From positions 1 through 42,521 of IMG/VR virus record IMGVR_UViG_3300025426_000596: a stretch of DNA of 42,521 nt; one strand, given 5' to 3'. Under the pieces are notes generated by a model that was not told where the DNA came from, did not search any database, and saw only the letters and a program-made list of their open reading frames with translations. The stretch comes from a virus. Position 1 is the stretch's first letter. The number at the start of each line of letters is the position of its first letter. Positions 1 to 42,521 of this stretch are shown one piece after another. The position numbers and the translations under genes were made by a program.

Positions 1-202
1 CTAATAAACTAGATAAAGTTCCTAGCTTAGTTAGGCTACTGTTTAGGATGCCGCTACCAAGCGTATTACTACTAATAACAGAATTTCCCGATATTAGAAA
101 ACTTGACAATGTATTAACATTGCCAGCAGAATCGACAGTAAATCCTGGACTTTCAAATCCAGACTCTGATCTTAGATATTTTTGATTTACAACAAATGTC
201 AT
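1..202 (-). CDS. Virion/fibre-like protein, N-terminal part only (runs off left edge)
   Basis: An open frame starts at ATG 202-200 on the minus strand and stays open to base 1, giving 67 codons. It begins MTFVVNQKYLRSESGFESPG and continues with a Ser/Asn/Leu-rich stretch (ISGNSVISSNTLGSGIL). AGGAAC lies about 8 bases upstream as a ribosome-binding site, and a late-promoter-like site lies at 221-230. The composition matches the neighbouring fibre and baseplate-type proteins, so I infer a virion structural protein. No catalytic motif is visible in the part present, and the family is not recognised with confidence. Confidence 0.7.
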   Translation of the reverse strand, partial: MTFVVNQKYLRSESGFESPGFTVDSAGNVNTLSSFLISGNSVISSNTLGSGILNSSLTKLGTLSSLL

Positions 203-220
203 CTCTGTTCCTATTAGTAT

Positions 221-230
221 GTATTTACCC
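221..230 (-). promoter_or_regulatory. T4-type late promoter candidate
   Basis: The minus strand reads GGGTAAATAC, close to the T4 late consensus TATAAATA. It lies in the 49-base gap between the S53 protease gene and the next minus-strand gene (start 202). A start of transcription about 6 bases further on would leave a short leader carrying AGGAAC. The first bases deviate from TATA, so this is weaker than the sites at 13624 and 39018. Confidence 0.5.
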
Positions 231-251
231 GAACTTTAAAGCACACGATTA

Positions 252-1865
252 TTACCTTACTCCTGAACTACGTCTTGGATATGTTGCTCCTGCCGCTGGT
301 CTAAATCCGTAGTTTTGTTTAGGAAATGTTGGTCCTGTATGAAAATATTGATAGATTTGATCTACCTTAGGACTACCTACACCAGTAACTGGATCCCATC
401 CAACGGTTGTTGCATACCCGGTTGTATACCCGTCTCTGTTATCACCGCTAGTAATATCATTAAACAAGTTTGGAGTAGGAACTGTTCCCGACTGTTGTGT
501 GCTGTAAGTATACCACGTAGACATATTAAATGGAATACGCTTACCTAATTGTTGGTTTAATCTAGCCCATATACCTGCAAGTAAAGGCGCTGCCGCGCTT
601 GTTCCGCCATATTGTACGAAACTACCTTGAGCACTACTAGTACCGCCAATGTAAAACTGATATCCCGAGTTAGGATCAGCAGGAGCACTTATATCCGGAA
701 TTCCTCGCTTAGTAATTACAGTAGGAGTACCGGTTGTACTAACTGTTTTAGTAGATGCTTTTAAGCCAGTTTGCCAACTCGGTAAACTAACTACGGTACT
801 AATTCCACCGCCACTCCCACTCCATGCAACTTCATTTGTAATTTGATTACTGCTGTTCAACGTTATAGTTGTGCCGCCAGCACTAACTATGTATTGACTA
901 GTGCAACTTGCCGACACACTTAGATTGTCTGCACCACTGTCTCCGCTACTAACAAAAACTGTTATTCCTTTTGCAACGCAGGCTTGAAATGCTGAATCGT
1001 ATGCGGTAGTATCTCCAAGTCCCCAACTAATACCTAAAGCAGATGGATTGTTAGTTGTATCATTTGCCGTAGCATTAATACAATCTATAATGTATTGTGT
1101 TCCGCCATTTGGAGCAATATAGTATGCTATTTTTGCTTTTTGTGCTACTGCTCCTGCACAATATATGTCCAGCATAGTTTCTGCAGTTGATGTTGAATTT
1201 ACTACTGCTGAATCTACATTAATTGTAACGATAGTAGGAGCTACTGCACCAATACGATTAAAACTAGCAGTAACATCAGGTTGTTGCCACCCTTCTGGAC
1301 TTCCACTATAGGTTAATTCAAAGATTCCAATGCAGGCTCCGAAGGCATTGCTCCCCGGAATATTATAAGCAGTCGCCATTTGTACCGGAGTTACTGCTGT
1401 GTCTGGATTAGCAATTTCTGCGTCTGCAATTTTTAAATGTTTAACTGCTAAAAAACTTTGATCAAACCCTGGAACACTTTCAACAATTCCAATAAGTTGT
1501 GCAGGGATTGTCGGCGCAACATTAGGCATCATATAAGTTCTATCAGCATCAGTAACATCTTGCAGTACAATATTAAACAATCTGTTAAATGTGCCAACAG
1601 TGCCTTCAACTTTTACAACACTTTGTCCATGATGAGCTTCGTATATAATAAGATCGTTTGATTGAGCCCAAGCTATTACAAATTGCAGGTTAGCATCAGT
1701 TGCTCCAAATTGATAAACAAATTCTTCATGCCCTAATATTGGTTGGTCTCCGACTAGTACGCCATCTGCATATTCTTGTAAGGTCATTCCGTTGTCATGT
1801 GTATCTCTTACTAGATACAGACTAATCATTATAATGTCGTTAGTATTCTTATTAACTGTAGCCAT
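252..1865 (-). CDS. S53 family (sedolisin/kumamolisin) serine peptidase with prodomain
   Basis: A 537-residue serine-carboxyl peptidase. Residues about 25-140 resemble the pro-kumamolisin activation domain; the catalytic domain spans about 155-508. Family catalytic residues are visible: Glu229 and Asp233 (AETMLDIY), the oxyanion Asp309 in SSGDSG (306-311), and the nucleophile Ser423 in GTSAAAP (421-427). The C-terminal calcium-site signature is also present (DIT...GDN from 470, then GWDPVTGVGSP 489-499). There is no signal peptide, and a basic tail (YPRRSSGVR) follows the catalytic domain. Known members are acid-active, mostly secreted and self-process their prodomain. Here the gene sits one base after a fibre gene, with GGAGG 7 bases before its ATG, among structural genes. 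I infer a virion-associated protease that matures tail proteins or attacks host surface protein. The family call is firm; the role is not. Confidence 0.92.
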   Translation of the reverse strand: MATVNKNTNDIIMISLYLVRDTHDNGMTLQEYADGVLVGDQPILGHEEFVYQFGATDANLQFVIAWAQSNDLIIYEAHHGQSVVKVEGTVGTFNRLFNIVLQDVTDADRTYMMPNVAPTIPAQLIGIVESVPGFDQSFLAVKHLKIADAEIANPDTAVTPVQMATAYNIPGSNAFGACIGIFELTYSGSPEGWQQPDVTASFNRIGAVAPTIVTINVDSAVVNSTSTAETMLDIYCAGAVAQKAKIAYYIAPNGGTQYIIDCINATANDTTNNPSALGISWGLGDTTAYDSAFQACVAKGITVFVSSGDSGADNLSVSASCTSQYIVSAGGTTITLNSSNQITNEVAWSGSGGGISTVVSLPSWQTGLKASTKTVSTTGTPTVITKRGIPDISAPADPNSGYQFYIGGTSSAQGSFVQYGGTSAAAPLLAGIWARLNQQLGKRIPFNMSTWYTYSTQQSGTVPTPNLFNDITSGDNRDGYTTGYATTVGWDPVTGVGSPKVDQIYQYFHTGPTFPKQNYGFRPAAGATYPRRSSGVR

Positions 1866-1866
1866 C

Positions 1867-2997
1867 TTAAACCTCCAACTGAACTAATGTTAGTGTAACA
1901 GTTATTATGGCACTGCTCGAACCGTTGTTGTATATTTTTAAAGGAATAGTAGTTGTTGGTGTAGACTCTGCACTAAATCCAACTGCCGCCGGCGTATAAG
2001 TTTGTGTAGTTCCAGATGTTGTTATAATTTCTGCAACAACTCCACTACTAGATGTAGGATCTGTAGTAATGCTTCGACTAGCATCTGCCGCCATAGATGC
2101 TAGACTATTATAGATTACAACCCAGGCCGCTGATGAAGTTTGCACACTGTACAATGCATAGCCTTTAAACCCAGTAACTGTGTAAGTTCCACTAGTGCCA
2201 GCTGGCAATGTTATTGATGAAACACTTATAGATTTTCTACTAGATAATCCGCTAGATGCTCCTCCGGATGAACTAATTATACCATTGTTAATTGTAATAC
2301 TTGTACCGTCTACTTTAACACCACCTAATGTGTTAGTAGTTGCTATTGGAAGACTGTATTGTAATGCGCTAATTACACTGTTGTTAATTGTAATACTTGT
2401 ACCGTCTACTTTAACACCACCTAATGCACTAGTTGTAGCTGTAGGCAATGTATAACTGTTAACTGCACTAATTACTCCACTACCATTAACTGTAATAGTT
2501 GTACCATCTACTTTAACACCGCCTAGTGTAAATATGCTTGCAGTTGGTAATGTATACGCAGTACTGTTAACTGTGATAGTTGCAACACTTCCAGATACGC
2601 TGGCTGACGATACTCCAGTACCTGTAAAATTTAAAGTAGTGACTGCACTTGCAGACCCTTGAGTAGTTCCTGCATTTTGTACAGTTACTCCCGATATACC
2701 TGCTTGTTGTTGTGTGCCTGTAACAGTACTAGTTAATAAACCAGTTCCGCTATTATAGCTAAATGTTATACCAGTTGAAGTTCCGCTTGTAAGTAAATTA
2801 GCGGCAATGGCTTTTATATTGCTAGAACTTGCACTTAGTACATTACTAGTATTAATAATACTAGTTCCATCTGCACTGAGCAAACTGCCGGCTGAACTAG
2901 CTTGAACACCCCAAGCTGATCCATTATAGATCCATGTAGTACCGCCATATGAGTACGTTTGATTTAATGATGGACTTAATGGAAAACTAAAACTCAT
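1867..2997 (-). CDS. Tail fibre-like protein with LGGVKVDG repeats
   Basis: A 376-residue fibre-like protein. The N-terminus has a small aromatic motif (YSYGGTTWIYNGSAWG, about residues 15-30) common in phage fibres. The middle, about 145-240, holds three 30-32-residue repeats of the type LPTATTSALGGVKVDGTSIT. The C-terminal 120 residues look like a globular beta domain with KGYALYSVQTSSAAWVVIY and an end in VTLTLVQLEV, a tip type I recognise from cyanophage-like fibres. The internal block AGISGVTVQNAG...AVTTLNFTG also occurs in the protein encoded at 3532-4545. AGGAAT precedes the ATG. It lies in a three-gene fibre cluster upstream of the S53 protease. Probable role: part of the tail-fibre or adhesion apparatus. 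Confidence 0.8.
   Translation of the reverse strand: MSFSFPLSPSLNQTYSYGGTTWIYNGSAWGVQASSAGSLLSADGTSIINTSNVLSASSSNIKAIAANLLTSGTSTGITFSYNSGTGLLTSTVTGTQQQAGISGVTVQNAGTTQGSASAVTTLNFTGTGVSSASVSGSVATITVNSTAYTLPTASIFTLGGVKVDGTTITVNGSGVISAVNSYTLPTATTSALGGVKVDGTSITINNSVISALQYSLPIATTNTLGGVKVDGTSITINNGIISSSGGASSGLSSRKSISVSSITLPAGTSGTYTVTGFKGYALYSVQTSSAAWVVIYNSLASMAADASRSITTDPTSSSGVVAEIITTSGTTQTYTPAAVGFSAESTPTTTIPLKIYNNGSSSAIITVTLTLVQLEV
2285..2426. repeat. Two identical 46-bp direct repeats within a fibre gene
   Basis: Bases 2285-2330 and 2381-2426 are identical over 46 bases and 96 bases apart, exactly 32 codons. They encode the LGGVKVDGTSITINN repeat. A diverged third copy follows near 2480-2530, and related copies lie in the two neighbouring fibre genes near 3160-3205, 3265-3315 and 3990-4035. 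Confidence 0.9.
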
Positions 2998-3012
2998 AAA
3001 ATATTCCTATGA

Positions 3013-3516
3013 TTACCAGGCAGCCGCGCTAGCTCTAATCCAACTGTTAGTTGCAATGCATATGTATATGTGCGTACTGTCATATGCAATTTGTCCTTGT
3101 ACTCCGGTGCTAGTTGCAGTAGCTGGTGCAGAAATTGCATTAGCACTAATAACACCATTATTAATTGTAATTGTTGAACCGTCTACTTTAACTCCGCCTA
3201 AAACACCTAATGAGCTAATGCCTGCGGTTGGTAATGTGTATGTATTGTTAGCTGTGATAACACCGCTACCATTGATAGTAATACTCGTTCCGTCAATTTT
3301 AACACCGCCGAGGATGCTAGTAGTAGCTGTAGGCAATGTATAACTGTTACCTGTTGGATTACTAGCATAATTTAAACTGTTCCATGCACTACTACCGTTA
3401 CCGTATTTTACTTTTAATGTATCTGTTTCAAGACCAGGTTCACCAGCGGCTAATGTAGGGTTTACACTGGCCCAGTTTGCGGCTGTGTCTCTTCTTAATT
3501 TAATTTGTACTGACAT
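3013..3516 (-). CDS. Short tail-fibre protein with Mtd_N-like N-terminal domain
   Basis: A 167-residue protein. Residues 1-50 (KLRRDTAANWASVNPTLAAG, then EPGLETDTLKVKYGNG) match the N-terminal domain first described in the major tropism determinant of Bordetella phage (Mtd_N type), which is frequent in phage fibres. Two LGGVK(I/V)DG repeats follow at about 60-125. The end (GQIAYDSTHIYICIATNSWI) is a common fibre C-terminal motif. AGGAG sits before the ATG. No C-type-lectin variable domain is present, so this is a small structural or linking fibre subunit, not a full tropism determinant. It is co-directional with the fibre genes on both sides. Confidence 0.82.
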   Translation of the reverse strand: MSVQIKLRRDTAANWASVNPTLAAGEPGLETDTLKVKYGNGSSAWNSLNYASNPTGNSYTLPTATTSILGGVKIDGTSITINGSGVITANNTYTLPTAGISSLGVLGGVKVDGSTITINNGVISANAISAPATATSTGVQGQIAYDSTHIYICIATNSWIRASAAAW

Positions 3517-3531
3517 GTTATCTCCTAATTT

Positions 3532-4545
3532 TTATCCAGCGGCTGCTCCGCCATCGATGCTACTTATAGATATTGAATCTACAGGTTGCACCCACTGGCT
3601 TCCGGTATATATGAATAGTTGACCAGTAGTAGTGTTAAGCCATAAATTTCCACTACCGGGTGTAGAAGGAGCAGTATCACTTAATGTTGCTCCACTTCCA
3701 CCTGATCCACTTCCACCTGAAATAGCTATAGTTGCAACACTACCAGCTACAGTAGTAGTCACTCCTGACCCTGTAAAATTTAAAGTAGTAACTGCGGCTG
3801 TTGCGCCGTTAGTTATACCTGAATTTTGTACAGTTACTCCTGTAATTCCAGCACCGCCAGCACCGCCACTTACGGTACTAGTCATAAGACCTGTACCAGC
3901 ATTATATGTAAATGTTATTCCAGTTTGTGTTCCACCAGTAAGCATAGCCGCTGCCGCTGCCTGTATTGAACTGGTCACTGTACTAATTTTACCAGTTACA
4001 TCAACTGTAATTGTTGTCCCGTCTACAATAACTCCACCGAGTGTTGTAGTTGTTGCAGGGATTAGAACAGACCCGCCACTACCTGCACCTGCACCTGCAC
4101 CTCCACTACTTGAAGGACTTGAAGTTATTTGTGTGGGAATTTGTAGTGGAAAAATAGTTTCAGCATATGTTACTGCAAAACTAACTTTAGCTCCAGCAAA
4201 CCCAGCGTTTGGAGTTGCATATAAAATCAAATAGCTGTCATTAACTGTGGCAGATAAAGTAACAATTTGATTGGTAAGAGTAGTTCTACCAAAAATTGTA
4301 AATGCGGCTCCTTCGGGGCGAGCAGTAACTAACACATGCATACTTTCTTTGTTATTACTGTCTGCTTCTGCATGTAAAAAATACGTGGCACTAGCAAAAT
4401 TTCCCACGTACCAACGATCAATTTCAATAGCAGTTGCTACTGAGGGAAGTAGTGTTCTATTTCCCTTATAAGAGAAGTTAGTTCCAGGTAATAACGACAA
4501 CGAATGTTGCGGTCCCCGAGAAAAATAAGTAGTTAGATTTAACAT
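3532..4545 (-). CDS. Fibre-like protein, beta-sandwich head plus repeat stalk
   Basis: A 337-residue protein. Residues 1-130 form a likely beta-sandwich (LHAEADSNNKESMHVLVTAR, then VNDSYLILYATPNAGFAGAK). A Gly/Ala/Ser linker (about 143-158) leads to a fibre part with one LGGVIVDGTTITVD repeat and the ITGVTVQNSG...TTLNFTGSGV block shared with the 1867-2997 protein. The end holds TPGSGNLWLNTTTGQLFIYT and SQWVQPVD, a motif common near phage-fibre C-termini. The ATG lacks a clear Shine-Dalgarno sequence. It is the first gene of the minus-strand cluster left of the divergent junction. Function is inferred as virion structural. Confidence 0.75.
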   Translation of the reverse strand: MLNLTTYFSRGPQHSLSLLPGTNFSYKGNRTLLPSVATAIEIDRWYVGNFASATYFLHAEADSNNKESMHVLVTARPEGAAFTIFGRTTLTNQIVTLSATVNDSYLILYATPNAGFAGAKVSFAVTYAETIFPLQIPTQITSSPSSSGGAGAGAGSGGSVLIPATTTTLGGVIVDGTTITVDVTGKISTVTSSIQAAAAAMLTGGTQTGITFTYNAGTGLMTSTVSGGAGGAGITGVTVQNSGITNGATAAVTTLNFTGSGVTTTVAGSVATIAISGGSGSGGSGATLSDTAPSTPGSGNLWLNTTTGQLFIYTGSQWVQPVDSISISSIDGGAAAG

Positions 4546-4583
4546 AGTTTAACCAGAATGTACATGCTTTTAGCCATTTTATA

Positions 4584-4591
4584 TATTTAGC
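4584..4591 (-). promoter_or_regulatory. Possible late promoter for the 4545 gene
   Basis: The minus strand reads GCTAAATATATAAAAT in the 115-base divergent gap, about 40 bases before the ATG at 4545. It resembles the T4-like late element but lacks the C after TAAATA that the six better sites share. Confidence 0.35.
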
Positions 4592-4604
4592 TATTTCAAA
4601 ACTC

Positions 4605-4633
4605 TTGCTCTTGAACGCAAAATATGCTAAATT
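4605..4633 (+). promoter_or_regulatory. Weak sigma70-like promoter candidate for the plus-strand cassette
   Basis: TTGCTC (4605-4610), 17 bases, then TAAATT (4628-4633) is the best sigma70-type pair I can see before the cassette. The match is weak. A TTGAAC at 4611 is an alternative -35. No TAAATAC late element exists on the plus strand here, which suggests expression at a different phase. Confidence 0.25.
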
Positions 4634-4660
4634 ACTGTATATTTCACTATAGGACTAACT

Positions 4661-5659
4661 ATGACTCAAAGAGCAAAGGCCTTTTTTATTAATGGGGGCG
4701 CAGGCAGAACACTCTGTTCAATCCCAGCACTTGAAAAATACGCTGAAGAAAACGGCAATGATTTTATCATTGTTTGCGAAGGCGGAACTGACTTTTATAA
4801 AGGACATCCGCTACTACACCCTAGAGCCTACGATCATTGGCATAAAAACTTATTCGAAGAAAAGCTAGTTAATATGGAGTTAGTAACTCCAGAGCCATAT
4901 CGTGTTTGGGAATACTATAATCAAAAATGCTCAATTGCACAGGCATTTGACATTGCTATTAACAACAAAGGTATTCGAGAATTACAAAAACCTAATGTTA
5001 GACTATCAAATGAAGAACTATTTTTAGGGCATAGTCTTGTTAAAGAAGTTCGCGAAAAGACTAAAAAGGAAAAAATTATTGTTTTCCAACCTTTTGGTCG
5101 AGGAACTCATTCCGAAGGTGGTGTTATATATGACACTTCTGGTAGAAGTTTTGAAGGCGAGCATGTAATCAATATTGTTAAAAAATTACAAAAACGTTAC
5201 GGCATCATTATGATGAGCGAAATTGGTATCGACTTCCAGAAACACGGTTGTAAAGATCCAGTAGCTCATCCACAAAATGTCAGCCTACGCCAATGGTGTT
5301 CAGTTATCGGTAATGCTGACTATTTCTTAGGATGCGATAGTGTAGGACAACATTTAGCCTATACACTTGATCGACCAGCTACAGTTGTACTAGGTTCTAC
5401 ATTTGATATTAACGTAAGTTATCCTAATTACAGCAAATTTGATATTCTTGATATGGGCGGTGATGTTCGTAGATATAGTCCAATTAGAATTACTATGGAC
5501 GAAGTTGCTGACCGAGGCAATGACGGAATTATGCGAATGAACGATAAGGTCGAAGAAGCTATTGTACAATCAGTTGAGAATGGCATTAAAACTTGGAGTC
5601 GTGAATCAATTAAAGGTCCAGTTGAAGTTAAGCAAATTGTAAGCAAAAAAGAAGCATGA
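4661..5659 (+). CDS. GT9-like (heptosyltransferase-type) glycosyltransferase
   Basis: A 332-residue protein with a glycosyltransferase family 9 (ADP-heptose:LPS heptosyltransferase) look. The N-terminal half starts with FFINGGAGRTLCSIPALEKY (residues 8-27), in the place where family members have a Gly-rich acceptor-side loop. The C-terminal half has IIVFQPFGRG (about 143-152) and the nucleotide-sugar-side signature LGCDSVGQHLAYTLDRPATV (about 222-241) followed by VLGST. GT9 enzymes are cytoplasmic and add heptose or related sugars to the LPS core; the sugar used here cannot be read. AGGA precedes the ATG by 8 bases. The stop overlaps the next start (ATGA at 5656-5659), so the two are translationally coupled. 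It heads a cassette with two SGNH-like proteins and a carbamoyltransferase. Confidence 0.75.
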   Translation: MTQRAKAFFINGGAGRTLCSIPALEKYAEENGNDFIIVCEGGTDFYKGHPLLHPRAYDHWHKNLFEEKLVNMELVTPEPYRVWEYYNQKCSIAQAFDIAINNKGIRELQKPNVRLSNEELFLGHSLVKEVREKTKKEKIIVFQPFGRGTHSEGGVIYDTSGRSFEGEHVINIVKKLQKRYGIIMMSEIGIDFQKHGCKDPVAHPQNVSLRQWCSVIGNADYFLGCDSVGQHLAYTLDRPATVVLGSTFDINVSYPNYSKFDILDMGGDVRRYSPIRITMDEVADRGNDGIMRMNDKVEEAIVQSVENGIKTWSRESIKGPVEVKQIVSKKEA

Positions 5660-6552
5660 GTAGACTGTTCACTTTTGGGTGTAGTTACACCCATTATGCC
5701 TGGCCTAGCTGGGCAGATTTCTTAGGACTTGAATTTACCCAACATGAAAACTGGGGATATCTTGGATTAGGAAATCGTGCTATTGCAGAGCGTGTTGCTG
5801 AGTGTAATGTTAAAAATAAATTTACACCAGATGACGTAGTAATTGTACAATGGTCTAGTCACCTGCGGAATGATTATCATACTGAACGTAGACGTATAAA
5901 TTATCATCAGTCTGGTCCATTTGTAGGACAAGGCGGATGGAAAACTGGCGGCAGTATGTTTAACTACATTAATAATACAGTGTATGATACACAATGGATT
6001 AATCAGTTTTTCGATGAAAAGTCATATTTTCTACACACACTTAATAATATTTCGTTGACTCAAGGATTACTAAAATCAACTGGCGTTAAATGGTATATGA
6101 CTAGCATGGCTGATTTAGATGCGTTAGGCACAGATATTGGTGTCTTGCATGGCGAGAATATTAACAAAGCTTCTACTGGATACAGCGTATGGCAAGATTC
6201 AAAATATGAATCATTATGGGATTATAAAACTGCTATCTGGGATAACAACTCCGATAATTGGTTACCTAGCCTAGGACCGTATGTATGGAAAAACTTTCCA
6301 GACTTACAGTGGAGTTTCAAAGATCCAAACAGTCCACGATTAGTGTTTCCTGAATTGCATCCTAGTCCAAGACAACATGCGGCTTATGTTGCAGATGTTA
6401 TTAGACCTAAGTTAAATCTTACAAGTGATACGTCTGACCTTTATTCACCATGGTTCGATCTAACAGATAAAGCTAAAGAGTTAGCACCAGATCTTAAAAC
6501 ATGCGATAGCATGTTAGCACAGTACTGGAATTTACCATATATGGGAATTTAA
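5656..6552 (+). CDS. SGNH/GDSL hydrolase-like protein, copy 1
   Basis: A 298-residue protein with the block layout of SGNH hydrolases. Block I is FTFGCSYT with Ser10 as nucleophile; a Gly/Asn loop is at GLGNRA (Asn40); block III-like SSHLRND spans 67-73; block V is ELHPS with Glu233/His235. The usual Asp of the DxxH pair is replaced by Glu here. SGNH enzymes act as esterases, often deacetylating or acetylating polysaccharides. Family membership is a motif-level call without an alignment. Its start overlaps the glycosyltransferase stop, and one base separates it from its paralog downstream. Likely role: adding or removing an acyl group on the glycan handled by the cassette. Confidence 0.7.
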   Translation: MSRLFTFGCSYTHYAWPSWADFLGLEFTQHENWGYLGLGNRAIAERVAECNVKNKFTPDDVVIVQWSSHLRNDYHTERRRINYHQSGPFVGQGGWKTGGSMFNYINNTVYDTQWINQFFDEKSYFLHTLNNISLTQGLLKSTGVKWYMTSMADLDALGTDIGVLHGENINKASTGYSVWQDSKYESLWDYKTAIWDNNSDNWLPSLGPYVWKNFPDLQWSFKDPNSPRLVFPELHPSPRQHAAYVADVIRPKLNLTSDTSDLYSPWFDLTDKAKELAPDLKTCDSMLAQYWNLPYMGI

Positions 6553-6553
6553 C

Positions 6554-7477
6554 ATGTCAAGACTTTTTACATTCGGTTGCAGTTATACTAGCTACAGTTG
6601 GCCTACGTGGGCAGATCTTGCTGGTATGAATTATAAGTTACATAAAAATTGGGGCATGAGTGGATTAGGTAATCGTGCTATTGCAGAACGTGTTGCAGAA
6701 GCACATGCCAAATACAAGTTTGGTCCAGAAGATACAGTTATTGTACAATGGTCTAGTCACTTGCGTAACGATTGGTGGCATCAAAAACCAACAGTTAGCA
6801 AATTTCCTGGATGGCAAACTTGTGGCAGTATTTTTAACTACATTAATGAAAAAATATATAGCCTAGAGTGGATTAAAACATTCTTTTTTGAACCTGCGTG
6901 GATTATGCATACACTTAATCATGTGTTGCTAACACAAGGTTTATTAAAATCAACTGGATGCACTTGGTATATGACCAGTATCGGTGACATTAGAAACATA
7001 GGTGCTGATATTAGGGCCAACGACGGTATTGGCGAAGATAGCGGTTTCCTGAAACCAGGTGACAAGGACATTAAAAATGTGTTGTGGGTTAAAATTCCAG
7101 AAATGCGTGTGTATGAAAATGCCATATGGACTGATAATGCAGACCATTGGTTAGAACCGTTAGAGATATTTGCGCAAAAACATGCTGAACTAACTTTTCA
7201 ATTTGATGATACTCGAAAAAAAGATGCTGTATTTTATGATACGCATCCTAGTACAAGACAACATGCCTTATGGCTTGACAACCAGTTGAAAGAGAAGTTA
7301 CAATTAAGTGATGCAACTATGAAAACTTCTTGGGAAATTGCTGATAGTGTAGATGCATTACAAAAGAAGTTTAGATTTAATAAGAATTTATTCGAACTTA
7401 ACTTATCGAAGAAAATGGGATTTCCGGACTCGGCACACCATAAACTTAGATGGCCGTTTCCTCTAGAAGGTTTTTAA
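6554..7477 (+). CDS. SGNH/GDSL hydrolase-like protein, copy 2
   Basis: A 307-residue paralog of the preceding gene. The two share FTFGCSYT at the N-terminus, GLGNRAIAERVAE, VIVQWSSHLRND, LLTQGLLKSTG..WYMTS in the middle, and HPS.RQHA near the end. This copy keeps the standard Asp229-x-His231 in DTHPS. Middle regions differ in loop length (the stretch after LRND is shorter here) and the C-terminal tail is longer, ending in LRWPFPLEGF. The pattern points to tandem duplication followed by divergence, perhaps to act on two positions or two substrates. The start follows the upstream stop by one base (TAAcATG). Confidence 0.7.
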   Translation: MSRLFTFGCSYTSYSWPTWADLAGMNYKLHKNWGMSGLGNRAIAERVAEAHAKYKFGPEDTVIVQWSSHLRNDWWHQKPTVSKFPGWQTCGSIFNYINEKIYSLEWIKTFFFEPAWIMHTLNHVLLTQGLLKSTGCTWYMTSIGDIRNIGADIRANDGIGEDSGFLKPGDKDIKNVLWVKIPEMRVYENAIWTDNADHWLEPLEIFAQKHAELTFQFDDTRKKDAVFYDTHPSTRQHALWLDNQLKEKLQLSDATMKTSWEIADSVDALQKKFRFNKNLFELNLSKKMGFPDSAHHKLRWPFPLEGF

Positions 7478-7490
7478 ACAAGGATTAATT

Positions 7491-9281
7491 ATGAAAGATA
7501 AAGATATTTGGATTGCCGCTGTCGCCCGCGGTCACAACGGCAGTGTATGCTTGCTTAAAAATGGTGAAATTATTTTCAGTATTGAAGAAGAGCGTCTAAG
7601 CCGTAAAAAATACGATGGCGGACCATTGGCTGCTATGTTGAAAATTTTAGATTACACTGATAAGATTGATTATCTAGTAATTGCACATACTCAGGGTCTA
7701 AAAGATACTGCTGGTAAAATTGATTTTAGTGGCGATGACATTTATACAGGTCTAGCTAGAAAATTAGGGCTTATTAGCCGTCACGAAAATCCGTATGATC
7801 ATCCACAAGTTGTTGACATGAGTCATATTCATCACAAATTACATGCGGCATGTGCATTTTATCGTTCAGGATTTGACGAAGCGGTAGCGTTAATTGTCGA
7901 TGGTGCAGGAACATTTATTCCATTGATGATTAATAATGAACAAGTTATTGGTTGGGAAACTGAATCAATTTATAATTGTTCTTATCCTGCAAAGTTTACA
8001 ACTGTTTATAAGCATATTGGGTTACGTGGACCTATGCCAGGCACGTTTATCGAAAACTTTGACAGCACTCCGCAAGACGAACCAGGGTACACTCACGAAG
8101 CATTGATTACTGATCGTGCCGGTATTACAAAAGTATACGAAGCTGTTACTAGATACTGCGGTTGGGATTCTATTGAAGCTGGTAAAACTATGGGATTGTT
8201 CCCATATGGTAAAGAGAATTCAAACATTCCTAAGTTGTTTGATGACTCAAGTATCTTTCCTTTAGCCAATCGTAACCTTATTGTGCCAACATATCCAAAT
8301 GGTGCCCAAGTTAATTATGGACTGTTTCCTTACTTAGACGGATTTGATAAAGATATTACACAATTAGAAAATCGTAGAGATTTAGCATATGCATGCCAGA
8401 CACAGACTCAAGAACAAGTTGTTCGTTTGATCCGCATGGCTGTTGAAAAAACCGGTCAAAAGAAAGTTGTTATTAGTGGTGGGTATGGTTTGAACTGCGT
8501 TGCTAACTACCATTATCTAGATGCGTTGAAAGATGAAGGTATTGAAATTTATGTAGAACCAATTAGTAATGATGCTGGTACTGCAATCGGTGCTGGATTA
8601 TTGTACTATAAAGATATCATTGATCAAGACAGCAACATTGACTATACTAAAAATAGATTATATCTAGGATTTAAGTATGACTATACTGCTGATGACTTGT
8701 CTAAGTACGCTGACAATGGTGCAGAAATCACAGATGCAACTAACGAAGATATTGTTGAACTACTACTAAACAAAAATATTGTTTGTTTTTATCAAGGTCG
8801 TTCAGAAAACGGACCACGTGCATTAGGCAATCGTAGTATCTTGTTTAATCCAACTTATGAAGATGGTAAGGATTTTGTTAACGAAGTTAAACACCGTGAA
8901 TATTTCCGACCATTTGCTGGTAGTATTCTACAAGAACACGTACACGAGTGGTTTGATCTACGCGGTATGGAAGACAGTCCTTACATGATGTACGCTGTAA
9001 ACTGTCAAGATGGAGTTGCTGAAAAGATCCCAAGTATTATTCACGTTGACGGAACTTGCCGTATCCAAACAGTTACTCAAGAAGAAAACAATCACTACTA
9101 CGCTTTAATTAAAGCGTTCTACGATCGTACAGGAGTTCCTATCTTGTTTAACACAAGTTTTAATCTAGGTGGTGATCCGTTAGTTGAAACTCTAGACGAT
9201 GCGGTCGATACACTAGTACGTAGTGATATTGAATATTTGTATTTGCCAGAATTAGGTAAGCTAATTAAAATAGCAAACTAA
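7491..9281 (+). CDS. NodU/TobZ/CmcH-type carbamoyltransferase
   Basis: A 596-residue O-carbamoyltransferase, close to the usual length of the family. The N-terminal Kae1-like domain shows GHNGSVCLLKNG (14-25), EEERLSRKK (32-40), the metal-binding H-x3-H pair His114/His118 in HIHHKLHAA, VDGAG (136-140), then VVISGGYGLNCVANYHYLDA and NDAGTAIGAGLLYY. The C-terminal part has GRSENGPRALGNRS (about 435-448) and REYFRPFAGSIL, the hallmark of the carbamoyl-transfer domain. The family moves carbamoyl from carbamoyl phosphate, through carbamoyl-adenylate, to a hydroxyl on a sugar or antibiotic. All key motifs are intact, so it should be active. AAGGAT precedes the ATG. As last gene of the plus-strand cassette it ends at a strong terminator. 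Sugar carbamoylation is the likely output; the acceptor is unknown. Confidence 0.93.
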   Translation: MKDKDIWIAAVARGHNGSVCLLKNGEIIFSIEEERLSRKKYDGGPLAAMLKILDYTDKIDYLVIAHTQGLKDTAGKIDFSGDDIYTGLARKLGLISRHENPYDHPQVVDMSHIHHKLHAACAFYRSGFDEAVALIVDGAGTFIPLMINNEQVIGWETESIYNCSYPAKFTTVYKHIGLRGPMPGTFIENFDSTPQDEPGYTHEALITDRAGITKVYEAVTRYCGWDSIEAGKTMGLFPYGKENSNIPKLFDDSSIFPLANRNLIVPTYPNGAQVNYGLFPYLDGFDKDITQLENRRDLAYACQTQTQEQVVRLIRMAVEKTGQKKVVISGGYGLNCVANYHYLDALKDEGIEIYVEPISNDAGTAIGAGLLYYKDIIDQDSNIDYTKNRLYLGFKYDYTADDLSKYADNGAEITDATNEDIVELLLNKNIVCFYQGRSENGPRALGNRSILFNPTYEDGKDFVNEVKHREYFRPFAGSILQEHVHEWFDLRGMEDSPYMMYAVNCQDGVAEKIPSIIHVDGTCRIQTVTQEENNHYYALIKAFYDRTGVPILFNTSFNLGGDPLVETLDDAVDTLVRSDIEYLYLPELGKLIKIAN

Positions 9282-9307
9282 AAAAAAGCACCCTAGGGTG
9301 CTTTTTT
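9282..9307. terminator. Bidirectional rho-independent terminator
   Basis: AAAAAAGCACCC (9282-9293), a two-base spacer, then GGGTGCTTTTTT (9296-9307) form a 12-bp palindromic stem with U-runs on both strands. Since only TA separates the arms, the working loop would open some central pairs. It lies between the convergent ends of the carbamoyltransferase gene (9281) and the minus-strand gene ending at 9317, and serves both. Confidence 0.93.
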
Positions 9308-9316
9308 GTTGTCATA

Positions 9317-10249
9317 TTAAGCACCGTATGTGCCGTCTGGACTTTTTATAGGTTGCCACTTCCAAGGTTTAGTAGTTGGTTCACCGTGAAACTTAATTGC
9401 CTTGTTTGTATCTTCAACTTGACGAATAATTGGAGTACTTAATGTAACTTGTTTTGTAACAGCGTCAACACTTACTACTGAAGTAATTGCACCTGGGTCA
9501 AATAACCCATTTTGCAATGTCCAATCTGTATTACTTACCCACATATCAGCTATAATACCAGTGACATCAGTTAATTGAATAACAAATTGATGTGGTGTGT
9601 TAACAGGAGCTGTTGCTGTAACATCAGCATCATGCTCTACATTAACTGCACCGTGTACTTGTGGCATATCGCGTAGTTTTTGACGGAATTCTTCCCAAGA
9701 AGCTTTATGACTGTCAGGAGTATCATCTGCTACTAATGCATCAGTTGTAGTTAATGAGTTGTTACGCCATTTTCTAAGATCGTGCCATGTAACATGTGGC
9801 TCTCTAAATGCAGGTAGTACCCACGTACTAGTTGTAGGATTCCAAGTTAATTCAGTGTGATCGTGAGTATGATCTGGAGGGGTATCTTTCACACGAGTAT
9901 ATACACTGCCGTCTGGTAATGTTTCTGAAAGTTGCTCAAGCTCGTCATATGGTGTACGATGTAAAATATCAGCACCGATAATTTGACAGATAATAGGATT
10001 TGTTTCGCAGTCAACCATTACTTTAGTTTTGTGCAATGGTTCTGGAACATCAGCGCCGTCTTCTGCTTCGGTAAGCCACGGACCTGCATACTTATTTGTT
10101 TCTTTGTCTACAAATACCCAAATTTTGTTTGGGCCTTTATACGTATGAGTTGCTGTTTTATTTAAAGTACGCTCTGTACTTAGATAGTCATCTGGCACAT
10201 CATACGTAAATGTTTTTTCAATAATTGTATTTGTTGTTAAATCTGCCAT
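9317..10249 (-). CDS. Tail assembly chaperone-like (APC-type) protein with beta extension
   Basis: A 310-residue paralog of the 11803-12498 product. Both begin with (T)FTYD(V/I)xDxYL, then TYKGP..(I/L)W(V/I)F(V/I)DK. Both carry a segment like the phage tail-assembly-chaperone motif (Phage_tail_APC type): here WHDLRKWRNNSLTTTDAL at about 150-168, then EEFRQKLRDMP at about 186-196. Unlike its paralog it has an extra 110-residue beta-rich C-terminal domain (from about 200; VIQLTDVTGIIADMWVSNTD). It is the last gene before the terminator and directly follows a Cys/Gly-rich gene, whose final codons supply a weak GGAT ribosome-binding site. I infer a cognate assembly factor or fibre-tip partner for the Cys/Gly-rich proteins. 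Confidence 0.65.
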   Translation of the reverse strand: MADLTTNTIIEKTFTYDVPDDYLSTERTLNKTATHTYKGPNKIWVFVDKETNKYAGPWLTEAEDGADVPEPLHKTKVMVDCETNPIICQIIGADILHRTPYDELEQLSETLPDGSVYTRVKDTPPDHTHDHTELTWNPTTSTWVLPAFREPHVTWHDLRKWRNNSLTTTDALVADDTPDSHKASWEEFRQKLRDMPQVHGAVNVEHDADVTATAPVNTPHQFVIQLTDVTGIIADMWVSNTDWTLQNGLFDPGAITSVVSVDAVTKQVTLSTPIIRQVEDTNKAIKFHGEPTTKPWKWQPIKSPDGTYGA

Positions 10250-10253
10250 TTTT

Positions 10254-11015
10254 TTATCCGTATGTAATTGAAACTAAACCGCCGCCGCCCATGCCGCCAC
10301 ACCAACAGCTACCGCCGTAGGCTTGCGCACTTAGGCCACCACCGCCTGGGAATGGAGTATAACCAAACCAACCAGAGCAACCTAAGTTACCTTGTTGACT
10401 TCCGTTAATACAGCCACCTGGGCCATAGAATGGACCTGATTGTGCTGCCGGAGCAGTTTGAGCGTGTTGTTGTCCGTACTGTGCGCACCATGTACTACCA
10501 GTATACCCACTTTGAATACCGTGGATATTTACGTCGCCACCGTATGCGCAACAGCAATATGGCATTTCTGTTGAACATGTATAGCATGAGAAATACAACC
10601 AGCAAGTAGCGTTTCCATAACTACCACCGTTAGCACAGAAGTTACTTAAGCCATAACCTGTAACATAACTAGTATTGCCACCGCAGCCAATACAGTTAAC
10701 TGATTGATACGTTGTACCTGCGGCACATACTGTGTATGAGCATCCTGCAAGGGCTGAACTATACACAGTTTTTACAGAATAACTTGCGCCACCACCTGGC
10801 CATGATTGCATACAGCAACATGCTCCAGAGCCACCACCGCCTCCACCCCACATTTCAAATGTGACAAAAGATGCGCCAGCTGGCACTACGAAGTTACAGC
10901 ATTGTCCGCCGTTTGCTCCTGAGTTATAACTAGTATTGTATACTAGTAATTCTGTAGGATAGTTTGTACCAGCTGAATAATTTAGCGTGTACATTAATGA
11001 TCTTAAATCTGACAT
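10254..11015 (-). CDS. Cys/Gly-rich putative adhesin, copy C
   Basis: A 253-residue protein with 21 Cys by my count. The common layout of the three paralogs is visible: a short N-terminus, then GGQCCNFVVPAGASFVTFEM (about 36-55), a glycine run, GACCC (about 64-68), a variable Cys-rich middle (VNCIGCGG, YCCCAY), a glycine-rich part and the end SCWCGGMGGGGLVSITYG. The VPAG...F..WG(G)n pattern is that of phage glycine-rich domains. Poly-glycine sheets form the receptor-binding tip of some T4-like gp38 adhesins, so receptor binding is a reasonable inference. The Cys could form disulfides after lysis or bind metal. This copy has the most divergent middle. No membrane segment or signal is seen. Confidence 0.7.
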   Translation of the reverse strand: MSDLRSLMYTLNYSAGTNYPTELLVYNTSYNSGANGGQCCNFVVPAGASFVTFEMWGGGGGGSGACCCMQSWPGGGASYSVKTVYSSALAGCSYTVCAAGTTYQSVNCIGCGGNTSYVTGYGLSNFCANGGSYGNATCWLYFSCYTCSTEMPYCCCAYGGDVNIHGIQSGYTGSTWCAQYGQQHAQTAPAAQSGPFYGPGGCINGSQQGNLGCSGWFGYTPFPGGGGLSAQAYGGSCWCGGMGGGGLVSITYG

Positions 11016-11028
11016 AGTTATTTGCGCC

Positions 11029-11784
11029 TTATCTGTAAGTTACTTGGACTAGGCCGCCTGAGCCCCAACCGCCCCAACAACACCCGCCATAACTGATTGC
11101 AGTTCCACCGCCACCACCTGGCCAAGCATTAAAGTTGCCGCTCATTGCACATCCCATCCATGATTCACCACATTCTGTGAATGATGTACGTGTACCTGCA
11201 CCAATATATGTTGGAGATCCCATCATGTGCCATGAGTCATATCCGCACCAACCTTCGTGTGATGCACCAGTAACTCCGCAAATTGCTAAGTCATATCCGC
11301 ATGCGCATCCGCATACGTTAGTTGCACAGTGGTAGTTACCACCAATTGCCGCCCAGCAACAACTTTGACCACCGTATCCGCCACTTGAACACAAGTTTAG
11401 TGAATAGGTAACTGTACCTGCACCTTGTGCAAAACTTGGGAAACCAGCAGTACCGTGAGCATCTTGGGCACAACATCCTGACCCACCTGCACAGATTAAG
11501 TAGCATTGTCCTGGAACTACACGAATAGTCTTACGTGAGTAAGTACCTGAACCTCCACCTTGTGAAGGTTGTTGACAGCAACATGCGCCACCTCCATCAC
11601 CGCCTGCTCCCCAGACTTCAAATTTAGCCCAGGCTACCCCAGCTGGAACAACCCATAAACAGCATTTTCCACCGTCCTGAACTGCGGCACCAGTGTTACC
11701 GTTGTATACATACAAGTTACCGTAGGTTTGTGGGATATTAAATATATATCTACTGTCTGGAAAAAACTGTGTTAAGCTACTCAT
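11029..11784 (-). CDS. Cys/Gly-rich putative adhesin, copy B
   Basis: A 251-residue protein with 22 Cys by my count. Shared elements: GGKCCLWVVPAGVAWAKFEV, WGAGGDGGGACCC, GGSGCCAQ and the end GGCCWGGWGSGGLVQVTY. The middle has its own motifs (VCGCACG, ECGESWMGC), so the ends are conserved and the centre varies between copies, as expected for adhesins under diversifying selection. The gene lies between an APC-like gene (upstream in transcription) and copy C. GGAGA precedes the ATG. Assignment as a receptor-binding tip is inference from the glycine-rich fold and the position at the end of the fibre block. Confidence 0.7.
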   Translation of the reverse strand: MSSLTQFFPDSRYIFNIPQTYGNLYVYNGNTGAAVQDGGKCCLWVVPAGVAWAKFEVWGAGGDGGGACCCQQPSQGGGSGTYSRKTIRVVPGQCYLICAGGSGCCAQDAHGTAGFPSFAQGAGTVTYSLNLCSSGGYGGQSCCWAAIGGNYHCATNVCGCACGYDLAICGVTGASHEGWCGYDSWHMMGSPTYIGAGTRTSFTECGESWMGCAMSGNFNAWPGGGGGTAISYGGCCWGGWGSGGLVQVTYR

Positions 11785-11802
11785 ATTATAATATTCTCCA
11801 GA

Positions 11803-12498
11803 TTATACTTTAGGACCAAGATCGCCTGGAGTAGTTGGCATTACCACAGCAACTGGATCTGTCGGGAATGGAACTTTCCATGGGTCAATACCTGCAAATG
11901 TCTTTGGAAGATCACGTAACTTTTGACGGTACTCTGATAATTTTTGTTTAATAACTGGATCAATTGCTTGATGATAAGGTTGATCTGTATTCTTTAGAAT
12001 TGCATCACGTGCGGCTGTTAATGTATCCCAATCCATATGTGGCTTTTTCCATGGATATGGAGTAACAAAGTCTTGTTTGTCAGCATCCCATACAATTTCA
12101 ATTAGTTCATATGTGTGGTCTGGTGGAATAGGATCTGGGTGACCGTATGTTGCACCATCAGGTAATTGTTCTAAAGTATGAGGCAATTCACCATATGTGT
12201 ATTCATTGTGTATTAGACTAGCAATACATGGCCACTTCTTAGCATCCAGCTCTACTTTGATCATATCTTCTGGACATGGTACTAGGTGACCATCGTCACG
12301 TAGTGTATAGTGGAAACGACTAGAAATTTTCATAGTAGCTTTGTCAATAAAGATCCATAGATGCTCTGGACCTTTATAAGTCCATTGCGCAGTTTTCTTT
12401 AGTGTATTTGTTTGATAGAGATATTGATCAGCGATGTCATAGGTAAATGTTACCTCAACTCGGGGATTCTCAAAATTCTCTTTTTCTTGTTGATCCAT
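11803..12498 (-). CDS. Tail assembly chaperone-like (APC-type) protein, short copy
   Basis: A 231-residue paralog of the 9317-10249 product, without its C-terminal beta extension. TFTYDIADQYLYQTNTLKKT (17-36) and YKGPEHLWIFIDK (41-53) define the shared N-terminal domain. LPDGATYG and PPDHTYEL (112-132) match LPDGSVY and PPDHTHDH in the paralog. Residues 154-198 (HMDWDTLTAARDAILKNTDQ, then SEYRQKLRDLP) fit the tail-assembly-chaperone motif seen in many phage tail proteins. AAGGAT precedes the ATG. Its place between two Cys/Gly-rich genes suggests it serves them. No enzymatic motif is seen. Confidence 0.68.
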   Translation of the reverse strand: MDQQEKENFENPRVEVTFTYDIADQYLYQTNTLKKTAQWTYKGPEHLWIFIDKATMKISSRFHYTLRDDGHLVPCPEDMIKVELDAKKWPCIASLIHNEYTYGELPHTLEQLPDGATYGHPDPIPPDHTYELIEIVWDADKQDFVTPYPWKKPHMDWDTLTAARDAILKNTDQPYHQAIDPVIKQKLSEYRQKLRDLPKTFAGIDPWKVPFPTDPVAVVMPTTPGDLGPKV

Positions 12499-12511
12499 TT
12501 TTATATCCTTT

Positions 12512-13267
12512 TTATCCGTATGTTACCATGGCTAAGCCGCCTGCACCCCAACCACCCCAACAGCATCCGCCGCCGCAAGCAGTTGCGCTATTACCTGCGC
12601 CGCCTGGCCATTTTGCGCCGCACATCATATTGCGGCCTGAAATTGTTAAACTAACTAAGCAGTAATCCATACCTTGACGAATGTAATTACCGTATTTTGA
12701 AACTCCATGTGACCATTCCCATTGGTTACTCCAGCAGTAATTACTTACTTTGTTTGGGCTTGATACTGAAGGCATTGTAAGATCGTAGTTTAATGAGTAG
12801 CAACCATATGAGCAACTAGGTATACAAATACCAGTACAGCCCATGTATGTTCTAAAACACAATACACATCCCATGTATCCGCCGCATGAATATGCTACGT
12901 TTGTGTTGTTTGCGCAAAGTGCGAAACTTGATAATCCACATGTACCACAACACTGCTGTGCGCAACAGCCTGAGCCACCGCCGCATAGGATAAAGTAAGT
13001 GCCAGATGTTACTGGTAGATATTTTTTACTGTAGTTGCCGCCTCCAGGTCCCCAATACGGACCCATACAACAACATGCACCTGCACCGTCTCCGCCGCCG
13101 CTCCATGTTTCAAATACTGCCCAAGTAACGCCAGTTGGCACTACCCAGCAACAGCATGCACCGCCATTTGAAACAGAGTCAATGTTAGTGTTATACACAC
13201 TAATCACCTGCTGTTTGTAGGCTGTATTAGGCGCACTTGAAGGAAGCAAGTCTCTTAAATTTGACAT
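12512..13267 (-). CDS. Cys/Gly-rich putative adhesin, copy A
   Basis: A 251-residue protein with 26 Cys by my count, about one residue in ten, the richest of the three copies. GGACCCWVVPTGVTWAVFET (about 35-54) and GACCCMGPYWGPGGG give two Cys triplets near the N-terminus. GGGSGCCAQQCCGTCG and a run of single Cys (MGCVLC, MGCTGIC, IPSCSYGC) fill the middle. The end GGGCCWGGWGAGGLAMVTYG matches copy B almost fully. AGAGAAG serves as ribosome-binding site. It is first in a five-gene run of adhesin-like and chaperone-like genes. Function is inferred as above; zinc or iron binding is an alternative reading of the Cys content. Confidence 0.7.
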   Translation of the reverse strand: MSNLRDLLPSSAPNTAYKQQVISVYNTNIDSVSNGGACCCWVVPTGVTWAVFETWSGGGDGAGACCCMGPYWGPGGGNYSKKYLPVTSGTYFILCGGGSGCCAQQCCGTCGLSSFALCANNTNVAYSCGGYMGCVLCFRTYMGCTGICIPSCSYGCYSLNYDLTMPSVSSPNKVSNYCWSNQWEWSHGVSKYGNYIRQGMDYCLVSLTISGRNMMCGAKWPGGAGNSATACGGGCCWGGWGAGGLAMVTYG

Positions 13268-13279
13268 ATTGCTTCTCTT

Positions 13280-13603
13280 TTATTTAATGATGATCCAACC
13301 AGCCGCTGTACTATAAACCAATGTTACTGTAACATAAGCTACGTTAACTGTTAAATCTTGGCCTAAACTTTGGATAGTTGAACCGTTTCTACCAATCGTG
13401 CAGTTTGAAGAGGCAAAATTTCCACCTACATCAATAACCTGTACAGTGTCGCCGTCTAAGCTAGTTGTATAAGAAGGTAGTGTAATTGTTTGTCCACCAG
13501 CTGTGCATAGAATTCTGTCGTTAACTAATGCTTGGTAGTTGGTACCAGCATTAATCCTAACTACAGATCCAGCTGTTCCAGTTGTTGTGATATATCGTCC
13601 CAT
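13280..13603 (-). CDS. Small fibre-tip-like beta protein
   Basis: A 107-residue protein of a type often fused to or found near phage fibres: NDRILCTAGGQTITLPSY (about 29-46), then DGDTVQVIDVGGNF and NCTIGRNGSTIQSLGQDLTV, ending in a Tyr/Trp strand (VYSTAAGWIIIK). It appears all-beta and self-contained. AAGGAA precedes the ATG, and a near-perfect late promoter lies 20-30 bases upstream, inside the end of the preceding gene. That promoter could drive this gene and the whole Cys/Gly-rich run below it. Confidence 0.75.
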   Translation of the reverse strand: MGRYITTTGTAGSVVRINAGTNYQALVNDRILCTAGGQTITLPSYTTSLDGDTVQVIDVGGNFASSNCTIGRNGSTIQSLGQDLTVNVAYVTVTLVYSTAAGWIIIK

Positions 13604-13623
13604 GTGAATATTCCTTTATCAGT

Positions 13624-13633
13624 GTATTTATAC
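13624..13633 (-). promoter_or_regulatory. T4-type late promoter
   Basis: The minus strand reads GTATAAATAC, an exact TATAAATA core. It overlaps the stop codon of the 13628-13948 gene and lies about 21 bases before the ATG at 13603. Confidence 0.75.
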
Positions 13634-13948
13634 CGTTGAAGTCTCAATGCCGAATGCCATTGCGCCAACGTTTGCGGTGGTTGAGTATGCTAATAGGTTT
13701 AAACCAGCATTTAACACCAATCCTGTTAATTGCAAGACCCCGTGTGCTAAAACTTCACACTGGTATTCAAGATATTCACCGGCTGCTGGCGTAGTGGAAG
13801 TGGATAATGCCACAGACACTGAAACTGCCGAATTGCTCCTATTAACAATGTTTAAAGTAGCTACTGTAAACGTGTTTGTTGGAACTGTGTATACTACGGT
13901 CCAGGTAACCGCTGAAAGGTCTGCGTATCCTAATCTTCCTGTTGCCAT
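13628..13948 (-). CDS. Small beta-sandwich virion protein (MATGRLG type)
   Basis: A 106-residue protein starting MATGRLGYADLSAVTWTVVY, a start I recognise from many marine phage structural clusters. The strand pattern VYTVP...T.A.LNIVNRS...V.VALS, followed by LEYQCEVLAHGVLQLTGLVL, indicates a small beta-sandwich. It is a fold-level paralog of the products at 32452-32781 and 36596-36904. GGAG lies before the ATG. Function is unknown beyond probable virion decoration or connection; it directly follows the 4040-residue giant. Confidence 0.7.
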   Translation of the reverse strand: MATGRLGYADLSAVTWTVVYTVPTNTFTVATLNIVNRSNSAVSVSVALSTSTTPAAGEYLEYQCEVLAHGVLQLTGLVLNAGLNLLAYSTTANVGAMAFGIETSTV

Positions 13949-13968
13949 GTTTTATTTCTCCGTTAATT

Positions 13969-16900
13969 TTATTGTAATAAAAAGTTCATTGCTAGCGGTA
14001 TCCCGTTGATACCTGCATTTGCTCCGGTGAAATTCATAGTTGCAGGTACTAAAATTTGAACTTGTGTTGAAGTTGAAATTGAGTTTCCTGCGATATAAAT
14101 TACACCTGCTGTAAGTGTATTTACGTTCAAAGCACTAGAACCACCACCAATTTGGCTACTAATGTATGATTTAATAGCTTTTTGTGTTGGCACAATGTTG
14201 TCACTATTGGCTGTAAAGTACGGGTCTGTTGAGAACTGAGTAATAGTTGCATTACTAGAACCTAACGATATAGAACCCAGGGTCAATGAGTTCAATCCTG
14301 CCAAGTTAAACGCATCAGCGTTAATACTTGCTACACCAGTTGCCTGTTGAACACTGAATAATGTACCAACTTGGAAGTTACCGTCCTGGTCAGTACTTGT
14401 ATAGAACACTCGACCGCCGCCATTTCCTACAGTTTGTAGGGTTGGTTGTGGTGCTTGTAACGGTGTACCTGGGTAGTTCGTTGTAGTTTGATTACCAGTA
14501 CCGATACTTAAGAAGTCATGTCCTGTTAAACGTACTTGGCTATATTTCAATTTCAGCGTCATTGCTGATCCATGCACCGGTGCATTAGCAGAAATAAATG
14601 CTGGACTAATTTGGAAAATCGCAGTATACGGTGCAAGTCCGGGACCAGTTCCTAATAAGTTAGTAACTTGTACTAATTTATAGTAACTTCCGTTACCTGC
14701 AATTTGAATATTTGCGCCAGCTGTAGGTGTAGTATATAATCCTGATACGTTAATATAAGATGTAGTCTGATATTCATCAGCATAACCATTACCTGTAACT
14801 GTAGCAGTACCAGTTGCATACTGCAATCCTCTGTTAGTCCACATCGGATTTGCCAGTGCGCCTATACCAATTCGAGGATTTTGTGTAGCACTACTAGTTT
14901 GGTTAGGATCAACTATAGTAATTGATGGTAAATTTAGATATCCGCTACCTGGCTCTATCATACGATATTCACTAATTGCACCTGCACTTACTTTACAACG
15001 TAGTGTTGCAGTAGCACCAGTAACAACTGTATTGAATATTGCAGTATTCAATGAGCATGCAACCCACAACGGTGTTGAACTTGGATTGCCAAATGCAATT
15101 GCAGGCCATGAAGCTACTGACGTTAAGTTTTGTGCAACCCAATTAATACCGTCATTTGACGTAGATATCTGTGTTGCGGCACCTGCTGTCGAAGTCCAAG
15201 ATCCTGCACCACTTGTCAATGTATACGATGCTCCAGTTAATGTCTGGCTAACTTGTAGCTGACTAGTTCCAGAGAATACCTGTTGGATATAATATGTGCT
15301 AGTTGATACTAACCCGCCAAATATTGTACCACATGCTGTAGACCAAGAATCACCAGTGCTTGAAGTTAATGGAATCGGAGCACCGCCAAAACTTGAACCA
15401 ACTGTAACATATCCAGAACCAACTGTTAAGATATAGTATGGAATACCTGTTACTAGACCAGTGCTAACAACGTTAATATTCATAGTACCTGAACCGCCAG
15501 CCCATGTTGTATAAGCTGTTCCAGTTCCAGCGCCGCCTGAGTATGTAGCTACTGTTACACTATTAGTGCTTGCAGAGTTTACATAGTAAATTGTGTTAGC
15601 AGTTGGTCCGCCAAACACTGTACCAGTACCGTTAGTGAAGTAAATCATAGAACCAACACTAATACCTAGAGCTGATACAGTTTGTGTTGTAGTAATTACA
15701 CCAGTTCCTGCGGCAACTGTGGTTACTTGACCGACTGTTGCTACAGGACCACCTAAACTTACACCAGCACTTGCGGCCCATGAACCACCACCTAGTACCC
15801 ATGTTACTGCTGAACCGTTATAGCTGGTAGCTACAGTAATTACGTTAGTACCTGTATTGTTAGATAATACATAATAAGTTTGGGTAGCGGAAACAATACC
15901 GCCTAAAACTCCGCCAGCAACAGAAGTCCATGCTCCTGCAGCCGCAGTAGTTAAGTTTAGAGTTGAGCCGCCAACAGTAGCAGAAATTTGGATAGTGCTA
16001 CTACCGCTATTAACTTGAGTTATGTAATAAGTTACACCAGCTGTAACAGAACTAAATGTTTGTCCAGTTGTTACAGTCCAGTTACCTACACCGTTAATTA
16101 AACTTACTGGGTTTGTACCAAAGTTAGAACCTAATGTAACTGTACTTGAAGTTGGGATTGTTAAGATATAGTATGTGCTTCCGCTAGTTAATCCGCCTAA
16201 TGCCGCACCAGCTGTAATTGTAACTGTACCAGTTGCATTGGTTAATACAAAAGGTGCACCACCTGGAGTAGAACTGATTGTAATATATGTACTGTTAATT
16301 GTTAAAATATAGTAAGTTGCACTGTTAGCTAAGTTACCAAATGCGCCAGATGATCCTGTAGCAAATGATTCACCGACAACCATATTACTATTGCTAGCTA
16401 CAGTTACAACATAACTTGTACCAGTAATAGTTGTTGTACTAACGTTTGTTGTTTGTACAGAACTTACAGCCCATTGACTACCAGCACTAGTACCGTTACC
16501 GCTGATGTTAGCAACAATGTATGCTCCAGCTGTTACACCAGATCCACTTAGTGCCATACCAATTGTAACAATACCGCTTGATACAGTACCAACTGTTAAA
16601 ATACCACTAGTGATACTGCTGTTAAGCATTGTAGCACTTGTTGTAGTTGTTTGAGTAGCTGTTGTAGAAGCTGTAACTGCTACAGCGTTAAATGTTTCGC
16701 CAACAACCATGCCAGTTGTAGAACCAACTGTTACTGAACTTAATGTTCCTGTAATTGTAGTACTAGTTTGTGGTGTAGTTGTACTAGTTTGCCATGTTGA
16801 TCCACTACCACTACCTAATAAGTTAGCAGTAATGTACACGTTTGACCCAATGCTACCACCAGTTAACACCATACCAACTGATATAGTGCCTGCTGTTAGT

Positions 16901-19900
16901 GTGCCAACTGTTAGTACACCAGTTCCACCAATCGTGCTACCTGTCATAGTAGCAGTAGCTGATGTTGTAGCTGTTGCTGATGTACCTTGTGTAACTGCTG
17001 TAAAGACAATAGATTGATTTACAACTAAATTACTTGTGCTACTTACTGTTAATAAGTTAGTTCCAGTTGCGGCAGCTAGCAATACAGGGTTAAATGTTGC
17101 GGCTGTAAACACAATTGGTTCACCAACAGCAATACCGGTTGAGTTTGCTAGTGTAATGTTTGCACTAGAAGCCGCAGTTGATACTACCGAAGTAGACTGT
17201 GTACTTGATGTAGACACAAAACTTTCACCTGGTACTAATCCAGCAGTACTAGAAACTGTAATTGAACTTAATGTACCAGTAATTGTTGTACTAGACTGTG
17301 CAGTAGTTGTGTTAGTCTGCCATGTTGACCCGTTACCGGTACCACTAATGTTAGCAGTAATATATACTCCGGCTGCAATACTACCGCCAGTTAACACCAT
17401 ACCAACATATATTGTACCAGTTGATAGTGTACCAACTGTTAAAATACCTGTAGTTACAGCAATGCTTGAGCTAGTCATTGTAGCTGTAGCGTTTGTTGTA
17501 GCTGTAGCTGTAGGAGTTTGTGTAACTGCTGTGGGAATGAATGTTTCACCTGCAACAATACCAGTAGTTGAACTTACTGTAATTAAATTGTTTACACCTG
17601 TAAATGATGCTGGAGATCCAGTTGTACCAACGTTGTTAGCAATGCTCACGTTGTAAGTACCAGTACCACCTGATCCAGTACCTGTTGAAACAATGTAAGT
17701 TCCATTTTGTGTACCACCACCGCTTAGGTTCATACCAACTGCAATTGTACCAACTACTGAACCAGTTACTGTTAATACTGTACCAGTTGTTCCGCTTATA
17801 CCTGTTACAGCACTAATATAACCTGCAAATGTTGCACTAGTACTAGATGTTGCTGTAATAGTTTGGTTTTGTGAAGCTGGTGCTGCCAAGAATAGACCTT
17901 GACCATAACGAACTTTGCTCCATGGTAGGCTAACAGCCATACCTGCACCTGAACTCTTCCATGTAATACCATCAATACTGTAAGCAGTAGCAGTTGTTGA
18001 AGCCGCAATTGCTACAAATATGTTTTTACCAAATGATACACTAGTCCAGTTTTGTGAACTTGGAAGTGTTCTAGCAGTCCATGTTGTACCATCTGCACTC
18101 GAAGCGGCTACTGTTGAACCAGAAACACCGCCTGCAATAGCTACCCAAATTGTACCACCATATGCTACACCGTTCCAAGTAGAACTAGATGGCAATGCGT
18201 TAGTATTTGTCCAGTTTTGACCGTTGGTACTATAGGCTGCGTTTGCACTGCCTGATGCAACTGCCATAAATCTACCATTACCGTAAGCAATAGCACTCCA
18301 GTTTGCAGTAGCAGGCATTGCACTACTTGCAGTCCATGTTAATGGAGTCGTTGCGTAGTTTGAAAGTGTTCCGCCTTTAGCAATAGCAACCCATGTGCCT
18401 CCGCCATAAGCAATAGCTGTCCATGTTGTGCTAGATGATAATGTACCACCTGCAGTCCATGTTGTACCGTTAGCACTGTACTGTGTTGCATTACCGTTAG
18501 AAGTAATTGCAACATAGTACCCACCTGATCCTACCCCAGTATATGTAAAGTTAGTAATAGCACCAGTAGTAGTGTTTATATTTGTAACGATAATAGTAAT
18601 ATCGTTAGTTGTACTTACACCGCCCAAACTTGTGCCAGGAAGTGTTATAGTATTACCAATAGTATATAATGTACCACCAGTAGCAATAGTTACAGCATAT
18701 GCAACTCCTGTACGAACAACAGTAAATGTTGCTCCAGTACCACTACTTAATGTACCAGTACCTAATCCAATTGTACCAGATACAGAGTTATATGTAACGT
18801 TAGTATCACCGTATGCAACATCAGCCCAACCAGCGGCATTAACCACTTGAGTTCCAAGGCTTGGAGTAAATCCAGGAGCACTAGCTGTTACTCTTGGCTC
18901 AATGATGTATGTAGTTGTTAAGTCTAAGTTTGTAGCGTTAACTGTACCAGGAACAACATGGTCCCACCCAGCGGCATTAACTAGCATAGTACCACTACCT
19001 GCTGTTAGTACTACAGGTGTTGAACTTCCGCTACTTGCTGCCACTGAGAATGTTGTACCGCCGCTAGATAAACTTGCACCAATCACCCAGTAGACTGTAG
19101 TAAGTGGAGTAATGTTATTGCCACCAAAGGTACTTGACCCACTAAAATATATTGGCATGTTCGCATACAATGTATTTGTATTAGAAGATGTAGTAAATGT
19201 TGATGTAGAGCATAAAGTTAATGTTATAGGAACAAAACTTTCTTTAGCAACGTTTGCTAATTTAGTACCTGAATTGTAATTAACAATATAACCAGTTTGT
19301 CCGTTACCGGTACCACCAGTTAAGTTAATTCGCATACCAACGTAGGCTGCACTAATAGCACTGTCTGTTGCGGCTAAGTTGATCTGGTATAGTGTACCAG
19401 CCTGAGCTACGTTTGACTGTGTAACATAGTTTGCGCCGCCTGTTAATGGGCGAACTTCAAACACTGCATTATCACGGAATTCATTAGCAACAACTGCGGC
19501 ATTATAACCAGTACCGCCAATCGACCATGTGGCTGAGTTATAACCTGATCCAGCATTGAAGAATTCAAATCGGTAGATTGCATTTGTACTATCTGTAAAC
19601 ACGTTAGTAACTGTTGCTTGACTAGACCGGTTATTGATAGCGGCTGTCACCGGAACTTCATAAGTATCACCGCCTTCAGCTAATGTACCATACGTACCAT
19701 ATGAACTGTTACCGTTTGTGGCACGCATACGTCCACCTAGCTCTGCTAGGTAACCAGCATAACTGTAGTAACAGAACACAGAAACTAGCTCAGTTAATGA
19801 ACTTGAACCTGTACACCATACACCAATACCGTCACTTAGAATAGTTGTATAGTCGTTAGCAACAATAGAACGGTTACCACCGGCATGTAGTGATCCGTCA

Positions 19901-22900
19901 ATTTTCATACCTACGCAACCATAACCAAACATTGTACAGTTTTGTGTGTATGGGCTACGAGCATAAATCCATACATTGCTATCGTTTGGTCCAAAACCTG
20001 TATCTAACGAACTGTAAGCACCTGCTGTTGGACGTTTTGTACCGAACGCATTTGCAGGACCTAGTGTTCCAGTCAATCCAGTCATAGTCATATTTCGTAG
20101 ACCTGTACCGTTACGTAACAAGAACATGTTTTGTGTTACTGATCCACCGACTGCATTATTATACAGTTGTGCGGCACGTAATGATTTATAATTACCAGTA
20201 AAGTTTAAATCATAGATAATTGCATTTAAGTATGATGTTGTATCTCTAACGCACTTAGCTAAGTTATAAGAATAACTAACTGTTAAACTACCAAGTGTTG
20301 CGGTTGTTATTTGTACTGGAGTTAGGCTAAATTGTGTTGCAGTAATAGCAAACGATGTAGCGGTTAATCCAGCGGCTAATACATAGTATTGAGTTCCTGC
20401 AACGATGTTACTAATTCCAACAGTACCTGTAAATGTAACAGGATCGCCTGCAACAAAATTATGATTGCCAGTAGTTGTGATAAGATTTCCAGTACTATTT
20501 GTACCAGATACTGTTCCACCATAGCTTGCAGTAATATAAGCGGCTGACTCATAAGCTAAGAAATTAATATTAGCTCTAATAATTTCTGCACCATTAATTG
20601 TACTTAACGTATTGTTGTATGTTAAAGTACCGTGTGTTTGTACGTTAGCACCAATAGTAACTGATACGTTTGTAGAAGCCGCAGTTGTTAATGTAAATGT
20701 GCTTGCACTTGCGTAGGTAGCTGTGATTGTAATCTGATTAGTTGAATTATTAACAGTTAATACCCAGTATGTTTGATTTTGCTGAGTACCACCTTGACTT
20801 CCAGATGTAAACACTACTGGCATTCCAACGTAAACACCAACTGTTGTAGCAAGTGTAATTACATTACCTGAAGAATTAAATGCAGTTGCAGTAGTAGTTA
20901 CTTGTCCGTTAATAGTAGCAATAATATCATCTATCATCACACTTGCTTGTGCGGCTGAACCGCTGGCTGCAATTAATTTTGCCTTGTAGCCAATAAATCC
21001 AATTGCTCCAATTTCTGCTTGTGTTTGATTTAATAATACTGTTTGCGCACTAGTAATTGCACGATAATAAGACTTACCGACAATAATACTGTTAAAGTTA
21101 GTTCCTAACACTAGGTCATAACATAGTGCATCAACAATATAACCAGCATCTCTATAACAAGTTGCAGTATTGAAGTTCAATGATTGGAAATACTTTTGTA
21201 CCCAAACTGTTGTATCACTTTGAATTTCTGTTTTCTTAGCAACCAATGCGTTAAACGCTGTTTGTAAACTAGCACTGCTTAGTCCCACGGTACCTGCATC
21301 GCTTGGAGTAAATGAACTTTGCATCCCGATAGCACTGCTAGCCACTGTCTGGCTAACACTTACAGTCCATGTAGATCCATTACCGCTACCGCTAATGTTG
21401 GCAGTGATATAAGTTCCAGGTGCAACACCTGTACCAGTTACTAGTTGTCCTACAGCAATTGTTCCACTTACTAGTGTACCAATAGTTAATGTAGTACTAG
21501 AAGGTCCAATTGAACTTCCTGTAGTAGTTACAACTGTAGTTGTTTGCGCATTGTTAGTAATCCAGTCAATAATGTTTTGAATTCTAGCTTGAGCATATAT
21601 TGCGGCATTTGCCGATCCAGCAGTACCTGTTTGTACTTGTGTTGGATATGCTCCAGTAATTGCTATCGGTGAACCAATAGAGCCAACTGTTTGGCTAATA
21701 CTAATAGTCCAGTTAGAACTAACTGAGTTATATGCAGTAACAATTGTGTTAGATGCAATACCTGCGCCAGTAATCACTTGCCCGACTTGAATTGTTCCAG
21801 AAACTGTTGAGCTTACATACAAGGCTGTACCAATAGTATAACCAGTAATACTTGCATTAGTTGCTGTTTGTGCAGTTACTAATGTTGCTGTTGCTACTTG
21901 ACCAATGATTGATTTTAATTGAGTGTATGCGGCAATAGTTGCAACTTTTTCTGTTGCGGCTTCAGTTAACACACCATATGAATAATAAGCACTACCAGCA
22001 ATGTTAGTCTGCATGTTAGTACCATAAGTCATATCGTACTGTAACGCATCTAAGATGTAACCAACGTCACGTTGGCAGTTTGCCACGTTAATTGCGTTAT
22101 AAACACTTAGATAGTTATTGTAAATGTATTGGCTAATTTGTGCTTTAATAAAATTGTAGTTTTGTACAATCTGTGCTTTAGCATCACCGTAACCAACTAA
22201 GAAACTAGTATTATAGTTTGTTGGATTAGTAAATGTATAAGTTGGCGCAACTGCTAAACCGTTAGTAAAGATGTTAGATATTAACGCTGTACTATTAATC
22301 ACAGTATTTGCGGCAGCAGTGCTACCAGTATCACCAGCTGGAAGGCTAGTTACTTGGCTTGCAGTGTTACCGCTTGTTGGAGTAATTGATGTATTTGTAA
22401 CTAGATTACTTAACAATGCTTTTGTACGTGTTAATGCCAACACTGATTTAGGTTTATCATTAACTAAATTAGCTACTGCACCAGCTGGCTGAATTACTGT
22501 ACCACGAAGTTCATCGCCTACAATAGCAGTATTAGATGGAACTACAATTGGAAGTATTTCACTGTAATTACCAGTTTTAACCATAATGCTTGTTTGTGGT
22601 AATTGAGCGGCTGCAACTGTTACTCCAGGGAAGAATGTAAAAGTTAAACCAGTAGTTGTTCCAGCGGCAGTTACAGTACCTGCAACTGCTGGACTAGATG
22701 TAGCATTAGCATAACTATTTGTTACTTGAATAGATGATACATTAGTACCACCTGTCATAATATAATATATGGTATTACTACTAATAGTACCAGTACCAGT
22801 ATTGGTACCTGTTACTAAAATACTAGCGCCAACAGTGTATGTACCGGCTGGAACTGTCAATTGTCCAGAAGTGCCTGCAATCACAACTCCTGTTAGTACA

Positions 22901-25900
22901 ACGCCAGAACTTGCTGTTAAAGCATTTGTAACAATGCTTAAATTGGTTTGTACAGCAGTCAATGAACCTGTTTCAGCTGTTAAACTAACATCAATGATTT
23001 GTTTTGCTTGGTTGCCTGAACTAATACCATTCAATGTTTGATAGTTGCTACTAGGAGCAGTATTACCTAACACTGCGGCAAACAATGAGTTCTTCAAGTA
23101 AGTATAAGCTGTTACACTTTGTGAAATTTGATAACCAAAACTTGTAGTAATTGGATTGCCGGTGCTGTTAAAATATGACTGTGCGGCTGAGGTATTCTTT
23201 TGATTTCCACCGTGCCCAATATCAAATATAGCGGCATCTACTAAGTATCCAACATCTCTCTCACACTTTGCTGAATTATAAACTAGTGTTGCAGTTTGTC
23301 CAATATTTCCTGTAGCTGTTAACGCCTGTGTAGTTCCACCGTAGGATGTACTGATAGAAAAGTGTGTTGCATCAACAATGTTAGAAATATAATATGTAAC
23401 ACCTGCGGTAACGTTCACTGAGGTTACGCTAAAAACAATTGGCATGTACAATGACAAGTAGGCCGTTGAGTTACAAGTAAAAGTACTGTTAGTGCCAGTG
23501 CCTGGAGATCCGCCTGTTGTGGCTGTAATTGTAACAGTGTAGTTATAGATGATGAAGTTTGTAATTTCTTTCATCATAAACTGTTTGTTCTTAGCTAGCA
23601 ATGCTTGAGCACTAGTGTTTAAGTAACCATTTTCAACTTGCAAGGCTGCATATCGAACAGTCTGCCATGGTTTATCAAGAGTTTGTCCTTGGCCATTACC
23701 TAATACGTCAGTTCCTGTAGGAGCAACATACACTACATTATTAATAACGCCAAAGTATGCCCATTGAGGGGTAAGTTGTCCAGCAACTGTAGATGTGCGT
23801 AGTACTTGTCCGTCTGTACCAATTGGTAAACGTGTTGGACCTGCGCCGCCATAATAAATTGTATCGCCTTGTGTAGTCAATACGTTAGTCACTGATCCAA
23901 CTGCTAGTACGTTCCAGTAGGTACCGGTTACATCTGCATCTGGTCTGTTTCCGCTTGCACTGGTATGAGCTGCCACGCAAATATAACTATTAGAACCAAA
24001 AGTAACTGTATCACCTGCTACGTATCCAGTAGCGGTTGCCCAACTTACTGCATAACCAGTAGTTGAAATTCCGCCTGATTGAATTACACCGCCTGATACG
24101 TTAGTAACAGTAATTAATAAATCGTTTGCTGGACTAATTCCACCTAGTGAAGTTCCTAAAATCTTGATAGTATTAGTATTTGCATAACCGGTTCCCCCGT
24201 TAGCAACGGTCACTGTGTACGTTGTGCTACTTGCGATAACGTTAAATGTTGCACTAGATCCGCTACCTATAACATTAGTACCGCTTATAGCAGAGTAAGT
24301 CTGTGTTGTTGGGTTCCAACGAATACCGCTGTTTAATCTTGACCAGTAACCAGTAAATGGAGGGGTTGGATTTGTTGTTCCAGTCATTGAGCCGGAAGCT
24401 GTTACTAGTGTAAATGGTAATCCACCTGATGATGTGCTTACTGTAAACTGTGTAAGACTAATGATTGTTCCAACATAGTACGTTGTTGTGTTAGCTACAA
24501 TATTACCAAAAGTTGTACCGCTGAATACTAATGGTAAATTAGGTAATAATTTAGCAGTTGATCCAACTGTAATAGCATTAATACTACCAGTAATATTAGC
24601 CGATGAAACTGATTGTGAAGAACTAACAGTATAACTTGTACCAGTAATAGTGATAGATGAGACTCCAGATTGTGTTTGGTTAACAGTCCAGCTTGTTCCA
24701 CTACCAGCAGTAATATATGTACCAGCAGTAATTGCGCCGCCTGTAACAACCATACCAATACTGATAGTACCAGTAATTGTTCCACTGATTGTTAATGTCT
24801 GTCCTAGAATACTAGAATTGCCCATTGTTGCTGTATTAACTGTGGTAATAGTAGTACCTACTGCAACTGCTCCGCCAGTTAAAGTCATGCCTGCACTGTA
24901 AGTACCTGTCTGAGTACCTGCCGCGGTCATTGTAGTACCAGTAATGAACGCTCCAGTATTTGATGCAGTTGTATTAGTTGTAGCTGTTGCTGTAACTGTT
25001 TGAACTGAATTGTCTAATGTAGCAACATAAGTATAACCGCCTAGACGAACAACGTTACCTGTTTGGTATGATGTTCCGCTAACCCAATCGCCTAACAAAG
25101 TAAAGCCGGTTGTAAATATTGACCAATCACTTGAAGTAGCTGATGGGGTGCTTCCGGTATTAACAGTTAGTGATACATACTGGTATCCACCGTATGTTAC
25201 TATGTCACCGTTTTGGTATGTTGTGCCGTTTGACCAACTGTTATAAAATTGCAATCCTGCAATCCATACTGACCAGTTAGCTGTTGCAAAAGTAGATGAA
25301 GAAGTATGTGCTGTTCCACAAATCCACAAGTCGGCGCCGTACTTAACAACATCGTTTGCTTTGTATCGAACAGAACTACCACTCCATGCTCCTAAGTATG
25401 TTATACCTTTATGTAGATAATCCCATTTACTTTGATCATTTTCAAGTCCCAAAGTTGCTGTAGACGCAGATGTATGCCCTGTGTTACACACATAAGAAAT
25501 GCCACCGTATAATACAATATCGTTAGCTCTGTAACGATATGAAGTAGTCCAAGCACCAGTCCAAGCTAATCCTTTAGTCCATATATCCCAGTTAGAAATA
25601 TCATTTTCAAGACCTAGTGCTGTTGTACTAGCCGAAGTGTGTGCGGTATTACAAATATATGTATTAGCACCGTAGTTGACAATATCGTTAACTTTATATT
25701 TTGTACTAACAGTCCAACCAGCTGATACCCAATTGAAAGAACTGGCATACAAATCCCAGTTACTTTGATTTGCTTCAAGCCCTAGAATTGTAGTTGCCGC
25801 AGATGTGTGCGGAGTGTTACAAATATAAAGGCGTCCACCATAACTAACTATATCACGTAGTTTATAAAAAGTGCTAGTTACCCAAGCACCGGTCCAAGTT

Positions 25901-26091
25901 GAACCATCACTGACTATTTGCCAATCACCAGAAGCTAAGTCCGTATAAAAATTGGAAGTTGCAGTATGTCCAAGGACACACATATACGTTTGGCCGCCAT
26001 AGCGTACCACGTCGTCTTTTACATAGGTAGTGGATGCGCTCCAATTACCTTGCCATACGAACTTAATTCTACCTAGTTTAAATTCAGCCAT
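13969..26091 (-). CDS. 4040-residue modular giant virion protein
   Basis: Modules in order: seven CBM5/12-like repeats of about 53 residues (10-360; pattern W..ST.Y...DIV.YGG..Y.C), an eighth near 670-720 after an inserted block; four xCxRDxGYxxDAxxYD helical segments near 950, 1347, 1652 and 1952; a right-handed beta-helix-like region about 1990-2150 (NRSIVANDYTTILSDGIGVW); WxxxxYGnGxFVAVA propeller repeats from about 2525 to 2740; a low-complexity beta array to about 3640; the last propeller strand; and a conserved C-terminus (YTSTDQDGNFQVGTLFSVQQ, then VPTQKAIKSYI). It is colinear with the 1969-residue protein upstream but expanded. I infer a tail or tail-fibre surface protein that binds, and perhaps cuts, host polysaccharide. 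GGAG and a late promoter precede it. No catalytic site was identified. Confidence 0.85.
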   Translation of the reverse strand: MAEFKLGRIKFVWQGNWSASTTYVKDDVVRYGGQTYMCVLGHTATSNFYTDLASGDWQIVSDGSTWTGAWVTSTFYKLRDIVSYGGRLYICNTPHTSAATTILGLEANQSNWDLYASSFNWVSAGWTVSTKYKVNDIVNYGANTYICNTAHTSASTTALGLENDISNWDIWTKGLAWTGAWTTSYRYRANDIVLYGGISYVCNTGHTSASTATLGLENDQSKWDYLHKGITYLGAWSGSSVRYKANDVVKYGADLWICGTAHTSSSTFATANWSVWIAGLQFYNSWSNGTTYQNGDIVTYGGYQYVSLTVNTGSTPSATSSDWSIFTTGFTLLGDWVSGTSYQTGNVVRLGGYTYVATLDNSVQTVTATATTNTTASNTGAFITGTTMTAAGTQTGTYSAGMTLTGGAVAVGTTITTVNTATMGNSSILGQTLTISGTITGTISIGMVVTGGAITAGTYITAGSGTSWTVNQTQSGVSSITITGTSYTVSSSQSVSSANITGSINAITVGSTAKLLPNLPLVFSGTTFGNIVANTTTYYVGTIISLTQFTVSTSSGGLPFTLVTASGSMTGTTNPTPPFTGYWSRLNSGIRWNPTTQTYSAISGTNVIGSGSSATFNVIASSTTYTVTVANGGTGYANTNTIKILGTSLGGISPANDLLITVTNVSGGVIQSGGISTTGYAVSWATATGYVAGDTVTFGSNSYICVAAHTSASGNRPDADVTGTYWNVLAVGSVTNVLTTQGDTIYYGGAGPTRLPIGTDGQVLRTSTVAGQLTPQWAYFGVINNVVYVAPTGTDVLGNGQGQTLDKPWQTVRYAALQVENGYLNTSAQALLAKNKQFMMKEITNFIIYNYTVTITATTGGSPGTGTNSTFTCNSTAYLSLYMPIVFSVTSVNVTAGVTYYISNIVDATHFSISTSYGGTTQALTATGNIGQTATLVYNSAKCERDVGYLVDAAIFDIGHGGNQKNTSAAQSYFNSTGNPITTSFGYQISQSVTAYTYLKNSLFAAVLGNTAPSSNYQTLNGISSGNQAKQIIDVSLTAETGSLTAVQTNLSIVTNALTASSGVVLTGVVIAGTSGQLTVPAGTYTVGASILVTGTNTGTGTISSNTIYYIMTGGTNVSSIQVTNSYANATSSPAVAGTVTAAGTTTGLTFTFFPGVTVAAAQLPQTSIMVKTGNYSEILPIVVPSNTAIVGDELRGTVIQPAGAVANLVNDKPKSVLALTRTKALLSNLVTNTSITPTSGNTASQVTSLPAGDTGSTAAANTVINSTALISNIFTNGLAVAPTYTFTNPTNYNTSFLVGYGDAKAQIVQNYNFIKAQISQYIYNNYLSVYNAINVANCQRDVGYILDALQYDMTYGTNMQTNIAGSAYYSYGVLTEAATEKVATIAAYTQLKSIIGQVATATLVTAQTATNASITGYTIGTALYVSSTVSGTIQVGQVITGAGIASNTIVTAYNSVSSNWTISISQTVGSIGSPIAITGAYPTQVQTGTAGSANAAIYAQARIQNIIDWITNNAQTTTVVTTTGSSIGPSSTTLTIGTLVSGTIAVGQLVTGTGVAPGTYITANISGSGNGSTWTVSVSQTVASSAIGMQSSFTPSDAGTVGLSSASLQTAFNALVAKKTEIQSDTTVWVQKYFQSLNFNTATCYRDAGYIVDALCYDLVLGTNFNSIIVGKSYYRAITSAQTVLLNQTQAEIGAIGFIGYKAKLIAASGSAAQASVMIDDIIATINGQVTTTATAFNSSGNVITLATTVGVYVGMPVVFTSGSQGGTQQNQTYWVLTVNNSTNQITITATYASASTFTLTTAASTNVSVTIGANVQTHGTLTYNNTLSTINGAEIIRANINFLAYESAAYITASYGGTVSGTNSTGNLITTTGNHNFVAGDPVTFTGTVGISNIVAGTQYYVLAAGLTATSFAITATQFSLTPVQITTATLGSLTVSYSYNLAKCVRDTTSYLNAIIYDLNFTGNYKSLRAAQLYNNAVGGSVTQNMFLLRNGTGLRNMTMTGLTGTLGPANAFGTKRPTAGAYSSLDTGFGPNDSNVWIYARSPYTQNCTMFGYGCVGMKIDGSLHAGGNRSIVANDYTTILSDGIGVWCTGSSSLTELVSVFCYYSYAGYLAELGGRMRATNGNSSYGTYGTLAEGGDTYEVPVTAAINNRSSQATVTNVFTDSTNAIYRFEFFNAGSGYNSATWSIGGTGYNAAVVANEFRDNAVFEVRPLTGGANYVTQSNVAQAGTLYQINLAATDSAISAAYVGMRINLTGGTGNGQTGYIVNYNSGTKLANVAKESFVPITLTLCSTSTFTTSSNTNTLYANMPIYFSGSSTFGGNNITPLTTVYWVIGASLSSGGTTFSVAASSGSSTPVVLTAGSGTMLVNAAGWDHVVPGTVNATNLDLTTTYIIEPRVTASAPGFTPSLGTQVVNAAGWADVAYGDTNVTYNSVSGTIGLGTGTLSSGTGATFTVVRTGVAYAVTIATGGTLYTIGNTITLPGTSLGGVSTTNDITIIVTNINTTTGAITNFTYTGVGSGGYYVAITSNGNATQYSANGTTWTAGGTLSSSTTWTAIAYGGGTWVAIAKGGTLSNYATTPLTWTASSAMPATANWSAIAYGNGRFMAVASGSANAAYSTNGQNWTNTNALPSSSTWNGVAYGGTIWVAIAGGVSGSTVAASSADGTTWTARTLPSSQNWTSVSFGKNIFVAIAASTTATAYSIDGITWKSSGAGMAVSLPWSKVRYGQGLFLAAPASQNQTITATSSTSATFAGYISAVTGISGTTGTVLTVTGSVVGTIAVGMNLSGGGTQNGTYIVSTGTGSGGTGTYNVSIANNVGTTGSPASFTGVNNLITVSSTTGIVAGETFIPTAVTQTPTATATTNATATMTSSSIAVTTGILTVGTLSTGTIYVGMVLTGGSIAAGVYITANISGTGNGSTWQTNTTTAQSSTTITGTLSSITVSSTAGLVPGESFVSTSSTQSTSVVSTAASSANITLANSTGIAVGEPIVFTAATFNPVLLAAATGTNLLTVSSTSNLVVNQSIVFTAVTQGTSATATTSATATMTGSTIGGTGVLTVGTLTAGTISVGMVLTGGSIGSNVYITANLLGSGSGSTWQTSTTTPQTSTTITGTLSSVTVGSTTGMVVGETFNAVAVTASTTATQTTTTSATMLNSSITSGILTVGTVSSGIVTIGMALSGSGVTAGAYIVANISGNGTSAGSQWAVSSVQTTNVSTTTITGTSYVVTVASNSNMVVGESFATGSSGAFGNLANSATYYILTINSTYITISSTPGGAPFVLTNATGTVTITAGAALGGLTSGSTYYILTIPTSSTVTLGSNFGTNPVSLINGVGNWTVTTGQTFSSVTAGVTYYITQVNSGSSTIQISATVGGSTLNLTTAAAGAWTSVAGGVLGGIVSATQTYYVLSNNTGTNVITVATSYNGSAVTWVLGGGSWAASAGVSLGGPVATVGQVTTVAAGTGVITTTQTVSALGISVGSMIYFTNGTGTVFGGPTANTIYYVNSASTNSVTVATYSGGAGTGTAYTTWAGGSGTMNINVVSTGLVTGIPYYILTVGSGYVTVGSSFGGAPIPLTSSTGDSWSTACGTIFGGLVSTSTYYIQQVFSGTSQLQVSQTLTGASYTLTSGAGSWTSTAGAATQISTSNDGINWVAQNLTSVASWPAIAFGNPSSTPLWVACSLNTAIFNTVVTGATATLRCKVSAGAISEYRMIEPGSGYLNLPSITIVDPNQTSSATQNPRIGIGALANPMWTNRGLQYATGTATVTGNGYADEYQTTSYINVSGLYTTPTAGANIQIAGNGSYYKLVQVTNLLGTGPGLAPYTAIFQISPAFISANAPVHGSAMTLKLKYSQVRLTGHDFLSIGTGNQTTTNYPGTPLQAPQPTLQTVGNGGGRVFYTSTDQDGNFQVGTLFSVQQATGVASINADAFNLAGLNSLTLGSISLGSSNATITQFSTDPYFTANSDNIVPTQKAIKSYISSQIGGGSSALNVNTLTAGVIYIAGNSISTSTQVQILVPATMNFTGANAGINGIPLAMNFLLQ
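15172..17870 (-). repeat. Array of beta-module repeats inserted into the propeller of the giant protein
   Basis: About 900 codons made of two alternating degenerate modules: one with GTISVGMVLTGGSI...YITA..SGSGSTW and one with TYYILTI.S..V.....GG.P..L....G. Neighbouring copies are similar at DNA level, for example about 16740-16990 against 17260-17510. The 1969-residue paralog has no such array at this point. Confidence 0.75.
24080..25005 (-). repeat. Beta-module insertion within CBM-like repeat 7
   Basis: About 300 codons separate the YTYVA strand of the seventh CBM-like repeat from its closing Trp segment (YWSRLNSGIRW) and from repeat 8. The block contains the GTISIGMVVTGGAI/TYYVGTI modules and, near its end, a YTVTVANGGTGY/LGGISPANDLLITV module. 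The last type recurs around 18560-18730 in the same gene. Confidence 0.65.
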
Positions 26092-26116
26092 TCAATGCTC
26101 CAATTCTCATTATGTT

Positions 26117-26125
26117 GTATTTATG
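26117..26125 (-). promoter_or_regulatory. T4-type late promoter
   Basis: The minus strand reads CATAAATAC in the 60-base gap between the two giant genes, about 26 bases before the ATG at 26091. One base departs from TATAAATA. Confidence 0.65.
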
Positions 26126-26151
26126 TTTTCTTAAAATCTTCATTTTAGTTA

Positions 26152-29100
26152 TCAAGCCGCATTACCAGTGAAACTGCTAGCGAATATTGCATGAGCCAGC
26201 ATTACTCCATTAATACCAGCATTAGGACCTTTGATATTTAAAGTTGCTCTCATTAATATCTGTTGTCCTACGCTTGAATAAATTTTCTGTGATCCGCCTA
26301 CTCCAACTGTACCAGCAATAACAGCTCCAGTTTGTGCATTAGAACCACCACCAGCAATATTTCTTGCAAGATATGCTTTAACTGCCTTTTGAGTAGGAAC
26401 TACTGAGTCACTGTTTGCAACAAAATAACTGTCTGTTGAAAAACTGTTAATTGTTACAGAGTTTGCACCTGCTGATAATCCGCCAATTACTAGTTTTGTT
26501 AAACCAGCTAAACTAAATTGGTTAGCTGAAATTGTAACAATACCAGATGCTTGCTGAACCGCAAACAAGTTACCGACCTTAAAGTTACCGTCTTGGTCTG
26601 TTGATGTTTGGAATACTCGTCCACTGTTGTTTTCAGCAATTTGTTTATAACTAGCCGCGTTCAACGGATTAACGTTCGGGTAATTTGTTAATGCCTTATT
26701 ACCAGTACCGATATATAAGAAGTCGTGTCCAGTAATTCTACACTGACTGTATTTTAATCGAATACTAATTGTTGTTCCGTGTGCCGGTGCTAGACTAATA
26801 GTCAAGCTAGCCGCAATTTGAAAATAATAATTTCCATTACCTAGCGGAGTTATAACTACCACTCGATATAAAAGCCCATTACCACTAATAGTCAACGCCG
26901 CACCTGGTGTAGGTGATGCTGATAGTCCGCTAACATACAAGTATTGACTAGATTGTAGTATATCTGCAAATCCGTTACCGTTGACTGCAACTGTAGTAGT
27001 TGATGTTTGATAGCCATTACCTCTATTCAAGAATGTAGGATTACCTAATACTCCGGTCGCTGTTCTACAGGTAGTTGTTACCGCTAGTGTAGCATTAGGG
27101 TCGTATATAGTAACTGTTGGTGTTGTTTGATAACCACTACCTGGTTCATATAATTTTACTAAACTAAGTTTACCACTTGCTACTACAACTCGTCCAATAG
27201 CTTGAGCACCAGTTTGTATGCTGGCTGCAACGTTTGATGATGCATTAGAAATTGCCGCCCATATTGGTGTAACAGCGCCTGCTAGTGTTGTAGGGTTACC
27301 AAATGTTACTACACTCCATGTAGAACTAACTGGCATAGTTTGCATAGTCCAGTATAGGCCATCTTGACTAGTTACTGCTACACTAGTGTTTGTCGCAACT
27401 GCAAAGAATAAGCCTTGTCCATATGTTAAACTAGTCCAAGTTTGTGTAGTTGGTAAAGTGTTTAAAGTCCATGTGATACCGTCAAAGGAGTACGCTACTT
27501 GGTTAGTTTGATCTATTGCTACAAATCTGCCGTTACCCCATGCTACTGATATCCATGTACTACTTGCTGGCAATGTACATGCAGTCCATAAACTTCCGTT
27601 AGTAGTAGAATAGGCTGCATTTGCACTACCGCTTGATACTGCTACCCAAGTACCAATCGAACCGTATGCAACACTAGTCCAGTTAGATGCACTTGGTAAT
27701 GAGCCTCCGTTAGACCACGAAGTTGCGCTTGTAGAGGTAGCAGAATATGTACTTCCGCTTGCTACTGCAACAAATGTACCGTTACCAGCTGTACATGCTG
27801 ACCAGTTAGCGGCTACTGGCATGTTACCACCAGCAGACCATGATGCTCCAGTATTTGATATCGAAGTTATGTTACTTAGACTTGAGCCTCCTGCGACAGC
27901 AACAAAGAAACCTTGGCCAAAGCTCATAGCATTCCATGTTGCGCCGCCAGTTAAGGCAGTAGGAGGAGATATAGCTGAAACCCAATTTTTTCCATCGGTC
28001 GACAATGCAACTTGTTGCGTTTGATCAATTGCAACAAAAGTTCCTAAAGCGTAAGTCATTGCACTCCAAGTACTAGTTGCAGGTAACGACTGTTGAGCTG
28101 TGGTAAATCCAGGATTTGAAAAAGTTACTCGAGGTTCAACAGAATACACTGTAGTTGAATCTAGTGTTGCGGCAATAGGTTGGCCTGGAAGAATATTATC
28201 AAAGCCAACAGCCCCTATAAAAGAATTTCCGTTACTAGTAATTACTGTAACTACTACGCCGGCAAATGTGAAAGTAGCTGTTTGGCTAGTAGTAGTTGCG
28301 GCACTTAATGTAACTGTGTTGATACCAGTAGTCAATACAGTAGTTCCTGCTGGAACACCTGGGCCAGTGACTGCACCGCCAACAATAATACCAACAGTAC
28401 TAGTGACTCCGCTAATAGTTTGTGTGCTATTACTGGTTCCATTAAATGTTCCTGGAGCAGTTGCACTAATTGTAATCTGATTAGAAGTAGTATTATTAGT
28501 CAATACCCAATAAGGTGTTCCCCAGACAATTCCACCAATAACACCCTGTGCAGTAACAATCATGTTAGCAGAACCAGCATATGTAGAAATACCAAGGATA
28601 CCACCAGTACCACCAGCAGTAGTAGGTAATGTAGTCGATAGCTGGATTTTATTACCATTAATTGAATAGATAAAATAACTTGTTCCGGGACTTACGCCAG
28701 CAAAGATAATCGAGTACGTTGGGTTAACTGCAAATGAAATATTCTCACCAACAAACATGCCCGCAGTACTACTTAGTGTGATAGTATTATCCACTGAAGA
28801 TGATGAAACTGCCGCAGTAGTTTGAGTACTTGGAGCAAACATAATCCCCTGGCCAACTTGCAAACTAGAAGTTGATAAACAAGATATTGTGTTTCCAGCT
28901 GAGCTAGATCCAGTAGTAGTTACTTGAGGGAAACTTTCTCTACAGATATACGCAACTTTTGTACTGCTGTTGTAGTATTGAATATAGCCGTACTGGCCAA
29001 CACCTGTACCAGAAGTAACAATTAATCTCATACCAAAATAGTTTGTGATAGTATTTTGATCATTTGATGCAAGTGTAACATACGTAGTTGTGCCGCCACC

Positions 29101-32061
29101 TGCCTGGTTACCGGCTGTTAGATATCCAGTACCGCCAGCTGTTATATCAGTAGGACCTGAAATTCGTGCTTCAAAAATTCCTAAATCTCTAAATTCATCA
29201 GCAATCGCAACTGCACCTATACCTGCTCCACTAAATGTGTAGGTTGCTGTTGTATAGTTTTGTCCAGCATTAGCAAATTCTAATCTAAGAATTTTATTAT
29301 TTGCTTGTCCAGCAAAGGCTGCTTGTATTTGTGCTTGTTGGCTACGATTGTTAACAGTTCCAGCTAACGGAACTTCAGTAGTATCATATCCTTCGGCAAC
29401 TGTACCATATGTACCGTATGAACTGTTACCATTAGTTGCACGGATTTTGCCGCCAGCTTCTGCTAGATATCCAATGTGTCCGTAATAATTAAACACTGAA
29501 ACTAATTCAGTTAACGCACTAGGTCCAGTACACCATGCACCAATACCATCACTGATAATAGTAGTAAAGTCGTTAGCAACAATAGAACGATTGCCCGCAT
29601 TATGCAGGGTACCATCAATCTTAACACCGGTGCATCCAGTACCAAACATTGTAACGTTTTGACAATATGGTGACTTGGTAGTAATTTGTACACTAGTGTC
29701 GCTCGGGCCAGCACCTGGATCCAAACTTACAAATGCGCCGCCTGTTGGACGAGAAGTTAAGTATTGGTTTGCTGGAGTTAACCCGCCAACTAGTCCTTGT
29801 AAAGTCATATTTCTAATACCGCAACCATTACGAACATAGAACATGTTGCTACCAGAATATCCAGCCGCTGGTTGTATTACAGTCCCCCTTAGCTCGTCTC
29901 CAACAATAGCAACACCTGCTGGTAAACTAATTGGAAGGATTTCAGAATAAGTTCCTGTTTTAATAAAAATAGTTGCCGGGCCAATGACATTTTGACAAGC
30001 ATATGCAACACTAGCCCACGGCGTGTCAACTGTTGTTCCATTGCCGACAGCATCGACTCCATTCATAGCAACATAATAAACTTTACCAATGATGCCAAAA
30101 TTATTCCAGGCTGGGATAACATTTGAATTGTTAGTAATTCCGTTAGTAACTTGTGCATTTGAACGTAGTAGTTGTCCTTTTGTTCCAATTGAAATTGCAG
30201 TGTTGCCTGTTGGCAACGCTGAATTTAATGCGTTATTATTATATGTAGGGATGTCACCGTAGTTTTGAATTGAAACCCACTGATCACCTGCGGCATATCT
30301 ATCCCAATACACTGACGCATTTTGTACAGAACCACCTGTAGTAAATCCTGTAGTTAAATTAGGAAAACTAACTGTGGTATTTGTGCATACTATTACTGTA
30401 TACTTTCCATTATACCCTGTTGGTGTTGTATTTGATACAATGATCGAAGCGCCAGGAGTATAAGGAGCATTGCTCTGTGTTGGAAACGTTACAGTACTAA
30501 GTCCTGAAATACTTGGTGTTGCTGTAAATGTAGTTCCAGTTAATGATGCTACACTAAAAGAAATATCAGCAGTGCCTAGTGCTCCAAGATATGTTGCTGA
30601 TAGTGAAATAGTTGATCCGTCAATAATATTTCCAACATAGTAAGTCCCAGCAGTTAGACCGCCGCCGCCGGTTCCTGCTACCACAAATGGCTCGCCTATA
30701 TGTAATCCTGATGAAGAACTAACTGTAACGTTCACCCCACTAGTTGCTGTGATAGAACCAGTCTGTGTAGTCAATGCTCCTGTACCTGTAGCTCCAGTAA
30801 TCATTAACGATGTAAAAGTGTTGTCAACTAGCGGACTATTATTAGTTGTAGATGAATGTAATTGTTTACAAACATATGCAGTACCGTTGAATGTTACGAT
30901 GTCGCCTGGAGCATAAGATGATCGTGTAGCCCAAATATTTCTCCACTGTACTCCTGAAATTAATAATTGCCAAGCAGAAGTATCTGTAGGATCATTTCCG
31001 TTGTTGTCTGCAATAGCAACATATAGCTGTCCATCACGACGAACAACATCACCTACTTTATAATTTGTTGCAGTGTAGTCGCCTCGAATGTTATAACTTT
31101 TAGATAATAGTTTCCAATCTGTTGAATCAGTTGACGGAACATTACCTTGGTTATTTGTAGTTGCACTGATATACTGATATCCACCGTATACTACTACATC
31201 ACCTACTACGTATGATGTACTAACACTCCATGTACTAGAAAATTCTAATCCAGGTACATATAAAGAAAAGTTTGTAGTACTAAAAGTTGTAGTTGATGTA
31301 TGCGGAATATTACAGAACCACAAGTCAGCACCATACTTAACAATATCATTTACTTTATATCGAGTTGCCGTTGCCCAGTTTGTTTTAAAATCAATACCGC
31401 TGTGTAGAACTGCCCATTTGCTTTGATCTTGTTCTAATCCAGAAGCAACGGTTGGCGCACTAGTATGTCCTGTTAGACATTTATAAACAATACCGCCGTA
31501 TCGGACTACATCGCCTAGTTTGTATTGATAACTAGTAACCCAGTCTGTTTTCCAATCTTCACTATAGCTTACAACATCCCAGTAAGACTGATTTGCTTCT
31601 AGAGTTGCGGCTGTCTGGTGCCCTGTATTACAACGATATAGACTTGGTCCGTATCGAACAATGTCACCTTTTTTGTATCGTGTACTTGCTAGCCAATGTT
31701 TGCTCCATTCGTCAGCAAGAGCGTAGATAATCCAACTTGACTGATTTGCTTCAAGGCCTAATAGAGTTGTGGCAGCTGATGTATGTCCACTAGTACAAAT
31801 ATAAATTACACCGCCATATGTTACGTAATCACCTATGTTGTATAATGTACCAACAGCCCACACACCTTTCCAAGTGTAACCATCAAACCATAAAGTCCAA
31901 CTGGCTGAATCTGTATAAAAATTTGCACTAGCAGTATTGGCTAAGACACATACGTAAGATTTTCCGCCATAGTTTATTACGTCATCTTTAGCATAGACTG
32001 TGCCAGTTATCCAAGGACCGCGCCATGTAAATCGTATTCTACTTATTTTAAAATCAGCCAT
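26152..32061 (-). CDS. 1969-residue modular giant virion protein
   Basis: The shorter paralog of the 4040-residue protein. Eight CBM5/12-like repeats occupy about 10-580 (for example WITGTVYAKDDVINYGG and WATATRYKVNDIVKYGADLW), with about 165 residues inserted in repeat 8. A pectate-lyase-like beta-helix start follows: VYYVAMNGVDAVGNGTTVDT, PATIFIKTGTYSEILPI, GDELRGTVIQP, then the helix proper at about 738-888 (NRSIVANDFTTIISDGIGAW). An uninterrupted propeller-like run of WxxxxYGxGxFVAV repeats lies at about 1317-1605. The conserved C-terminus (YTSTDQDGN-type, about 1768-1969) ends in AHAIFASSFTGNAA. GAGGTAAG precedes the ATG. Likely role: tail-surface carbohydrate-binding or polysaccharide-active structure. 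The beta-helix hints at, but does not prove, depolymerase activity. Confidence 0.85.
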   Translation of the reverse strand: MADFKISRIRFTWRGPWITGTVYAKDDVINYGGKSYVCVLANTASANFYTDSASWTLWFDGYTWKGVWAVGTLYNIGDYVTYGGVIYICTSGHTSAATTLLGLEANQSSWIIYALADEWSKHWLASTRYKKGDIVRYGPSLYRCNTGHQTAATLEANQSYWDVVSYSEDWKTDWVTSYQYKLGDVVRYGGIVYKCLTGHTSAPTVASGLEQDQSKWAVLHSGIDFKTNWATATRYKVNDIVKYGADLWFCNIPHTSTTTFSTTNFSLYVPGLEFSSTWSVSTSYVVGDVVVYGGYQYISATTNNQGNVPSTDSTDWKLLSKSYNIRGDYTATNYKVGDVVRRDGQLYVAIADNNGNDPTDTSAWQLLISGVQWRNIWATRSSYAPGDIVTFNGTAYVCKQLHSSTTNNSPLVDNTFTSLMITGATGTGALTTQTGSITATSGVNVTVSSSSGLHIGEPFVVAGTGGGGLTAGTYYVGNIIDGSTISLSATYLGALGTADISFSVASLTGTTFTATPSISGLSTVTFPTQSNAPYTPGASIIVSNTTPTGYNGKYTVIVCTNTTVSFPNLTTGFTTGGSVQNASVYWDRYAAGDQWVSIQNYGDIPTYNNNALNSALPTGNTAISIGTKGQLLRSNAQVTNGITNNSNVIPAWNNFGIIGKVYYVAMNGVDAVGNGTTVDTPWASVAYACQNVIGPATIFIKTGTYSEILPISLPAGVAIVGDELRGTVIQPAAGYSGSNMFYVRNGCGIRNMTLQGLVGGLTPANQYLTSRPTGGAFVSLDPGAGPSDTSVQITTKSPYCQNVTMFGTGCTGVKIDGTLHNAGNRSIVANDFTTIISDGIGAWCTGPSALTELVSVFNYYGHIGYLAEAGGKIRATNGNSSYGTYGTVAEGYDTTEVPLAGTVNNRSQQAQIQAAFAGQANNKILRLEFANAGQNYTTATYTFSGAGIGAVAIADEFRDLGIFEARISGPTDITAGGTGYLTAGNQAGGGTTTYVTLASNDQNTITNYFGMRLIVTSGTGVGQYGYIQYYNSSTKVAYICRESFPQVTTTGSSSAGNTISCLSTSSLQVGQGIMFAPSTQTTAAVSSSSVDNTITLSSTAGMFVGENISFAVNPTYSIIFAGVSPGTSYFIYSINGNKIQLSTTLPTTAGGTGGILGISTYAGSANMIVTAQGVIGGIVWGTPYWVLTNNTTSNQITISATAPGTFNGTSNSTQTISGVTSTVGIIVGGAVTGPGVPAGTTVLTTGINTVTLSAATTTSQTATFTFAGVVVTVITSNGNSFIGAVGFDNILPGQPIAATLDSTTVYSVEPRVTFSNPGFTTAQQSLPATSTWSAMTYALGTFVAIDQTQQVALSTDGKNWVSAISPPTALTGGATWNAMSFGQGFFVAVAGGSSLSNITSISNTGASWSAGGNMPVAANWSACTAGNGTFVAVASGSTYSATSTSATSWSNGGSLPSASNWTSVAYGSIGTWVAVSSGSANAAYSTTNGSLWTACTLPASSTWISVAWGNGRFVAIDQTNQVAYSFDGITWTLNTLPTTQTWTSLTYGQGLFFAVATNTSVAVTSQDGLYWTMQTMPVSSTWSVVTFGNPTTLAGAVTPIWAAISNASSNVAASIQTGAQAIGRVVVASGKLSLVKLYEPGSGYQTTPTVTIYDPNATLAVTTTCRTATGVLGNPTFLNRGNGYQTSTTTVAVNGNGFADILQSSQYLYVSGLSASPTPGAALTISGNGLLYRVVVITPLGNGNYYFQIAASLTISLAPAHGTTISIRLKYSQCRITGHDFLYIGTGNKALTNYPNVNPLNAASYKQIAENNSGRVFQTSTDQDGNFKVGNLFAVQQASGIVTISANQFSLAGLTKLVIGGLSAGANSVTINSFSTDSYFVANSDSVVPTQKAVKAYLARNIAGGGSNAQTGAVIAGTVGVGGSQKIYSSVGQQILMRATLNIKGPNAGINGVMLAHAIFASSFTGNAA

Positions 32062-32080
32062 TTCTTACCTCAATATTTGT

Positions 32081-32440
32081 TTATATACCAGTAGGGTATG
32101 CGTACTTACTACCAATTCTAGCAACAAGATTACCTTGGCTATCAATATAATAATAAATGCTACGATCATCCCATCTTAATTGTTCGTACTTTAAATTTGC
32201 GTATGTTAAATTATGATTAACATCTCGACCTTCTAAAAAATCTACACCAGGCTGAAAGTCAGGATAGTTGTCGCCAGACGCACCGTTATTATTAATAGTT
32301 ATACTATCAGTTCTGCTCAGTTGATTAACACGAGCAAAATACAAATCGCCGGCATCAGTTCTGCGTAATGCGTACATATATCTAGGTTGATCACCTAGCA
32401 TTTCATCTTGCGATCTACCAAAAAAGTAATTGTCTGCCAT
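32081..32440 (-). CDS. Conserved T4-like phage protein of unknown function
   Basis: A 119-residue protein: FFGRSQDEMLGDQPRYMYAL (6-25), RRTDAGDLYFARVNQL, DNYPDFQPGVDFLEGRD, then YEQLRWDDRSIYYYIDSQGN. I recognise this type from virion-gene clusters of cyanophage-like myoviruses, where it lacks a defined role. It is acidic, rich in aromatic residues and single-domain, without membrane or enzyme motifs. AAGGGA precedes the ATG. It lies just upstream of the giant genes in transcription order. Confidence 0.7.
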   Translation of the reverse strand: MADNYFFGRSQDEMLGDQPRYMYALRRTDAGDLYFARVNQLSRTDSITINNNGASGDNYPDFQPGVDFLEGRDVNHNLTYANLKYEQLRWDDRSIYYYIDSQGNLVARIGSKYAYPTGI

Positions 32441-32451
32441 AATATTTTCCC

Positions 32452-32781
32452 TTATACAATCTCAGCGTAACTTATAGTTACATCAATACTGCTGGCAGTA
32501 TCACTAGTTAAGCTCATACTACAACTACCTGCTAGAATTAATTTTTCACCGTTAGTAATAACTTTAGCACTGGTATACGGCGGAATAATCAGCGAGTTTA
32601 TATAGTTTACAGTTGTAGGAGTAGTATCAGTAACAGTTAAAGTACAGCTAACATCATCATCTGTTGTATTAGCCAAGTTCATACCAATAACAGTGTAGGT
32701 ACTAGTGTTAGGTGTTGTTAGTAATGCTGTAGGTGTTGTGCCTACGCCTTGTTTTACAGTTGTTCTAAAATATGTTGTCAT
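32452..32781 (-). CDS. Small beta-sandwich virion protein
   Basis: A 109-residue all-beta protein. The pattern STYTVIGMNLANTTDDDVSC, SLIIPPYTSAKVITNGEKLI and SSIDVTISYAEIV resembles the products at 13628-13948 and 36596-36904: opening strands, an N(R/T)S/T turn, then a late KLIL-type strand. A weak GGAT ribosome-binding site overlaps the end of the upstream gene, four bases away. Probably a virion decoration or connector subunit. Confidence 0.65.
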   Translation of the reverse strand: MTTYFRTTVKQGVGTTPTALLTTPNTSTYTVIGMNLANTTDDDVSCTLTVTDTTPTTVNYINSLIIPPYTSAKVITNGEKLILAGSCSMSLTSDTASSIDVTISYAEIV

Positions 32782-32785
32782 GCTT

Positions 32786-34309
32786 TTATCCGAAAGTTAT
32801 TGCTGCCGCAAAGCCAATATCATTGGCCTGTAGTGCGTTAACACCGCTACTACTACCAGCAACTGATATCCATGCTGATCCAGTCCAAACTTCAACTAGC
32901 TGAAGATCGGTATTATAACGAATCATTCCAAGTTCAGAATAGGCTTGTAATGGTCTGGCACTACTTCCACCGTTAGGTATTACAATACCATATGTGCCTG
33001 CAATTTTAGTATATCCAGTGCCGCTACCAGTAGCAGTCATTGCTGTTGCTGATACTGTTTGGCTTGGTGTTACATAGTAAGTTCCGTTGCCGCCTGACCC
33101 CGAACCTAGAGCAGTAATATAAGTTCCTGCTGTAACAGCATTGCCTGTATCTGCTATGATCATTCCGTTTACAATTGGAATTGATCCAATAAAACTTGTT
33201 ACAGTTAATATAATTGGGGTAGCTGTTATAGTAGTTCCAGATACTACCTGTGCTGGAAATATGGTCCAAGTGCTAGTGCTACTTGTACCGGTGCCTGTTA
33301 GATTAGCTATAATATATGATCCAGCGGCAACTTGGTTACCAGTAATTATATAACCAGCAACAATGCCAGCACCAGTTGGAGCTGATGTAACATTTAGTGT
33401 TGTACCGTTGATATTACCTACAAATGTTACGGCTGTACCTAGTGCAATTGCTCCGGTGAAGTTTGCAACTACAGGTGCTGTTCCAATAGTTGTGATAGCA
33501 TTAGATACAACGTTTGTAACGGTACTGTTGTAAAATCTTAAGTTACCAGTTTGTAACCCATAGTTGTTGCTAGTAGTAAAGTTGATATCAGTATTAGCAG
33601 TATATGTGCTAATTGTGTTACCACTAATATCTAAATTAGCAGTTTTAATATCTGTTGCTACTAGATTAGTTACTGTAATGTTTGTAAAATTAGCAGTATT
33701 AACGTATAAGTTATTCCACTGTAAACTACTAGAACCTAAATTATATGTTCCAGTTGTAGATGGTAAAATATCACTGTTAACTTCGCCGGTGAATGTAATT
33801 GTATCAGTAGTTTGATTACCTAGTGTAATATTTCCGCCGCTACCACCGTCAGCTGTAATATTTCCAGTAACATGCAAGTTGCCGTTAACTGTAGTATTGG
33901 CATTAATATTAATATTACCTGTGCCAGTAGTACTAATATTAATGTCAGTGTTTGTACCTAAGCTGGCAATAGTATTACCAGTGATGTTTAATTGAGTACC
34001 AATAGTTAAGCTACCCTGATAAACTACAGGATTAACTCCACTTGGTAATAAATTAATTGTTGAACTTGAACTGCTAAGTGTGTTGCTAGTTAAAGTAAAA
34101 GTAGCAATGTTAGCTTGAGTAGAAGCGTATAAGTTCGTTGAGCGTGTTGTACCGTTAACATCTAAGTCGTAAGCTGGCGATGCTGTATTAATTCCTACAC
34201 GGCCATTAACCACATCAAGATAGAGAAGGCTCGTCTCAAAAGCTAAATTTTGCCCGTTGCGGAGCAAATTGTCTTTTAAGAGCGGCCCTGAAATTCGACC
34301 AACAGCCAT
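32786..34309 (-). CDS. Tail fibre-like protein (GRISGPLL type), long copy
   Basis: A 507-residue paralog of the 34449-35531 product. The shared N-terminus GRISGPLLKDNLLRNGQNLA (4-23) is probably a docking element. Shared stalk segments include VTGNITADG..NITLGNQTTD, TGEVNSDILP and TYNLGSSSLQWNNLY, typical of phage fibres. Between about 290 and 430 it contains two copies of the ...GY(I)ITGNQVAAGSYIIANLTGTG-type module that also fills the giant proteins; the short paralog lacks them. It ends with MIRYNTDLQLVEVWTGSAWI. AAGGGAG precedes the ATG, after a long structured leader. Confidence 0.82.
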   Translation of the reverse strand: MAVGRISGPLLKDNLLRNGQNLAFETSLLYLDVVNGRVGINTASPAYDLDVNGTTRSTNLYASTQANIATFTLTSNTLSSSSSTINLLPSGVNPVVYQGSLTIGTQLNITGNTIASLGTNTDINISTTGTGNININANTTVNGNLHVTGNITADGGSGGNITLGNQTTDTITFTGEVNSDILPSTTGTYNLGSSSLQWNNLYVNTANFTNITVTNLVATDIKTANLDISGNTISTYTANTDINFTTSNNYGLQTGNLRFYNSTVTNVVSNAITTIGTAPVVANFTGAIALGTAVTFVGNINGTTLNVTSAPTGAGIVAGYIITGNQVAAGSYIIANLTGTGTSSTSTWTIFPAQVVSGTTITATPIILTVTSFIGSIPIVNGMIIADTGNAVTAGTYITALGSGSGGNGTYYVTPSQTVSATAMTATGSGTGYTKIAGTYGIVIPNGGSSARPLQAYSELGMIRYNTDLQLVEVWTGSAWISVAGSSSGVNALQANDIGFAAAITFG

Positions 34310-34326
34310 GAATGCTCCCTTATACC

Positions 34327-34424
34327 CCGTGTTTCACGGTTAACCTCATTTTCATCCTTGTACTACAAGGCTCTTTGCGGGTTTACCACAGTCTAACCAT
34401 AGGAAGAATTGGTCATTTTTCCTA
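34327..34424 (-). other. Structured late leader with three hairpins
   Basis: Stems in the 139-base gap: TAGGAA 34400-34405 with TTCCTA 34419-34424; CCTTG 34356-34360 with CAAGG 34366-34370; CCGTG 34327-34331 with CACGG 34335-34339. No long U-run follows any of them on the minus strand. Two tiny frames lie here: 34416-34393 (MTNSSYG) after AGGAA, and 34355-34320 (MKMRLTVKHGV). Otherwise the gap holds only the late promoter at 34431. Confidence 0.6.
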
Positions 34425-34430
34425 ATCAAA

Positions 34431-34440
34431 GTATTTATCG
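34431..34440 (-). promoter_or_regulatory. T4-type late promoter
   Basis: The minus strand reads CGATAAATAC immediately after the stop region of the 34449-35531 gene. Transcription from it would give a leader of about 115 bases before the ATG at 34309. Confidence 0.6.
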
Positions 34441-34448
34441 GTTTTTGA

Positions 34449-35531
34449 TTAATACCCGAAGATCAGCGCCATTTCATTCATAATATCGCTAACCGCAGTA
34501 TAGTCTAGAACAGGGCTTGTACCGATTGCTGGTATCCAACCGAGGGTTGCATCGTACACTTCTGTTTGAGGTATAGTAGAGTTATATCGTGTAGTTCCTA
34601 CTTCAGGAGCGATAGGTCTAGCCGATGTAGAACCAGTTGGAATTGCTAATCCATTTGCTCCTGAAAATTTTAAATATCCATTACCGGTGCTAGAAAATGA
34701 CAATGTTGCATTTGCAGGACTGCTGTACAACATGGTTATGTTATTGCCATTAAATTTAAAATTATTATTTAAAACAACGTTATTACTAGATGCTGATAGT
34801 ATAATATCAGCATTAGAATCACGAATAGTGTTTCCAGTAAATGAAACATTCCCGCCAGTGATAGCAGTCGGTGTTAGGGCGTTAACATTTAACGTTCCTC
34901 CTAATCCTCCTAGAATATTAACACCGTAGATATTTTTCCATTGTAAACTATTAGAACCTAAATTATATGTATTAGTTGTTATTGGTAAAATGTTACTATT
35001 AACTTCGCCGGCAATTGTAATGGTATCTGTAGTCTGGTCGCCAAGTGTAATATTTCCATCTAGAGTAATATTGCCTGTAGCATGTAAGTTACCAGTAACT
35101 GTAGTGTTATTGTTTAGATAAACGTTACCAGTTCCTATCGGACTAATTGAAATATTATCATTGCTAACATAATCAACGATAGTATTTCCACTTAATGTTA
35201 ATTTGTTAGTCTGGATGCCAGGAGCAGTGATAGTAGGATTACTAGTTTGATTAGGACTAATAGCAATTCCACTAATAATATTTTGTATTTGATTAGTAGA
35301 AAATTCTAAGTTACCAAAATGTCCTAGTGTAGTAACATTTAAGTTTTGAGTATTAATCGTGCCAGAAGCACCGGCAACATTTAAATCAGCTGTGGGGCTT
35401 GTAGTTCCAACGCCGATGTACTTGCCAGTAACATTTAGATATAATACTTTTGTGTCAAAAGCTAGATCAGAACCGTTGCGCAGTAGATTATCTGCTAGTA
35501 ACGGACCGCCAATTCTACCTAGTTGAGCCAT
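34449..35531 (-). CDS. Tail fibre-like protein (GRIGGPLL type), short copy
   Basis: A 360-residue fibre-like protein. It starts MAQLGRIGGPLLADNLLRNG, nearly the same as the 32786-34309 product, and shares LHATGNITLDGNITLGDQTT, AGEVNSNILPITTNTYNLGS and LQWKNIYG. A middle segment of short strands (LTLSGNTIVDYVSNDNISIS, TGNVYLNNNTTVTGN) fits a repetitive beta fibre. The end has RPIAPEVGTTRYNSTIPQTE, the usual (G)xxRYNST/D fibre motif, and a hydrophobic tail DIMNEMALIFGY. AAGGAG precedes the ATG. Likely partner or alternative to its paralog at the same attachment site. Confidence 0.82.
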   Translation of the reverse strand: MAQLGRIGGPLLADNLLRNGSDLAFDTKVLYLNVTGKYIGVGTTSPTADLNVAGASGTINTQNLNVTTLGHFGNLEFSTNQIQNIISGIAISPNQTSNPTITAPGIQTNKLTLSGNTIVDYVSNDNISISPIGTGNVYLNNNTTVTGNLHATGNITLDGNITLGDQTTDTITIAGEVNSNILPITTNTYNLGSNSLQWKNIYGVNILGGLGGTLNVNALTPTAITGGNVSFTGNTIRDSNADIILSASSNNVVLNNNFKFNGNNITMLYSSPANATLSFSSTGNGYLKFSGANGLAIPTGSTSARPIAPEVGTTRYNSTIPQTEVYDATLGWIPAIGTSPVLDYTAVSDIMNEMALIFGY

Positions 35532-35540
35532 TCTAGCTCC

Positions 35541-36596
35541 TTATTGGTCAAAACCTAATAGCGCAATAACTACCTTGCCATACGGCACAGGCGTACTAAA
35601 TTTTAAGTAATAACTGTTATTTGAAATTGTTTGGCTAGACTCAGCAATTGTTATAGCTGTATTAACTGCAATATTTCCAGTTGGTGCATGATTCATAGAA
35701 ATACTAGTCAATGCTCCAGTATTTGGATCAGTTATTGCAGAACCAGTAAGAAGAGCACCACTATAAATATTAGATCCACTAACGGTTGCACCAGTAAGAG
35801 GTACAGCTGGGAACACCGCAGGAGTGCTGCCGCTTGCAGTAACCGATCCACCATTTTGATACGTCCCTGGATTAGTTGTTAGTGCGTAAGTAACTGTAGT
35901 TGCTGTTGATCCGGTAACCGTAAATACTCCGTTAAATGCACTTGATGCTTGACCTGTAGATAAAATACCTGCAACTGTTATTGTTGCGCCAATTGCAAAT
36001 CCAGGTTGTGAAGACGTAGTATTTGACATTGTGACTGTAGCAACATTACTAGTCCAACTTGCTGTAGTTACATTTAAACTTGTGTTAAAATATAATATTG
36101 CTGATCCTGTGCTAGCGGCTACACTAAGAGATCCGGTGTATGTTTCTGTTGGTAGTGTGGGATTTTGTACTACTGTGTAGTTAATACTACTAAGTTGAAT
36201 AACGTTTTCAACTACAACAATAATGTTTTGTCCGCCAAATGTTGAGTTGTTGCTGTCCACATTACCTGGATTATAAGCAGAATTCAGAGGACCAAAATAT
36301 GTGTTGTTACTGTCGCCAGCACCTAAATTTTGTTGTATAATAGTTCCAGATTCTTTAAATCTTAGACTGCGCCATTTACTACCTTGATAAATTTCTAGTT
36401 GTCCACCGGAAGTTATGTCAGTATTATAACGCATCATACCGTTAATTGGATTGCTAGGGCGCTGTGCTGTAGTTCCTGTTGGTACTACAAGGTCCGTAGT
36501 TCCACCCATAACAACTTGCCCTGTGACCGAATTAGCATACAAGGTAGTATCTGTAACTGCTCTACGACTTAGATTAAGTTGTTTTAAGAATCGCAT
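35541..36596 (-). CDS. Fibre/virion structural protein
   Basis: A 351-residue protein. The N-terminal part contains TTAQRPSNPINGMMRYNTD (about 43-61) and LEIYQGSKWRSLRFKESG, the fibre-end motif here placed near the start. It is followed by a conserved-looking NTYFGPLN..YNPGNVDSNN and GGQNIIVVVENVIQLSSINY. The middle (about 175-260) has a Ser/Thr-rich insertion with ATVTMSNTTSSQPGFAIGAT and FNGVFTVTG, of the beta-module type seen in the giant proteins. The C-terminus resumes with NNSYYLKFSTPVPYGKVVIA. Its ATG overlaps the upstream stop by one base (TAATG), so translation is coupled. Virion role inferred from content and neighbours. Confidence 0.72.
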   Translation of the reverse strand: MRFLKQLNLSRRAVTDTTLYANSVTGQVVMGGTTDLVVPTGTTAQRPSNPINGMMRYNTDITSGGQLEIYQGSKWRSLRFKESGTIIQQNLGAGDSNNTYFGPLNSAYNPGNVDSNNSTFGGQNIIVVVENVIQLSSINYTVVQNPTLPTETYTGSLSVAASTGSAILYFNTSLNVTTASWTSNVATVTMSNTTSSQPGFAIGATITVAGILSTGQASSAFNGVFTVTGSTATTVTYALTTNPGTYQNGGSVTASGSTPAVFPAVPLTGATVSGSNIYSGALLTGSAITDPNTGALTSISMNHAPTGNIAVNTAITIAESSQTISNNSYYLKFSTPVPYGKVVIALLGFDQ

Positions 36597-36904
36597 TATA
36601 CCGCCAATGTGCTAATTGTAAATGATAACATTGATGCTACACTAGCCACTGCTACAATAGTATCCCCATTTGCTAACACTAATTTTTCTTGATCTAAACT
36701 TAAAGTTTCTCCAGCTACGATTGGTAACTGATATACTATTGTTGTCAAGTTGCCAGGGCTTCCGCCGTTTGGAACTGCATACAATGTAAGATTGCTAGTA
36801 GTTGCTCCGTAATTACAAACAATCATAGCAGTGATGGCATTATTACCACTACTGGTATAAACTGTTGTATTAGTTATTGCAACTAGGGTATTTGAAATTG
36901 CCAT
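36596..36904 (-). CDS. Small beta-sandwich virion protein
   Basis: A 102-residue protein: TVYTSSGNNAITAMIVCNYG, SNLTLYAVPNG, then VAGETLSLDQEKLVLANGDT and a final hydrophobic strand. The KLVLANGDTI segment and strand order match the other small beta proteins of the window (13628-13948 and 32452-32781). AAGGAAAG precedes the ATG. It is coupled to the next gene by a one-base stop/start overlap, which suggests the two products act together. Confidence 0.68.
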   Translation of the reverse strand: MAISNTLVAITNTTVYTSSGNNAITAMIVCNYGATTSNLTLYAVPNGGSPGNLTTIVYQLPIVAGETLSLDQEKLVLANGDTIVAVASVASMLSFTISTLAV

Positions 36905-36913
36905 GTTCTTTCC

Positions 36914-37876
36914 TTATAGTAAAATACTCAATAGTACTGCACGATTTTTACTAATCAATTCGTCTTGAGTAGTTACATTTGATATATATAGTCCTGTATT
37001 ACCTGGGCCTGCTGCCGCTTTGGAATACAATTTTGTTCTTCCAGATTGTTGACTAGGTGTGCTACTTTGATCATCTAAATTTAATATTGCATTTACTTCA
37101 ACGTTATTATTTGCGGCAGCTAATACTAGATTAGCACTAACAGAATTGTTAGTAATTGTATCACCGTAAAAATTTAAATCACTAACAGTTAGTCCGCCTG
37201 CTGATATTGTAGCAATAGTGGTACCAGCAATATACATGCTAATACTAGTATTAAATGCTTGAATTTTACTATATTCTGAACCAAAAGCCGCATTTTGGGG
37301 AGTGTAAATTCTGTCAACTGTAGCAATACCATTACTAGCCGCTACATAGTTGTAGAGATATTTTCTGTTGATAATATGATTATCTTGTGTTACTTTTGTT
37401 TCGTAGCTTGTTGAATTTGCAATTAGCAAAGCATAGTTGCTATTCTGCATGTCAAATACAAAATCGCTAGTTCCATCAGTAGCAATAGTTCTAAGTTGCA
37501 GACCAGATAGTTGCCCATCTATAGTCTTCATTACAAATGAACCGTTAACTTCACTGCTGTTTACTGGGTTATAATGTGGAATTTGTTCGTTAAACAAGAA
37601 CTGGGCCGCACTTAGGCTGCCCCTTTCTATTTCAATTCCTGCTTGATAACTATTTGCACTACTAATCCCCGAGCCAGTTTGCCCGTAATTTAGCTGAAGT
37701 ATGTTATCTTTAATTTCTGTGTTGGTACTTTCTACAAAAGTAGTTGTACCTTTAACATCAAGATTACCAATAACAGTAACGGTACCGGTCGTACTTTGTG
37801 TATCCAATATGATGTTTCCACCAGACTGTACTTGTAGTTTATAATCACCGTTACTGACTTTTAATATTCTTGACAT
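36914..37876 (-). CDS. Tail fibre-like protein (MSRILKVSNGDYKLQV type)
   Basis: A 320-residue protein starting MSRILKVSNGDYKLQVQSGG, a start I associate with cyanophage-like fibre proteins. GTVTVIGNLDVKGTTTFVES (about 30-49) is the classic fibre repeat element, and NTEIKDNILQLNYGQTGSGI and AGIEIERGSLSAAQFLFNEQ continue the T4-like pattern. Later LTVSDLNFYGDTITNNSVSA and LVLAAANNNVEVNAILNLDD match short-strand fibre repeats. AAGGAT lies before the ATG, next to a strong hairpin (37888-37906). Probable structural fibre or baseplate-attached protein. Confidence 0.78.
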   Translation of the reverse strand: MSRILKVSNGDYKLQVQSGGNIILDTQSTTGTVTVIGNLDVKGTTTFVESTNTEIKDNILQLNYGQTGSGISSANSYQAGIEIERGSLSAAQFLFNEQIPHYNPVNSSEVNGSFVMKTIDGQLSGLQLRTIATDGTSDFVFDMQNSNYALLIANSTSYETKVTQDNHIINRKYLYNYVAASNGIATVDRIYTPQNAAFGSEYSKIQAFNTSISMYIAGTTIATISAGGLTVSDLNFYGDTITNNSVSANLVLAAANNNVEVNAILNLDDQSSTPSQQSGRTKLYSKAAAGPGNTGLYISNVTTQDELISKNRAVLLSILL

Positions 37877-37887
37877 TTATAATCCTT

Positions 37888-37906
37888 ACGGGGAGCAAGT
37901 CCCCGT
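37888..37906. other. Strong intergenic hairpin, 6-bp GC-rich stem
   Basis: ACGGGG (37888-37893) pairs with CCCCGT (37901-37906) around a 7-base loop. On the minus strand it ends just before the AAGGAT of the 37876 gene and has no U-run, so it is not a standard terminator in the direction of transcription. It may stabilise or separate the mRNAs of the two adjacent genes. The U-rich side lies on the plus strand, where nothing seems to be transcribed. Confidence 0.6.
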
Positions 37907-37913
37907 ATTTTTA

Positions 37914-38930
37914 TTAAGCGTTTTCAATCTGTACGCTGTAGTTTGCTGATGGTGTACCAAAAGTCCATGGAACTGATTGTGATGACCCATCACTGTTCAA
38001 TGGAAATTGTGTACCTGCACTTGAACTTAAACGTGCAATCGCCGCTGGGTTAATATTAACTTTGTGGTTAGTTAGTTTACGTACAAGATATGTTCCGCCT
38101 GCGCTATCAATAGCAACAATGTTTAACTCAACACCTTCATCTGCTGTATATCCAGCAGTACCGTCAGCAACTGCGTCGTAACGTAAACGAGCAACTTCTG
38201 TACCTGTACGTGATACTTCACCAGACTTGTTAACAACATAACGTTTTGCAGATTTTTGCTTTTGAATATCAACTTCAACTAATGATCCGCCTGTGTATGC
38301 ATAAGCAATAATAGCTGGCTCATAGCTAGTGCTAGTACCGTCAGTGCCATTAGCCGCTGTCAATGTTGGTGTCTGACCGCTTGGAGTTGTACCACCTAAT
38401 GTACTCCATGTCAATGTTGGAACTGTTACATAACCGTCACCAGCGTTAACAACTGCAATAGCTTTAACACGGAATGTAACTGTTGCTTGAGCACCAGTAC
38501 CGCCTGGGCCAACAACAGCCCAAGTAGTAATACCTGTACCGTCGATGCTTGTATATGTACCACGGTCAGTAAATGCACCAAATGTTGGAACACCGCCAAC
38601 TTGTGTTACTGAGAAACGTGTTGGAACAACAGCTTGAGCATCTAAGCCAGTAATGCTAGTGATTGTACCAGCAGTATAACTTGTACCACCAGATAAGCTA
38701 ACTGTAGCAACTTCCCATGTAACTGCTAGTGTAGCTGTTGTACCGTTAGCAATAGTTGGAGCTGATGCTGTTAGTGCTGGAAAATGTTTGTAAGTATCAT
38801 TAATGTTAATACTACCTTGTGTAGCAACTGATACGCTTGCTACACCTTTACCGCCGATACCATCGTCAGTTGGACTGTTGGTACCAATATTTCGATTGCC
38901 AAAATATTTTTTATTTAGAGGACGTCCCAT
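37914..38930 (-). CDS. Abundant-type virion structural protein (MGRPLNKKYFG)
   Basis: A 338-residue protein. The basic N-terminus MGRPLNKKYFGNRNIGTNSP is one I recognise from T4-like marine phage structural genes. The rest is beta-rich with two GSGY-type segments (AGDGYVTVPTLTW; TGAQATVTFRVKAI), a short basic helix or strand stretch (EVDIQKQKSAKRYVVNKSGE, about 218-237) and a C-terminal domain ending in YSVQIENA. AAAGGAG is a strong ribosome-binding site. It has its own consensus late promoter and a long folded leader, which fits high-level expression. Possibly a capsid or tail decoration protein; the function is not established. Confidence 0.72.
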   Translation of the reverse strand: MGRPLNKKYFGNRNIGTNSPTDDGIGGKGVASVSVATQGSININDTYKHFPALTASAPTIANGTTATLAVTWEVATVSLSGGTSYTAGTITSITGLDAQAVVPTRFSVTQVGGVPTFGAFTDRGTYTSIDGTGITTWAVVGPGGTGAQATVTFRVKAIAVVNAGDGYVTVPTLTWSTLGGTTPSGQTPTLTAANGTDGTSTSYEPAIIAYAYTGGSLVEVDIQKQKSAKRYVVNKSGEVSRTGTEVARLRYDAVADGTAGYTADEGVELNIVAIDSAGGTYLVRKLTNHKVNINPAAIARLSSSAGTQFPLNSDGSSQSVPWTFGTPSANYSVQIENA

Positions 38931-38952
38931 TTTGTTTTCTCCTTTAAGAAAA

Positions 38953-39009
38953 ACGGCGTTCTAGGCCGTACGCGGTTGGATTTCCGCATAAAACTCACCC
39001 CATGTGAGT
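38953..39009 (-). other. Structured late leader with three hairpins
   Basis: Stems: ACTCAC 38993-38998 with GTGAGT 39004-39009, which would lie at the very 5' end of the transcript; GCGG with CCGC within 38972-38987; and ACGGC 38953-38957 with GCCGT 38965-38969. The last is followed on the minus strand by TTTTTCTT, so it looks like a weak terminator or attenuator just before the AAAGGAG of the 38930 gene. Confidence 0.6.
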
Positions 39010-39017
39010 CATACATT

Positions 39018-39027
39018 GTATTTATAC
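39018..39027 (-). promoter_or_regulatory. T4-type late promoter
   Basis: The minus strand reads GTATAAATAC, identical over 10 bases to the site at 13624-13633. It overlaps the end of the 39022-39537 gene and would give a leader of about 80 bases for the 38930 gene. Confidence 0.75.
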
Positions 39028-39537
39028 GTAAGTGATTCGCATAGCCACGTTGTCAATGTATGCAGTATCAGTATGTGGAGTAAGAACATTGCTTCTAAGC
39101 GCAATTACAACACCAAAATTTACATTAATTGTATCTACTAGTTGTATTGGACTATTCCATAGATTAGTAGGCGATCCATAAATTTTATAGTTATCTAATC
39201 CTGGATCTGCAAGATTATCACCAACACGTTCACCGTTTAATACTAGCTGTACAACATAGTCCTGTATTCTAGATGCTCGTATTGCATTTATTTGTACTTC
39301 AACCCCTAATAGTGTTGATCCATTAGGAGCGAACGGAAAATTTGTAAACCAAAGTTGACTAGTTATTGAGGCAAATCTTTCTTGCCACAAACCTGATATT
39401 GTATGCAATGGCTTAGAACTAACAGCATATTGGAACGCATCTTCCCCGATACTACCCATAGGATGTGTCCAGTCGATACTGTTATCTGTAGTTACTTGAG
39501 TTACAGTGGTTGATTTAAGAAAGTTAGTAGTAATCAT
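39022..39537 (-). CDS. Beta-rich virion protein of unknown function
   Basis: A 171-residue protein. Strand-rich sequence with SIDWTHPMGSIGEDAFQYAV (about 19-38), LLGVEVQINAIRASRIQDYV and a final ALRSNVLTPHTDTAYIDNVA strand pair suggests a jelly-roll or beta-sandwich, as in phage decoration or carbohydrate-binding domains. It sits where T4 has its vertex gene (gp24) after gp23, but nothing in it resembles gp24. No Shine-Dalgarno sequence is visible before ATG 39537. A late-promoter-like site directly abuts the start. Confidence 0.62.
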   Translation of the reverse strand: MITTNFLKSTTVTQVTTDNSIDWTHPMGSIGEDAFQYAVSSKPLHTISGLWQERFASITSQLWFTNFPFAPNGSTLLGVEVQINAIRASRIQDYVVQLVLNGERVGDNLADPGLDNYKIYGSPTNLWNSPIQLVDTINVNFGVVIALRSNVLTPHTDTAYIDNVAMRITYV

Positions 39538-39540
39538 CTA

Positions 39541-39550
39541 GTATTTACCC
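39541..39550 (-). promoter_or_regulatory. Late promoter candidate abutting a start codon
   Basis: The minus strand reads GGGTAAATAC, identical to the site at 221-230. Only three bases (TAG) separate it from the ATG at 39537, so transcription would begin close to the start codon. Confidence 0.45.
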
Positions 39551-39554
39551 AAAG

Positions 39555-39578
39555 AAAAACGCCCCGGAGGGCGTTTTT
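39555..39578. terminator. Rho-independent terminator after the capsid gene
   Basis: AAAAACGCCC (39555-39564) pairs with GGGCGTTTTT (39569-39578) around the tetraloop CGGA, with U-runs on both strands. It closes the gp21-gp22-gp23 transcript 27 bases after the gp23 stop. Confidence 0.95.
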
Positions 39579-39605
39579 AATTTTACTAAAGCAAAAGTTA
39601 CAGGA

Positions 39606-40781
39606 TTACTGGAACTTAACGTTAGCTGAAGTGATACCAACTAAACCTAAGTAGTCAGCGGCATTACCCAATGAACTTGCTGTGTTTGACAACTCAACAT
39701 ATCCATAACGTGTCATGAAGCTTACTACTGGTTCGAATGTTGATGGATCCAATACAACACCACTGCTCATCAATGGAATGTATGGGCAATAGAATGCAGG
39801 AGCATCAGATTCGCTAGCACCTTTGTAACCAACTAGGATGCTTTGTGTATCAGAAGCGTATGAGTTAACATAAACTTTCATAGCATTGTTCAATGTACCA
39901 ACAAACTTAGTGTTTGTAGGAGCTTCGAATGTACCTTCTGTTGTACGAGCAAAAGCTGAAGTAGTAGCAGATTGTAGAATTGTCAATGCAAATGGTGATA
40001 CAACAGCGTAGTTACCAGCACCACGACGTGTACGTTGAGCGATCAAGTTAGCAACGCGGTTGATCATAACTGCTAAGGCAGCATGCTCATCACCTACGAA
40101 TGTTGCTGTACCAGATACAGACGCTTGGTCGTATGTGTATAAAGCTGTACCAGCTAATGATTGTAGGCTAGCTAGAATTTCTTGGTCGATTTCAGCAGTA
40201 ATTTCTTGTGCTAAAGCAGCCATGATTTCAGCTTCTACGTCAATACCTTGTTGTGCTTGTGCATCTTGAGCTGATTCAAAAGTCCAACGAGCTGACAATT
40301 TACGTGTCTTCGCTTCAACTGTTTGTTTCAAGATTTGGATACTTAATCTGTTACCAGCTGTACCTTCTAAAGTAGCTGTTGAGCTAGCCTTAGGAGTTGC
40401 GTCAGTTGTGTTACCAGAGTAAGAAGCCGCAATCTTGAATGGGCTCAATGCCTCTTCACCAGCTACTACACCAGCGCCTGATGATGAATCAGCGTAGCGA
40501 ACACGTAGAGTGTGAATTTGTCCTACTGGACCAGTCATTGGTTGTACGCCTAACAACTCGTTAGCGATAACGGTTGGCATTACGCGGCGGATTACTGGAA
40601 GAATCACGCGATTTAGTGTTGCGACGTTACCGGCAGAAGTAGCACCAGCAGTAGCGGATTCTGCAAGATACTTACGAGTATTCTCAAGAGCCACGCTCAT
40701 TACTGATTTTTTAGTGCCTTGTAGGCCTTCTAAAAGTGCTTCTTTAGTTTCTGCCCAACGTCCGTTTAATAGTTCTGACAT
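39606..40781 (-). CDS. 23: Major capsid protein (gp23-like)
   Basis: A 391-residue T4-type major capsid protein, shorter than T4 gp23 (521). The N-terminal propeptide has KYLAE at 37-41, then SATAGATSAGNVATLNRVIL. LAE|S at 41/42 fits the (L/I)xE cleavage rule of the gp21 protease. VIRRVMPTVIANELLGVQPM (64-83), TGPVGQIHTLRVRY and, later, ARTRKLSARWTFESAQDAQA-type sequence and GNYAVVSPFALTILQSA are capsid-family signatures. It forms the HK97-fold hexamers of the head. AAGGAG is present before the ATG. The gene lies directly after the gp22-like scaffold gene and before a strong terminator, as expected for a high-expression head gene. Confidence 0.95.
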   Translation of the reverse strand: MSELLNGRWAETKEALLEGLQGTKKSVMSVALENTRKYLAESATAGATSAGNVATLNRVILPVIRRVMPTVIANELLGVQPMTGPVGQIHTLRVRYADSSSGAGVVAGEEALSPFKIAASYSGNTTDATPKASSTATLEGTAGNRLSIQILKQTVEAKTRKLSARWTFESAQDAQAQQGIDVEAEIMAALAQEITAEIDQEILASLQSLAGTALYTYDQASVSGTATFVGDEHAALAVMINRVANLIAQRTRRGAGNYAVVSPFALTILQSATTSAFARTTEGTFEAPTNTKFVGTLNNAMKVYVNSYASDTQSILVGYKGASESDAPAFYCPYIPLMSSGVVLDPSTFEPVVSFMTRYGYVELSNTASSLGNAADYLGLVGITSANVKFQ

Positions 40782-40793
40782 TTAAATTTCTCC

Positions 40794-41897
40794 TTAAAAT
40801 TTTAGTCCAGCAAGTTTGCGAATATCAATGATATTGGCATCTGACTCGCTACTATGTTTGGTGTTGGAAATTTTATTTCCTGTGACTTCTTTTGCCTCTA
40901 CAAGTGCCTGTTTCTTCTGCGGAGCTCTTCCAGTGTTACCAGAGATAACTGATGGAAGATACTTTTCAAAACTTTCGTTTAGACGTTCTGTTTTCACAGA
41001 CTCCATTAATTCACCCATGATTGAACGTTGCTCATTGTTTAGAGGAGCTAACAACTCATGCATGATTGCTTTTCTTTCTTGACTCTCTTTGAGAGCACGG
41101 ATTTGTGCTTCTTTACTTTCTAAGATTTGTTCTGCTTTTGCAACTGCTTGCGCGGCTTCTTGCATTGCTAAATCTTTCAAGTCTATGACTTTGAGTAATT
41201 TTGCTGTTTCCGATTTTTCATTTAGGTAGCTTGTAGAATATTCAGCGGCAAAAGCCTCGAATAGTTTACGTCCAAAATCTGCGCGACGAGCGGCTTCGAT
41301 GTCTTCTTTCAATGCTGTAATTTCAGAATTTAAATTCTCAGTTACAACTGATTCAACCATCTTAGCGGCACGGGTAACAAACTCTTGTTGTACCTTCTTG
41401 ATCTGTTCACGACCTTCACGAACTAGACGAACTTTTGTTTCGGCTAAGTCTTGCTTGTCTTTGTAAAACTCTGTGATTTCTTGAGCTAGAGCCTCAACTA
41501 CGAATTGTTCTAGTTTACCAAATTTAGTTGCCATTACTACTTGATCTTCGTGTAATTCACGAACTTCAGAAGCTAACTGACGTGTAACAAATTCCTTCAT
41601 TACTTCAGCATCTTTCTTCATCTTCTTAGCATACTTGACTTTCATCTCAGCTAATTGATTACGATCATCGGCGAACTCAACAATCTCAGCGGCTAATTGT
41701 TCAGAGATCATGCGATCTACTGCTTCAATCATTGTTGATTTGTCGTGTTCATACTTTTGTGCAAACTCTTCACGTAATTGTTCAGCTACTTGTGTACGAG
41801 CCTCGTTGATACGAGTTTCGAAAGCAGCCTCAATTGACTCTTTGATCTCTTCAGAAATCATATTGTTTTCAAATAAACCTTTTAGTGCATCCAACAT
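40794..41897 (-). CDS. 22: Prohead core scaffold protein (gp22-like)
   Basis: A 367-residue, highly charged, mostly helical protein. Long heptad-like Glu/Lys/Ala-rich stretches (for example EARTQVAEQLREEFAQKYEH, about 34-53) indicate coiled coil through most of the length. Several (L/I)xE tripeptides could be sites for destruction by the gp21 protease. The C-terminal part has LAPLNNEQRSIMGELMESVK and RLNESFEKYLPSVI, then a Lys/Asn-rich tail with DIRKLAGLKF at the end. Scaffold proteins of this kind assemble the prohead core around which gp23 polymerises. Position between the protease and capsid genes and the AAGGAG site support the call. Confidence 0.92.
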   Translation of the reverse strand: MLDALKGLFENNMISEEIKESIEAAFETRINEARTQVAEQLREEFAQKYEHDKSTMIEAVDRMISEQLAAEIVEFADDRNQLAEMKVKYAKKMKKDAEVMKEFVTRQLASEVRELHEDQVVMATKFGKLEQFVVEALAQEITEFYKDKQDLAETKVRLVREGREQIKKVQQEFVTRAAKMVESVVTENLNSEITALKEDIEAARRADFGRKLFEAFAAEYSTSYLNEKSETAKLLKVIDLKDLAMQEAAQAVAKAEQILESKEAQIRALKESQERKAIMHELLAPLNNEQRSIMGELMESVKTERLNESFEKYLPSVISGNTGRAPQKKQALVEAKEVTGNKISNTKHSSESDANIIDIRKLAGLKF

Positions 41898-41910
41898 ATG
41901 ATTCTCCTTA

Positions 41911-42521
41911 TTATTGGAGTTTGTTTATTATTTCTAATAAACTCTCTTTGAGATATTTCTGTGCCTTAGGGTCACCTTTCACCTCTTGCGCTATACGCAA
42001 GGCATTAAAACCACCGCGACTATTCATCAGGTGTTCGTAAATTGGTGTTGGGTATGCTCCAGGAGCACTGGGTTGAGCTACCATATCTACTGTGATAATC
42101 TCAAAATCCGATACTTCACCGGATCCGTCATCTCTGACGTTTCCGGATCCGCGACTTGACACTCCTAACTTAACTCCGCTTTCCAGCATTGTCTTGATTA
42201 GTTGTCCCATTGGTGTTGGAAGTATTTTCAACTTCCCGTAACCGTTTGGACCGTCCATCCACATATTTGTTATCATGTGTGACACACGATCCAGGTTAAT
42301 TTTTAGATCATCAGGATGATCCACTTCCCCGAGAACTGAATAACCGTTCTGAATCTGATCGTTAAGGGTCTTAACAGCCTTGCCAATCTCATTAACAGGG
42401 TAAACACGCTGGTTAGCGTTACGTATACCGCCCTGGATGCAAATCCCGGACATGTACAAGTTCTTCCCATCTTTGTCATCAGATTCAACGATCATTTTTG
42501 CTTCGTTGAAACTGAGATTCT
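41911..42521 (-). CDS. 21: Prohead core protease (gp21-like), 5' end missing
   Basis: The frame is open to the right edge; upstream of the first in-window ATG (42495) it still encodes NLSFNEAK and has no ribosome-binding site, so the true start probably lies outside. Numbering from that ATG, IQGGIRNANQRVYPVNEIGK (20-39) is the family's RNxxRxYP region, His59 lies in GEVDHPDD (56-63) and the Ser in GVSSRGSG (111-118), matching the His/Ser pair of T4 gp21. DFEIITVDMVAQPSAPGA is the conserved C-terminal core segment. The enzyme cleaves scaffold and capsid proteins at (L/I)xE during head maturation and digests itself. It is followed by gp22 after 13 bases. Confidence 0.93.
   Translation of the reverse strand, partial: NLSFNEAKMIVESDDKDGKNLYMSGICIQGGIRNANQRVYPVNEIGKAVKTLNDQIQNGYSVLGEVDHPDDLKINLDRVSHMITNMWMDGPNGYGKLKILPTPMGQLIKTMLESGVKLGVSSRGSGNVRDDGSGEVSDFEIITVDMVAQPSAPGAYPTPIYEHLMNSRGGFNALRIAQEVKGDPKAQKYLKESLLEIINKLQ

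Follow-up and report, generated by a model that had tools for sequence, protein, structure and literature searches.

Glycine-Rich Tips of Known Tail Fibres

The closest described system is the fibre of Pam3, in which gp24 is encoded next to the Tfa-type chaperone gp25 (PDB 7ypx and 7yfw). The gp24 protein combines a TNF-like domain with glycine-rich loops and has a long N-terminal helical shaft. A shaft of the gp24 type reportedly docks to the baseplate, the protein being a homotrimer at the fibre end. Structural work on Pam3 demonstrated that gp24 requires gp25 and proposed its distal loops as the receptor site; the text of that paper mentions neither cysteine nor disulfides (PMC9608196). According to the literature, gp38 of the S16 type (PDB 6F45) forms a receptor-binding tip of polyglycine layers at the end of a T4-like fibre, with a beta-helix as its middle domain. 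Syn9 gp38 (L229, 4344-5144), a glycine-rich relative from a cyanophage, contains 2 cysteines in 266 residues.

We analysed a stretch of viral DNA of 42,521 nucleotides (IMG/VR record IMGVR_UViG_3300025426_000596), hereafter the window. It is T4-like, with genes for a gp21-type prohead protease, a scaffold-like protein and a gp23-type major head protein at 39606-42495. Three of its proteins, p1, p2 and p3, are glycine-rich and exceptionally rich in cysteine. As in Pam3, a TNF-like domain with glycine-rich loops is predicted and a putative Tfa-type chaperone gene adjoins. In contrast to Pam3, the model of p3 lacks the helical shaft (its single helix spans residues 5-8), there are two or three genes in place of one, and the chaperone model does not match gp25 in a structure search. 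As with S16 gp38, the genes follow a large fibre; however, the predicted core is TNF-like rather than beta-helical, and S16 gp38 is absent from the 50 structure matches listed for p3. Syn9 gp38 is a structural neighbour in the viral library with a similar loop layout, but its gene neighbourhood is different and its cysteine content low; it is an example of a protein of related fold with few cysteines.

Part of this picture is already known: the family has been catalogued, the fold has been described for Pam3, and the genes stand in published genomes as hypothetical proteins. Our literature search found no paper on Cys-rich cyanophage adhesins, and nothing on the cysteine content, the fixed copy number or the link to the fold.

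A Cassette of Three Cysteine-Rich Genes

The genes at the fibre end of the window are as follows.

9317-10249, minus strand: Tfa-like tail-fibre assembly chaperone (putative), after p3; 310 aa, Cys-poor; PF16778, PHROG 9740
10254-11015, minus strand: p3, Cys-rich Gly-rich protein; 253 aa, 21 Cys; open reading frame, PHROG 4205, AlphaFold2, Foldseek
11029-11784, minus strand: p2, Cys-rich Gly-rich protein; 251 aa, 22 Cys; open reading frame, PHROG 4205
11803-12498, minus strand: Tfa-like tail-fibre assembly chaperone (putative), between p1 and p2; 231 aa, Cys-poor; PHROG 9740, PHROG 4912
12512-13267, minus strand: p1, Cys-rich Gly-rich protein; 251 aa, 26 Cys; open reading frame, PHROG 4205
13280-13603, minus strand: 107-aa companion protein directly upstream of p1; weak tail-fibre/spike similarity
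13628-13948, minus strand: 106-aa companion protein; weak tail-fibre similarity
13969-26091, minus strand: large tail fibre (putative), upstream neighbour of the cassette; 4040 aa; from position and likeness by eye

The first-pass annotation had counted 26, 22 and 21 cysteines in three proteins of about 250 residues, and these counts are exact. It had treated 9317-13267 as three proteins. Three Cys-rich proteins are indeed encoded there, but the interval holds five genes, of which two are Cys-poor and of the Tfa type. Cysteine makes up 10.4% of p1, 8.8% of p2 and 8.3% of p3. Base composition can be dismissed as the cause, since cysteine does not exceed 1.9% in any of the remaining real genes of the window.

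The three proteins share 33-42% pairwise identity (23-36% when cysteine and glycine are left out). Twelve cysteine columns are common to all three, whereas 5000 shuffled placements gave 0.17 on average and never more than 3; this count is to be read with the fact that the aligner by itself rewards Cys-Cys matches. The proposal of triplicated paralogs with cysteines at matching places is thus borne out, and p1, p2 and p3 are true paralogs.

The gene at 9317-10249 matches PF16778 in its C-terminal part, above the cut-off (E 2.8e-08), as well as PHROG 9740. Its counterpart at 11803-12498 scores 24.4 bits with PF16778, slightly below the 26.6-bit cut-off, and matches PHROG 9740 and PHROG 4912 'tail fiber assembly'. 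Among 59 Tfa-like homologues, 42 are matched by PF16778 at E ≤0.01. The linkage is constant: the gene after p3 is Tfa-like in all 135 loci where it is readable, and the gene between p1 and p2, where present, is Tfa-like in 32 of 32 loci. These neighbours contain about 0.8% cysteine. The model of the 11803-12498 product is confident (pLDDT 94), yet it has no match in the PDB at E ≤0.001, Pam3 gp25 included; the putative chaperone role therefore rests on profile and position.

Both companion proteins have counterparts at the same place in two other loci (L010 and L011) and in P-SSM2. The 4040-aa fibre is the positional counterpart of the 'tail fiber protein' of S-SSM7 and P-SSM2, and its N- and C-terminal parts resemble, by eye, the product of 2575-7008 in locus L004. 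This putative fibre is a single Thr/Ser/Gly-rich chain; the S-SSM7 counterpart is much shorter (1477 aa). The element TATAAATA at 13625-13632 was considered as a late promoter before the cassette and rejected, being present in only 3 of 39 loci with no enrichment in the window.

Family and Distribution

Profile searches place all three proteins in PHROG 4205, with matches over most of their length (E 8.5e-38 for p3, 4.7e-27 for p2 and 3.7e-19 for p1). This is a widespread family with no function assigned, which occurs in cyanophages and environmental contigs. The Pfam family Gly_rich_2 (PF21722) gives p3 18.2 bits, below its cut-off of 24.3 bits; the same Pfam profile search gave no match for p1 or p2. 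Among 18 family members, 10 match PF21722 at E ≤0.1, the best having E 5.4e-10.

Relatives were collected by a DNA pattern for WGxGGxGxGACCC together with a profile scan of IMG/VR, which revealed at least about 200 further loci. The 527 complete members among the matches listed contain 7.0-12.3% cysteine (median 10.2%), where the pattern, by requiring cysteines in one loop, makes the sample lean to Cys-rich genes, while the other copies of each locus were not chosen by cysteine pattern. The isolated Synechococcus phages S-SSM7, Sf-FS3, S-CAM1 and S-CAM3 possess the same three tandem genes with 8-12% cysteine. In these four isolates a large tail-fibre gene stands before the cassette and a Tfa-like gene after it, and a gene for a carbamoyltransferase lies beyond. 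Genes of the family are found in hundreds of related viruses, mostly annotated as 'hypothetical'.

Cellular homologues were also considered. Across 84,980 genomes the DNA pattern gave one match, in a contig of an archaeal MAG (L237, binned with Euryarchaeota), and the candidate was dropped: that contig has the same phage cassette, comprising the end of a fibre gene, a pair of small companions, the three Cys-rich genes and the start of a Tfa gene. It is probably a misplaced phage contig.

The evidence speaks for a cyanobacterial host in the case of the S-SSM7 and S-CAM types. A search of the large contigs closest to the window (G003, 223 kb, the source of L006, and G004, 165 kb, the source of L017) did not reveal psbA, in contrast to one S-SSM7-type and one S-CAM-type contig, where it is present. 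Given this result in the large contigs of its clade, a cyanobacterium is no more than a candidate host for the phage of the window. The idea that a phage glutaredoxin constantly accompanies the cassette was rejected, since none was detected in the two large contigs closest to the window.

Copy Number and Lineages

Among the matches listed, 154 loci are intact, and every one of them has exactly three copies, all oriented alike. The remaining 54 loci are cut near the end of the locus and never exceed three copies. Whole-length searches of ten contigs (104-231 kb) gave no extra copies (a fourth row in one of them is another fragment of a reading frame already counted), and the four isolates searched in the same manner have three copies each. 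Three copies are nevertheless the rule in most lineages and not in all: P-SSM2 and three relatives have two copies, which are longer (351-362 aa) and contain 30-38 cysteines. In P-SSM2 (L228, 10261-13127) the two copies have 36 cysteines each, with a Cys-free chaperone-like gene between them.

In a FastTree tree, whose deep branches are provisional, p1, p2 and p3 form separate lineages inside each of three phage clades. Only 9 changes of position are needed on this tree, compared with 76 when the labels are shuffled (53 sets, near-copies removed). Between clades, copies group by clade rather than by position, which points to separate triplications or to homogenisation.

Predicted Fold

The AlphaFold2 model of p3, built from 139 sequences, has pLDDT 83 and pTM 0.83, with low confidence in loop parts around residues 141-150 and 201-220. 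Its best PDB match in Foldseek is the Pam3 fibre 7ypx (E 6.4e-06, probability 1.00, TM about 0.5). The rmsd of 6.8 over 252 columns suggests that domains or loops are placed differently in the two proteins. Next in the ranking come the Bxb1 tail tip 9d93 and, more weakly, TNF-like/glycine-rich domains of ALK/LTK. In the viral structure library the matches are glycine-rich phage proteins, including those of S-CAM3 and P-SSM2 and Syn9 gp38. A sequence search of solved structures with p2, the family profile and Syn9 gp38 as queries found nothing relevant. The p3 fold is thus predicted to be a TNF-like sandwich bearing glycine-rich loops. The earlier suggestion of an adhesin with a polyglycine tip gains from the Pam3 fold match, from the partial Gly_rich_2 matches and from the constant linkage to a Tfa-like gene and a large fibre.

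Conservation and Pairing of Cysteines

In disjoint pairs of close relatives, only 3.0% of cysteine sites differ, as compared to 6.2% for tryptophan, 7.9% for glycine and 31-34% for alanine and serine. Cysteine is the least-changing residue of all, which shows that the thiols matter. The idea that the exceptional cysteine content is under selection therefore holds, and it extends to the whole family, all 527 members having at least 7.0% cysteine. When the proteins are grouped by clade and position, eight cysteine columns recur in eight or more of the nine groups, and one of these columns, C177 of p3, is present in all nine with no exception. By our own division of the sequence, 16 of the 21 cysteines of p3 fall in loop segments. 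The ACCC motif would stand at the distal tip of the first loop, judging from the arrangement GGGGGGSG-ACCC...PGGG.

Proteins with an odd number of cysteines are as frequent as those with an even number, and the sum over p1, p2 and p3 shows no bias to even numbers; the conserved core, however, consists of eight cysteines and is thus even. Comparison of relatives with 85% identity or more shows a difference of one cysteine in 32 pairs and of two or three in only 7. Where a cysteine is variable, its substitute is usually Asn, Gly or Tyr and rarely His. The lack of an even bias and the single losses imply that not every cysteine is in an obligatory within-chain disulfide. Parity and single- versus paired-loss comparisons thus do not favour full within-chain pairing, and many cysteines, at least the variable ones, appear to lie outside such bonds. 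These tests may leave room for a bonded core with spare cysteines, for bonds between chains or for metal. A pairing map derived from co-gain and co-loss on the tree with account of phylogeny was abandoned, the opposed column pairs being as many as the matching ones.

How the Cysteines May Act

We regard it as quite probable that p1, p2 and p3 are adhesins, that is, receptor-binding subunits of a T4-like phage. Presence in the virion, location at the tip and binding of a receptor are what we infer from the evidence above, the tip location by analogy with the known fibres. In each protein a bundle of glycine-rich loops would be mounted on a TNF-like beta-sandwich, like that of Pam3 gp24, and the protein would probably cap a tail fibre or form its distal end, aided by the adjoining Tfa-type chaperone or chaperones. 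The best reading overall, to which we give about an even chance, is that the chaperone folds the tips first and that core disulfides form after release. The cysteines would be kept reduced while the loops are folded in the cell. Once lysis has brought the proteins into oxygenated water, about eight conserved core cysteines would cross-link the otherwise floppy glycine loops. The outcome would be a stiff tip with loop sequences that are free to vary.

A metal-bound tip is the strongest of the alternatives, though we consider it rather unlikely. The adhesin role would be unchanged, while the cysteine clusters of adjoining loops (CCC, CC, CxC) would hold zinc, iron or another soft metal, and a metal centre instead of disulfides would organise the loops. 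Adjacent cysteines such as ACCC, CC and CxC are awkward for ordinary within-chain disulfides and common in metal clusters; the eight core cysteines could make two four-Cys sites, and redundant thiols would more easily tolerate single losses and odd counts. In the T4 gp37 tip, iron is bound via pairs of histidines. The loops of Syn9 gp38, a Cys-poor relative, have many histidines where the family has cysteines, which could point to metal at such tips. On the other hand, p1, p2 and p3 contain only 1, 4 and 2 histidines, respectively, variable cysteines seldom turn into histidine, and neither a known metal-site motif nor a solved precedent is available for a TNF-like/glycine-loop fold.

It is clearly unlikely that p1, p2 and p3 form one heterotrimer on a three-fold fibre, with disulfides or metal between the chains. 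The constancy of three copies, seen in the 154 intact loci, the large contigs and the four isolates, agrees with this arrangement, and the separate lineages in each of the three clades mean that none of the copies seems dispensable; the odd/even pattern also permits bonds between chains. However, P-SSM2 and its relatives manage with two copies, the summed cysteines are without even bias, and three separate homotrimeric fibres account for the number three equally well. It would be a bolder step, and one we also deem improbable, to see here a new class of receptor-binding tip, in which three obligate, separately evolving paralogs share one mixed tip and their loops are locked between chains by disulfides or metal only after exit from the reducing cell. 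The tail would then mature in response to oxygen.

Free cysteines at the loop tips might instead take part directly in attachment, by reaction or exchange with a partner on the surface of the host, which seems very unlikely. The loop segments that contain the cysteines correspond to the proposed receptor face of Pam3, and unpaired cysteines fit the odd numbers and single losses, but free thiols would oxidise in surface water, and a receptor face is usually the most variable part of a protein whereas cysteine is the most conserved residue here. Finally, a place outside the virion, for instance as non-structural assembly factors with an intracellular role for the cysteines, is highly improbable: T4 gp38 is such an assembly factor, absent from the particle (PMC9608196), and our literature search found no virion proteomics for p1, p2 or p3, but the fold match of p3 is the fibre gp24 and not a chaperone, and a separate Tfa-like gene already adjoins.

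If the proteins are receptor-binding tips, the host-recognition genes of S-SSM7, P-SSM2 and other cultured phages would be identified. About 10% cysteine in a virion protein, conserved more strongly than tryptophan or glycine, would be an unusual use by a phage of extracellular oxidation or of metal at the tail tip, and isolates in which to test it are already available.

Other Genes in the Window

At 252-1865 on the minus strand, near the tail genes, the window encodes a protein of 537 aa in which a pro-kumamolisin activation domain is combined with a serine protease domain of the subtilase type (S8). In P-SSM2, a protein of PF00082 is encoded upstream of the genes for the tail spike and the fibre. 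Two adjacent plus-strand genes, 5656-6552 and 6554-7477, have no Pfam match and lie beside a carbamoyltransferase gene. Their counterparts in L006 both start with MSRLFTFGCSYT and look like paralogs.
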